A stretch of 64,000 nt of DNA. Source: Rugalucina vietnamica. Its lineage: Eukaryota > Mollusca > Bivalvia > Lucinida > Lucinidae. The notes under the pieces were generated by a model. It was not told where the DNA came from and ran no database searches. It saw only the letters and a program-made list of their open reading frames with translations. Where the stretch lies: positions 34,944,721-35,008,720 of the forward strand of contig OZ024874.1 in NCBI GenBank assembly GCA_964017185.1, given 5' to 3'. Position 1 is the stretch's first letter. Every line of letters begins with the position of its first letter. A program made the position numbers and the translations under genes. Below, piece after piece: positions 1-64,000 of this stretch.

Positions 1-540
1 GATATCCATAATTCATTTATGGATATCCATAAATCATTTTAGGATATTTAGAAATGTTAATGGATATCCTTAATTATTTGAGGATATCCATAAATGAATA
101 AAGGATATCCATAAATAAATTATGGATATCCTTGAATGAATTATGGATATCCAAAAATAGGGAATAAATAGTAAAATGGCACCCATAGGCACGTACATCA
201 TTTTTTGTGATTTAAGGATATCCTTAAATTATGGATATCCTAAAATACAGTTCTATTGAAGTACATCCTTAACTCATTTATGGATATCCATAAATCGAAT
301 TATGGATATCCAATATTAGCCCGATTTTATAATATCCTTAAATCGAATTATGGATATCCAAAAATAGGATTGTATTTTAGGATATCCATAGTTCGATTTT
401 AGGATATCCTAAAATCAATTTATGGATATCCAATATTCAGACGAATTAAGGATATCCATAAATCGATTTTAAGTATCCAGAAATGAATTTTGGATATCCA
501 AAATGAATTATGGATATCCATAAATAGGGAATAAATAGTA
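1..540. repeat. GGATATCC palindromic repeat array
   Basis: The 8-bp palindrome GGATATCC recurs every 20-40 bases, usually inside the longer palindrome TTATGGATATCCATAA, separated by AT-rich linkers. A stretch containing AGGGAATAAATAGTAAAA and then GGCACCC occurs near 157-190 and again near 517-552, so a larger unit of about 360 bp is also duplicated. The array is cut by the window start. No coding sequence is visible. Confidence 0.85.
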
Positions 541-1189
541 AAACGGCACCCCATATGATTGTTGGTTGATGCGTTCATTTACGGTGTAGATACGTTTGTG
601 TTACGGTTTAGATACGGAAAGATTCGAATCAACGCCTTCATTTACATGTCATTACGTACTATTACGGATGTTTCATCCGTGCCCAATTTTTGACTTTTTT
701 CAAAATTTGGGCGCGGATGGAATCGGACTTGCATATACAATACGTTAAGATACGAACATATACGGAAAAGATACGAATTGTTACGGATATGACGGATAGA
801 TACGAAAGGTCAGTCCGCAGCGTCCGCAGCATCCGGATGTGCTAGTGTGACTGTAGTTTGACTAAAACCTGCGTTTTCTTGCATCAAATTTCACCGTTAT
901 ATACGCAAGAAAACGCAACATTACGTACCTGAAAGTGTATGTCTGTATCTAAAAGTAACATATGGTATCGAAAGGTATGTAGTCAAGTATCTTAACCGTA
1001 TGTATTCGAATTTATCCGTAACTATCTTCGAAAGTATCCGTATCTTTCCTGAACTACCCGTATTTATTCGTATTTAAAGGTAATAAATTCATTAAGAACC
1101 GTTAGCCCCGCCCACAAAATTCTGCGGATCGCTACGTATAGTATTCGCAACTATCCGCGGCATCCGTAAGCGCTAGTGTGACCTAGGCA
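541..1189. other. Spacer rich in TACGG/TACGT words, possible MITE remnant
   Basis: No open frame of note. The stretch is rich in TACGGA/ATACGG words. GCTAGTGTGAC appears at about 841 and again at about 1170, each preceded by a CCGCAGCATCC-like or CCGCGGCATCC-like stretch, so the 330-bp segment between them has similar direct ends. This could be two tandem copies of a degraded element; the family is not identified. Confidence 0.3.
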
Positions 1190-1200
1190 TTAGTGTTTAC

Positions 1201-3000
1201 GTGTTGTCATTAACGGTTTTAACTACAACGCTTAGTTTTAACGCATTGTAACCGCAATGCTTAGTGTTAACGTGTAGTCATTAACGGTTGCAACTGCAAC
1301 GCTTAGTGTAAACATGTTGACCCTAACGGTTGCAACTGCAATGCTAAGTGTTAACATGTTGACATAAACGGTTGCAACGTGTTAACGTGTTGAAATTAAC
1401 GTAAACAAATGCTACACTTACTGTAATGTTGACACTAACGAATGTAACTGCAACGCTTAGTTTTAACGTGTTGCCACTAACGCTTGCAACTGCAATGCTT
1501 AATGCTAACGTGTTGCCTTTAAAGGTTGCAACTGCAACGGTTAGTGCTTACATGTTGACACTAACGTTTGCAACTGCAACGCTTAGCTTTAACGTGTTGC
1601 CACTAACGCTTAATGTTAACGTGTTGCCATTAAAGGTTGCAACTGTAACGGTTAGTGCTTACATGTTGACACTAACGTTTGCAACTGCAACGCTTAGGTT
1701 TAACGAGTTACCACTAACGCTTAATGTTAACGTGTTGCCATTAAAGGTTGCAACCGTAACGGTTAGTGCTGACATGTTGACACTAACGTTTGCAACTGTT
1801 TTAACGGTTGCAAATGCAAAGCTTAGTGTTTACGTGTTGCCATTAACGGTTTTAACTACAACGCTTAGTTTTAAGGTGTTGACACGGTTTTAACGGTTGC
1901 AAATGCAAAGCTTAGTGTTTACGTGTTGTCATTAACGGTTTTAACTGCAACGCTTAGTTTTAACATGTTGCCACGGTATTAATGGTTGCAAATCCATTGC
2001 TTAGTGCTAACGTGTTGCAATTAACAGTTATAACTACAACGCTTAGTTTTAACGTGTTGACGTGGTTTTAATGGTTGCAAATGCAAAGCTTAGTGTTTAC
2101 GTGTTGTCATTAACGGTTTTAACTACAACGCTTAGTTTTAACGCATTGTAACCGCAATGCTTAGTGTTAACGTGTTGTCATTAACGGTTGCAACTGCAAC
2201 GCTTAGTGTAAACATGTTGACACTAACGGTTGCAACTGCAATGCTAAGTGTTAACATGTTGACATAAGGGGTTGCAACGTATTAACGTGTTGAAATTAAC
2301 GTAAACAAATGCTACACTTACTGTAATGTTGACACTAACGAATGTAACTGCAACGCTTAGTTTTAACGTGTTGCCACTAACGCTTGCAACTGCAATGCTT
2401 AATGCTAACGTGTTGCCTTTAAAGGTTGCAACTGCAACGGTTAGTGCTTACATGTTGACACTAACGTTTGCAACTGCAACGCTTAGCTTTAACGTGTTGC
2501 CACTAACGCTTAATGTTAACGTGTTGCCATTAAAGGTTGCAACTGTAACGGTTAGTGCTTACATGTTGACACTAACGTTTGCAACTGCAACGCTTAGGTT
2601 TAACGAGTTGCCACTAACGCTTAATGTTAACGTGTTGCCATTAAAGGTTGCAACCGTAACGGTTAGTGCTGACATGTTGACACTAACGTTTGCAACTGTT
2701 TTAACGGTTGCAAATGCAAAGCTTAGTGTTTACGTGTTGCCATTAACGGTTTTAACTACAACGCTTAGTTTTAACGTGTTGACACGGTTTTAACGGTTGC
2801 AAATGCAAAGCTTAGTGTTTACGTGTTGTCATTAACGGTTTTAACTGCAACGCTTAGTTTTAACATGTTGCCACGGTATTAATGGTTGCAAATCCATTGC
2901 TTAGTGCTAACGTGTTGCAATTAACAGTTATAACTACAACGCTTAGTTTTAACGTGTTGACGTGGTTTTAATGGTTGCAAATGCAAAGCTTAGTGTTTAC
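1201..3000. repeat. 900-bp higher-order repeat, two near-identical copies
   Basis: Bases 1201-2100 and 2101-3000 differ at only a handful of positions that I can find, for example near 1266, 1322, 1370, 1691 and 1874. A third copy starts at 3001 with the same bases, but carries a deletion inside and drifts in phase after about 3230. The high identity indicates recent amplification of a multi-monomer block. Confidence 0.85.
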
Positions 3001-5839
3001 GTGTTGTCATTAACGGTTTTAACTACAACGCTTAGTTTTAACGCATTGTAACCGCAATGCTTAGTGTTAACGTGTTGTCATTAACGGTTGCAACTGCAAC
3101 GCTTAGTGTAAACATGTTGACCCTAACGGTTGCAACTGCAATGCTAAGTGTTAACATGTTGACATAAACGGTTGCAACGTGTTAACGTGTTGAAATTAAC
3201 GTAAGCAAATGCTACACTTACTGTTATAATGTTGACACTAACGGTTGTAACTGCAACGCTTAGTTTTAACGTGTTGCCACTAACGCTTGCAACTGCAATG
3301 CTTAATGTTAACGTGTTGCCTTTAAAGGTTGCAACTGCAACGGTTAATGCTTACATGTTGACACTAACGTTTGCAACTGCAACGCTTAGCTTTAACGTGT
3401 TGTCACTAACGCTTAATGTTAACGTCTTGCCATTAAAGGTTGCAACTGTAACGGTTAGTGCTTACATGTTGACAGTAACGTTTGCAACTGTTTTAACGGT
3501 TGCAAATGCAAAGCTTAGTGTTTACGTGTTGCCATTAACGGTTTTAACTACAACGCTTAGTTTTAACGTGTTGACACGGTTTTAATGGTTGCAAATGTAA
3601 AGCTTAGTGTTTACGTGTTGTCATTAACGGTTTTAACTGCAACGCTTAGTTTTAACATGTTGCCGAGGTATTAACGGTTGCAAATCCAATGCTTAGTGCT
3701 AACGTGTTGCAATTAACGGTTATAACTACAACGCTTAGTTTTAACGTGTTGACATGGTTTTAATGGTTGCAAATGCAAAGCTTAGTGTTTACGTGTTGTC
3801 ATTAACGGTTGCAACTGCAACGCTTAGTGTAGACATGTTGACACTAACGGTTGCAACTGCAATGCTAAGTGTTGACATAAACGGTTGCAACGTGTTAACG
3901 TGTTGAAATTAACGTAAGCAAATGCTACACTTACTGTTATAATGTTGACACTAACGGTTGTAACTGCAACGCTTAGTTTTAACGTGTTGCCACTAACGCT
4001 TGCAACTGCAATGCTTAATGTTAACGTGTTGCCTTTAAAGGTTGCAACTGCAACGGTTAGTGCTTACATGTTGACACTAACGTTTGCAACTGCAACGCTT
4101 AGCTTTAACGTGTTGCCACTAACGCTTAATGTTAACGTGTTGCCATTAAAGGTTGCAACTGTAACGGTTAGTGCTTACATGTTGACACTAACGTTTGCAA
4201 CTGTTTTAACGGTTGCAAATGCAAAGCTAAGTGTTTACGTGTTGCCATTAACGGTTTTAACTGCAACGCTTAGTTTTAACATGTTGCCACGGTATTAACG
4301 GTTGCAAATGCAATGCTTAGTGCTAACGTGTTGCAATTAACGGTTATAACTAGAACGCTTAGTTTTAACGTGTTGACATGGTTTTAATGGTTGCAAATGT
4401 AAAGCTTAGTGTTTACGTGTTGTCATTAACGGTTGCAACTGCAACGCTTAGTTTCAACGTGTTGACACGGTTTTAACGGTTGCAAATGCAAAGCTTAGTG
4501 TTTACGTGTTGTCATTAACGGTTTTAACTGCAACGCTTAGTTTTAACATGTTGCCACGGTATTAACGGTTGCAAATGCAATGCTTAGTGCTAACGTGTTG
4601 CAATTAACGGTTATAACTACAACGCTTAGTTTTAACGTGTTGACATGGTTTTAATGGTTGCAAATGTAAAGCTTAGTGTTTACGTGTTGTCATTAACGGT
4701 TGCAACTGCAACGCTTAGTTTTAAGGTGTTGCCGCGGTATTAACGGTTGCAAATCCAATGCTTAGTGCTAAGTTACTGCTAACGTGTTGCAATTAACGGT
4801 TATAACTACAACGCTTAGTTTTAACGCATTGTAACCGCAATGCTTAGTGTTAACGTGTTGTCATTAACGGTTGCAACTGCAACGCTTAGTGTAAACATGT
4901 TGACACTAACGGTTGCAACTGCAATGCTAAGTGTTAACATGTTGACACAAACGGTTGCAACGTGTTGAAATTAACGTAAGCAAATGCTACACTTACTGTT
5001 ATAATGTTGACACTAACGGTTGTAACTGCAACGCTTAGTTTTAACGTGTGGCCTTTAAAGGTTGCAACTGCAACGGTTAGTGCTTACATGTTGACACTAA
5101 CGTTTGCAACTGCAACGCTTAAGTTTAACGTGTTGCCACTAACGCTTAATGTTAACGTCTTGCCATTAAAGGTTGCAACTGTAACGGTTAGTGCTTACAT
5201 GTTGACACTAACGTTTGCAACTGTTTTAACGGTTGCAAATGCAAAGTTTAGTGTTTACGTGTTGCCATTAACGGTTTTAACTACAACGCTTAGTTTTAAC
5301 GTGTTGACACGGTTTTAATGGTTGCAAATGCAAAGCTTAGTGTTTACGTGTTGTCATTAACGGTTTTAACTGCAACGCTTAGTTTTAACATGTTGCCACG
5401 GTATTAGCGGTTGCAAATCCAATGCTTAGTGCTAACTTAGAGCAATTAACTACAACGCTTAGTTTTAACGTGTTGACATGGTTTTAATGGTTGCAAATGC
5501 AAAGCTTAGTGTTTACGTGTTGACACTAACGGTTGCAACTGCAATGCTAAGTGTTGAAATAAACGGTTGCAACGTGTTAACGTGTTGAAATTAACGGAAG
5601 CAAATGCTACACTTACTGTTATAATGTTGACACTAACGGTTGTAACTGCAACGCTTAGTTTTAACGCATTGTAACCGCAATGCTTGCTAGTGTTAACGTG
5701 CTGTCATTAACGGTTGCAACTGCAACGCTTAGTGTAAACATGCTGACACTAACGGTTGCAACTGCAATACCAAGTGTTAACATGTTGACATAAACGGTTG
5801 CAACGTGTTAATGTGTTGAAATTAACGTAAGCAAATGCT

Positions 5840-5845
5840 ACACTT
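5840..5845. other. Target-site duplication (left), ACACTT
   Basis: ACACTT lies directly left of the minus-strand retrotransposon and is repeated at 13840-13845. Satellite sequence reading GCTACACTTACTGTTATAATG elsewhere in the array is the uninterrupted version of this site. Confidence 0.8.
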
Positions 5846-5880
5846 GATAGTTCGTCTCTCACTAATGAGAAAGACCATCA

Positions 5881-6996
5881 TTATTTCTTGAATAGTGCTG
5901 ATGTGTGTTGGTGAGTTCTTTGATGGCTGACTAGGCCAATTCTGGCTCTAAACTGTCGGTTGCAAGTAGAGCAAGTCAATGTCATAGAGTCTGCTGGTGG
6001 CACATTTGTTTTGGCTTTGCGCTCTCTTCGCTTTCTTTCAGCTTCACAGATTCTCTTCTTTTCATAGAGAGCTGCTCCTTTGTTGATGAGACCTCGCCAC
6101 TTTGATCGCTCCTGTGCAGTCTGTTCCCAGGACCCCATTGGTATTTCGAAATCCTTCAGAGAGGCTTTGAGGGTGTCTTTGTAGCGTTTCTTCTGGCCAC
6201 CTTGAGAGCGCTTTCCCTCCTGTAGTTCTCCATAGAAAACTTTCTTTGGAAGTCGCGCATCAGGCATTCTTATAACATGGCCAGTCCATCTTAGCTGTGC
6301 TAGCTTTAAGACTGTATGCATGCTTTGCATCCCTGCTTTCCTCAGGACCTCTGTGTCTGGAATCTTGTCCTGCCACTTGATTTTTAACAACTTTCTCAAA
6401 CAGCTTAAGTGGAAATGGTTAAGTCTCTTTGCATGGCGTTGGTATACTGTCCAGGTCTCACATGCATACAAGAGGGTTGGCAGTACCACAGCCTTGTATA
6501 CTTTCAGCTTGGTGTCAAGCTTGATTCCATTTCGCTCCCAGACGTTTGCACGGAGTCTTCCGAATGCCACACTAGCTTTTGCAATTCTGGCAGTGATCTC
6601 ATCATCAATATGCACTGCTCTGGAGAGAGTGCTTCCCAGGTAAGTGAACTTGTCAACAACTTTCAGTTTTTGCCCATTCACAGTGATGGTTGGTTCATTA
6701 TATGGTTTTCCGGGGGCTGGTTGGTGTACAACCTCTGTCTTTTTTGTGCTGATTGTGAGATCATAGTTATCATATGATTGTGAGACTTGATCCATGGCTC
6801 TTTGCATTTTTGCCTCTGTGTTGGCATTCTTATCCATATCATCTGCATAGAGGAGCTCATCTAGCACATCAGTCTGGACCTTAGTTTTGGCTTGCAACCT
6901 TCTGAGGTTGAATATGTTGCCATCAAAACGGTACCTGATTGGAAAACCAGTGTCACTGTCCTGAAAAGCATCCATAAGCATGGCAGAAAACATCAT
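5881..6996 (-). pseudogene. LINE reverse transcriptase, C-terminal half with YADD box and zinc finger
   Basis: The reading frame starts inside the palm (FSAMLMDAFQD) and carries the catalytic LLYADDMD motif at about residues 48-55. The thumb and C-terminal region follow (FTYLGSTLSR, LLYACETWTVY, LRWTGHVIRM). The last 40 residues contain CSTC...HQRTH, a C2H2-type finger, before the stop. It would copy the element RNA at a nicked target. The frame is separated from the upstream palm segment by a 13-bp tandem duplication near 7049-7074, so the enzyme cannot be made as one chain. The endonuclease and fingers lie to the right on the same strand. Confidence 0.85.
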
Positions 6997-7048
6997 GCTG
7001 AACAGTGTTGGTGCCAGAACACAGCCTTGTTTGACCCCATTTGTTACT

Positions 7049-7672
7049 TCAAATGGTTACTTCAAATGGTTCAGAGAACTCTCCATCATTCTGCACACGT
7101 GCCTGCATGCCATCATGAAACTGCCGCACCATAGCTATGAATCTGGGTGGACAGCCAAACTTGGCCATGATTTTCCAGAGTCCATCACGACTAACAGTGT
7201 CAAAAGCTTTGGTGAGGTCAACAAACGTCATGTATAGATCTACATTCTGTTCTTGGCATTTCTCCTGAAGCTGTCTTGCTGTGAAGATCATGTCTATTGT
7301 CCCTCTGTCTTTTCTGAATTTACAATGACTTTCAGGGATAAGTCCCGTCTGATCAAGATGAGCATTCAGACGATTCAACAGAATTTTTGCAAGTATCTTC
7401 CCAGCAATTGATAGGAGGGAGATGCCTCTGTGATTGTCACAGACTTGAGGATTTCCTTTCCGCTTGTATAGGTGGATTATGGATGCATCCTTAAATTCTT
7501 GTGGGATAGCCTCCTTCCTCCACATACAGTGAAACAACTCTGTCAGTTTCTCTGCCATGGGTAGCCCCCCAGCCTTGTAAACTTCGGCAGGAATTGCATC
7601 TTTGCCAGATGATAGTTGTTGAACTGCTTTTCTTGTTTCCGTAATGGTAGGAAATTCATCTAACAGAACATT
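7049..7672 (-). pseudogene. LINE reverse transcriptase, fingers and first palm motif
   Basis: Frame open from just after a TGA at 7673-7675 to a stop near 7049. It shows the reverse-transcriptase fingers (NHRGISLLSIAGKILAKILL), a GLIPESHCKFRKDRGT stretch, and the first catalytic aspartate motif TFVDLTKAFDTV. It continues to GEFSEPFEVT, after which the 13-bp word TTACTTCAAATGG is present twice in tandem on the plus strand and throws the frame. The next frame (5881-6996) resumes the palm. Expected function is target-primed reverse transcription; this copy is inactive because of the TGA and the duplication. Confidence 0.85.
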
Positions 7673-7677
7673 TCACT

Positions 7678-8683
7678 CTATCTGTGGAAGTCTGTCGATT
7701 GCATCCTGATTGATGCTTGATGGTCGATTAAGCACACTATTGAAGTGTTCTGCCCACCTTTCCAAGATTTATCTGTGAGAAGAGTGTTTCCATCTGCACT
7801 GAGCAATGTGGTGGCTCCAGAACTCTTTGGACCATAAATGGTTTTCAGTGCATCATGAAATTTCTTCATGTCCTTTCTATCCGCAAAAGACTGAATTTCT
7901 TCTGTTTTCTTCCTCAGCCAGGAATCTTGCATGTCCCTAAGCTTGGTCTGGACTGTCTTACAAATGTTGCTGTAGGCTGCTTTCTTTGATACTGAGCTAG
8001 TATCATCTTGATGTGCCTTGAGCAAACGGTGCTTTTCTTCAAGAAGCCTCTGAATTTCATCATCATTCTCATCAAACCAGTATTGATGTTTGCGAGATGG
8101 ATGGCCTAAGGTGCTTGCAGCTGAAGAAAGAACTGTTTTATGGAAAACTGTCCAGTTTTCTTCAGGGTCCTCTGAACTGAGATTCATTGCATCCAGTTGG
8201 CTGCAAATGTCTGTTAAGAAATCTTGTCTCATGCTGTCTTTATTCAGCTTTGAGACATCCAGTCTCTTAGGAGCTTTCTTGCCTTGAGGTCGCCTCGCAG
8301 GCTGTATTCTTAGGTTGAGTTTGCTGACAACCAGTCTATGATCTGTCCAGCAGTCTGCACCACACATAGTCTTTGTCACTTTAACATCCTGCCTGTCTGT
8401 TCTCCGCACAATGACATAGTCTATGAGATGCCAGTGTTTGGAACGGGGATGCATCCAGGATGTTTTATTCCTATTAGGTAGACGGAAGACTGTGTTGGTG
8501 ATTAGAAGATCATGTTCAGCACACTTCCTGAGAAGCAAGAGACCATTGCTGTTGCACTTTCCAACCCCTTCTGGACCTATAACTCCTTCCCAGGTCTGGT
8601 GGTCTGTACCCACTCTGGCATTAAAGTCGCCAAGAAGGATAAGCTTGTCTGTGCGGGGTGTTGCAGAAATAACATTGTCTAGG
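7678..8683 (-). pseudogene. LINE APE endonuclease, second half, and linker
   Basis: Just inside the nested transposon's left target duplication, the frame reads [37 protein letters not shown] is the GDFN motif of apurinic-type endonucleases. The [11 protein letters not shown] segment near the domain end holds the catalytic DH pair. A lysine/glutamate-rich linker and [12 protein letters not shown] follow. A small deletion near 7763-7770 then shifts the frame, so the expected [12 protein letters not shown] stretch is read out of phase and terminates at 7678. The first half of the domain lies at 12482-12951. Confidence 0.8.
8681..8683. other. 3-bp target-site duplication (left), AGG
   Basis: AGG precedes the TIR at 8684 and recurs at 12482-12484. 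Counting AGG once rejoins the endonuclease reading frame exactly (FYDDL to DNVIS), which fixes the element borders to the base. Confidence 0.85.
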
Positions 8684-9485
8684 TACTCCGTGGGCCAGGA
8701 GGGCTTACCATGCACCCCCCCAAGGATCCTCTGGGAGTGGTATAATATTGTTCATTGGACCTCCCTGATTAAGAATCAAGATGTTAACACTCGATAGCTT
8801 GGTACCGAGACGCCATTTTGGACGGTTTTCAAGATGGCCGCCAGGCAAAAATGACAAAGTGCATGTTTAATATAATAGAACTCTTAAAACTTCTAAATTT
8901 CTTACTTTTATGAGCAAAACATACTTGTATGAGTGTCTAGACACCATTTCTGGTGTAAATTTAACAAAATTATGTCTTTTAATGATAGCATACAAGATGG
9001 ATGCCACATTGCAAAGCGTATTTTGCAATTTTTGTTACTTCTTCGCCCCGAAAAGCTTTTTTTACATTTTCACTGACAGTTAAGTAGTTTGGGTCATGAA
9101 GAGAGATGCAAGTATTATTTTCATGCTAATTCAACCACTGTTCTGACCCGCCATTTTGGACGGTTTCCGAGATGGCCACCATGCAAAAATGGCAAATGCA
9201 TGTTTATTAACATAGAACTGCTAAAACTTCTTATCTGCTAACTTTGTGAGCAGAACATGCATGTATTATAAGTGTTTAGACGCCATTTCTGATATAAATT
9301 TATCAAAGTTAGGTCTTTAAATGATGATATACAAGATGGCCACCACATTGAAAAGCATATTTTGCAATTTTTGTTACTTTTCCCCAAAATGCTTTTCTTA
9401 GTTTCACCAAAATCCATGATGTTTAAGTCATTAACATAGATTCAGCTATTATTTTCATGCTAATTCAGCCATAACAGTCTTGTAA
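8684..9485 (+). repeat. Left terminal inverted repeat of the nested transposon
   Basis: Pairs with 11672-12481. Inside the TIR a block of about 335 bp is present twice in tandem: CCATTTTGGACGGTTT followed by AAGATGGCC or GAGATGGCC begins near 8810 and again near 9150. Each block is followed by a similar run through CTTATTTTTATGAGC-like and CAAGATGG sequence. The internal repetition explains part of the unusual TIR length. Confidence 0.85.
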
Positions 9486-10244
9486 CAGCTTTTATATTTT
9501 ATTGTACAAGTGTAAAAAAGCCTATAATCTGCAATATGTCTGACAATTTGCTGACCATGCTAAATAAATGACTACTTTCATCAAGGTGTAAAATTTTTAA
9601 TACTGCACACAGAAAAATGATCAAAGATGCAACTTGATTCAAAATGTTCTGATAATTAGGACGATTTACATTATTAATGTGAAAAATGTGCAGTTACATG
9701 TATAAGTTTCGATTTATCCGCATAGGTATATCGATTAACAACCGACAATTAATCTCAAGTCAATCTGCATAATGACCGCAGTTGCACAAGGTTAGGTAAT
9801 TATTTCAATACAATGTAATTTGCACCATCAAACCCTAAGTTACCTTTCACCCCAGACAGAGTAAAAGGTTGCTCGTTGTCCAAAACAACTGGATGTGTGT
9901 ACACTATGTCCTGGAACACATTTAATGGTCCAATCAACAGAGGTTGTCTTTGTTCAAAATAAATGGGAAAGGTATATAGGCGTTGCGGACTTTTTGGACT
10001 TTTCTAACTATAAGCATCGGGAATATTTTGTATAATTTCACTGGCCTGAAAGAGGAGATAGGGTTTATTTTCTATAAAAAAAAAGGTAGGTGACAGTCAG
10101 TGTGGGATGTTTGAATTGATAAAAATTAGTTAATGGTTAAACATCTAGTTTAATGATTCAATGGGAAGTATCTGTTTAATAAATTAACCTAAAGTGCTAT
10201 AAAACCGGAATACTACAATAAGGTCAAGGAGCAAAACAGTTGAA
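9486..10244. other. Transposon interior, no gene seen
   Basis: AT-rich, no long open frame and no recognisable motif. It belongs to the unique interior of the nested inverted-repeat element. Confidence 0.5.
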
Positions 10245-10410
10245 ATAAGTACTTACCTTGTATGAACAAACAAACTCATACATTTGCGGTATTTACCTAG
10301 TCTATGACTAGCTGTATCAACCCTTAACAGGCCAAAAATAAGTAAATTGGACTTTAGGGGTGGTAGTTGTAATTCTAATACTGGTTGTGGTGGCGTAACA
10401 GAGACATGTG
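10245..10410 (+). repeat. Inner inverted repeat, left copy
   Basis: The segment from CTTACCTTGTATGAACAAAC to GGTGGCGTAACAGAGACATG is the diverged reverse complement of 11262-11405. Shared words include CCTTGTATGA, AGTCTATGACT and GGTGGTGG/GGTGGCG. The right copy lies just beyond the SINE. The pair sits asymmetrically inside the outer TIRs. Confidence 0.7.
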
Positions 10411-10581
10411 TAATTCAATTTCAAGTTGTAAAATCATCTGATCCCATTATTCTTCTTTCAAGACTGCTCAAATCCTAATGAATGCCTCCAGAAGCTAAAG
10501 GATATTTACTGGGGTAGATTCTTACAACTAATTAAATCTGCTCATAGAATGACACATATTTGTTTAAGAACATAAGCTTAA

Positions 10582-10800
10582 TCACAGGCAATGTTTTATC
10601 AGCGTATCACTTGGATGATAATGATGATGATCACGTGCAATCAAATCATAACCTTTGACTTTTCTAAGAATAGAACAGTTATTAAATTTTTCAGCTGTTT
10701 CAAGTATGGTGACACCTCTACTATATTCAAATTTGGAAAATGTATCTGCTAACCATCCTTCCTTAAAAATACATTCTGGAGTCACAGTGTATTTCCCAGC
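10582..10800 (-). CDS. Unrecognised 70-residue fragment inside the transposon
   Basis: An open stretch on the minus strand reads SAGKYTVTPECIFKEGW and ends with KVKGYDLIARDHHHYHPSD before a stop. No ATG is well placed. The DLIARDxHHYH run recalls a Cys/His motif (DLIAxDxxYHxxC) that I associate with uncharacterised transposon-linked proteins, but the expected cysteine is absent here. It could be a decayed exon of the element's original protein or chance. I do not assign a function. Confidence 0.25.
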   Translation of the reverse strand, partial: AGKYTVTPECIFKEGWLADTFSKFEYSRGVTILETAEKFNNCSILRKVKGYDLIARDHHHYHPSDTLIKHCL

Positions 10801-11060
10801 AGATGATCTTCATCTGAGTTGTGTTAGCGGGTTGCTCCTCCCAGACAGATGTTTATGGATGGGTTAAATGTTCAGTGAAAGGCTAATAATATTATGTATG
10901 ATGCCGATACATGTGATCTTTTTTGTTGTTTTATTGGTTCTAACAGTCTAGGGTTGCTCATTACATTTAGCTTATGAAGATGCTCATTAGATTTTTGAGC
11001 AGTTGAAAGCAGAATAATGGAATCTGATGTTTTTGCATCTGCGATAGTGAATAAAACGTG

Positions 11061-11250
11061 GGCGGCCGCCGTGGCCGAGCGGTTAAGAGCGCTGTTTCTT
11101 AATCACTCTATCATCTCACCGCTGTGACTGGTGAGGGTTTGAGCCACGCTCTGGCCACATGTGAGACAAGCCAAGTTCTGCTTGCGGGTGTGTCAGGTAG
11201 TTTTTCTCGGGGTTCTCCCATTTTCGCCCCACCTACTGATTGGCCCTAAA
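11061..11250 (+). mobile_element. tRNA-derived SINE with 11-bp target duplication
   Basis: The head holds a pol III A-box-like segment (GTGGCCGAGCGGTTAAGAGC) and, 60 bases on, a B-box-like GGTTTGAGCC, as in leucine/serine-type tRNAs. A non-tRNA body with TTTTTCTCGGGGTTCTCCC follows and ends in GGCCCTAAA. AATAAAACGTG flanks both sides (11050-11060 and 11251-11261), proving a retroposed insertion. It lies beside the right copy of the inner inverted repeat. Confidence 0.85.
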
Positions 11251-11261
11251 AATAAAACGTG

Positions 11262-11405
11262 TCTCTGTTGCATCACCACCACAAGTATCAGAACTAAAAC
11301 TGTGTCTCTGTGTCAGACTTACTCTTCTTTGGTCTGCTAATGATTGATATAGCCAGTCATAGACTGAAAAATGAATAAATTTGTTTGCTCATACAAGGTA
11401 AGGGC
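11262..11405 (-). repeat. Inner inverted repeat, right copy
   Basis: Diverged reverse complement of 10245-10410, running from GTCTCTGTTGCATCACCACC to TTTGCTCATACAAGGTA. The SINE inserted right at its outer edge, so the SINE came later. Confidence 0.7.
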
Positions 11406-11671
11406 ATATTTTAACCATTTTGTCATTGATCCTGTATTAATGCATGACAGACATTTTGGATGCAATAAAACATGAAATAATCTAACTTTATCAAACACGA
11501 AAAAGAATCATACTTATGTGAATGTTCCTTACCTAATCCTCTTTTAAAAAATAAAGAAATAAACAAATGTTAAAGGTAACAAATTTGGCTTTCATATGGC
11601 TTGTGTAATGACGTCAGCAAGCTAATGTCTGGCAAATTGGAGATTATAGACTTGTGCTAAAATACACTTAT
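11406..11671. other. Transposon interior, no gene seen
   Basis: AT-rich unique sequence between the inner repeat and the right TIR; nothing recognised. Confidence 0.5.
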
Positions 11672-12481
11672 ACAATATTGTTATGGTTGAATTAGCATAA
11701 AAATAATATCCGCATCTCTGTTAATGACTCGAACAACATAGGTTTTAGCGAAACTGGCAAACAAAGCTTTTTTGGCGAAAAAAAGTAACAAAAATCGCAA
11801 AATATGCTTTTCAATGTGGCGGCCTTCTTGTATGCCATCATTTTAAAACCCAACTTTGATAAATTTATATCAGAAATGGAGTTTAGACACTTATACATGC
11901 ATGTTTTGATCATAAAAGTAAGCAGATAAGAAGTTTTAACACTTCTACTTTACTAAACATGCACTTTGCCATTTTTGCATGGTGGCCATCTTGAAAACCG
12001 TCCAAAATGGCGGGTCAGAACAGTGTTTGAATTAGCATGAAAATAATACCTGCATCTCTCTTCATGACCCAAACTACTTAACTGTCAGTGAAAATGTAAA
12101 AAAAAACTTTTTGGGTGAAAAAGTAACAAAAATTGTAAAATATGCTTTGCAATGTGGCGGCCATCTTGTATGCCATCCTGTAAAGACCTAATTTTGATAA
12201 ATTTACACCAGAAATGGTGTCTAGACACTTATACAAGTATGTTTTGCTCATAAAAGTAAGAGATTTAGAAGTTTTAAGAGTTCTATTAATATACAAAACA
12301 TGCACTTTGCCATTTTTGCATGGCGGCCATTTTGAAAACCGTCCAAAATGGCGTCTCGGTACCAAGATATTGAGTGTTAACATCTTGATTCTTAATCAGG
12401 GAGGTCCAATGAACAATGTTATACCACTCCCAGAGGATCCTTGGGGGGGGTGCATGGTGAGCCCTCCTGGCCCACGGAGTA
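11672..12481 (-). repeat. Right terminal inverted repeat of the nested transposon
   Basis: Reverse complement of the left TIR with scattered mismatches and small indels. It includes the same two CCATTTTGGACGG-type blocks (near 12000 and 12340) and ends GGCCCACGGAGTA at 12481, followed by the AGG duplication. Confidence 0.85.
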
Positions 12482-12951
12482 AGGTCATCATAGAACTTGT
12501 CCTTGACCTCATCTGGATTGGTCATTGTGGGTGCATAAGCACTGACAATAGTTGCATGTTTATTGCCTGACAGAGGAAGTCTCAATGTCATTAGACGGTC
12601 ATTAATGCCTTTTGGCAATCCTGACAGCTTACCAACAAGTTCTGTTTTGATGGCAAAGCCAACTCCTGCTTCACGCCTCTCTTCACTTTTGCGTCCACTC
12701 CAGAAGAAGGTGTATCCAGCACCAACTTCTTTGATCTCCCCAACATCTGCGAACCGAGTCTCACTCAATGCAGCTACCTGTATATCATACCTCCCAAGTT
12801 CTCTGCCCACAAGGGCCGTTCTACGCTGTGGTCTATCTGACCCAGCACTATCCATTAAAGTGCGCACATTCCATGCGCCAATCCGTAAGGGGATTACTCT
12901 AGCTTTTTTCTTTGTATTTCGACCGCTTAAGGGGATCCCCGCTGATCGCGG
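12482..12951 (-). pseudogene. LINE APE endonuclease, first half
   Basis: The frame opens after a TAA at 12952-12954 and reads [12 protein letters not shown], the AWNVRTL start motif of apurinic-type LINE endonucleases. It continues through [12 protein letters not shown] with the catalytic glutamate, the AGVGFAIKT strand and IVSAYAPT, and ends at KDKFYDDL, where the nested transposon begins. No good ATG precedes the domain, so the native start is uncertain. Joined in concept to 8683 downward it would form one endonuclease-reverse transcriptase of roughly 1090 residues, a usual length for a LINE ORF2. It nicks the target DNA for priming; this copy is destroyed by the insertion. Confidence 0.85.
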
Positions 12952-13839
12952 TTAACCAGCCAGGGGGTTTGAAGCAGGCAATTGTTTAGGGCACCTTTTC
13001 TAGCCCCTTCCCCATGCTACGGGGGTGAGCAGTGCGGTCCTAAATAGGTCTGCTCAGTCACTTAGCCGACTGCCGAATTCTGCTTACTGCTTCTCCTCAC
13101 AGAAAACGACCATTAGAACTGAGCCGCCTGTGTGCAGGTCTGCAACTACAGCTCCCAGTGTGTCCTACACCTGCTGCTTCGCCACTCGCCCATCGCCACA
13201 GGACTTTGTAGGTATGTGGGTGCAAGTGTGATGAAATTGTTGTGTATGCAAGTGCTTGTGTGTTGAGAAATAAGATGACATGCGCTATGAAATTGGATTA
13301 TGGTGAGGAAGATGTGCGCAACGTCAACCTCACTCTCTAGTCCTCGCCCAGCTGCGCCCAGAGGCAAGACACATGTCAAGACGTCTGGAGTTGGGTTTGG
13401 ATGCAGTGGATGACCGTAACATCTTTAGTGCCTTGTCACGCTCTGCATGTTCCACAACATGTTGCTGTATCGCTTTCTGAACCGTTGAATCAGATGATTT
13501 CTTCCGCTCCATCTACCGAAACAGTCTTTGCATATCTGGACTAGGCATATCCAGACACACAGGTTTGATTTTGGAGTTTCCTTCTAGATGAATTGCTGGC
13601 CACAGCTGAAGAGCTCCATCTACCCTTTCTTAGGTTTTGTTTAGAGACCTGTAAACTCCTAGGAGGGCTGTCAACCAAGACTAATGAGTTCCCCCTGCCC
13701 AGCTAGATTTTGTGTAGAGAACTAGCTTAACTCCTAGATGAGTTGCCTTCCAAGGCTAACGAGCCCCATCTGCACCGCATGACAACAGGTAGTACTGATT
13801 ACATGTTACAGTAGCAGTTAAACTGACCTGACCTGTATA
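12952..13839 (-). other. 5' region of the LINE with about 75-bp monomers
   Basis: No ORF1 of normal size is visible, only 60-77 codon frames. From about 13580 to 13790 a diverged unit of about 75 bp repeats three times; each copy has an ACTCCTAGATGAGTTGCC-like segment and an AACGAGCCCCATCTGC-like segment. Tandem 5' monomers are known promoter arrangements in some LINEs. The 12940-13100 part is GC-richer. The element ends at 13839, followed by ACACTT. Confidence 0.6.
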
Positions 13840-13845
13840 ACACTT
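13840..13845. other. Target-site duplication (right), ACACTT
   Basis: Matches 5840-5845; satellite sequence continues at once (ACTGTTATAATGTTGAC). Confidence 0.8.
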
Positions 13846-16800
13846 ACTGTTATAATGTTGACACTAACGGTTGTAACTGCAACGCTTAATTTTAACGTGT
13901 TGCCACTAACGCTTGCAACTGCAATGCTTAATGTTAACGTGTTGCCTTTAAAGGTTGCAACTGCAACGGTTAGTGCTTACTAACGTTTGCAACTGAAACG
14001 CTTAGCTTTAACGTGTTGCCACTAACGCTTAATGTTAACGTCTTGCCATTAAAGGCTGCAACTGTAACGGTTAGTGCTTACATGTTGACACTAACGTTTG
14101 CAACTGTTTTAACGGTTGCAAATGCAAAGCTTAGTGTTTACTGTTGCCATTTACGGTTTTAACTACAACGCTTAGTTTTAACGTGTTGACACGGTTTTAA
14201 CGGTTGCAAATGCAAAGCTTAGTCTTTACGTGTTGTCATTGACGGTTTTAACTGCAACGCTTAGTTTTAACATGTTGCCACGGTATTAACGGTTGCAAAT
14301 CCAATGCTTAGTGCTAACGTGTTGCAATTAACGGTTATAACTACAACGCTTAGTTTTAAAGTGTTGACTTGGTTTTAATGGTTGCAAATGCAAAGCTTAG
14401 TGTTTACGTGTTGTCATTAACGGTTTTAACTGCAACGCTTAGTTTTAACGTGTTGCCACGGTATTAACGGTTGCAAATCCAATGCTTAGTGCTAACGTGT
14501 TGCAATTAACGGTTATAACTACAACGCTTAGTTTTAACGTGTTGGCATGGTTTTAATCTTTGCAAATGCAAAGCTTAGTGTTTACGTGTTGTCATTAACG
14601 GTTTTAACTACAACGCTTAGTTTTAACGCATTGTAACCGCAATGCTTAGTGTTAACGTGTTGTCATTAACGGTTGCAACTGCAACGCTTAGTGTAAACAT
14701 GTTGACACTAACGGTTGCAACTGCAATGCTAAGTGTTAACATGTTGACATAAACGGTTGCAACGTGTTAACGTAATGAAATTAATGTAAGCAAATGCTAC
14801 ACTTATAATGTTGACACTAACGTTACGTAAGCAAATGCTACACTTATAATGTTGACACTAAAGGTTGTAACTGCAACGCTTAGTTTTAACGCATTGTAAC
14901 CGCAATGCTTAGTGTTAACGTGTTGTCATTAACGGTTGCAACTGCAACGCTTAGTTTTAACGTGTTGCCACTAACGCTTGCAACAGCAATGCTTAATGTT
15001 AACGTGTTGCCTTTACAGGTTGCAACTACAACGGTTAGTGCTTACATGTTGACACTAACGTTTGCAACTGCAACGCTTAGCTTTAACGTGTTGCCACTAA
15101 CCCTCCATGTTAACGTCTTGTCATTAAAGGTTGCAACTGTAACGGTTAGTGCTTACATGTTGACACTAACGTTTGCAACTGTTTTAACGGTTGCAAATGC
15201 AATGCTTAGTGTTTACGTGTTGCCATTAACGGTTTTAACTATAACGCTTAGTTTTAACGTGTTGACACGGTTTTAATGGTTGCAAATGTTGCTTAGTGTT
15301 TAAGTGTTGTCTGTTGTCATTAACGGTTTTAACTGCAACGCTTAGTTTTAACATGTTGCCACGGTATTGACGGTTGCAAATCCAATGCTTAGTGCTAACG
15401 TGTTGCAATTAACGGTTATAACTACAACGCTTAGTTTTAACGTGTTGACATGGTTTTAATGGTTGCAAATGCAAAGCTTAGTGTTTACGTGTTGTCATTA
15501 ACGGTTGCAACTGCAACGGTTAGTGTAAACATGTTGACACTAACGGTTGCCACTGCAATGCTTAAGTGTTGACATAAACGGTTGCAACGTGTTAACGTGT
15601 TGAAATTAACGTAAGCAAATGCTACACTTACTGTTATAATGTTGACACTAACGGTTTAGTTTTAACGTGTTGCCACTAACGCTTGCAACTGCAATGCTTA
15701 ATCTTAACGTGTTGCCTTTAAAGGTTGCAACTGCAACGGTTAGTGCTTACATGTTGACACTAACGTTTGCAACTGCAACGCTTAGCTTTAACGTGTTGCC
15801 ACGAACGCTTAATGTTAACGTCTTGCCATTAAAGGTTGCAAATGTAACGGTAAGTTCTTACATGTTGACACTAACGTTTGCAACTGTTTTAACGGTTGCA
15901 AATGCAAAGTTTAGTGTTTACGTGTTGCCATTAACGGTTTTAACTACAACGCTTAATTTTAACGTGTTGACACGGTTTTAACGGTTGCAAATGCAAAGCT
16001 TAGTGTTTACGTGTTGTCATTAACGGTTTTAACTGCAACGCTTAGTTTTAACGTGTTGCCACGGTATTAACGGTTGCAAATCCAATGCTTAGTGCTAAAG
16101 TGTTGCAATTAACGGTTATAACTACAACGCTTAGTTTTAACGTGTTGGCATGGTTTTAATCTTTGCAAATGCAAAGCTTAGTGTTTACGTGTTGTCATTA
16201 ACGGTTTTAACTACAGCGCTTAGTTTTAACGCATTGTAACCGCAATGCTTAGTGTTAACGTGTTGTCATTAACGGTTGCAACTGCAACGCTTAGTGTAAA
16301 CATGTTGACACTAACGGTTGCAACTTCAATGCTAAGTGTTAACATGTTGACATAAACGGTTGCAACGTGTTAACGTGTTGAAATTAATGTAAGCAAATGC
16401 TATACTTATAATGTTGACACTAACGTAACGTAAGAAAATGCTACACTTATAATGTTGACACTAAAGGTTGTAACTGCAACGCTTAGTTTTAACGCATTGT
16501 AACCGCAATGCTTAGTGTTAACGTGTTGTCATTAACGGTTGCAACTGCAACGCTTAGTTTTAACGTGTTGCCACTAACGCTTGCAACAGCAATGCTTAAT
16601 GTTAACGTGTTGCCTTTAAAGGTTGCAACTGCAACGGTTAGTGCTTACATGTTGACACTAACGTTTGCAACTGCAACGCTTAGCTTTAACGTGTTGCCAC
16701 TAACCCTCCATGTTAACGTCTTGTCATTAAAGGTTGCAACTGTAACGGTTAGTGCTTACATGTTGACACTAACGTTTGCAACTGTTTTAACGGTTGCAAA

Positions 16801-17089
16801 TGCAATGCTTAGTGTTTACATGTTGTCATTAACGGTTTTAACTATAACGCTTAGTTTTAACGTGTTGACACGGTTTTAATGGTTGCAAATGTTGCTTAGT
16901 GTTGTCTGTTGTCATTAACGGTTTTAACTGCAACGCTTAGTTTTAACATGTTGCCACGGTATTGACGGTTGCAAATCCAATGCTTAGTGCTAACGTGTTG
17001 CAATTAACGGTTATAACTACAACGCTTAGTCTTAACGTGTTGACATGGTTTTAACGGTTGCAACTGCAACGCTTAGTGTAAACAAGTTG

Positions 17090-18290
17090 ACACTAACGGT
17101 TGCCACTGCAATGCTTAAGTGTTGACATAAACGGTTGCAACGTGTTAACGTGTTGAAATTAACGTAAGCAAATGCTACACTCACTGTTATAATGTTGACA
17201 CTAACGGTTTAGTTTTAACAACTGCAATGCTTAATCTTAACGTGTTGCCTTTAAAGGTTGCAACTGCAACGGTTAGTGCTTACATGTTGACACTAACGTT
17301 TGCAACTGCAACGCTTAGCTTTAACGTGTTGCCACTAACCCTCCATGTTAACGTCTTGTCATTAAAGGTTGCAACTGTAACGGTTAGTGCTTACATGTTG
17401 ACACTAACGTTTGCAACTGTTTTAACGGTTGCAAATGCAATGCTTAGTGTTTACGTGTTGTCATTAACGGTTTTAACTATAACGCTTAGTTTTAACGTGT
17501 TGACACGGTTTTAATGGTTGCAAATGTTGCTTAGTGTTTACGTGTTGTCTGTTGTCATTAACGGTTTTAACTGCAACGCTTAGTTTTAACATGTTGCCAC
17601 GGTATTGACGGTTGCAAATCCAATGCTTAGTGCTAACGTGTTGCAATTAACGGTAACCGTTATAACTACAACGCTTAGTTTTAACGTGTTGACATGGTTT
17701 TAACGGTTGCAACTGCAACGCTTAGTGTAAACATGTTGACACTAACGGTTGCCACTGCAATGCTTAAGTGTTGACATAAACGGTTGCAACGTGTTAACGT
17801 GTTGAAATTAACGTAAGCAAATGCTACACTTACTGTTATAATGTTGACACTAACGGTTTAGTTTTAACAACTGCAATGCTTAATCTTAACGTGTTGCCTT
17901 TAAAGGTTGCAACTGCAACGGTTAGTGCTTACATGTTGACACTAACGTTTGCAACTGCAACGCTTAGCTTTAACGTGTTGCCACTAACCCTCCATGTTAA
18001 CGTCTTGTCATTAAAGGTTGCAACTGTAACGGTTAGTGCTTACATGTTGACACTAACGTTTGCAACTGTTTTAACGGTTGCAAATGCAATGCTTAGTGTT
18101 TACGTGTTGTCATTAACGGTTTTAACTATAACGCTTAGTTTTAACGTGTTGACACGGTTTTAATGGTTGCAAATGTTGCTTAGTGTTTACGTGTTGTCTG
18201 TTGTCATTAACGGTTTTAACTGCAACGCTTAGTTTTAACATGTTGCCACGGTATTGACGGTTGCAAATCCAATGCTTAGTGCTAACTTAG
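17090..18290. repeat. 649-bp higher-order repeat, two copies
   Basis: Segments around 17227-17640 and 17876-18290 match almost base for base at an offset of 649. Both share the CCCTCCATG variant monomer and the GTTTTAACAACTGCAATGC junction. The second copy ends in a fused junction (GCTAACTTAGCTTTAACG) near 18285. Confidence 0.75.
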
Positions 18291-19050
18291 CTTTAACGTG
18301 TTGCCACGAACGCTTAATGTTAACGTCTTGCCATTAAAGGTTGCAACTGTAACGGTAAGTTCTTACATGTTGACACTAACGTTTGCAACTGTTTTAACGG
18401 TTGCAAATGCAAAGTTTAGTGTTTACGTGTTGCCATTAACGGTTTTAACTACAACGCTTAGTTTTAACGTGTTGACACGGTTTTAACGGTTGCAAATGCA
18501 AAGCTTAGTGTTTACGTGTTGTCATTAACGGTTTTAACTGCAACGCTTAGTTAATAAATCCAATGCTTAGTGCTAACGTGTTGCAATTAACGGTTAGTTT
18601 TAACGTGTTGACATGGTTGCAAATCCAATGCTTAGTGCTAACGTGTTGTAATTAACGGTTATAACTACAACGCTTAGTTTTAACGTGTTGACATGGTTTT
18701 AATGGTTGCAAATGCAAAGCTTAGTGTTTACGTGTTGTCATTAACGGTTTTAATTGCAACGCTTAGTTTTACCGTGTTGCCACGGTATTAACAAATGCAA
18801 AGCTTAGTGTTTACGTGTTGTCATTAACGGTTTTAACTACAACGCTTAGTTTTAACGCATTGTAACCGCAATGCTTAGTGTTAACGTGTTGTCATTAACG
18901 GTTGCAACTGCAACGCTTAGTGTAAACATGTTGACACTAACGGTTGCAACTGCAATGCTAAGTGTTAACATGTTGACATAAACGGTTGCAACGTGTTAAC
19001 GTGCTGAAATTAAAGTAAGCAAATGCTACACTTACTGTTATAATGTTGAC

Positions 19051-19098
19051 AGTTAGTGTCAACCGTTGCAGTTAAAACCGTTGCAGTTACAACCGTTA
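19051..19098 (-). repeat. Inverted satellite patch
   Basis: AGTTAGTGTCAACCGTTGCA... to ...ACAACCGTTA is satellite sequence in reverse orientation inside an otherwise uniformly oriented array. It is followed at once by forward GGTTGTAACTGCAACG, which could form a short hairpin. Confidence 0.75.
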
Positions 19099-19592
19099 GG
19101 GTTGTAACTGCAACGTTTAGTTTTAACGTGTTGTCACTAACGCTTGCAACTGCAATGCTTAATGTTAACGTGTTGCCTTTAAAGGTTGCAACTGCAATGG
19201 TTAGTGCTTACATGTTGACACTAACGTTTGCAACTGTAACGCTTAGTGTTAACATGTTGGCACTAACGGTTGCAACTGCAATGCTTAGTGTTAACATGTT
19301 GACAAACGGTTGCAACGTGTTAACGTCTTGAAATTAACGTAAGCAAATTCTACACTTAGTGTTATAATGTTGACACTAACGGTTGTAACTGCAACGCTTA
19401 GCTTTAACGTGTTGCTACTATAGCTTGCAACTACAATGCTTAATGATAACGTGTTGCCATTAAAGGTTGCAATTGTAACGGTTAGTGCTTACATGTTGAC
19501 ACTAACGTTTGCAACTGTTTTAACAGTTGCAAATGCAAAGCTTAGTGTTTACGTGTTGCCATTAGCAGTTATAACTGCAACGCTTAGTTATA

Positions 19593-20112
19593 CTTGAGGC
19601 CACGTGACCTACCCGCATACAATATGGCGGAAATAGTCATAATTTTCAAAGCAAGTTATTAAGATGGACTGTGATGAAATTATTGTCAATGGACTGTGAT
19701 GAAATTATTGTCTGAATGGTAAAAGTAGGTCTGAATGGTAAAAGTAGGTATACATTGCATTTGATTTACGACCGAGTTCAGGCCTCTTGATTTACCGCTT
19801 GCTCGGAGCATTCGCAGAACTCATAAAATTGCCAACGCAAGCCCAAATCAAAATAAAAATTCCGCTGTTTTCATTTTGACTTCAAAACAAATATACTTCT
19901 CAAACTTTGAAAGGGACTAAAATTTTATTTTTGTTCACAGAACGTACCGGTAATCTAGCACCCAAAATTTTGCTAGAGATATACTGACTGACCAAAGAAA
20001 CGCTACACCCTAAAATTGAGATTTTCTTATAACGTAGAAAACATTGGGTATTTTCTCTTGCTTCTTTAAACACCCTCTGTATACAGAGTAAGAGTTTAAT
20101 AAATAGAGGATA
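19593..20112. other. Non-satellite spacer with small tandem duplications
   Basis: GGACTGTGATGAAATTATTG is present twice in tandem at about 19664-19710, and CTGAATGGTAAAAGTAGGT twice at about 19712-19749. No gene recognised. Confidence 0.6.
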
Positions 20113-20259
20113 TTTGCTTTTTTGAGGTGAATACCAAATATATTTCATCAAGTGAGTTGAAAACATCAGAATTTTCACGAGTGCGCAGCACGAGTGAAAA
20201 TTATTATGTTTTCAACTCACGAGATGAAATATATTTGGTATTCACCGAAAAAAAGCAAA
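20113..20259. repeat. Hairpin (imperfect palindrome) element 1
   Basis: Arms of about 65 bp, containing GGTGAATACCAAATATATTT and GAGTTGAAAACAT on the two strands, flank a GC-rich core CGAGTGCGCAGCACGAG that is itself a small hairpin. The whole could fold on itself almost end to end. No coding capacity. Confidence 0.85.
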
Positions 20260-21506
20260 TTTTCTTTTCTACGGCCTTAGTGTATTATTGAAACAAGAAC
20301 CTCTTTCTAGTTATTCTTGAGTTAATACCTTTATAGGCCTATACTTAAAACCAGTTTTGAAATGGACTATTCCGAAGTGGGTGTGCTCACTTCTGAATTA
20401 TTGCAAAAAGTGTATTTATTGAATTTTGACGAGTTTCAAAAGCTGATGTTTTGATATTATGTGGTCTCTGTAAAAATTAAAAGGTACTCATTTGTCTATA
20501 TAGTGAGTTTTTGCTTCTCGAAATTTGGTTAAGAAGTACCTGAATCACCCTTGGACTACCAACTTCGAAATACGTCATAAGTCAGGAAGCAGTTCCATTA
20601 ATTTAATAATGGCGTCCTTTCATGAAGCAGTTTCATTCATGGATTTATATTTAGTGATCATATTTCAGGAGTTATTCATGATGTAGCCTAATAATCATTG
20701 TATTAGGATGAAACGTATTCTATTATCAAAGCATTGCTACATAGAATATAGTGTCAAAGCAACTAGTTTTATTATTTCGGTTGACATTAAATCAATATGG
20801 GCTGGTCCATTTGAGACCGTTACAACATTGCCTTCAATCGAAACGGGGTGTAAAGAAAAGAATGAACATGATTCACTGCTTTCTGTTTCATAACTGTGTA
20901 TAATAAATTTTACAAGGAAGGTCCAAATTGGTCATTTTGAAATTATAATGAACAAAATCTAGTACTTAGAATGTAGAAATTGAATGATTAATTGTTTTAT
21001 TCACTTGACATACCTGTAAAACGTGTTATTCACTATAATAGACTAATCCAAACTTCCAGCACACTTACTACCAATTATCAATGAAGGGTTGTTCCATTTG
21101 CTACACAGGGGTGTAAACAAATGCTTCCGCATGCTTCCGTTGCTTTCTATTTTATAACTCATGTTCATTAATCCCCAATCACGAGAAAATGTCTTTTCAA
21201 AGACAACTTGTGAAAAAAATCTAACATTTAGTATGTAGAACTATATGTAATTTAGTTTGTTTTCTTATTATACCTGTAAGTCAATAGAATGGGCAAATCA
21301 AATATTCCAAAAATAGATTGTCTTCCTTGCAATTTGGGTAAAATACATCACCAAGTATGGTGTACTGGAAGGGTCAAAATGACCGAAGTGGTAAACCTAT
21401 TTCGAAATAGACATGCACCCGCAAATGTAGGGGTGCACCCACATATTTAGAGATTCACCCCTATTTTAAGATAGAGGTTAACCCCTAGAATGCCGGTACA
21501 CCGTCA
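20260..21506. other. Low-copy AT-rich DNA, no gene seen
   Basis: No frame above about 61 codons and no recognised motif. GGAAGGGTCAAAATGACC at about 21368 contains the near-palindrome GGTCAAAATGACC and resembles, inverted, the 3' end of the frame at 22645. Confidence 0.4.
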
Positions 21507-21711
21507 TAGATTGTGATTTTGTCTGGTAGTCCGTTTGATTGTGACTGCTTGGTGGCACTGTTGAGTGTGACTCTTCCAGGTAGTCGTGTCTGTATTGTTG
21601 TACGTATCATATGTATGTATCATATTAAATACTATGTTATGTTCAGTTACATGCACTGTGTATGTGACATGTTATTTCACATATGTGGCGTTATGTTATG
21701 TTGCATATATA
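21507..21711 (+). repeat. Dispersed repeat, copy 1, interrupted by a MITE
   Basis: The run from GATTGTGATTTTGTCTGGTA through GGTGGCACTGTTGAGTGTGA and the ATGTTATGTTGCATATAT tract matches 46834-47060 closely. It continues after the MITE at 22612-22660 (TATAATGTTAGGTTACATAT), also matched at 47050-47095. The other copy therefore shows the uninterrupted arrangement. Confidence 0.8.
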
Positions 21712-22611
21712 CTGAGCCAAACTTATAACGCAACACGGTTAAGGCATATTTTTCGCATCTTGGTGTAATGCAAGACGGTCTACCAGACATATGCTGGTCA
21801 GCAATCGCCAGTGAATGAATAAATTGGGTACAAAAAATTTGGTTTTCAGAGCATGGGTCACTGAGCTCGAATCTGATTGGTCAAAACGGTTATTTGGGTG
21901 GCATGTGCCTCCTGAGAAATTCTTGAAGTCAGTTTTAACGTAAATTGCTTCTTTATGGATCGTCCAGTGAAGCTGTTTGAGGTTATTGCAAAATGCCTTC
22001 CATTTGTACCCAAAACTTTCAATCAAAGTTTGAATCATTGAAAATTGAACGTTTAATACTGTGTATTCCATTGAACGCAATAGAGAATGGAATTTGTGAC
22101 AAATTCTAACGGCAAATGTTTTTAATGAAACCTTTGTGGAAGCATGTTCTTTCCGTCATTCAGCATTTTTAGAAAACACAATAGCATCCAATTGTTGTGT
22201 CAGGACCGACTGTTACAAATGTTAAAATGTGAGTAAACTTGAATGGTTAGGGTTGAAAATGAGTCACCATCTCTGCTCAAATTGAGCAAAATTGATCTTT
22301 GGACTGTAAAATTTTTCATTGGCTAAAGTGGAGTAGGGATTATCCTGAAAACCGACATTAATTTCTAGGGTACGAATACACGTCACATGTCGCGTTCTGG
22401 AAAATCCCAATGCATTTCATTTTTTGCCAAGACCCTACCTCTGAAAAATGATTAATTTCTTGAGACGCATAACACAAAATGTTACAACCAAGATGTTGTG
22501 AGATGTGTCGATCGTCCGGTAATCTAATTCAGTAGAGACAAAGTTAATTTGATAACGTTCCGGAGTAGAACATTAAAAATAAACCGATGTTGTGTTATAA
22601 GTTTGGCTCAG
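21712..22611. mobile_element. 900-bp MITE with TA target site
   Basis: The ends are inverted repeats of about 25 bp starting CTGAGCCAAACTTATAAC and ending GTTATAAGTTTGGCTCAG, flanked by TA on each side. The dispersed repeat on either side is continuous in the copy at 46.8-47.1 kb, which serves as an empty site. TA duplication and size fit a non-autonomous Tc1/mariner-type element. An open frame of 113 codons inside (minus, 22080-21739) has no transposase motif that I recognise. Confidence 0.8.
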
Positions 22612-22644
22612 TATATAATGTTAGGTTACATATGTAATATTATG

Positions 22645-23460
22645 TTACATCTGTACGTTATGCCATTTTGACCCTTCCAGAACACCAAGTACATGACCAA
22701 GATGTCCTGTATGCACTACTGATACGTGTGGCAATTGGTCTACAGTACCAACATGCTCAGCATCAACCTTATGATCTGAATCTGGCACAACATATATCGA
22801 AACATTGGTAGTATCTCTACCAGTGATATGACTTTGGGGTACAACACCACTTTGTGTTTTACTGTCCGTCTGTGCATCTATTTGTCCCTGTCTTCTACTG
22901 ACATTTGACTGTCTATCTGACATCAAAGTTATTGTTCTTGTCTGTGTGACAGTGTTTATTGCAACTGTCTCTTGTGTCAGTGAAGCAACACTTGTTGGCT
23001 CAAGTGATTTCTGTTGTTGTAGAACATTAGGATCAGGACATTCATTTACTTGTTTGTATTTGTCTATGTCCTCCAGTAGTCTGGCTATCCCAAATGATGC
23101 CCTACTGACATCTGAATGTGCTGTACTAGCACTTTCAAGACTTCCTAAGTCTTGACTGTGACGTTCGTCTACGTCATCTTTTGCATTTGGATGCAAACTT
23201 GTTTTTGTAAGTGATTGTTGTTTCTTACTGTCTGACATAACAGGGCTAAGTATGTTCATTGCTCCTTCCGTATCTACTTGTTTTTCTGTAGTCATTGTCT
23301 TTGGTGTACTTGTTGTTCTCATTTCTCTTTGTATTGAAATCCTGCTTTGTTCCTTTCTTTCTCGTATTTGTTTCATAATTTCTTCTCTTTGTTTATCTAA
23401 TTCCTTCCTTTGTCTCTCAAGATACCGCTTTCCTCTTTCTGTCCTATTTTCGTTATCCAT
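22645..23460 (-). CDS. Hypothetical 271-residue protein with N-terminal coiled coil
   Basis: The longest clean frame in the window not clearly belonging to a repeat. It begins MDNENRTERGKRYLERQRK, and residues 1-45 are dense in E, K, R and Q with heptad-like spacing, suggesting a coiled coil or single helix. The rest is rich in S, T, Q and D and looks disordered (TSVASLTQETVAINTVTQT). There is no signal peptide, transmembrane stretch or known domain. Upstream of the ATG, on the minus strand, CACTTACAG could be a splice acceptor, so this may be a last exon. It stops next to a TACAT-rich dispersed repeat and the MITE, so the C-terminus may be repeat-derived. Function unknown. Confidence 0.45.
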   Translation of the reverse strand: MDNENRTERGKRYLERQRKELDKQREEIMKQIRERKEQSRISIQREMRTTSTPKTMTTEKQVDTEGAMNILSPVMSDSKKQQSLTKTSLHPNAKDDVDERHSQDLGSLESASTAHSDVSRASFGIARLLEDIDKYKQVNECPDPNVLQQQKSLEPTSVASLTQETVAINTVTQTRTITLMSDRQSNVSRRQGQIDAQTDSKTQSGVVPQSHITGRDTTNVSIYVVPDSDHKVDAEHVGTVDQLPHVSVVHTGHLGHVLGVLEGSKWHNVQM

Positions 23461-24252
23461 TTTGTTATTCTGTAAGTGTCTATGTATGTATGTTTCAATT
23501 TATAATGCGATCGATTCAAGCTATGTGTTTGGTTTTCTGTAACCCTATGTATGTAGTTACATGGGTTTATGACTAAGCTCGAAAAATATTTTTTCTCCGT
23601 AGCACTTGCAAAACTCGCGCAAAATATTTTACGCTGTACTTCGCAAACAGTGATTTTTTTCACTGTACGATAAATGTACGTTTTCGTTCGCAGTCGTTTA
23701 AAACGGTGAGTTGTTACGAACAACTTAAAGCGTACGCAAAACAAAAGTGTTTTTCGGCTCAAAACAGCGGTATGTTCCGAAAAATAAAGTACGCAAATGT
23801 CGGAAAATAGCTACATTATTTACCAATTACTGTAATTGGTACCACTATGGGGTGTAGCTATGCGCTTTTGCACATTCGCACAAGCATACGGTAACAAAAC
23901 GCAACCTTTCGACGCAAAAATCGGAAAACTATACGAAACGGGACGAACAAAATAAACGGCAAATTCCTCGTTATCGCAAGTATGATCGTAACAAAGCAGC
24001 CTTCGTATTCACAAATAATAAGTCAACATGCAACGTGCTAATGTGCATGTAACTTATTTATTTTACAACCCTTGAAACTTACGACCCTTTCAAAACAATT
24101 TTCTCACAATAGTCCAAGGCTGTACAGTAGCATTAACCAACACAAAATGTACCTGCTTGTATCATGGTCCTTAAATGCAGACCCCAAAAATAAAAAAAAA
24201 GTAAGAAGTGTCAAGCAAAAAGAAAAAAAAAAATGTTTGAAAAAAAAATTGA
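23461..24252. other. Intergenic, low-complexity A-rich tract
   Basis: No gene recognised. It contains GTTTTCGTTCGCAGTCG-type sequence near 23680 and an A-rich stretch at about 24186-24250 that produces spurious lysine-rich or phenylalanine-rich frames. Confidence 0.4.
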
Positions 24253-24343
24253 GTTCGACGGGATTCGAAGAGGAAATCGACCAAATCTTCTTGGTTATCA
24301 CCTGAACAGAAATCCGGCGCCTTAACTACTCGGCCAACGGGAC
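24253..24343 (-). tRNA. tRNA-like pseudogene or SINE head (Leu/Ser type)
   Basis: The minus strand reads GTCCCGTTGGCCGAGTAGTT then AAGGCGCCGGA, a good A-box and D-arm of a long-variable-arm tRNA. About 50 bases later comes CTTCGAATCCCG, a B-box-like T loop. The T stem and acceptor stem do not pair convincingly, and a T-run follows (TTTTTTTT). I read it as a decayed tRNA gene or the head of a SINE rather than a working tRNA. Confidence 0.35.
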
Positions 24344-25006
24344 AGATACTATATCCAGTCGTATATTGAATAAATATTGGCAAAATTTGAATGTCCGCAC
24401 GCAGGGTCCGTTACGCACTATAAACCCGTGAAAATCGAGCGCAAAACGGTGAAGTCAACATTTTCATGCTTTCGGAGCAGATGATCAACGTGGTAAATCG
24501 GCATTTTTCATTTGAAAAATCAAAATTTTCGACCGAAAGAATACGATTTTCACCACGGAAACACTGAAAAACTTATCTGGGTTTACGCAAAGACTATATT
24601 TGAAGCGGCGGGAAAAAAAATCGGACGGAAAATATGAATGTGTAGACCATGAATAGAGCTGGTGGGAATTCGAGGGGATTGGGCTATGGGAGGCGCAAGA
24701 GAGAAGAACCACCCCGGGGAATACAAAGGTCGTTTTGTGAATAACGTTACTATGTCTTCCTACAGTTCTACACTACACTCCTGCTACCTCAGAAATACAT
24801 CTACTCTACGCAGCGCAGAGGTTAGTAAAGCATGATCTTTTGACTTTTATCAAAATTTTCATGAAAAGAATGAGCTTATGAAAAATCTACCCATACACAG
24901 AATACACCACTGACAATCAAAACATTTACATTTTGTATGTAACAATTTATCAAATAGACCGTGTACAGCTTAATTCCGCTTACCGCTCAATGATCTGTTT
25001 CTACAC
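24344..25006. other. Intergenic, no gene seen
   Basis: No coding or repeat signal beyond short A/T runs. One minus-strand frame of 75 codons (24485-24712) has no recognisable motif. Confidence 0.35.
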
Positions 25007-25132
25007 TGAAAGTTTAGCTACATTTTATCAACATACTGACTAGGCCTATAGCTTCTTCAACTCAGACTGAAAGGTTAGCTACATTTTATCAACATACTGA
25101 CTAGGCCTATAGCTTCTTCAACTCAGACTGAA
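25007..25132. repeat. 61-bp tandem duplication
   Basis: TTAGCTACATTTTATCAACA... through ...CAACTCAGACTGAA occurs twice head to tail with a period of 61 bp and almost no difference. Confidence 0.9.
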
Positions 25133-25719
25133 CATTATGATCCAGTTCTACATTTTGTTTGCAGATAAAATACTGTCCAATGTTCATGAGCCCGATCGAC
25201 GAACGGAGCAAGACTATACTAGCTTCATTATATAGTGACGGGTGACAGAGCACACTGATCAGGTCTACAGTACAGGTTCATGATGGATCAAGTCTATACT
25301 ACTATATTCGTATTGTGGCAAACGACGGAGCATGCTGATCAGAGTCACAGTTTCTAATTGGACGGAAAATAACAGTGTTTATAAAATGAAAAATCTACTA
25401 AAGCGAAAAATATGCTGCAAGGTAGACAACTAAAATACACTCACCAAACTGTACATCAATAGCCATTCCAGTTCATACACACAACACAAGACATGCACAT
25501 AAATAATGTACATGACAATGTCAACACAAAAGAGTTCCAACGAAGCAAACACAATCCATGGTCACGAAGTATGTCCAGGAACACATCACTCCACACACGA
25601 TGGAAGTCTGTTTCTGTTTAGGCTGTCATCCTTTGGAATCATGAATCGCGAAAACACAAACTGTCAAATTGGGCCCATTATTATCCACGTGTTCAATGGA
25701 ATTACTATTGTTTACTATC

Positions 25720-25995
25720 GATGGAGATCTCCATTTTGATTGGCGCGCGCATCGTCCCAGGTCACTAGTCACTGACGTCACACCAACAGGAATGCATGCG
25801 TACGAAGCTCACAGCTATACAACATGGCTGTGTCATGAACGAAGGCGTCTCCCGGCGTTTACTGGAATTCGTCTGGCATTCTTGGACACCAACGAGCGTC
25901 GTCTTTATTCACACTGGCCACCATTGTCAACGGGCTGGTTTGGTAGATAGTGATATTTGTTCTACTCTTCCCGTGGATTCGTATAAAGACGAACG
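25720..25995 (+). promoter_or_regulatory. GC-richer island with CCAAT and CRE words, possible promoter or first exon
   Basis: Within AT-rich DNA this stretch is GC-richer. It holds ATTGGCGCGCGC (inverted CCAAT box plus GC) and, 30 bases on, the full cAMP-response element TGACGTCA at about 25773. Downstream a short frame (MNEGVSRRLLEFVWHSW...) runs to CGAACGCCTGTAATTAT, where CT|GTAAT could be a splice donor. No family is recognised, and the promoter call rests only on composition and motifs. Confidence 0.25.
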
Positions 25996-26090
25996 CCTGT
26001 AATTATATGAAATAATATAATTATGAATATTCCAAATATAGCACAGAAAAACGAACTTGTTCAAAAGTATCGTAAATGGCAAATGCAAAG
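25996..26090. repeat. Direct repeat, copy 1 (about 95 bp)
   Basis: CCTGTAATTATATGAAATAA... to ...GTAAATGGCAAATGCAAAG recurs with few changes at 26316-26414. Confidence 0.85.
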
Positions 26091-26315
26091 CACAAAGTAC
26101 ATAAAATGTCATAAAGTGACATATCTGGAATGGATTTAGTCTACCTTGCAGCTAACCTTAAATTGTACAGACATTGGCAATTTACCATGACGCGGCTTAT
26201 TTACAACATAACATCAAATCTTGTTATCATAATCAAATATTACACTTCTTAATGATGAAATGACACTAAAGATGCTGCAGCTTATCAGTTGTAAAAGATG
26301 GCTTAAAACAACATA

Positions 26316-26414
26316 CCTGTAATAATATATGAAATAATATAATTATGAATATTCCAAATATATAACACAGAAAAACGAACTTGTTCAAAAGTATCGTAAA
26401 TGGCAAATGCAAAG
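26316..26414. repeat. Direct repeat, copy 2
   Basis: Second copy of 25996-26090; about 225 bp of unrelated sequence lie between the two. Confidence 0.85.
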
Positions 26415-26694
26415 AACCGTTACATGCGTGAACGCTTGTTAGTATCAAGTATTACATAACAATACCACTAAAACTACCTATCTACCTATACTGGCCAAGA
26501 CTAACTACGCTACCTAAGTATGTAATACCTACTAATTTCCTGTAGTGCCATATACAATTTCCTGTAAAATATCTGGAATTCTGCGCCATAATATAGGACA
26601 TAAAGGGGACGTAAAGGCCAATAAAGGACGATAAATAAACACTAAAATAAATATAGATTTTAGAATTTACTGACCCTATGACATAAGATTTTGA

Positions 26695-26700
26695 GTGCGT
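26695..26700. other. Target-site duplication (left), GTGCGT
   Basis: GTGCGT directly precedes the 17.4-kb palindromic element and is repeated directly after it at 44141-44146. Confidence 0.8.
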
Positions 26701-26780
26701 TGTAGCAACGATAAGTGTCCATCAACGACTTCTGTTCACCATGAACAAAAGTCGTTGCGGCCGCAACGACTTCTGTCCAC
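26701..26780 (+). repeat. Terminal inverted repeat, left
   Basis: Pairs with 44061-44140. It contains the word CAACGACTTCTGTTCACC and the palindrome GTCGTTGCGGCCGCAACGAC; these GTCGTTG/CAACGAC words recur throughout the B satellite. Confidence 0.9.
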
Positions 26781-26909
26781 TAGACAGTAATCGTTGATTT
26801 TTCAACCGTTTCTGTCCATTGTAGACAGAAGTCGTTGCTGTGGTAGATATGATCTGCAGTGTCAACGATAACTGTCCATTTCTGAAAAATCCAGAAACTT
26901 GAGTAAGAT
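26781..26909. other. Left subterminal block
   Basis: Further GACAGAAGTCGTTG and CAACGATAACTGTCCATT words at irregular spacing, then a direct transition into the A satellite. Confidence 0.6.
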
Positions 26910-29900
26910 GCAGTGATTTTGCCTTATATCTTGACACGCAATTAGTATATTTTCATACTTCTTTCAGATTATGAGTATGTATGACATGACCTTTGACCCC
27001 AATAAACTTATAGGTCACTGTGACCTAATTTCACGTTTCAGTGATTTTGCCTTATATCTTGACACTCAATAAGTATATGTTCATACTTCTTTCAGATTAT
27101 GAGTGAGTATGACCAGAGCTTTGACCCCCAATATACTTATAGGTCACTGTGACCTAATTTCACGGTTCAGTGATTTTGCCTTATATCTTGACACTCATTT
27201 AGTATATTTCCATACTTATTTCAGATAATGAGTGAGTATGACCAACCAGAGCTTTGACCCCCAATATACTTATAGGTCACTGTGACCTAATTTCACGGTT
27301 CAGTGATTTTGCCTTATATCTTGACACTGAATTAGTATATTTTCATACTTCTTTCAGATTATGAGTGAGTATGACCTTACCTTTGACCCCAATAAACTTA
27401 TAGGTCACCGTGGCCTAATTTCACGGTTCAGTGATTTTGCTTTATATCTTGACACTGAATTAGTATATTTTCATACTTCTTTCAGATTATGAGTGAGTAT
27501 GACCTTACCTTTGACCCAAATAAACTTATAGGTCACTGTGACCTATTTTCACGGTTCAGTGATTTTGCCTTATATCTTGACACTCAATCAGTATATTTTT
27601 ATACTTCTTTCAGATTATGAGTGAGTATGGCCAGAGCTTTGACCCCTAATATACTTACAGGTCACTGTGACCTAATCTCACGGTTCAGTGATTTTGCCTT
27701 ATATCTTGACACTCAATTAGTATATTTTCATACTTCTTTTAGATTATGAGTATGTATGACCTGAACTTTGACCCCAATAAACTTATAGGTCACTGTGACC
27801 TAATTTCATGGTTCAGTGATTTTGGCTTATATCTTGACACTCAATTAGTATATTTTCATACTTCTTTCAGATTATTAGTATGTATGACCAGACCTTTGAC
27901 ACCCAATACACTTATAGGTCACTGTGACCTAATTTCACGGTTCAGCGATTTTGCCTTATATCTTGACACTGAATTAGTATATTTTCATACTTCTTTCAGA
28001 TTATGAGTGAGTATGACCTTAGCTTTGACCCCAATAAACTTATAGGTCACTGTGACCTAATTTCACGGTTCAGTGATTTTGCCTTATATCTTGACACTCA
28101 ATTAGTATATTTTTATACTTCTTTCAGATTATGAGTGAGTATGACCAGAGCTTTGACCCCCAATATACTTATAGGTCACTGTGACCTACTTTCACGGTTC
28201 AGTGATTTTGCCTTATATCTTGACACTGAATTAGTATATTTTCATACTTCTTTCAGATTATGAGTGAGTATGACCTTAGCTTTGACCCCAATAAACTTAT
28301 AGGTCACTGTGACCTAATTTCACGGTTCAGTGATTTTGCCTTATATCTTGACACTCAATTAGTATATTTTTATACTTCTTTCAGATTATGAGTGAGTATG
28401 ACCAGAGCTTTGACCCCCAATATACTTATAGGTCACTGTGACCTAATTTCACGGTTCAGTGATTTTGCCTTATATCTTGACACTCAATAAGTATATTTTC
28501 ATTATGATACTTCTTTCAGATTATGAGTGAGTATGACCTGACCTTTGACCCCAATTAACTTATAGGTCACTGTGACCTAATTTTACGGTTCAGTGATTTT
28601 GCCTTATATTTTGACTCTCAATTAGTATATTTTCATACTTCTTTCAGATTATGAGTGAGTATTAGCAGAGCTTTGACCCCAATAGACTTATAGGTCACTG
28701 TAACCTAATGTCACGGTTCAGTAATTTTACCTTATGTCTTGACACTCAATTAGTATATTTTCGTACTTCTTTCAGATTATGAGTTAGTATGACTAGACCT
28801 TTGACCCCATTCTACTTATAGGTCAGTGTGACCTAATTTCATGTTTCAGTGATTCTGCCTTACATCTTGACACTCAATTATGATACTTTCATGCTTCCTT
28901 CAGATTATGAGTGAGTATAAACAGACCTTTGACCACAATATACTTATAGGTCACTGTGACCTAATTTCATGGTTCACTGATTTTGCCTTATATCTTTGGT
29001 TTATGAACATAATTCTTTCACACTATGTTTGTGTATGACAAGACCTTTGACCCTAAAGTAGTCCTAGGTCATTGTGACCTGATTACATGGTTCAGTGATT
29101 TTGCATTTTATCTCGGTTTTCTTTTGGTATATGAACATATTTCTTTCACATTATGTTTGCGTATGACAAGACCTTTGAACCTTAAGTATTTCTGGGTCAT
29201 TGTAACCTAATTTCATGCTTCAGTGACTTTACCTTATATCTTGACACTCGGTATATTTTCATACGTCTTTATTATTATGAGTTAGTATGATAAGACCTTT
29301 GACCCTAAAGTACTTATAGGTCAGTGTGAGCTTATTTCACGGTTCAGTGATTTTGCCTTGTATCTCGGCACTTAGTTGGTGTATTAACATACTTGATGTA
29401 CAATATGATTGAGACGTTTAAACCTTCAGTAGTTATAAGTTATAGTTAACTGTCATGGTTGAGTGATTTTGTTCTGTATAACATCAAGGCAAAAAGATGT
29501 ATGAGCATATTGCTTTGGGTTACAGGTCCAGTTTGGCCCTATGCTTGACAAAGGTCAAAGCAGTTGATATTCAGATTATGAGTGAGTATGACCAGACATT
29601 TGGCCCTAAATTACTTATAGGTCACTGTGACCTTTTTTCACGGTTCAGTGATTTTGCCTTGAATCTCGGCACTCAACTGGTATATGATAGAGTACAAGTA
29701 GGCAAAGATCAGGAAAAAAGGCAATCGGAAAAAGATTCCCACTCCAAAAACCGAGGTGGGAAAAAACTAAATTAATAATCAGGTACTTATACGATGAAAA
29801 CATCGTAAGCCAAATGTGCAGCTATACTTCTTTCCTTTCACTATATGTTGGCGTATGACCAGACCTTTGACCTACAAGTAATCCTACGTACCTGTGACTT

Positions 29901-30187
29901 AATTTCATGATTCAGTGATTTTGCCTTATATCACATCACTCAATTAGTATATGGGCATACATCTTTCACAATATGAGTAAGTATGACCCGACATTTGACA
30001 ACAAACTAGTCTTACGTCCCTGTGACCTAATTTCATGGTTAAGTGATTTTGTCTTATATCTTAACACGCTATCAGTAAATTTTCAGACTTCTTTCAGATT
30101 ATGAATAAGTGCTACGAAACCTTTGAACAAAAAGTATGTAAAGGTCACTATAACCTTATTTCATGTTTCAGTAATTCTGATTTTTAT
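26910..30187 (+). repeat. A satellite, left arm (about 128-bp unit, about 25 units)
   Basis: Each unit runs GTGATTTTGCCTTATATCTTG, ACTCAATTAGTATATTTTCA, TACTTCTTTCAGATTATGAG, GAGTATGACC, CTTTGACCCC, TACTTATAGGTCACTGTGAC, CTAATTTCACGGTTCA. Units from 26930 to about 28560 are very alike; those from 28700 to 30187 are increasingly diverged, with an unrelated 130-bp patch near 29690-29820. AGGTCACTGTGACCT, a perfect palindrome, is intact in about 14 units. Short frames such as FDPNKLIGHCDLISRFSDFA are read-through of the repeat. Confidence 0.95.
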
Positions 30188-30530
30188 TTTATACATTACA
30201 GTTAAAACCAGTGTATATCAAAACTTGATAAAATTGGTATTTTCATTGATATGAAATTTCACTGATATCAAATCTCACTGAATTCAAAAGTTACTAGTGA
30301 CTGGTATCAGCCTATATCTTCACTGTAGAGTTTGGATTACTTCTGACGTTTCCATTTACTTGACGTCATTAAATGTGTTTCACTTCAGAAATTCAATCGC
30401 CTATAACTCCGTAAATTATTAACGAAAGCATAAAGTGTGGGTTCTCATTTTCTTCGATAGAAAGTGAGGAACAATGTGGTACCAAAATTTTTTGTGTTTT
30501 CAACAATTTTTGGTTTTTGCATTTTCACCG
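30188..30530 (+). repeat. Dispersed repeat, copy A
   Basis: From TTTATACATTACAGTTAAAACC to GCATTTTCACCG; it matches 49250-49602 in the opposite orientation with moderate divergence. Shared features are the GATATCA-rich start, a TGACGTCA word and CCTATAACTCCG. It interrupts the junction between A and B satellites in the left arm only. Confidence 0.8.
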
Positions 30531-31039
30531 CCTGCCTTGTCTTCTTCTTTGGGTTTAATTCCCTCCTCTATTAGGAGAACCGCCAACGTTGATTGACGTA
30601 GTCGTTGATGTGTTGTCGGGTGTGTTGCCTTAAGGAACTCGTTCAAAAAACCATTAGTTTGATAGCCTGTGTACATGTGCTAGGATTCCCCATAATCATA
30701 TTTACAGTTTGTAGCATTAAAAGTTCATAGCACATAAGAGGAGGTTATTAGTACTATATACACTATATAGGTTCGTCTATTTAGTGTTTCTAACAGGGCA
30801 CTGCGTCTAACATGCAGGGCATAACATAGACTTCTCGCCACTGAGAACAGCTGATCGAGGGTTGACTCATCTTCTGTCCCACACCAGGACAGCAAGTTGT
30901 ACCATATCTTCCCCTTCCCAGGCCCGGGTCGTCGTGTCCATCGTTGACTCCAGCAGTAGCACAACTTGTCGTACAAATGGTTCGCGAACACTCTGTAGTT
31001 CACCACATCACACCTTGTGATTCGGAAAAGGCCCGTGTG
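30531..31039. other. Unique part of the left-arm insertion
   Basis: Not satellite. A minus-strand frame of 93 codons (31006-30725; YDKLCYCWSQRW...) shows no recognised domain. The right arm passes directly from B to A satellite at about 40262, so the whole 30188-31039 block looks like an insertion into the left arm. Confidence 0.5.
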
Positions 31040-34000
31040 TTGTAATCAGGAACTTAAATTGTAAAAGTTTAACGGATTTCATCTATCACAAACTGGTATC
31101 GTTGACAATGTACGACTTCTGTCTGCTGTCAACAGTTATCGTTGAAAACTCTACCGGTTCTGTTCATCATGTACAAAAAACATTAACTTTGTCTCATATT
31201 AGTTCACAAAGAACACGATTACTTGTTTTAAGATAGATTCGTTTATCTAGAACTTTAATAATTATAAGATTGACTGATTTCTATGATTTCATCTGCAGTG
31301 AACAGAAGTCGTTGACAACATAACGACTTCTGTCTGCTATGAACAGTTGTCGTTGAAAGCTCAACCGGTTCTGTCTATCATGTACAAAAACCTTTGAACT
31401 TGTCTCATACTAGTTCCGAAAGCCACGATCAGTTGTTTTAAGAAAGATTTTTGTATCAGGAACTTTAATTGTTATACGATTGATGGATTTATACGATTTC
31501 ATCTGTCGTGAACAGAAGTCGTTGACAACATAACGACTTCTGTCTGATGTGAACACTTGTCGTTGAAAGCTCAACCGGTTCTGTCCATCATGGTCACAAA
31601 ACTTTGAACTTGTCTCATACTAGTTCCGAAATCCACGATTTGTTGTTTTGAGATAGATTTGTGTATCAGGAACTTTAATTGATATTAGATTGACTGACTT
31701 ATATGATTTCATCTTTCGTGAACAGAAGTCGTTCACAACGTAACGACTTCTGTCTGCTGTGAACAGTTGTCGTTGAAAACTCAACTGGTTCTGTCCATCA
31801 TGTACAAAAACTTTAAATTTGTCTCATGCTTGTGCAGAAAGAACACGATTACTTGGTTTAAGATATATTCGTGCATCAAGAATTTTCATCGTTATAAGAT
31901 TGACTGATTTCTATGATTTCATCTGTCGTGAACAGAAGTCGTTGACAACGTAACGACTTCTGTCTGCTGGGAAAAGTTGTCGTTGAAAACTCAACCGGTT
32001 CCGTCCATCATGTGCAAAATCGTTTGATCTTGTCTCATACTAGTTCCTAAAGTCACGATTAGTTGTTTTAAGAAATATTTTTGTATCTGGAAATTTAATT
32101 GTTATACGATTGACGGATTTATATGATTTCATCTGTCGTGAACAGAAGTCGTTGACAACGTAACGACTTCTGTCTGCTGTGAACAGTTGTCGTTGAAAAC
32201 TCAACCGGTTCTGTCCATCATGAACACAAATCTTTAAACATGTCTCATACTAGTTCAGAAAGCCAGGATTTGTTGTTTTTGGATACATTTGTGTATCAGG
32301 AACTTTAATTGTTATTAGATTGACTTACTTATGTGATTTCATCTTTCGTGAACAGAAGTCGTTGACAACGTAACGACTTCTGTCTGCTGTGAACTGTTGT
32401 CGTTGATAACTCAACCGGTTCTGTCCATCATGTACACAAACCTTTGAACTTGTCTCATACTAGTTCAGAAAGCCACGATTAGATGTTTTAGGATAGATTT
32501 GTGTATCAGGAACTTTAATTGATATTAGATTGACTGACTTATATGATCTCATCTTTCGTGAACAGAAGCCGTTGACAACGTAACGACTCCTGTCTGCTGT
32601 GAACAGTTGTCGTTGAAAACTCAACCGGTTCTGTCCATCATGTACAAAAAACCTAAAATTTGTCTCATGCTTGTTCAGAAAGAACACGATTACTTGGTTT
32701 AAGATAATTTCGTGTATCAAGAATTTTCATCGTTATAAGATTGACTGATTTCTATTATTTCATCTGTCGTGAACAGAAGTCATTGACAACGTAACGACTT
32801 CTGTCTGCTGTGAACAGTTGCCGTTGAAAACTCAACTGGTTCTGTCCATCATTTACAAAAACCTTTGAACTTGTCTCTTACTAATTCCGAAAGGCACGAT
32901 TAGTTGTTATAAGATAGATTTATGTATCAGGAACTTAAATTGTTATACGATTGAAGGATTTATATGATTTTTGTATCAGGATTTTTAATTGTTATTAGAT
33001 TGGCTGACTTATATGATTTCACCTGTCGTGAACAGAAGTCGTTGACAACGTAACGACTTCTGTCTGTTGTGAATAGTTGTCGTTGAAAACTCAACCGGTT
33101 CTGTCCATCATGTACAAAAACCTTTGAACTTGTCTCATACTAGGTTAGAAAGCCACGATTAGTTGTTTTAAGATAGATTTGTGTATCAGAAACTTTAAAT
33201 GATATTAGATTGACTTACTTATGTGATTTCATCTTTCGTGAACAGAAGTCGTTGACAACGTAACGACTTCTGTCTGCTGTGAACAGTTGTCGTTGAAAAC
33301 TCAACCGGTTCTGTCCATCATGAACACAAATCTTTAAACATGTCTCATACTAGTTCAGAAAGCCACGATTTGTTGTTTTTGGATACATTTGTGTATCAGG
33401 AACTTTAATTGTTATTAGATTGACTTACTTAAGTGATTTCATCTTTCGTGAACAGAAGTCGTTGACAAGGTAACGACTTCTGTCTGCTGTGAACTGTTGT
33501 CGTTGATAACTCAACCGGTTCTGTCCATCATGTACACAAACCTTTGAACTTGTCTCATACTAGTTCAGAAAGCCAAGATTAGATGTTTTAGGATAGATTT
33601 GTGTATCAGGAACTTTAATTGATATTAGATTGACTGACTTATATGATCTCATCTTTCGTGAACAGAAGTCGTTGACAACGTAACGACTTCTGTCTGCTGT
33701 GAACAGTTGTCGTTGAAAACTCAACCGGTTCTGTCCATCATGTACAAAAAACTTATAATTTGTCTCATGCTTGTTCAGAAAGAACACGATTACTTGGTTT
33801 AAGATATTTTCGTGTATCAAGAATTTTCATCGTTATAAGATTCACTGATTTCTATGATTTCATCTGTCGTGAACAGAAGTCGTTGACAACGTAACGACTT
33901 CTGTCTGCTGTGAACAGTTGCCGTTGAAAACTCAACTGGTTCTGTCCATCATTAACAAAAACCTTTGAACTTGTCTCTTACTAATTCCGAAAGGCACGAT

Positions 34001-36652
34001 TAGTTGTTATAAGATAGATTTATGTATCAGGAACTTAAATTGTTATACGATTGACAGATTTATATGATTTTTGTATCAGGAAGTTTAATTGTTATTAGAT
34101 TGGCTGACTTATATGATTTCATCTGTCGTGAACAGAAGTCGTTGACAACGTAACGACTTCTGTCTGTTGTGAATAGTTGTCGTTGAAAACTCAACCGGTT
34201 CTGTCCATCATGTACAAAAACCTTTGAACTTGTCTCATACTAGGTTAGAAAGCCACGATTAGTTGTTTTAAGATAGATTTGTGTATCAGAAACTTTAAAT
34301 GATATTAGATTGACTTACTTATGTGATTTCATCTTTCGTGAACAGAAGTCGTTGACAACGTAACGACTTCTGTCTGCTGTGAACGGTTGTCGTTGATAAC
34401 TCAACCGGTTCTGTCCATCATGTACACAAACCTTTGAACTTGTCTCATACTAGGTTAGAAAGCCACGATTAGTTGTTTTAAGATAGATTTGTGTATCAGA
34501 AACTTTAAATGATATTAGATTGACTTACTTATATGATTTCATCTTTCGTGAACAGAAGTCGTTGACAACGTAACGACTTCTGTCTGCTGTGAACAGTTGT
34601 CGTTGAAAACTCAACCGGTTCTGTCCATCATTTACAAAAAACTTTGAACATGTCTCTTACTAGTTCCGAAAGCCACGATTAGTTTTTATAAGATAGATTT
34701 ATGTATCAGGAACTTAAATTGCTATACAATTGACGGATTTATATGATTTCATCTGTCGTGAACAGAACTCGTTGACAACGTAACGACTTTTGTCTGCTGT
34801 GAATAGTTGTCGTTGAAAACTCAACCGGTTTTGTCCACCATGTACAAAACCTTTGAACTTGATTCATACTAGTTCAGAAAGCCACGATTTGTTGTTTTAG
34901 ATAGATTTGTGTATCAGGAACTTTAATTGTTCAAAGATTGACTGACTAATGTGATTTCATCTGAAGTGAACAGAAGTCGTTGACAACGTAACGACTTCTG
35001 TCTACTGTGAACAGTTGTCGTTGAAAACTCAACCGATTCTGTCCATCATGAACACAAAGCTTTGAAAATGTCTCATACTAGTTCAGAAATCAACGATTTG
35101 TTGTTTTTAGATAGATTTGTGTATCAGGAACTTTAATTGATATTAGATTGACTGACTTATATGATTTCATCTTTCGTGAACAGAAGTCGTTGACAACGTA
35201 ACGACTTCTGTCTGCTGTGAACAGTTGTCGTTGAAAACTCAACTGGTTCTGTCCATCATGTACAAAAATCTTTAAATTTGTCTCATGCTTGTTCAGAAAG
35301 AACACGATTACTTGGTTTAAGATATATTCGTGTATCAAGAATTTTCATATTTATGAGATTGACTGATTTCTTTGATTTCATCTGTCGTGAACAGAAGTCG
35401 TTGACAACGTAACGACTTCTGTCTGCTGTGAACAGTTGTCGTTGAAAACTCAACCGGTTCGGTCCATCATTTACAAAAAAAACCTTTGAACTTGTCTCTT
35501 ACTAGTTCCGAAAGCCACGATTAGTTGGTATAAGATAGATTTATGTATCAGGATCTTAAATTATTATACGATTGACTGACTTATTTGATTTCATCTGTCG
35601 TGAACAGAAGTCGTTGACAACGTAACGACTTCTGCCTGCTGTGAACAGTTGTCGTTGAAAACTCAACCGGTTCTGTCCATCATGAACACAAATCTTTGAA
35701 CATGTCTCATACTAGTTCAGAAAGCCACAATTTGTTGTTTATAGATAGGATTGTGTATCAGAAACTTTAATTGTTATTAGATTACTTACTTATGTGATTT
35801 CATCTGTCGTGAACAGAAGTCGTTGACAACGTAACGACTTCTGTCTGCTGTGAACAGTTGTCGTTGAAAACTCAACCGGTTCTGTCCATCATGTACACAA
35901 ACCTTTGAACTTGTCTCATACTAGGTTAGAAAGCCACGATTAGTTGTTTTAAGATAGATTTGTGTATCAGAAACTTTAAATGATATTAGATTGACTTACT
36001 TATATGATTTCATCTTTCGTGAACAGAAGTCGTTGACAACGTAACGACTTCTGTCTGCTGTGAACAGTTGTCGTTGAAAACTCATTACAACCGGTTCTGT
36101 CCATCATTTACAAAAACCTTTGAACATGCCTCTTACTAGTTCCGAAAGCCACAATTTGTTTTTATAAGATAGATTTATGTATCAGGAACTTAAATTGTTA
36201 TACGATTGACGGATTTATATGATTTCATCTGTCGTGAACAGAACTCGTTTACAACGTAACGACTTTTGTCTGCTGTGAATAGTTGTCGTTGAAAACTCAA
36301 CCAGTTTTGTCCACCATGTACAAAAACCTTTGAACTTGTCTCATACTAGTTCAGAAAGCCACGATTTGTTGTTTTACATAGATTTGTGTATCAGGAACTT
36401 TAATTGTTCAAAGATTGACTGACTAATGTGATTTCATCTGAAGTGAACAGAAGTCGTTGACAACGTAACGACTTCTGTCTACTGTGAACAGATGTCGTTG
36501 AAAACTCAACCGGTTCTGTCCATCATGTATACAAACCTTTGAACTTGTCTCATATTAGTTCAGAAAGCCGTGATTAGTTGTTTTAAGATAGATTTGTGTA
36601 TCAGGAACTCTAATTGATATTAGATTGACTGACTTATATGATTTCATCTTTC
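31040..36652 (+). repeat. B satellite, left arm (210-bp unit, about 26 units)
   Basis: Units start about every 210 bp; AACAGAAGTCGTTGACAACG recurs at 31931, 32141, 32351 and 32561. Each holds a dyad, CAGAAGTCGTT and AACGACTTCTG separated by eight bases, then GTGAACAGTTGTCGTTGAAA, CTCAACCGGTTCTGTCCATC and a more variable 100-bp part (AGATAGATTTGTGTATCAGG). Some neighbouring multi-unit blocks are near identical, for example about 32340-33000 versus 33420-34090. Frames of 82-86 residues are repeat artefacts. Confidence 0.95.
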
Positions 36653-36670
36653 GCCAATCAAAAATAACAG
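36640..36670. other. Orientation switch at the palindrome centre
   Basis: The last forward B unit stops after TGATTTCATCTTTCG and the sequence turns into reverse-oriented B (AACAGTTAAAGTTCCTGATA) within about ten bases. There is essentially no spacer loop. Confidence 0.85.
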
Positions 36671-39600
36671 TTAAAGTTCCTGATACAAAAATCTATCTTA
36701 AAACAACTAGTCGTGGCTTTCTAAACTGATATGAGACAAGTTCAACGGTTTTTAGTACATGATGGACAGAACCGGTTGAGTTTTCAACAACAACTGTTCA
36801 CAGCAGACAGAAGTCGTTACGTTGTCAACGACTTCTGTTCACGAAAGATGAAATCACATAAGTAAGTCAATCTAATAACAATTAAAGTTCCTGATACACA
36901 AATCTATCTAAAAAACAAATCATGGCTTTCTGAACTAGTATGAGACATGTTGTTCAAAGTTTTGTGTTCATGATGGACAGAACCGGTTGAGTTTTCAACG
37001 ACAACTGTTCACAGCAGACAGAAGTCGTTACGTTGTCAACGACTTCTGTTCACGAAAGATGAAATCACATTAGTCAGAAAATCTTTTAACAATTAAAGTT
37101 CCTGATACACAAATCTATCTAAAAACAACAAATCGTGGCTTTCCGAACTGGTATGAGACAACTTCAACGGTCTTTAGTACATGATTGACAGAACCGGTTG
37201 AGTTTTCAACGACAACTGTTCACAGCAGACAGAAGTCGTTACGTTGTCAACGAATTCTGTTCAAACGTAACGACTTCTGTTCACAACAGATGAAATCACA
37301 TAAGTAAGTCAATCTAATAACAATTAAACTTGCTGATACAAAAATCTATCTTAAAACAACTAGTCGTGGCTTTCTTATTTGGTATGAGACAAGTTCAACG
37401 GTTTTTAGTACATGATGGACAGAACCTGTTGAGTTTTCAACGACAACTGTTCACAGCAGACAGAAGTCGTTACGTTGTCAACGACTTCTGTTCACGAATG
37501 ATGAAATCATATAAGTCAGAAAATCTTTTAACAATTAAAGTTCCTGATACACAAATCTATCTAAAAACAACAAATCGTGGCTTTTAGAACTAGTATGAGA
37601 CAAGTTCAAAGGTTTTTGTACATGATGGACAGAACCGGTTGAGTTTTCAATGACAACTGTTCACAGCAGGCAGAAGTCGTTACGTTGTCAACGACTTCTG
37701 TTCACGACAGTCGAAATCACATTAGTCAGTTAATCTTTTAACAACTTAAGTTCCTGATACACAAATCTATCTTAAAACAACTATTCGTGACTTTCTTAAC
37801 TGGTATGAGACAAGTTTTACGGGTTTTAGTACATGATGGACAGAACCTGTTGAGTTTTCAACGACAACTGTTCACAGCAGACAGAAGTCGTTACGTTGTC
37901 AACGACGTCTGTTCACGAAAGATGAAATCACATTAGTCAGAAAATCTTTTAACAATTAAAGTTCCTGATACACAAATCTAACTAAAAACAACAAATCGTG
38001 GCTTTTTGAACTAGTATGAGACAAGTTCAAAGGTTTTTGTACATGATGGACAGAACCGGTTGAGTTTTCAACGACAACTGTTCACAGCAGACAGAAGTCG
38101 TTACATTGTCAACGACTTCTGTTCACGAAAGTTGAAATCACATTAGTCAGAAAATCTTTCAACAACTTCAGTTCCTGATACACAAATCTTTCTAAAACAA
38201 CAAATCGTGGCTTTATGAACTAGTATGAGACATCTTCAAAGGTTTTTCGTACATGATGGACAGAACCGGTTGAGTTTTCAACGACAACTATTCACAGCAG
38301 ACAGAAGTCTTAACGTTGTCAACGACTTCTGTTCACGACAGATGAAATCATATATATAAGTCAGCCAATCTAATATCAGTTAAAGTTCCTGATACAAAAA
38401 TCTGTCATAAAACAACTAGTCGTGGCTTTCTAAACTGGTATGAGACAAGTTCAACGGTTTTTAGTACATGATGGACAGAACCGGTTGAGTTTTCAACGGC
38501 AACTGTTCACAGCAGACAGAAGTCGTTACGTTGTCAACGACTTCTATTCACGACAGATGAAATCACATAAATAAGTCAATCGAATAACAATTAAAGTTCC
38601 TGATACACAAATCTATCTAAAAAACAACGAATCGTGGGTTTCTGAACTAGTATGAGGCATGTTCCAAGTTTTGTGTTCATGATGGACAGAACCGGTTGAG
38701 TTTTCAACGACAACTGTTCACAGCAGACAGAAGTCGTAACGTTGTCAACGACTTCTGTTCACAACAGATGAAATCATAGAAATCAGCCAACCTAATATCA
38801 ATTAAAGTTCCTGATACACAAATCTATCTTAAAACAACTAATCGTGGCTTTCTGAACTAGTATGAGACAAGTTCAAAGGTTTGTGTACATGATGGATAGA
38901 ACCGGTTGAGTTTTCAACGACAATTATAACGATGAAAACTCTTCATACACGAATATATCTTAATCCAAGTAATCGTGTTCTTTCTGAACAAGCATGAGAC
39001 AACTTTAAAGTTTTTTGTACATGGTGGACAGAACCAGATGAGTTTTCAACGACAACTATTCACAGTAGACAGAAGTCGTTACGTTGTCAACGACTTCTGT
39101 TCACGACAGATGAAATCAAAGAAATCAGTCAATATAATATCAATTAAAGTTCCTGATACACAAATCTATCTTAAAACAACTAATCGTGGCTTTCTGAACT
39201 AGTAAGAGACAAGTTCAAAGGTTTGTGTACATGATGGACAGAACCGGTTGAGTTTTCAACGACAATTATAACGATGAAAATTCTTCATACACGAATATAT
39301 CTTAAACCAAGTAATCGTGTTCTTTTTGAACAAGCATGAGACAAATTTAAAGTTTTTTGTACATGATGGACAGAACCAGTTGAGTTTTCAACGACAACTG
39401 TTCACAGCAGACAGAAGTCGTTACGTTGTCAACGACTTCTGTTCACGACAGATGAAATCATAGAAATCAGTCAATCTTATAACGATGAAAATTCTTGATA
39501 CACGAATATATCTTAAACCAAGTAATCATGTTCTTTCTGAACAAGCATGAGACAAATTTAAAGATTTTTGTACATGATGGACAGGACAGAACCAGTTGAG

Positions 39601-40262
39601 TTTTCAACGACAACTGTTCACAGCAGACAGAAGTCGTTACGTTGTCAACGACTTCTGTTCACGAACGATGAAATCATATAAGTCAGTCAATCTAATATCA
39701 ATTTAAGTTCCTGATACACAAATCTATCTAAAAACAACAAATCGTGGCTTTCTGAACTAGTATGAGATATGTTCAAAGATTTGTGTTCATTATGGACAGA
39801 ACCGGTTGAGTTTTCAAGGACAACTGTTCACAGCAGACAGAAGTCGTTACGCTGTCAACGACTTCTGTTCACGACAGATGAAATCACATTAGTCAGTCAA
39901 TCTTTTAACAATAAAGGTTCCTGATACAGAAATATATCTTAAAACAATGAATCGTGGCGTTCTGAAATGGTATGAGGCAAGTTCAAAGGCTTTTGTACAT
40001 GATGGACAGAACCAGTTGAGGCTTCAACGACAACTGTTCACAGTAGACAGAAGTCGTTACGTTTTCAACGAGTTCTGTTCACGACAGATAAGATCATATA
40101 AATCAGTCAATCGTAACACAATAAGAGTTCCTGTTAAAAAATCTATCTTATAACTATTAATTTTGGCGTTCGGAACTAGTATGAGACAAGTTCAAATGTT
40201 TTTGTACATGATGGACAGAACCAGTTGAGTTTTCAACGACAACTGTTCATAGCAGTCGTTAC
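36655..40262 (-). repeat. B satellite, right arm (about 17 units)
   Basis: Reverse orientation of the left-arm B repeat, with words GATGGACAGAACCGGTTGAG, TTTTCAACGACAACTGTTCA and CAGCAGACAGAAGTCGTTAC. It is shorter than the left arm by about ten units. The junction to A is direct (CAGTCGTTACGTTGATCACAGTGACC). Confidence 0.95.
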
Positions 40263-40785
40263 GTTGATCACAGTGACCTATACATGTTAGTATATTTGGG
40301 TCAAAAGTCTGGTCATTCTCACTCACAATCTGAAAGAAGTATGAAACAATACCAATTGAGTGCGGAGATATTAGGCAAAAGCACTGAATCGTGAAATAAG
40401 GTCACAGTGACCTATAAGTATATTGGGGTCATAGGTTTGGTCATACTCACTCATCATCTGATGGAAGTATGAAAATATAGCAATTGAGTGTCTAGATATA
40501 AGGAAAAATCACTGAACCGTGAAATTAGGTCACAGTGATCAATAAGTATATTGGGGTCATACTCACTCATAATCTGAAGGTAATATGAAAATATATCAAT
40601 TGAGTGTCAAGATATTGGGCAAAATCACTGAACCGTGAAATTAGGTCACATTGACCTATAAATATATTTTGGGTCAAAGGTCTGGTCATTCTTACTTATA
40701 ATCTGAAAGAAGTAAGAAAATATACTAATTGTGTGTCAAGATGTAAAATCACTGTACCACGGAAAGTAGGTCAACGCAATCTTAC
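40263..40785 (-). repeat. A satellite, right arm, inner part
   Basis: About four reverse-oriented A units (GGTCACAGTGACCTATAAGT, GGCAAAATCACTGAACCGTG) next to the B block. The last one degrades at CCACGGAAAGTAGGTCAACG. Confidence 0.9.
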
Positions 40786-41640
40786 CGTCATGACACACAA
40801 GCCATTGTCACAATGTTGAAAGATGAATGACCAACCATCTTAGTAAGTTCTTTCTATTTAGATATAAATCGCCAAAAACATTGTAGCGAGTTCTAGATTT
40901 TTACCCCAGAGGTCCGATGTCATGGAACCTAAATTGTATGAATTGTAAGATATCTTTCTTCGTACAAGTTACACAGCAGTACATTCATTTTTACAGTGTT
41001 CTAGTTTTAACCTCTAGTTCCATCCCCCAGGCATGGACCCAGGGATCTAATGCCATGCAATGAAACTCAACCCTACAAGGCACCTATGGTTCAAGTATGA
41101 AAGCCCACTGATGAAAGATTTTAAAGATATAGACTTCTAGAATACTATATCACAGAAAAGCCATCAATAATGGTGTGTTAGATTTTTAAACCTCCAGCCC
41201 CCACCCCCCTCTCGGGACTGGACCTAGGGGCTCGATGCCATGGAATGAAAGCTGACCCTACAGGGTATCAATAGTCTAAGTATCAATGCTTTCTGATGAG
41301 TTGTTGTCAAGATTCTAGAAACCTTAAACGCAAGTGTAACGCGCACGCGCACGGGAACGTGGACGACCGCGGTGAATACCATAGCTTTATGCCCTTTGTG
41401 TAGTCGAGCTAAAAACAATATTTAGGCAGTTCTAGATTTCGACCTCTAGCCCCGCCCCTGACTCCGACCCAGTGGTCCGATGTCAGGGAACCTAATGTGT
41501 ATGAACTATGAATGCTTTATGATAAGTTGTTGTCAAGATATGAACTCTTTGTAAAAAAAAAAAAAAAAAGAGCTGTCGCAGGACAGCGCGCTTGACTGCT
41601 TCTGACCTTTGGCAAATATACCTGACCTGTAACCCAAAGC
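40786..41640. repeat. C repeat: diverged units inside the right arm
   Basis: Four diverged copies of a GTTCTAGATTTTxACCxCxAG word begin near 40890, 40998, 41177 and 41429. Each is followed by a GACCCAGxGGTCCGATGTCA-like stretch. A poly(A) run of about 18 lies at 41553. No counterpart is seen in the left arm; no gene recognised. Confidence 0.65.
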
Positions 41641-43862
41641 ATTATGCTCATACATCTCTTTGCCTCGATTCAACAAGGCAAAATCACTCAACCATGAATG
41701 TTAACTATAACTACCTAAGATTTAAAGGTCTCACTCATATTGTGAAAGAAGAGTGTTCATATACCAAATGCGTGCCAAGATACAAGGCAAACTCACTGAA
41801 TTGTGAAATAAGGTCACAATGACATAAAAGTTCTTCAGGGTCAAAGGTCTAGTCATACTTTCTCATAATGTAAAAGAAATATGATCATATACCTATTGAG
41901 TGTTGAGATATGATGCAAAATCAATGAACCATGAAATTAGGTCATAGTGACATATAAGTATGTTTGGAATAAAGGTCTGGTCAAACTCATTCATAATCAG
42001 AAAGAAGTATGAAAGGATACCAACTGAGTGTCAAGATATAACGCAAAGTCACTGAACCATGAAATTAGGTCACAGTGGCCCAGGAATACTTAACGGTCAA
42101 GGGTCTTGTCATATGCAAACATATCATGAAAGAAGTATGTTCATATACCAATTGAGTGCCGAGATATAAGGGAAAATCACTGAACCGTAAAATTAGGTCA
42201 TAATGACCTATGACTACTTTAGGGTCAAAGGTCTTGTCATACCCAAACAAAGTGTGAAAGAAGTTGGTCATGAACCAATTGAGTGTCAAGATATAATGGA
42301 AAATCACTGAACCGTGAAATTAGGTCACAGTGACCTATAAGTATATTGGGTTCAAAGGCCTGGTCATACTTACTCATAATCTGAAAGAAGTAAGAAAATA
42401 TATTAATTGAGTGTCAAGATATAAGGCAAAATCACTGAACCATGAAATTAGGTCACAGTGACCTAGGAATACTTCAGGGTCAAAGGTCTTGTCATACGCA
42501 AACATATCCTGAAAACAATATGTTCATATACCAATTGAGTGCCGAGGTACAAGGGAAAATCACTGAACCGTGAAATTAGGTCATAATGACCTAGGACTTC
42601 TTAAGGGTCAAAGTCTTGTCATACGCAAACATATCCTGAAAACAATATGTTCATATACCAATTGAGTGCCGAGATACAAGGGAAAATCACTGAACCGTGA
42701 AATTAGGTCATAATGACCTAGGACTACTTAAGGGTCAAAGTCTTGTCATACGCAAACATATCATGAAAACAGTATGTTCATAAACCACCTGAGTGCCGAG
42801 ATATAAGGCAAAATCACTGAACCGTGAAATTAGGTCATAATGACCTATGACTACTGAAGGGTCAAAGGTCTTGTCATACGCAAACATAGTGTGAAAGAAG
42901 TTTGTTCATATACCAGTTGAGTGCCGAGATATAAGGCAAAATCACTGATGCGTGAAATAAGGTCACAGTGACCTATAAGTATATTGGGGTCAAAGGTCTG
43001 GGCATACACACTCATAATCTGAAAAAGTATGAAAATATACTGATTGAGTGTCAAGATATAAGGCAAAATCACTGAACCGTGAAATTAGGTCACAGTGACC
43101 TATAAGTATATTGGGTTCAAAGGCCTGGTCATACGCAAACATAGTGTGAAAGAAGTTTGTTCGTATACGAGTTGAGTGCCGAGATATAAGGCAAAATCAC
43201 TGAATCGTGAAATAAGGTCACAGTGACCTATAAGTATATTGGGTTCAAAGGCTTGGTCATACGCAAATATAGTGTGAAAGAAGTTTGTTCATATACCAGT
43301 TGAGTGCCGAGATATAAGGCAAAATCACTGAACCGTGAAATAAGGTCACAGTGACCTGTAAGTATATTGGGGTCAAAGGTCTGGTCATACACACTCATAA
43401 TCTAAAAAAAGTATGAAAATATACTGATTGACTGTCAAGATATAAGGCAAAATCACTGAACCGTGAAATTAGGTCACAGTGACCTATAAGTATATTGGGT
43501 TCAAAGGCCTGGTCATACGCAAACATAGTGTGAAAGAAGTTTGTTCATAATTTATACCAGTTGAGTGCCGAGATATAAGGCAAAATCACTGAACCGTGAA
43601 ATAAGGTCACAGTGACCTATAAGTATATTGGGGTCAAAGGTCTGGTCAAACACACTCATAATCTGAAAAAAGTATGAAAATATACTGATTGAGTGTCAAG
43701 ATATAAGGCAAAATCACTGAACCGTGAAATTAGGTCACAGTGACCTATAAGTATATTGGGGTCAAAGATCTGGTCATACTTACTCATAATCTGAAAGAAG
43801 TAAGAAAATATATTAATTGAGTGTCAAGATATAAGGCAAAATCACTGAACCATGGAAAGTAG
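41641..43862 (-). repeat. A satellite, right arm, outer part
   Basis: About seventeen reverse-oriented A units, diverged at the start and homogeneous from about 42290 to 43850. AGGTCACAGTGACCT is intact in about nine. Several units instead carry AGGTCATAATGACCT, which keeps both half-sites. Confidence 0.95.
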
Positions 43863-44060
43863 GTCAACCGATCCTTAGCGTCAAAACACACAAGTCAGTC
43901 CATCTGTGAATGTTGTTTGCTAAATGGGTGTCAAGGTATGTACTTACAGAACGGTTTTAACAGTAACCAGCATTTTTCGCAGTGCTCTATGAAAATGAAC
44001 AGTAGTCGTTGAAAATAATTTTTATATCTACATGCTCAACGACTATTGTCCATTTAGCTA
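43863..44060. other. Right subterminal block
   Basis: Non-satellite sequence followed by AACAGTAGTCGTTGAAAATA and TCAACGACTATTGTCC words leading into the terminal repeat. Confidence 0.6.
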
Positions 44061-44140
44061 GTGGACAGAAGTCGTTGCGGCCGCAACGACTATTGTCCAT
44101 GGTGAACAGAAGTCGTTGATGGACACTTATCGTTGCTACA
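44061..44140 (-). repeat. Terminal inverted repeat, right
   Basis: Mirror of 26701-26780, ending CGTTGCTACA; GTGCGT follows at 44141-44146. Confidence 0.9.
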
Positions 44141-44146
44141 GTGCGT

Positions 44147-44666
44147 CGTCTTAAATAGGGTAAAATACATCAATTAGTATGAGTCACTTTGTCCTAAGGT
44201 TAAGATTTCTGAATAAAAAAAAGTTGAATTAAATAAATAATAATGAATAAATCATGAATCGCCAAACGTTGACCGAAATATGCGGCATCGCCCATGGATC
44301 CGCAAATGGGGTCTTTTTAGCTATAATTAAATAAATATTACATCTTCATTGACCATAAGGTCGTAAAAAAAAGACGAGCTTCTTGACGCCTAAACACGTA
44401 TATTGCGGGCATTTTGTCGTTGTAATTCAGAAATGGTGACCCAGTCCCGACATAACCATATCTGTTGCGTTTGGTATCAAATCAAATAAATGCACAAGTG
44501 TGTATTATTGTACTCCATATAGCTACGTTCATACAGTTACATGTGAGTGACTAAATAAACAGACATGCACTGAACAAACAAAAAGCTCTTAACTTTTTTT
44601 AACGGTTGCCTTACTCCGTGTTTGAGAAATGGTGTGACAGTTGATAGAGGCCAAATCCAAAATAAC
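44147..44666. other. Intergenic, no gene seen
   Basis: Unrelated to the left flank of the palindromic element, which supports a true insertion. No motif recognised. Confidence 0.4.
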
Positions 44667-44921
44667 AATACAATACAATACAAAACACTTTATTTCACTC
44701 AAGGTCTGTGTATACAAACATCATGAGGTTATGATACAATAATGATTTAATATGACATGGTGGATGCAGCAACAAAATACAGATTGCGAAAAAATTCATG
44801 AATGAAATATCTGAGGTGGGGGTGATATCTTGTTGACTTCGGTAACATTTTATTAGATGTGTGGTATGAGTAAACATAATATGCAGAAATTCATAAATAA
44901 TCGAAAGAACATATATAGTGC
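44667..44921 (-). mobile_element. Possible 3' fragment of a retroposon with (ATTGT)n tail
   Basis: On the minus strand CCTTGAGTGAAATAAAGTGT runs into TTGTATTGTATTGTATTG. The GAAATAAAG ending resembles the GGAAATAAAGA ends of the retrotransposons at 61.4 and 62.5 kb. The upstream extent is not definable. Confidence 0.4.
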
Positions 44922-44923
44922 AA

Positions 44924-44974
<51 letters not shown>

Positions 44975-44977
44975 ATA
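44922..44977. repeat. (AAAT)n microsatellite
   Basis: About 13 tandem AAAT units; the source of the FIYL-repeat frames on the minus strand. Confidence 0.98.
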
Positions 44978-45128
44978 CGTAATGACACACATTTGGAGGA
45001 ACATATATTAGCTCAAAGATGGAGAGAAATAGCACGCACTTAAATTTGAGTCGTGACGCGAGAAAACCGGATTTCGGGGTTTCCGACCAGGTTCGACACA
45101 CACCGGTATTTGCAGTCATAGAAGAAAG

Positions 45129-45314
45129 TTAGAATCTGGGAATTTTGGGTAGAGGTGAGGGAGGAATTGTACTATCCGAGTAGCGAAAACAAAAGCGATA
45201 GTCAGCTGTGCTGTTACTGCACATCTGATCTGCGTCTCTGTTTTCGCATAAACAAAAAGCCGGCTTTCTCATGACGCGGCTCAAATGTGATATAATCGTA
45301 AACAAATTTTCCAT
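45129..45314 (-). repeat. Repeat-derived frame with MRKPAFCLCENRDADQ motif
   Basis: The minus strand translates to VMRKPAFCLCENRDADQ and then FCFRYSDSTIP. From memory, very similar peptides (RKPAFCxCENKDADQ, LCFRYTDSTIP) turn up as scattered frames in coral and mollusc assemblies, which points to a dispersed repeat rather than a gene. I could not check this here. Confidence 0.4.
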
Positions 45315-46024
45315 TTACAAAAGGGGAACTAACTGAGTAGTGAAGAATTTGCATAATTAGAAAAGAACATCTTCCCTTTATATGTATCGCAGTTTTTGTT
45401 ACAGCCGGGACACGGCGAAATCAAGCACAAGTGCATGACAAGGTGCCGTTTACGAATGAGCGACCGGTTTGTGCAAATCTGGTCTTGGATGGGAGGAGGT
45501 GTTGGTTGCTGCAAAGCTAATTTGGTGCACTTTCCCCAACCTAAGAGTTGATGCTTAACATTGTTGTGCCACGGCTCAACAATGGTTATTTGAGCTTGGT
45601 GCACGAGATACTTGTGCTAATGTTACCGTTCAGCTCGTTTTAAATGAAATGCACGTATCAGACGACAGTCTCACTTTTATATTTTTCATGGGGATAAGAG
45701 CATGATCATTCTTAAATGTAAGTACATATTTATAAAAAACAAAATTCGATTTGATGGCATGTCAATATACAGAGGTAAAAAGACTTTGATATCGATAGGC
45801 TGCATATTAACACTCTGATAGTATGTAATACATTTAAAGTGTAGACATATGATATATGTAGCTATAACAAAAAACATGTGAAGTATACGAAGGTGAATTT
45901 TACGGCTCATCATTTACATGTACCGTTCCGAACCAGTGCCTCGTAAGCTGTTGAATAATTTCATCAACAAAAAGCTTGTCAGCGACGTCTGTTAACAAGA
46001 AATATGCATGCGTTTTGCTTGAAA

Positions 46025-46026
<2 letters not shown>
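45315..46026. other. Intergenic, no gene seen
   Basis: Short frames only; nothing recognised. Confidence 0.35.

Positions 46027-46070
<44 letters not shown>
46027..46070. repeat. (GT)n microsatellite
   Basis: About 22 uninterrupted GT units. Confidence 0.98.
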
Positions 46071-46075
<5 letters not shown>

Positions 46076-46328
46076 ACGCTAAATACAAGGATATACATGT
46101 AGCAATATTGGAAAATTTACACAGTTGTATGATGATGCGATTAGCACAAATCACGTCCAGTTTCAAATGATGTCTCTAAAGTCATTGATTGTTGAAAATG
46201 TTAGAACGCATGAAAATTAAAGTTGACCGCTATTAACTATTCACCTACATGCGTCATGGTACTAACAGGGTTATATCTCGGCGCTGTAGCTTACGTCACT
46301 TTAATTTGAATGCGTCGACGATGTCTCC

Positions 46329-46357
46329 GCTTTTTTTTTTTTCTTTTTTTTTTTTGT
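46329..46357. repeat. Poly(T) tract
   Basis: T-run broken by a single C and ending in G; no retroposon body recognised next to it. Confidence 0.9.
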
Positions 46358-46833
46358 TTGTACCCAAGAGTTTATGGTTATTTTTATGACAACAATGCGT
46401 GTTGCAACAGTCCGTGTTGCATGCGTTTCTGTCGTCCTGACGATTAACTTGCCCACTACTATTTATTGCGCTCAACCTGACATTAATGTGGAATTGGCAC
46501 TGTAAATTCAGAAACTTCATCTGTTGATTTTCGATGTGCAGACTGGGCATTTAGATATTCACATAACCAACTCGTAAACTTATAATTCATATAGTACAGT
46601 TTAGCCTTATTTCTGTGATGAGCATTTACGACAGATCAATTATCATTTTTTTTGAATTATTAACCAACAGTTATACGTACAAAGAGTCAATACATGCTAC
46701 TATTGAACCATTCTGTGTCTATTCAACATAAACTTATTGAAAATGAAGGGTAAACACACTGTCACAGAAAACATACAATGTATAAAACACACACTTAAAC
46801 TGCTGACATCGTTAACGCTCTCCCTTGTAGTCA

Positions 46834-47100
46834 TTTTGATTGTGACTTTGTCTGGTAGTCCGTTTGATTGTGACTGCTTGGTGGCACTGTTGAGTGTGAC
46901 TCTTCCAGGTAGTCGTGTCTGTATTGTTGTACGTTGGTATAAGAAATACATTATGTATGTATCATATTAAATGCTATGTTATGTTCAGTTACATGCACTG
47001 TGTTCTGTGACATGTTATTTCACATATGTGGCGTTATGTTATGTTGCATATATTATGTTACATATGTAATATTATGTTACATCTGTAACGTTATGGTACA
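46834..47100 (+). repeat. Dispersed repeat, copy 2 (uninterrupted)
   Basis: Matches 21507-21711 plus 22612-22660 without the MITE. Shared words include GTCTGGTAGTCCGTTTGATT and TTACATATGTAATATTATGT. A minus-strand frame PGRVTLNSATKQSQSNGLPD is open in both copies. Confidence 0.8.
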
Positions 47101-48080
47101 TGCGTTATATAAGATGCATTATGTTACGCGTTTTGCTACAAACATAACGCTATGTTGCATAACGGGTGCTGATTCATTCATGTTGTTACATATGTTGCGT
47201 TTTGATACATTATGTTACATACATTACATAACTTATGTCACATACGTTACTTCCGTTTATAATGTATTCAATACTGAGATTTATCAAGATATCATAGATT
47301 TGACTATAACAACACTGTCTGTTTTGTGTGTATCTTTGATGAGCTACAATATTTCAGAATGTATGAAAATTCTTAAGATGCAACGACACCACATATGTGA
47401 ATGAGAGCATGAGAGAGTGCATATATATAAGTGAAACATGTATTGTTTTAATATTGAATTAATTATTTACACCATTATGCCATAAATAGCTAGCTATGTT
47501 AATTTATTTGGGGGAGGGCTATCTAATGTTTATTTTTGCAAAATTATGTTTACTCCTAAAGATCTTACACGCACAAATATGTTACATACATTGCGTTATG
47601 TTACATATTTTACACTATGTAACATATGATAAACTTTGTTACATGCTATGTTATATATGTTTTGTAATGTTGCATATGTTACATTTGTTACGTTATATAT
47701 GTTACGTATGTAACATAGTAACATACGCACATATGTAACATATGTTGCATGATATTTACATTGATTAACTATGCGCAATGTCGAGAATATATCATACAAT
47801 TCGTCGACAACGATAAAAATAACTAGTATAGATAATGAAATAAATTGTAAAAATCGTGAGGTCATTTCAAAATCAATGGAAACCTGATATTAAAGACGTC
47901 TTTTCTTCAAACACTTCAGAAAGTATGTTTACTCTTTAAATCTTGCACGCACAAATATGTTACATACACTGCGTTATGTTACAACTTTTACAGTATGTAA
48001 CATATGATTAACTTTGTAACATGCTATGTTACATATGTTTTGTAATGTTGCATATATTACTATAATACGTTTTGTTATAT
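47101..48080. repeat. TATGTTACAT-type low-complexity array
   Basis: Irregular repeats of GTTACAT/ATGTAAC words, palindromic in part. A diverged tandem pair of about 400 bp is visible: AAATATGTTACATACATTGC near 47576 and AAATATGTTACATACACTGC near 47954. Confidence 0.75.
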
Positions 48081-48687
48081 GACTGAAGGAATTCCTGTCT
48101 CCTGATTGGCTCATTTAGTATTAATAAATTCTTATATTTCTCTGAAACCAGACCAAACTGATGAAAACCAGATCAAACCAGTTCCTGGAGGTTAATTATT
48201 TTGACAGGTTTTCTATATTAACCTCCAAAGTCTATATTACGCTGCTGAGTACCCAAAAATAGGCCCAAAAAATAGCACCAGCATGAAATCAACATGGGCT
48301 TGATGAAATTGACATGATTTGGTGTATATGTTTAAAACCTGCCAGCCTGAACTCATTTCAGTTCATGAAATCTACATGCTTTGCAGTAACACACTTTTAC
48401 AGGTAAACAAAGCACTAGATAATAAGGTGTATTTGGTGATAATTATGGGATAATTTTGTTTATTTTTCATAAGAACCCATGTTGTTGGTACCCATTGGCA
48501 TTGCCTCGTCATGGTGATTCTTAGGAGTACCCATAATATATGTTTTATGAAGAGCGATCAAAATTATCTTTCAAGCATTATCAATTATTCCTCTTAGTCT
48601 AGCCTTCTTTAACATCTGATATGACTTTGTTTGTTTATTTGTTATAAGATAAACATTAAAACAATTGAAAAGTCATATAACAAAACA
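48081..48687. other. Intergenic, no gene seen
   Basis: AT-rich; no frame or repeat recognised. Confidence 0.35.
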
Positions 48688-48814
48688 GTTATTGACTTCA
48701 ATTTCGGTAGATATAAGGATTTATCTACCCTCAAAAATGATATTCCGGCCTCGGTGAATATCACTTTTTTTAGGTAGATAAATCCTTATATCTACCTCAT
48801 TGAAGTCAATAATT
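48688..48814. repeat. Hairpin element 2
   Basis: Arms TTATTGACTTCAATTTCGGT... and ...TGAAGTCAATAATT with the shared word GTAGATATAAGGATTTATCT; the core is GATATTCCGGCCTCGGTGAATATC-like. Nearly the whole 127 bp can self-pair. Confidence 0.85.
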
Positions 48815-48850
48815 GTATAATCTGTTACGTTTGTAATGTATGTAACATAC

Positions 48851-48990
<140 letters not shown>

Positions 48991-49249
48991 CATGGCGTGC
49001 ATATTATATTATGTAGTACAATGTTATATATGTTGTATTATATTGCTACAACATGTCGAGATTATGTCGAGAGTATATCGAGAAGCATGGCGGCTTCGAG
49101 TACAATCCACTTCTTCAATCGTAAATGCATGAAAAGGCATGTTTGATCGGCCACTCAATATTAGCATTAACTAAAATGAAACAAGGCCGTATATAACATG
49201 TAGCACATGTTATAGTTTTTCTTGTTATTTTATACAATGCACAGGCATT

Positions 49250-49602
49250 CGGTGAAAATGCAAAAACAAAAAAATTTTGAAAACACGAATAATTTTGGTA
49301 CCACATTGTTCCTTATGTTCTAACTAAGAAAATGAATACCCACACTTTATGTTTTCGTTCATAAATAACGGAGTTATAGGCGTTTGAATTTCTGAAGTGA
49401 GGCACATTTAATGACGTCAAGTAAATGGAAACGTCAGAAGTAATCCAAAAAATCTGACGTCATTACAGTGACGATATAGGCTGATATCAGTCACTAGTGA
49501 CTTTTGATATCAGTGAGATTTGATATCAGTGAAATTTCATATCAATGAAAATACCAATTTTATCAAGTTTTGATATACATTGGGTTTCACTGTAAAGTAT
49601 AA
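49250..49602 (-). repeat. Dispersed repeat, copy B
   Basis: Reverse-oriented relative of 30188-30530, from CGGTGAAAATGC to TTTCACTGTAAAGTATA. It contains two TGACGTCA words and CAGTCACTAGTGAC, a palindromic word. Confidence 0.8.
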
Positions 49603-49810
49603 AATAAATATTCTAACACACCTCGCCTATATAGCCAATGGTAAAAAACGTGTTATATTGTGCAACAATTTCACTGGGCGAATAAGCGTGACGTTACTTT
49701 GCGGCATTTGTGACGTCAGCTATCCCACAAAGCAGCGTTAGACGGTGAAACGTCGTTTTAGCGCACAACAAACGTAATAAGTGTGTGTGAATACCAGCAT
49801 TACAGTCAAA
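49603..49810. other. Spacer with TGACGT words
   Basis: No gene; GTGACGTTACT and GTGACGTCAGC occur near 49690 and 49710. Confidence 0.4.
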
Positions 49811-49980
49811 TATAGATCAGCTCAAGTGCGTGAATTGTTGAGTAATAATTCACTGTTTGTCGGTCAGTTGTAAGAATATAAATCACTCGCGCTACGCGCT
49901 CCTGATTTGATCTTCTTTACAACTGACCTCCAAACAGTGAATTATTACTCAACAATTCACTGCTAGAGCTGATCTATTTC
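49811..49980. repeat. Hairpin element 3
   Basis: Arms share TATAGATCAG/CTGATCTA and TGAATTGTTGAGTAATAATT with its complement; the core CACTCGCGCTACGCGCTCCTG is GC-rich and self-complementary. Confidence 0.85.
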
Positions 49981-50310
49981 TTAAATATGAAATGACCACT
50001 CATGTAAGATCCTCTATTTATCACATGACGTCGCTGTTTTCCAGTGAATAATTCCAACTTTAACTATTTCCAACATTCTGATTGGTTGTTTGTAAGACTT
50101 TATACTTTGATAAAAGCAATGCGTAAGAATACTCGGTTTGCACCCTAAAAACGGCGCGACGTTACGTGATTACGTGACGTTTCTTCGAAGAAACGGTGAC
50201 GTCACCAAAACTAAACGTCATAAAAACAATGGATGAACGCGTTATGAAAGCGTCGAAATGAATATTTGGAATATGGACGCTTTTTCTTTTAACAGTACAT
50301 CGTACGGTAA

Positions 50311-50380
50311 GTGGTCATTTCATATGAAATTTATTAAATTCGCCAAAGCTCATTTAATAAATTTCATATGAAATGACCAC
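50311..50380. repeat. Hairpin element 4
   Basis: GTGGTCATTTCATATGAAAT... mirrored by ...ATTTCATATGAAATGACCAC with a 13-bp loop. GAAATGACCACTCATGTAAG just after hairpin 3 (49990) is a direct copy of the right edge plus flank (50371-50390), so 49985-50380 may be one larger element. Confidence 0.85.
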
Positions 50381-50390
50381 TCGTGTAAGA

Positions 50391-51260
50391 TCCTTTATTT
50401 ATCGCGCTTTCGTAGGGGTATTCGATGAATCGACCCACCTGGCATATGCGAAAACATTTTTTTTTCCGAAACGGCACATTTCAGTTTTACTGCCTTTTTT
50501 AATTTTATCACGAACTATTTTCGCATGACGCACGACAATGTAAGGTATTGCAATTCTGTAACTTCGAAAAAGGGGTTGTCTTTAATTATCGTAGCAACTC
50601 GACAACTTCATGTTGTAGAAAAGATTGTTGTTATAATCGACAATTTTATTTTTCGAAGAAAAAAGCAGGCATAAAATAAAATTATGCATTGCTTTTCGGT
50701 TTAAGGATGTTCACCGCCCGCTATTTTTGAACTTCCGGTCTTTTATTTTGTAGAATGTGATATTCTACAAAATGTTCATAGTCGCAGATGCTTTCTTAAT
50801 ATTTTATATTTGAATACATATTTGAACAAGCCTTGAAAATTGTCAATCAACGGAACTATACTTTTTCACCCCATTTTCTGCAACTTTTCGGAAAATGTTA
50901 CTTGTTAGTAAAATTAAGGTGTAGGGTTGAATATTTACATTTTTATTGCAATCGCCCTAGATGAAAGTATCTTTCTTGATGGTCTTCATTTCCCAATGAA
51001 AAACATTAAGTCGCGTGATCCAGAGGCCACGCCTATGGGCGGGAAGACGTCAAAACCCAACCAGTGACGTTGTTTGCTTACTCTTGTTGTCGTGACGTTG
51101 GTCGCGTATCGCCATGACGTTAGGCGCGAAAATTCGACGTTTTGGCTGTTCCAAAATTACGTTAAGTCGGATTTAATGTCTAATAACATGAAAATGAGCG
51201 GCGATATGTGCAATTAAACATCTGATACTTGATTGATAATATAAAATGTAAATATAAGTA
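50391..51260. other. TGACGT-rich intergenic DNA
   Basis: No gene. GACGTC or TGACGT words lie near 51048, 51064, 51093 and 51115. Confidence 0.4.
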
Positions 51261-51402
51261 TTGAAATTCAGATTTTAGCTTTCACTGGATGATGAAAAAC
51301 ATTAGCTGTTTTAATGTCTCCGAGAAGCCCTTCGGGCTTCACAGACATTAAAACAGCCTAATGTTTTTCATCATCCAGTGAAAGCTAAAATCTGAATTTC
51401 AA
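51261..51402. repeat. Hairpin element 5
   Basis: TTGAAATTCAGATTTTAGCT and GATGATGAAAAACATTAG on the left are mirrored on the right; the core AGCCCTTCGGGCT is a perfect small stem-loop. The two arms are almost identical, implying recent formation or gene conversion. Confidence 0.9.
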
Positions 51403-51647
51403 TCCTTAATTAAACCTGAATAATGCACATCTTCCAATCAAATACACCTGTTCATTGTTTATCTTAGTAAATGTTTATCTTAGTAAATGGGGCCTTTTAT
51501 GTAAATATTTCTTTCTTTGGTGTGTTACTTTTAAAATTTTGGGCGATTTTATGAAATGGTGTGTAAGATAAACAGCCGAAAAAAGCCTTTAAATTGCGAT
51601 GTTCAAGATGTTTGTTCTCTCTTATATGCCCACTACCCGATATTTTT

Positions 51648-51695
51648 AGCTCACCTGAGCCGAAGGCTCACAAGGTGAGCTTATAGACCTGTCGC
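51648..51695. repeat. AGCTCACCTGAGCC dispersed repeat end
   Basis: AGCTCACCTGAGCCGAAGGC followed by TCACAAGGTGAGCTTATA; the two parts are inverted relative to each other. I recognise this motif from mollusc genomic repeats, from memory only. Confidence 0.5.
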
Positions 51696-52002
51696 ACGTT
51701 AATCGTTCCTGTTAGCGTAACATGATGTTACGTCAAAATGACGCTTAAAAAGTTGTGAATGACGGCGTCTCATGTAAGAATAACTGTTGCAATGTACATC
51801 TAAAATACCTATAAATAAATGCTTCAATTTTACAGCAAGAGTAATTGTGAACAAATAATACATGACCAGAGTTGTTGAGTATTATGTAATTCATACATTC
51901 TTCTTACTGACAAATTTGCGAAAAATACAAGATGTGCGTGGAAATTACGTTATCATGACGTCTATTAAAATCACGCTTTCTTATCTGCATAGGGGACATA
52001 CG

Positions 52003-52240
52003 TTTGTAGGGGACCGGAATGTCCGTGGACCGGAATGTCCGCAAAAACAATAAGTTGTTTTAATTATGTATAAAAACATAAATAATCATTAAATAAGTCT
52101 ATTAAATGCAAAATTTCGGGGAAATAATTTTCAAAAAATCGAAAAAAGAACTGAGAAAAAATTCCTTGCGGACATTCCATGACAGCCCAAAGTAACCGAA
52201 ATGTCCGCAGTCCCGAAATGTCCGTAAACGAATTTTCTCT
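52003..52240. repeat. GGACCGGAATGTCCGC inverted-repeat element
   Basis: GGACCGGAATGTCCGT/C occurs twice in tandem near 52013-52042. Its inverse, GCGGACATTCC, lies near 52168 and more GAAATGTCCG words near 52200-52230. GGAATGTCCGCAA ends could delimit a small MITE of about 140 bp. Confidence 0.55.
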
Positions 52241-53462
52241 TTAAAACCGATATAATATATGGAAATTTAGGTTGTAAATTTGAGTTTATGATGGGAATTT
52301 AGTTCATTCATAAAACAGTACCTGTGTGTATATATTGTTTATTTAAGAGTTTCCAATATCTGATGTAGACTTTTCTGACACTAATACCTTAAGCATATTT
52401 ATTTGTAAGTGCTACTTGATGTGCCACTAAGTGCATGATATTATCAAACAAAATATGCCAAGACAAGCTTTTATCCTTTATACTATCAAGTTATGATAAT
52501 GCTCTTATTGCTGTTTCTGTGCTTGTGCAGGCAACATCTTGGTGTTTTATAATCAAGCTATTATTACAATATTAAAATATTCAAACAAGAAGATGTGCTG
52601 TTTATCATTAAACATTATAGTTAATTTTAATACATAATTTCCATGATTTGAAGAGAAGGACTTGTGATTTTCCTATGATACTTGATAGCTACAATTTAGT
52701 GTATTTAGAACTAAGCTGATTGGAAAGCAGTCCCTGATAGGAAGGAGATTTTTAAGAATTAAAGCCATTAAAGAACTTCTTATACCAAGGATAACAGTGA
52801 AACTATCGATTATATACTTGTCTTGTGGCCGGCATGGAAAACAGTAATGTGAACAACCTGGATTCTTCTTTTAAAAGATAAGTACATATACATGTATCTC
52901 TTCCTATCTATCTATTCCTTGCATCATTGACATCTTATGATCTTTTTATGCAGTGCAAGAACTTCTGCAGAGGACAATCTAAATTGGGCTATCCATCATA
53001 TCAGTGCACACATATAAACACTTCTAATGCTTTATTTAGATAACCTAATATTCAAGCTACATGTATTATAAGCAAATTGCTAGTAATCAATACAAAAATA
53101 TGAGACTGGTTTCAAACATTTATATAACTAGGTTTAAGTCCTAGAGTAGGCCACATGTCCAAAAGTCTCAGAATTTACAGATTTAGTACATCCTTGTTTT
53201 CAGAGTAGCTGTTCCATAAATGTCAGAACCCATGGCAAGATGAACTACATCGGGAGATACTGTCCGGGCAGGAACATTTAATGGAAGATTTGACCATATA
53301 AGGAACACAAAGTGGTTAATGGATGCTATATTCTATCCAGGAACGAACAGTTTAAAGAGACATACCATGGATACAGAAAGCTGTTTACCCTGTGACTGTT
53401 TTCCTGAATTCCTGATTGCATTAATTTTGTATTGAAATAACATCAACAGCCAATATAGCAGA
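52241..53462. other. AT-rich intergenic DNA, no gene seen
   Basis: No frame over 60 codons and no repeat recognised by eye. Confidence 0.4.
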
Positions 53463-53880
53463 GCTGTTTATTTCCAAACTAGCTGCTTACAGGCAAGACA
53501 CATCTTACGTTTAGGGTCTCACGCCGCTGAAACCACATCTGTTTGCTGCCATTCGCGCGAGCAGTGGGACTAAATCACAGGTTCATTTGCCTAGAACAAC
53601 TGGGCATTGTCCCTTGCTGATCACAACACTTCAACATACAGTGCCAGGCATTGTCACAATCTGTAACCTTGCCGGTACCTTACAATATGCACCAATACCT
53701 TATCATTGGTGTGAGGCACATATACGAGTCGTTAAACGTGGGAGGTAATTCAGAATGGAAAATGTTCTGACATAGCCAACAGCCTTAGCACAGGACAATT
53801 TCCATGAATACACACTGAAATGAGATGCACAGGTAGTTTGGAAGGAAGATCAACAGCCATTTTAGTGTATGCAGTATTTA
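53463..53880 (+). repeat. Segmental duplication, copy 1
   Basis: Contains CACATCTTACGTTTAGGGTC, GCTGCCATTCGCGCGAGCAG, CTTGCTGATCACAACACTTC and CAGGTAGTTTGGAAGG in the same order as 55247-56125, but with only one copy of the GC-rich minisatellite unit. Confidence 0.8.
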
Positions 53881-55246
53881 ACATGTGCCACATATTCAGC
53901 TACACCTGAAATCGTCAACAAACACCAATTCAAACATAGAATTTTCATTTGATTTGTAAATACAGAATCGAATAAGTGGTTTTTCAGGCATAAATGGAAT
54001 ATCTATAGACACATGGCAATTTTCTTTATAATTCACATAATGGCTCCATTTGACAGAACTGAAGAAACAAGATGCTAATTCTCAAAAAGGACATGCCAAA
54101 TATTTTCTTGCTTGCTCAAAGGTGTACGAGTATAGATTCTTATCAACATACAGTACAGCTGTTATGAATTGAACAATGTGTGATTTCAACATTGGGCCAG
54201 AATATACATTCAAAGTTATAAAGCAAGTTATAAAGTACCTCAAAATGCGACAGAACTGCCATGAGACTTGGACAGTTGTTTTCAATTATTGTTGTTTTTT
54301 TATCATGTTTAGTACTTTATATTTTATACCACATGTTTTAACCGTATATGTACACTTCGATAAACAGACCCAATCAAGCAAGGAGTTATCATTCCATTAT
54401 TCAAGCAGTCTCAAATAAGCAGATGTGGCCCTAAAAATGCAATGCAACAACAAATTCCTAACAAATTTGCAGATACTTCCCCTTTTTCTATCAGAAAAAG
54501 GAGAAGACATTTGCAGATCATACTTTTGGACCACATCAAACATGCTCTTGCTTTTTTGGGGAACTTTTATACATAATTATGTTTTTGACTCAGCTTAAGA
54601 TTTTGTATACCGATTTCCAGAGCATTTCCTCATCTCAAAGAACAATGTAATTCCAAGTTGGAAAGATGGTCATCCATCTATTACGAAACAAAAATTCAAA
54701 CTCCAAAATAAGTCATCAAAATATCAAAATATATGTATTCTCTGTAGTTCTACTGTTTCTTCTAAGAAAGAGCAACATAGTCTTATTTGAAATATGACAT
54801 GACATTGTATTCATTTTAAGAAATAGAACAGTCATGAAACTATGTAGGACCAACATAATATTATGCAAATCTATATTTCTATGTTGTAAACTATGTCGTT
54901 TTATATTTGCATGTAACTTTTTTACCAACCTTAACAGTATTAGAAGTACCGGTATTGCATTATTTATTAGTGTCAGTCCTATCTCTGAACATGTAGCATT
55001 ATGTTGTCTGTTGTTGTATCTGAACTATGTCATAGTTGCCAACAAATTAATCTATCTCTCCAGGCATTTGACTAAGGTTGTGTGCTTAAATAATCACCCC
55101 TTAATCCCTCCTTTACTTGGGGACCATTCAGTCATATCATTATCATTCTACTCCTTCAATCTTTGGGCATTTAAATAATGATTTTGCAACAAAATCATTA
55201 AATTTTCCCCACGTAAATGTAGCATTAGTGTGATCATATCACAATT
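53881..55246. other. Intergenic between duplicated blocks
   Basis: No supported gene. The longest frame (54834-55178, plus, 114 codons) is hydrophobic and cysteine-rich but matches nothing I recognise. Confidence 0.35.
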
Positions 55247-56125
55247 TCCAGACTAGCTTCTATAACACATCTTACGTTTAAAGTCTCATGCCACCCAAAC
55301 CACATCTGTTCGCTGCCATTGGCCCGACCAGGGCTGTTTGCTGCCATTCGCGCAAACAGGGGTACGCCCAAACCACATCTGTTCGCTGCCATTCGCGCGA
55401 GCAGGGCTGTTTGCTGCCATTCGCGCAAACAGGGGTACGCCCATACCACATCTGTTCGATGCCATCCGCGCAAGCAGGGCTGTTTTGCTGCCATTCGCGC
55501 AAACAGGGGTGCTATGTCACTGGTACATTGTCCAAGCCACTGAACTTTGTACCATTTAACCAGATCAGCACGGGGTAGGACAACATGCATGCCCACAGCT
55601 ACTGGGTATGTCCCCTGTCTACAACTGTTCGCTGCCATTCGCGCGAGCAGGGACTGTTCGCTGCCATTCGCGCGAGCATTGGGACTACGTCACAGGTACA
55701 TTGCCTACATCAACTGGGCTTTGTCCCTTGCTGATCACAACACTTCGACATCTAGTGCCAGGCATTGTCACAATCTGTGACCTTGCTACCTAATCATTGG
55801 TATCAGGCACATATATGAGTCGTTATACGTAAGAGGTATTTCATCATGGAAATTGCACTGACAAAGCCAAGAGCCATAGCGCAGAACGGTTTCCATGCAT
55901 GAACACAAATTGAAATGCGCAGGTAGTTTGGAAAGACATATCCAATGACTGAACTGGTTTCATTGGTATCAGGCACATATATGAGTCGTTATACGTAAGA
56001 GGTATTTCATCATGGAAATTGCACTGACAAAGCCAAGAGCCATAGCGCAGAACGGTTTCCATGCATGAACACAAATTGAAATGCGCAGGTAGTTTGGAAA
56101 GACATATCCAATGACTGAACTGGTT
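55247..56125 (+). repeat. Segmental duplication, copy 2, with expanded minisatellite
   Basis: Same order of words as copy 1. The expanded middle (see 55305-55680) and an internal 166-bp tandem duplication (55801-55966 and 55967-56125) make it about twice as long. Confidence 0.8.
55305..55680 (+). repeat. GC-rich minisatellite GCTGCCATTCGCGCGAGCAG
   Basis: Two alternating unit types: CTGCCATTCGCGCGAGCAGG with GCTGTTTG (28 bp), and CTGCCATTCGCGCAAACAGG with GGTACGCCC...CATCTGTTCG (about 45 bp). All six frames are open for 70-130 codons because the units lack stops; not a gene. Confidence 0.85.
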
Positions 56126-56389
56126 CCTTTAGCCAAATTGTAAATATAGGGGATTAAGGGTAGATGTTACATTAAAAGTATATTTAATCAACAAATCAGC
56201 ATTGCTTTTTATTTCATCCTTCATAGTAATGCAGACATTAAGCATTGACTTGAAGGAGGTTCCCATCATAAACTATCGATTATACTTTATTAATGCGGTA
56301 AAACAAGTAAATTATAAATATAATGATCATATGACCCACAAACCACGCTTTATAATAAAGCATGTTTGACCGTTTGGTCACAATTTCTT
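56126..56389. other. Intergenic, no gene seen
   Basis: AT-rich, nothing recognised. Confidence 0.35.
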
Positions 56390-56560
56390 CCATGTTTACA
56401 CAATTGTAATTCTATCGTTCAAATTATTGCATTTCAACGGAAAATTTTAGCTCTGAAGTGAGTTTACATGACATTATTCATAGTAATTAACAGATTTTAT
56501 AGTGATAGTTTCAATAAAAAATATTGCGGACATCCCGGTCCATTTAGACTGTAGATGTGA
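56390..56560 (+). repeat. Flanking repeat, copy 1
   Basis: TTTACACAATTGTAATTCTA, GCATTTCAACGGAAAAT, GAGTTTACATGACA, TAGTTTCAATAAAAA and GCGGACATCCCGGTCC recur in this order, diverged, at 61580-61750 on the other side of the retrotransposon. Confidence 0.7.
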
Positions 56561-56962
56561 CGGTTAAACGTGACTGTAGTGTGTTGAAAGTGTCTCCTGA
56601 TAATTCGATTTTTGTAACGGATATAGGAATCGGATATAGCTTAAACTTGCAGGAAAGTTTTTAAAACATATATTCTAACTAACTTCAAAACGCAGATCAA
56701 ATACTGTGCTTCATTACGGAGATACCTTATCGAAGCATTTAGACAAAAGACTAACAATAGATTAACAATAGTGAACAATAGTGAACTACTTCAACCGTCC
56801 ATACTAACTTTGCCCAAAGGCCTTTTCGTTGTTATTACAGAACTGAATTGAAAGGCCGGCTTAAAGGGCATATGAATGAAAGTTCGTCACGCATGAGTAG
56901 AGTTGAATAGGATATTACGGGGAGAGTCGATTATAAGTCGCTCTACTGAATCTTAATGGGCG
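56561..56962 (+). other. Probable 5' untranslated part of the plus-strand retrotransposon
   Basis: Sits between the flanking repeat and the first ATG of ORF1 (56963). The exact 5' end and target duplication are not visible. GATTAACAATAGTGAACAAT includes a small tandem repeat. Confidence 0.35.
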
Positions 56963-57280
56963 ATGATGGGGGACGATTCTAGCAACGAAAATACGTTTCG
57001 GAAAGAAGCGTTCTATGGAGACGGGTACGAACCAACATATACTCCGCTTACACCGGTACCGATAAACCAGGAGGGGTCGGGTCTACATTCCGGTCTCGAC
57101 CTTCACTGTGGAAGTCCTCACAATGTCATGCAGGCTGAGACGGAGCAGGAGATCGACGAAGACATATTCGACCAAACTACCTATGAAAATGAGCACGTTC
57201 AGCCGAGTGTCAAACAAGAGGAGTCTGAATACGATGAATTCTCCTCCCAAATTCCTGGGAATCAAGACTATATATATTGA
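56963..57280 (+). pseudogene. Retrotransposon ORF1, N-terminal part
   Basis: Starts MMGDDSSNENTFRKEA and is acidic and proline-rich (EPTYTPLTPVPINQEG, QSVKQEESEYDE-like tail). It runs into a TATATATAT tract at 57271-57279 and stops at TGA. Reading two bases off after the tract continues into the next frame with DDLFTEAQMESYIES, so a TA-dinucleotide slip most likely broke a single ORF1 of about 420 residues. ORF1 proteins of LINEs bind element RNA; the specific fold here is not recognised. Confidence 0.65.
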
Positions 57281-58223
57281 CGATTTGTTCACGGAAGCCC
57301 AAATGGAGAGCTACATCGAGAGTATATTATCATTTCTTCATGGTAAAGAAGGGCTCATTACGTGGTATAGGAGTATTCTCATCTGTAGATTAAAGGGTGT
57401 ACATGAGAATCCCCTTTTCTCGAATGCACCTGTCCAACGGAAAAACACAACCAAAAGCTCCAGCGCTTATAAATATGCTAAGGACTGCTTTAATCTTAAT
57501 TCGTTCATAAATGGTGACATGACGGCACCTGTGGATGATATTTTTACATGTCGTTCTGCGAAAATGTCTCAGAGTATCGAATGTCAAGCAGAGTCGCAGC
57601 AGGAAAAAAGTATTGACATAGCATGCACAAAACAATTAATACAGTCACTTCGACAGGAAGTTAATGAGATCAAGAAATCCCACTCTGAGACAATAAAGAA
57701 CTTAGAGTCACAAATAAATATACTCAAGAAAGACCAAAGGGCGCTTAAGTTGGTGGTTTCGCGCCTTGAGGATGAACTTAATGCAAAATCGGTGCTGTAT
57801 AGAGCGAAGATTAAAGAAATGTCGTCTGCTACGAAGGACCTAGAGCATCTGAACCCATTTGAGCTGAACACTCGAATGAACGCATTGGAGGTAAACAACA
57901 AACGTTTAGATAGTAATGTTGTCAAACTTCAGGCTATCATGCATAAACAGAGCAGAAATGAAAATTTAACAGCGCAGTGTAACAGTCCTATCCAACAAGA
58001 AGTGTCCAATTCTTCTCGTCTGAAGTCCGGAGCGACGGAAACACAGGCGGGTCGGGCTAGCGCACAAACCACTTCCACACGAAATGCTCCCTCACCACAA
58101 TTCAATCCTGAACGCAATACTAGAGACAAACATTCAGAAGTACCAGACTCTGGCGCAAACTCTATGAGTAATGTAACAAACCTAAACTCAAACGGGCCCA
58201 TCTGTCGATTGCATCCTGATTGA
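57281..58223 (+). pseudogene. Retrotransposon ORF1, coiled-coil and C-terminal part
   Basis: Continues after the TA slip as DDLFTEAQMESYIESILSFL. A long coiled coil follows (LRQEVNEIKKSHSETIKNLE to LEDELNAKSVLYRAKIKEM), then a low-complexity S/N/T-rich tail (RASAQTTSTRNAPSPQFN). The frame is cut off at 58200, where foreign sequence begins (NSNGP|ICRLHPD), so the natural C-terminus is missing. A coiled coil for trimer or dimer formation is common in LINE ORF1 proteins. No RRM or CCHC knuckle is visible. Confidence 0.7.
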
Positions 58224-58271
58224 TGCTTGATGGTCGATTAAGCACACTATTGAAGTGTTCTGCCCACCTTT
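58201..58271 (+). other. 71-bp filler identical to the minus-strand LINE
   Basis: TCTGTCGATTGCATCCTGAT through GTGTTCTGCCCACCTTT matches 7691-7761 base for base. It sits exactly where ORF1 ends and the endonuclease should begin. It is antisense to the reverse-transcriptase ORF of its source element, so it cannot contribute useful coding sequence. Confidence 0.95.
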
Positions 58272-58721
58272 TATGATATTAAAGCAATAAATATACAAAC
58301 GTTTTGCAAAGGACCAAAGTTCACGTTTCAACCGACTCACACGATGCTGGACTATATACTAACGGACGAAATAACGGCAAACTTCTGTTATAGCTGTGAA
58401 ATACTTAATGAAGGAGCATTCCCGTCTACATCGGATCACCTGCCCGTGTTGTGCCGGTTTGTCGGCCAGTCAGTTATTACTAATACCGTTTTAGAAAATT
58501 CGAAATGGACAGCATGGCATAAAGCCAGTATAGAGCAATTAAGTAATTATGAAAAGGTTTTATCTAACTCTCTTCAAGCAATACTTAATATGACAATAAA
58601 CGACAAGGCTGATTTAGAGGAGGCAGTTACGGTACTTGTGCGACTTCTCCTAGATGCAGCTCAACGAACATTACCTGTTTAAAGGGTTAGTAAGCACACA
58701 AAGCCATACTGGAACGAAAAC
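58272..58721 (+). pseudogene. Endonuclease C-terminal remnant and linker
   Basis: Reads YDIKAINIQTFCKGPKFTF, HTMLDYILTDE and then FPSTSDHLPVLCRFV. The SDHLPV motif closes apurinic-type endonucleases (catalytic D and H). Everything upstream in the domain, including the WNV, E and GDFN motifs, is gone. The linker is ended by an in-frame TAA at 58680-58682 (RTLPV*RVSKHTKPYW), after which the same frame continues into the reverse transcriptase. Confidence 0.75.
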
Positions 58722-60287
58722 TTGAAGCGATTACACACAAGAGAGCGCGAAGAACGAGTAAAGTGGCTTGAGGCTGGAAGGCCAAGGGGTTTGGACAATG
58801 TATTATTCAGGAATTACAAAATAGCGAAGGAGGAATTCAGAACGGCGCAACGTTCAGCGAACGAGGAATTCATAGACAAGTCAATCAGAGATATTGAACA
58901 AGCTGCTGAATGCGACATAAGGCTATTCTGGAAACTCGCGAAGGGGAAAAGCAAAAAACAAAGTGAAAGCTGCCAAATTTCTCATCCTAACATGGTTTTA
59001 TCGGCTTTTGAATCATTCTATAGAGACTTATCGATCCCAAAAGATAACCACCAGTTTGACAAATCATATACTCATGAAACAGAGACGACACTTAATCCAT
59101 TGTTAGCTAACACATCAAACGAACATATTGATATTTTAGATGACGAAATAATGGAAGATGAACTTGCATCAGCTATTTCAAGCCTAAAAACGCTAAAGGC
59201 TCCTGGGTGGGATCTCGTGCAAAACGAGCATATTAGACACGGTGGTGACATTGTAAAGAAAGTATTGTGTAAATTGTTTAATAAAATTATCGAACTTGAA
59301 AAGATCCCAGACTCTTGGAGGAAAGGAGTAATAATACCAATATATAAAGGTCATAACAAACGTAAAAGCTCTATTGATAGTTATAGACCAGTGACGTTGT
59401 TACCCGTTATGCTTAAAATATATGAAAAACTGCTGTACACCAGGATAACATCGTTCCTTAAATCAGCAAACATAAAATTCCCTAATAGTCAGCAGCAAGG
59501 ATTCCAGCCACAGCTAAACTGTATCACCACGGCATATACTGTCCAGGAAGTGATTCAATATAACATCGATCGCGGGAGCTGTACATACGCCGCGTTTGTT
59601 GATATAAAAAGGGCATTTGACACTGTATGGCACAGCGCCCTCTTCGTCAAACTGTGTAATCTAGGCATCCGTGGCAAAGTATGGCGTATAATCCTTGATA
59701 TGTACACTTCCATAGAAAGCTGCGTTAGTTTAAACAGGAAACTTTCGTCCTGGTTCCCAGTGAAACAGGGTGTGCGGCAAGGCAGCGTCCTGTCCACATT
59801 CCTATATCTTGTGTTTATGAACGATCTTCTCGATGAAATTCAAAACAGTCGCAAAGGTTCATGTATTGGTCCAACAGACTCGAGCTGTTCTGCGTACGTA
59901 GATGACACGGTGTTCCTAGCTAACTCACCTAATAGACTACAGGATATCGTGAACATTGCATTCGTATATGCATGTAAAAATCACTTTGAAATTCACCCCG
60001 AAAAGACCTTTGTGACTACATTCGGTAAAAGACTTAAAACAATAAATCAAAGCATTCACATTAAACTGGGTGAAAGAGAGCTTCCCCAAAAACAGTCGGC
60101 ATTGCATCTTGGTATACTCCAGGAATCATCACGATCGCTAAATAATACAATTAAAGAAGCTTGTATAAAAGGCAGAAACTCGTTCTTTAGTCATGGCGTT
60201 AGACCATGTGGACTAAATCCGAAAGTATCTGCCAGCTTAAAAAGTAGTGATACCCACGATAACATACGGATGCAAGCTATGGTCTAA
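58722..60287 (+). pseudogene. Reverse transcriptase of the plus-strand retrotransposon
   Basis: 521 open codons. It shows fingers SYRPVTLLPVMLKIYEKLL, palm AAFVDIKRAFDTVWHSALF at about residue 290, WFPVKQGVRQGSVLS, and the catalytic AYVDDTVFLA at about residue 391. Thumb sequence follows. The frame is lost near 60238-60246, where SLKSSDTHDN replaces an expected VVIPTITYGCKLW that is found in another frame. It would perform target-primed reverse transcription. Upstream the frame is continuous with the endonuclease remnant apart from the TAA. A small loss just before GTAGTGATACCC probably caused the shift. Confidence 0.9.
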
Positions 60288-60804
60288 CCTTACTACAAGT
60301 AACTGCACGGAAATAAATAAAACACATTTCATTTCGAAGAAAATTCAAGGATTCCATCCATATGTGAGGTCTGACATGTGCGAGTCAATGTTAGGCTTGT
60401 ACAAATTGACAGCGGAAATTGATCGCCGTAAACTACTTTTCCTTGGGAAACTGTGTATATTACCATCCACCTCCCTGCCAAATCAAATATTTTATCTTCG
60501 ACTTTTCTTATTCTTTGATGGATACACAGACTCTGGGTTTATGGCGGATATATGGGTCATACTTAAGAAATATGGTCTTAGTCATTATCTACGCGATCTT
60601 GTGAATACACTGGATTTTCCCACTGCACGTCAATGGAAGCGGATTGTTAATAAAACTGTTTTCCAGAAGGAAGAACAAGCGTGGCTCCAAAGAGTGCAAA
60701 ACGATCCAGATTTCACGCGATTCCGCCAGCTACATAATTCCATACAAATCGCACCAATATACAATTCGCCACTCACCAGCGTTCTACGTAATAAACGTTT
60801 TTGA
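60247..60804 (+). pseudogene. Retrotransposon C-terminal region, frameshifted
   Basis: Picks up the reading as IPTITYGCKLWSNLT and continues GFHPYVRSDMCESMLGLYKL, RRKLLFLGKLC and WKRIVNKTVFQKEEQAWL. The counterpart in the minus-strand copy at 63113-63994 has the same order (YGCENWFALSS, YTRSDVALGLL, RKLILFGQFC, WKRLIKSKAHESARLSW), which shows that the two belong to one family. It stops at 60804 after a further frameshift. Confidence 0.75.
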
Positions 60805-61118
60805 TCTCGATAGCGAAAATGTGGGTGACTAAACCACCACTGTTGAGGCAATGTGAAACTGACACTAGAGACATATTGCTTCATAGCGTCACGGAGTGCC
60901 CTTGTTTGCGTCCATATACAAACTTTTTCTTATATACATTACAACAAGTGAGTTACGAGTTGGTATGCAAATTATTACAGTGTCAAAGAGAAGGCTTTTT
61001 AGTTAAAGTACTGGGACTGAAGTTTGATACACCACTCAGCGAAGAAATCTACGTAGAGGTCGCGAAATGCAGTTACGAGTTTCTTCATGAGATTCTCATG
61101 GGTATAAGGATTTACTAA
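60801..61118 (+). pseudogene. Retrotransposon C-terminal zinc-knuckle-like tail
   Basis: After the frameshift the tail reads LLRQCETDTRDILLHSVTEC and ends near EILMGIRIY*. The C...H....C spacing matches the CNHC...DHCIHEC segment of the related copy at 63.1 kb, with one cysteine replaced by aspartate here. This part is usual at the end of several LINE clades and may bind nucleic acid. Confidence 0.65.
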
Positions 61119-61425
61119 GTCGCCAAACGAACTGATCATTGCAAAGTACGTGCAAGGAATAACATGTGTTGCCTCATGCAGAAAGCTAGTTGTACTGTTG
61201 ATAAAATTCGCTCGTTTGTTTGTACTGACACCAACTTGAGTTGTCCGTTTGTTCATATTTGATATCTGCTTGATTTATCTGTATGTTTATGTTCACTTTC
61301 TTCTTTACTAATTTGTATGCTCTTTGATGTTTTGTTTGCATGCTCATATTTGATATCTGATTTATTTGTATTTTCATGTTAAAATCTCCTTTGGAGGAAA
61401 TAAAGATAGAATGAAATGATTAAAA
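61119..61425 (+). other. 3' untranslated part and tail of the retrotransposon
   Basis: T-rich sequence with two TTTGATATCTG-type repeats (about 61258 and 61350), ending CCTTTGGAGGAAATAAAGAT then AGAATGAAATGA. AATAAA serves as a likely polyadenylation signal. Confidence 0.6.
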
Positions 61426-61579
61426 GCATGTCATATTATTGCGAAAATTGAAGCAACTAATCTTCAACTTATTGTAATTATGGTCCACAATGCCTTTTAT
61501 ACAACAAATGCGATCCCCACTGATGATTTAAATTAACAAAGACATTATGTGTTTCAACGGACATTCGGAACCCTTTTAG
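61426..61579. other. Intergenic
   Basis: Nothing recognised. Confidence 0.35.
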
Positions 61580-61750
61580 TTTACACCCTTGTAATTCTTA
61601 CGTAACAAATGCATTTCAACGGAAAATCAAACACCTTCAATGAGTTTATATGACAATATTTATAGTTTTTAACAGATATAATAGGGGTAGTTTCAATAAA
61701 AATGTTGCCTACATTCCGGACTATTTAGGCCGTCCAGCAATGTCCGCAAC
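61580..61750 (+). repeat. Flanking repeat, copy 2
   Basis: Diverged partner of 56390-56560 (TTTACACCCTTGTAATTCTT, TGCATTTCAACGGAAAAT, GTAGTTTCAATAAAAA, CTACATTCCGGACTATTTAG). Confidence 0.7.
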
Positions 61751-62520
61751 ATTTAAAGTTTATCACAGATCCGATCACTTTGTTGTTATGTTATTGAATA
61801 CATCATCTTTAAGTATTTTTTAAAATAAAACATGTTGCAGTTCGCTGTTGTTGAGTAAAATAAATAAATAAATATTAAAAGCGGGAAACCTTTTATTTCT
61901 ATAATGACATGACAGGTGAAATAATTATTGTTTTATTTGCATATGCAGATATACTGGACAGACTAAAACATTGAATTTTCTGCTGAATTCAGCAAATGTG
62001 TTGTGCTCTACTTGGTCAGAATTCTCACAGAAAAGTGTTTATCGTAGAATGTGCACTCCGGTCTGGGTTCGATTAGAAATGCATGTAACATTTAACAATT
62101 GAAGAAATTGAAAAAATAGTGCAAGACGGGCCATCCGGATATGTCAATTCTAAAAAAATCACGTATAAACATATAAACAAGAAATGGGTGCGGGTGTTTG
62201 TTTGATTGATTTGTGGTTTTGCGTCCCAGTCAACAGCTATGGCCATGTGGGAATGTTGCCTCCGTCGTATGGAACTTTTACTCACTATAAGAATGGCATG
62301 GCAATCATAATAATATAAACTATAACGACCCGAGTACACAGCTGATGCTTACATGTATATGTTTAGATGGATTGGTCTGAACCACTTTTCTTGGGCAGGC
62401 TCAGACTTCTGGACGGTTAACATGTAATCAGATGGTTAGTCAGTTTGCGCGGGCCCATATTTCCACCAGAAATTTTAGTTTTTAGTTTGTCCATATGTGA
62501 CGGCATTATTAACATTATTA
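61751..62520. other. Intergenic, no gene seen
   Basis: No supported frame. GATTTGTGGTTTTGCGTCCCAG near 62207 and CATGTGGGAATGTTGCCTCC near 62243 hint at a tRNA-unrelated dispersed repeat but cannot be placed. Confidence 0.35.
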
Positions 62521-64000
62521 GTAAGTAAGTATTCTTTATTTCCTCCATAGACAGGAGAGTTACATATGACATGACAATGAACAAACATATAGGCAATAAA
62601 CATATAGACATGGAATACATATATACAAATTACAACATTAAATGACAATACAAACAGAAGCAATCATGAAAGACGTACGAGGCGTAAGACAGCATATAAT
62701 TGTATCTAAATGTACCATATTTCGCATACGAGTGCCATATCTAGCATATGAAATTTTCGCCTTTACAGCTCGGTACCAAATCCTCACGGGCCCAAGTCAG
62801 TTAACCTTACCGAAACGAAATGTAAGATATCTAGAGAGAGGCCAGGCTAGAGGCATGTTGACAATATTGTATATTGTATAACTAACACAATGATCGGCAT
62901 TACAAAAATGCAGAAAATAGTGTTAAAGCTCTATATGAGCCCCAACGTGAACAGAACGGACCATGGACCCTATGAACAAGGGCGAGGATCAAAAAGCACA
63001 TATGCACAAGCTGATATGTTATATCTTTAATCTACATTCAATGTGTGAGTGTCAATAGGTTGGTTTGTGCAAGACAGGGCCGAAAATACCGTAGCCAAGA
63101 TTTCACAGGGGCTCACCTGGCTTTATAAATACACCACAACTTATGTAAATTAGATATGCATATCCTTTTAAAAGTTTCTGATCTATCAGATAGTATCTGT
63201 AAAAATTCAGGTACCATAACACCAAGTAGAAGATTAGTTTGTGTCTGCCTGTCTTGCCTATTTAGGTACATGTATACATCAACATCAAGATAGAATATTT
63301 CCTGTAAAAGCAGTGCTCTTGGCCTATTTAGGTAATTACATTCATGTATACAATGATCCAACAGATTAACATAGATGTTTTGACAATGGTTACAAATTGT
63401 TGTTAAAAAAGGTAAACTGGAGGCACGTGATAAAAGCTGCACAACGGAGATGCAAGGCTTTAACATTTTCCTGTTATCTTTAGAGAACTGCCATAGCCAG
63501 TGCGGGCTGAAGTCATGATGTAAAGCACCGAATCTTACAAATTCTGGACCCGAGACTCGCTCGAACCAAGACAACCTTGCACTTTCGTGTGCTTTGGATT
63601 TTATCAAACGCTTCCAAGCTAGTTTTCCTGGAAAAATTCCATCTTGCAAATATGCATGCAAAATATAATCAAGCTGATATTTTCTAAGTAATCGATGAAT
63701 TTCTACTATAAAACCAGTTTGTCTATTGGGATTAATATTGAATGACGTAAGTCTATACAAAAACAAGGTCTTAACCCAACAGTTTAGATTAAGTCTACAA
63801 AATTGACCAAACAATATCAGTTTGCGTATATCTAATTCAACTTCTATAGGAAATATAGCTAACAAGCCAAGGGCTACGTCGCTTCTGGTATACAAAGGTA
63901 AAGACTGCATCTTCTTTATGCAGAGTCTATGAGCACGTTCTAGTGTGAGCAATTCAGTAGACGAAAGTGCAAACCAATTTTCACAGCCATACAAGGCCTT
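62521..64000 (-). mobile_element. Minus-strand non-LTR retrotransposon, 3' part
   Basis: Read on the minus strand, its end is CTGTCTATGGAGGAAATAAA GAATACTTAC, close to the plus-strand element's TTTGGAGGAAATAAAGATAG. Between the stop at 63113 and this end lie about 590 bp of 3' untranslated sequence. The coding part runs off the right edge of the window. Confidence 0.75.
63113..63994 (-). CDS. Retrotransposon reverse-transcriptase C-terminal region (partial)
   Basis: 293 open codons entering from beyond the window, with no stop or frameshift. It opens with YGCENWFALSSTELLTLERA, just downstream of where the catalytic palm would end. It continues with SLPLYTRSDVALGLLAIF, RKLILFGQFCRL and WKRLIKSKAHESARLSW. 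Around residues 200-220 comes CNHCQNIYVNLLDHCIHEC, a C-x2-C...H-x4-C zinc-knuckle-like pattern. The same order of blocks occurs at 60.25-61.1 kb. This copy is better preserved over the part seen, so the element could be younger; whether it is intact depends on sequence outside the window. Confidence 0.75.
   Translation of the reverse strand: MYGCENWFALSSTELLTLERAHRLCIKKMQSLPLYTRSDVALGLLAIFPIEVELDIRKLILFGQFCRLNLNCWVKTLFLYRLTSFNINPNRQTGFIVEIHRLLRKYQLDYILHAYLQDGIFPGKLAWKRLIKSKAHESARLSWFERVSGPEFVRFGALHHDFSPHWLWQFSKDNRKMLKPCISVVQLLSRASSLPFLTTICNHCQNIYVNLLDHCIHECNYLNRPRALLLQEIFYLDVDVYMYLNRQDRQTQTNLLLGVMVPEFLQILSDRSETFKRICISNLHKLWCIYKAR

Follow-up and report, generated by a model that had tools for sequence, protein, structure and literature searches.

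A 17,440-bp block lies within the window, the 64,000-nucleotide stretch of Rugalucina vietnamica DNA that was analysed, and is confirmed as a single member of a family of giant inverted-repeat DNA transposons, apparently non-coding, that is spread through the genome. The near-identical inverted ends of about 80 bp noticed in a sequence-only reading are borne out: positions 26701–26783 and the reverse complement of 44140–44058 form a terminal inverted repeat that is 97.6% identical over 83 bp, and GTGCGT adjoins both termini, as that reading had said. The 128-bp A satellite and the 210-bp B satellite it described are located as arrays in each arm, and the centre falls at ~36,653, in agreement with its arm lengths of 9.95 and 7.49 kb. 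The tandem units of A span 26911–29394 and, mirrored, 41736–43866, with a further short block at 40289–40746; those of B span 31099–36653 and, mirrored, 36663–40255. The features are as follows.

26695–26700: 6-bp target-site duplication GTGCGT, left
26701–26912, plus strand: L end block of about 210 bp, with the terminal inverted repeat in its outer 83 bp and alternating copies of the motif CAACGAnnnnTGTCC
26913–29394, plus strand: A satellite array of the left arm, 128-bp units, with the palindrome AGGTCACTGTGACCT in the consensus unit
29395–30176, plus strand: diverged units of the A satellite, plus a short segment X
30183–30537, plus strand: Y, a dispersed repeat of the left arm, present in seven of eight large copies
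30538–31074, plus strand: Z, about 538 bp
31075–36652, plus strand: B satellite array of the left arm, 210-bp units, four terminal-motif copies per consensus unit
36653–40267, minus strand: B satellite array of the right arm, inverted
40268–40773, minus strand: short inner A block, inverted
40774–41624, plus strand: W, a right-arm module of about 850 bp, whole or partial in six of eight large copies
41730–43866, minus strand: A satellite array of the right arm, inverted
43867–44140, minus strand: R end block, 274 bp, with the terminal inverted repeat in its outer 83 bp
44141–44146: 6-bp target-site duplication GTGCGT, right

The mirror order that had been proposed stands for the satellites, with A arrays mirrored around B arrays, but the arms are imperfect mirrors, as Y and Z occur on the left and W on the right. 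Z is 34–91 bp in the other copies for which it was listed, and the window copy holds an extra insert. A second copy of Y, about 89% identical, lies outside the element at 49243–49608 on the minus strand. Segment X also adjoins reverse-transcriptase element insertions in some other copies. The whole window has no Rfam match at the gathering score.

Copies across the genome

Exact matches to the 20-base end number 294 across the 1.09 Gb of the genome (control, 0), and there are none in IMG/VR. Termini of the family are TGT...ACA, and the ends are written as TGTAGCAACG. Among the 291 of 294 ends that were listed, there are 120 inward-facing pairs, a pair being defined by two exact 20-base ends, and 51 ends are unpaired. 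A target-site duplication flanks 102 of the 120 pairs (6 bp in 90, 5 bp in 10 and 7 bp in 2) and is absent in 18. The reading of the block as one element had been staked on 6-bp duplications at other copies, and it passes with these 90 pairs and the 12 with 5 or 7 bp. A perfect 6-bp match is observed in 75%, vs 1.1% with shuffled partners. Of the 6-bp duplications, 80 of 90 are centred on GC (NNGCNN); G and C stand in the two central target positions at 0.93 each, and no position outside the centre exceeds 0.06 bits (90 sites). Nearly all duplication-bearing pairs (97/102) span 11–33 kb.

One pair of ends, C4:2021256–2042527, is nested inside the R end of another copy with GAGCAT on both sides, and the surrounding R end is otherwise intact, which is empty-site proof. 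Both arms thus belong to one unit, because of the matching duplications, the like-built copies at other loci, and the pair nested in another copy's end. Nor is the layout due to chance, since the mirror of A around B recurs in all eight large copies that were read (the window copy included) and the 20-mer occurs 294 times against none for the control.

These eight copies have the traits of foldback elements: long inverted repeats form most of the element, the inverted arms contain tandem repeats in variable number, and the family has target-site duplications at many loci (the 102 pairs above). From their sequence, the inverted arms are predicted to be able to fold into a hairpin in vivo. B is in both orientations in seven of the eight. 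Per arm there are 0–64 B units and 8–22 A units, counting units that cover at least 92% of the monomer. One of the eight, C2:65880141, has no duplication. Mean pairwise identity among copies is 98.8% for the L end, 98.9% for the R end, 97.6% for Y and 96.6% for W (three copies). Arm-to-arm homogenisation within a copy was considered and rejected, as A units find their best match in the same arm type of a different copy in 158 of 235 cases, and B units lack this pattern. Centre junctions vary among copies, except for one pair that shares a junction in opposite orientation (by eye). There are 4,001 B-core 21-mers, and the 100 of them that were listed all fall within four paired copies on C1 (also compared by eye). 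A 60-kb copy contains a 38.7-kb insert, itself a giant inverted-repeat element of another kind, with a 40-bp satellite in mirror image.

Remnants, short copies and the search for a partner

A screen of 63 loci for remnants gave 10 matches, from which L095 and L096 were then dropped because the apparent duplication is part of the terminal motif where a full arm begins. Nine remnants of 30–78 bp each lie between perfect duplications, and they suggest excision by cut-and-paste. When 49 screened loci were re-examined with one altered end allowed, L047 proved to be 250 bp in length, with one altered end and the perfect duplication TGGGGT. L046 and L084 contain, some 0.5 kb inward, the inner portion of an L end in inverted orientation, such that both end blocks are within about 0.7 kb. 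The gap in copy size from 78 bp to 10.9 kb thus applies only to pairs in which both ends match the 20-mer exactly. Because these three short copies exist, the long arrays appear dispensable at some sites, unless the copies were inserted at full length and shortened later. L038 (83 bp, both ends) and C5:66020677 (an 854-bp locus) are without duplication. L037 is a 2.76-kb palindrome that extends into its flanks and may be an assembly artefact.

The sequence-only reading had also expected a partner element with the same ends elsewhere in the genome. This was not upheld among the ends and copies read, where there is neither a transposase nor an autonomous copy. Sequence was inspected about 600 bp inward from 47 of the 51 unpaired ends and from 13 ends of listed pairs, and these stretches contain no transposase. 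Outside that batch were C11:2176440 (seen in L036), C5:62386450 (seen in L031), and C8:20170901 and C12:50627443 (neither read). Of the 47 unpaired ends, 21 run into A arrays, seven are remnants between duplications, six R ends lead to other, partly W-like sequence (L045, L046, L051, L053, L063, L066), two R ends (L075, L084) have A arrays that are broken, and the remaining 11 are truncated or rearranged otherwise (by eye). One of the right arms leading to other sequence (L063 plus L103), followed for a further 5 kb, has other repeats, W and A units, and no open reading frame above 125 aa.

A variant-end pattern, TGTAGCAACGAVNNNTGTYC, is present at six places vs none for the control, and the five that were read have no transposase (C3:40655899 was left out). 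L104 is a 62-bp remnant with the duplication ACGCAC; L106 is a mini-copy of ~100 bp whose flanks mismatch at one of six bases; L105 is an R-type and L107 an L-type end; and L108 has about 22 bp of the end followed by other sequence.

Coding sequence seen in the copies that were read comes with insertions. C3:30891684 carries a 10.2-kb insert with a 1,255-aa open reading frame that, by eye, resembles the reverse transcriptase of a LINE. The inserts at C3:26708381 and C5:59410878 have a different reverse transcriptase (by eye) and SECIS_1 matches, and the 622-aa reverse-transcriptase frame from them has no match in Pfam. These inserts are taken as later passengers, and not as the driver of the family.

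The terminal motif within the B satellite

The motif found at the element's termini has a density of 14.5 per kb in B vs 0 in 46.6 kb of flank, and is likewise missing from the window's A arrays (both at ≤3 mismatches). Across 389 B units, divergence from consensus is 3.1% in the motif columns vs 8.7% outside, a difference with the same direction in all eight copies. The 79-bp motif block is the least diverged among 210 rotations; when the motif mask is shifted around the unit, 4 of 209 shifts reach the observed difference. Within this block, linkers and motifs are equally conserved. We read the B satellite as a putative array of transposase-binding sites, although the conservation of the block could stem from gene conversion with the ends instead of selection.

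The window block is best seen, with a probability of roughly 0.77, as a young, high-copy, giant non-autonomous foldback DNA transposon that is moved in trans, with the B satellite an amplified binding-site block. A cut-and-paste transposase, presumably DDE-type and provided in trans, would bind CAACGAnnnnTGTCC at the ends, and insertion at mostly NNGCNN sites would generate the 6-bp (sometimes 5 or 7) duplication. The B satellite would have formed by internal amplification of the terminal binding-site block, and its arrays may be retained because they aid movement, e.g. in transposase loading or end pairing. Recombination between arms would allow the inverted arms and tandem arrays to expand, contract and flip.

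The B motif might instead be kept for a reason other than transposition, such as a role in initiating replication or in chromatin, or because the end blocks have converted it again and again. All the evidence here is sequence conservation, and the linkers are conserved like the motifs; the same motif is at the termini, however, and is missing from the A arrays and flanks of the window, and this alternative is unlikely, if a real contender. That the block is immobile, with local satellites duplicated in inverse or an artefact of assembly, is scarcely credible. Palindromic, satellite-rich arms are difficult to assemble, and the L037 palindrome takes in its own flanks, but 102 loci with matching duplications and the nested insertion refute this for the family.

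As to the helper, the first candidate suggested by the TG...CA ends and 6-bp duplication is an integrase-like group, which may be IS3EU/GingerRoot or Polinton-like. Polintons are similar in total length to the 11–33 kb units, and their termini start with AG. That the family consists of non-autonomous derivatives of a Polinton/Maverick, a group that also has a 6-bp duplication (PMC10045372, in the excerpts used here), is quite improbable: inspection by eye of the open reading frames in the copies read shows reverse transcriptases of inserts and nothing like a Polinton gene (DNA polymerase B, integrase, capsid), and two mirrored satellites are not expected in a Polinton remnant. A helper from the IS3EU/GingerRoot group is a tentative possibility, with the shared 6-bp duplications and TG..CA ends in its favour. 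Against it, complete IS3EU families are described in the same excerpts as always having TA..TA at their termini; GingerRoot has 6-bp duplications and termini mostly TA..TA, occasionally TG..CA, such that the present family matches the minority state of GingerRoot and not IS3EU (PMC10045372). Autonomous families of both carry a transposase, and none was seen in the copies read here. Many foldbacks belong to the Mutator superfamily. Mutator is tied to 8–10 bp duplications in foldbacks in the portion of PMC4079207 consulted, but duplication length alone (5–7 bp here, mode 6) cannot exclude it, because the IS256/MuDR group spans 4–10 bp (PMC10045372). Dada elements have 6–7 bp duplications, often with GCG, and in the excerpted account Dada-U6 and Dada-U1 are without terminal inverted repeats and located in small RNA genes (PMC3706591). 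With 83-bp inverted ends and no Rfam match in the window at the gathering score, membership in Dada was rejected.

Known foldback elements and what the family means

The likeness to FB, TU and Galileo lies in inverted ends filled with tandem repeats, which in TU have two domains. Their duplications are about 9, 8 and 7 bp, respectively, and the elements are far smaller than 11–33 kb, so that duplication length and size differ from those of the R. vietnamica family. Galileo is a member of the P superfamily.

Foldbacks of D. melanogaster and sea urchin are mentioned in the excerpts of PMC4079207, whose main subject of comparison here is Tetris, a foldback of Drosophila virilis with 8–10 bp duplications and three structurally complete copies. 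Tetris is similarly non-coding, with long inverted ends, tandem repeats of about 220 bp and, in that account, no autonomous copy found; it also has a short MITE-like relative, DAIBAM. Its ends are at most 1.7 kb, whereas the present arms are several kb in length with two ordered satellites; its longer duplications and three complete copies contrast with 6-bp NNGCNN sites and 102 duplication-bearing copies; and, as far as the excerpts go, the terminal motif within the satellite sets the R. vietnamica family apart (PMC4079207).

The family is a clear case of satellite DNA carried and spread as transposon cargo at the 11–33 kb scale, and amounts to at least 2.0 Mb in one genome. About a hundred dispersed, kilobase-scale inverted repeats are likely hotspots for inversion, breakage and mis-assembly. 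The long-standing question of what links foldbacks to satellites is now testable, because the terminal motif of the element recurs in the best-conserved block of its satellite. A more speculative proposal, which we consider improbable, is that the satellites are working parts: a binding block became the 210-bp satellite, mirrored arrays raise mobility, this design arose more than once in the genome (the other case being the element with the mirrored 40-bp satellite), and the transposase superfamily is possibly an undescribed one. On this view, a gain in mobility would underlie the size of at least 11 kb in almost every copy with both ends intact.

Copies, target site and architecture of the family

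The element has the inverted ends, with GTGCGT on both sides, that the sequence-only reading had described, and these share 97.6% identity across 83 bp; the 128-bp satellite A and the 210-bp satellite B are likewise present in the mirror order proposed there. The element is centred at about 36,653 of the window (C6:34,944,721-35,008,720; assembly of 1.09 Gb in 47 contigs), and its arms carry unlike modules, with Y and Z in the left arm and W in the right one. Features of the window that lie outside the element are as follows.

1238-5804 and 13856-19517: extensive 42-bp-based satellite arrays (TTAACGGTTGCAACTGCAACGCTTAGTGTTAACATGTTGACA) that also have units of longer period
5881-8751: broken LINE-like reverse transcriptase, with 42-bp-satellite arrays on both sides
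48855-48988: perfect (AT)67 dinucleotide run

The 20-bp end, which consists of TGTAG and the 15-mer CAACGATAAGTGTCC, is found exactly 145 times forward and 149 times reverse in the genome (control, 0), and 291 of these 294 ends were tabulated with 11 flanking bases by four pattern searches. Ends were paired first with partners within 100 kb that share at least 5 bp and then with the nearest partner within 60 kb; under this rule, which is biased toward duplication-bearing pairs, 120 inward-facing pairs show duplications of 6 bp (90), 5 bp (10), 7 bp (two) or none (18), and 51 ends are left without a partner. A simpler rule with no preference for duplications (next reverse end within 60 kb, 236 ends) yields 5-7 bp duplications in 71 of 81 pairs, 64 of them 6 bp. 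Shuffled partners give a 6-bp match in 1.1%.

The 102 duplication-bearing copies range from 78 bp to 60,442 bp (median 18,867 bp) and sum to 2.03 Mb; 97 are of 10.9-33 kb, and of the other five, one falls below this range and four above it. Two of the four longest (C4:2021147 and C9:28460533) contain a nested element, and the other two are known from their ends alone. Mean pairwise identity is high in the left (L) and right (R) end blocks (98.8% and 98.9%), in Y (97.6%) and in W (96.6%, three copies), and the expansion of the family therefore looks recent.

Target sites are marked by their centre. The two central positions of the 90 six-base sites are G and C (0.93 each), and 80 of the 90 are GC-centred. 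The remaining 14 positions, of which four are within the duplication and ten beyond it, have at most 0.06 bits each. GC is absent from all ten 5-bp duplications listed (e.g. ACCCA, AGGGT, AAACC).

End blocks, outer mirror-image A arrays and inner B arrays are found in all eight large copies compared, the window's included. B is present in both orientations in seven, although inverted B amounts to one full unit at C1:44122933, and in one orientation only at C5:75303839. An L end is paired with an R end in most of them; at C3:26708381 both ends are of the L type and both arms contain Y. Arms contain 0-64 B units and 8-22 A units, where a unit is counted if it spans 92% or more of the monomer. 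For 158 of 235 A units the best match lies in another copy's arm of the same type, so the A arrays share a common ancestor. Most copies have a B/B centre of their own; by eye, two copies share it in opposite orientation, which suggests that the inner arms flip. Among 4,001 genome places of a B-core 21-mer, the 100 listed are all within four paired copies on C1, with none between.

A conserved terminal motif within the B satellite

Variants of CAACGATAAGTGTCC can be seen by eye in alternating orientation in the end blocks. A 16-mer form, with up to three mismatches, reaches a density of 18-33 per kb in the end blocks and 14.5 per kb in B arrays, and is absent from the window's A arrays, W, left middle segment and 46.6 kb of flank. 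A looser form has no match in the left flank and, in the right flank, six forward and one reverse; the forward matches are dispersed or fall within an unrelated repeat.

Motif columns of 389 B units diverge from the consensus by 3.1%, the other columns by 8.7%. This gap has the same sign in all eight copies, is reached by four of 209 circular shifts of the motif mask, and persists with CpG columns excluded (2.8% vs 8.9%). The contiguous 79-bp motif block has the lowest divergence of 210 rotations, and among 72 B representatives of less than 93% identity it diverges by 4.0% vs 10.3%. Linkers within the block (2.9%) are as conserved as the motifs, and the constrained unit is therefore the whole block of four motifs. 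We infer that the block is an array of binding sites for a protein, the transposase being the simplest candidate; the main alternative is that its conservation comes from conversion by the ends.

The A monomer (26911-29394 and 41736-43866) contains AGGTCACTGTGACCT, which matches the palindromic oestrogen response element at every position. Exact copies number 31 in the window's element and none in 46.6 kb of flank, and conservation within the monomer is higher elsewhere than in this segment.

Insertion, remnants and inserted elements

One copy has its R end interrupted by a further pair of ends (loci L030 and L039), and GAGCAT flanks the interrupted sequence (...GTTGAGCAT/GTAGAT...) on both sides; the unoccupied sequence is therefore known from other R ends. 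The outer copy has its own duplication, AAGCCA.

At nine loci, what remains between two perfect duplications is 30-78 bp long:

L029, L057, L062, L069, L071, L074, L079, L085: from 63 loci examined, two false matches having been removed
L104: found separately from the 63-locus set

In seven of the first eight, one end is represented by about 27-55 bp and the other by just 3-12 bp. Such remnants match the product expected of cut-and-paste excision with incomplete repair, but they may have arisen by deletion without a transposase; as the search required one intact 20-bp end, smaller scars would be missed. Short internally deleted copies do occur where one end has changed: L047 is 250 bp long, retains both end blocks and has the duplication TGGGGT, and two more copies, L046 and L084, each fit both end blocks into about 0.7 kb. 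At L036 (C11:2176290-2176590) a full L end is set back to back with an end that is truncated, and 2 bp (TT) separate them. L037 (C14:50346087-50349044) is a 2.76-kb palindrome that takes in element-end flanks on both sides, and is either a genuine inverted duplication or a product of mis-assembly; its flank is found again at C14:50398456.

The 60-kb copy at C9:28460533-28520974 (duplication TAGCTA) has a 38.7-kb insert within its inverted B array:

About 14,477-53,224 of the joined stretch C9:28460433-28521074 (L042, L032-L035, L040, L041): 38.7-kb insert

Its inverted ends of about 270 bp are 83.8% identical, with TATTA on both sides; its outer parts share more inverted matches, and a 40-bp satellite has opposite orientations on either side of the middle. 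No ORF above 141 aa is listed for it. By its layout the insert would represent a second family of the same design, known from one copy. A tRNA-like stretch was seen by eye in its ends.

A reverse transcriptase-like ORF (up to 622 aa) is inserted in B arrays with SECIS_1 matches adjoining (gathering score, 35):

L010, 7242-7309: 39.0 bits
L017, 1177-1244: 37.4 bits
L014, 4409-4480: 31.7 bits, below the gathering score

Penelope-like (Naiad) elements bearing selenocysteine exist; a literature search on them found no paper.

Driver and relation to known elements

No transposase gene was reached from any examined end within the stretch read. The one ORF of the window element compared with Pfam, of 106 aa, has no match there, and long ORFs of other copies look like passengers. 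An IS481/IS3-like transposase is one possible driver. The excerpts consulted give 6-bp duplications for Polinton and as usual in IS3EU and GingerRoot, 4 bp for Ginger1 and 4-10 bp for the IS256/MuDR group (PMC10045372), 6-7 bp for Dada (PMC3706591), and 8-10 bp for Tetris, placed in Mutator (PMC4079207). Duplication length alone cannot settle the superfamily.

The element is a foldback transposon in structure, and Tetris, a foldback element of Drosophila virilis, is the closest described case, going by the excerpts of PMC4079207. No comparable giant two-satellite element turned up in searches of open-licence papers. The present family differs in its scale, in how many of its copies bear a duplication, in its 6-bp target centred on GC and in having a conserved terminal motif inside the satellite.
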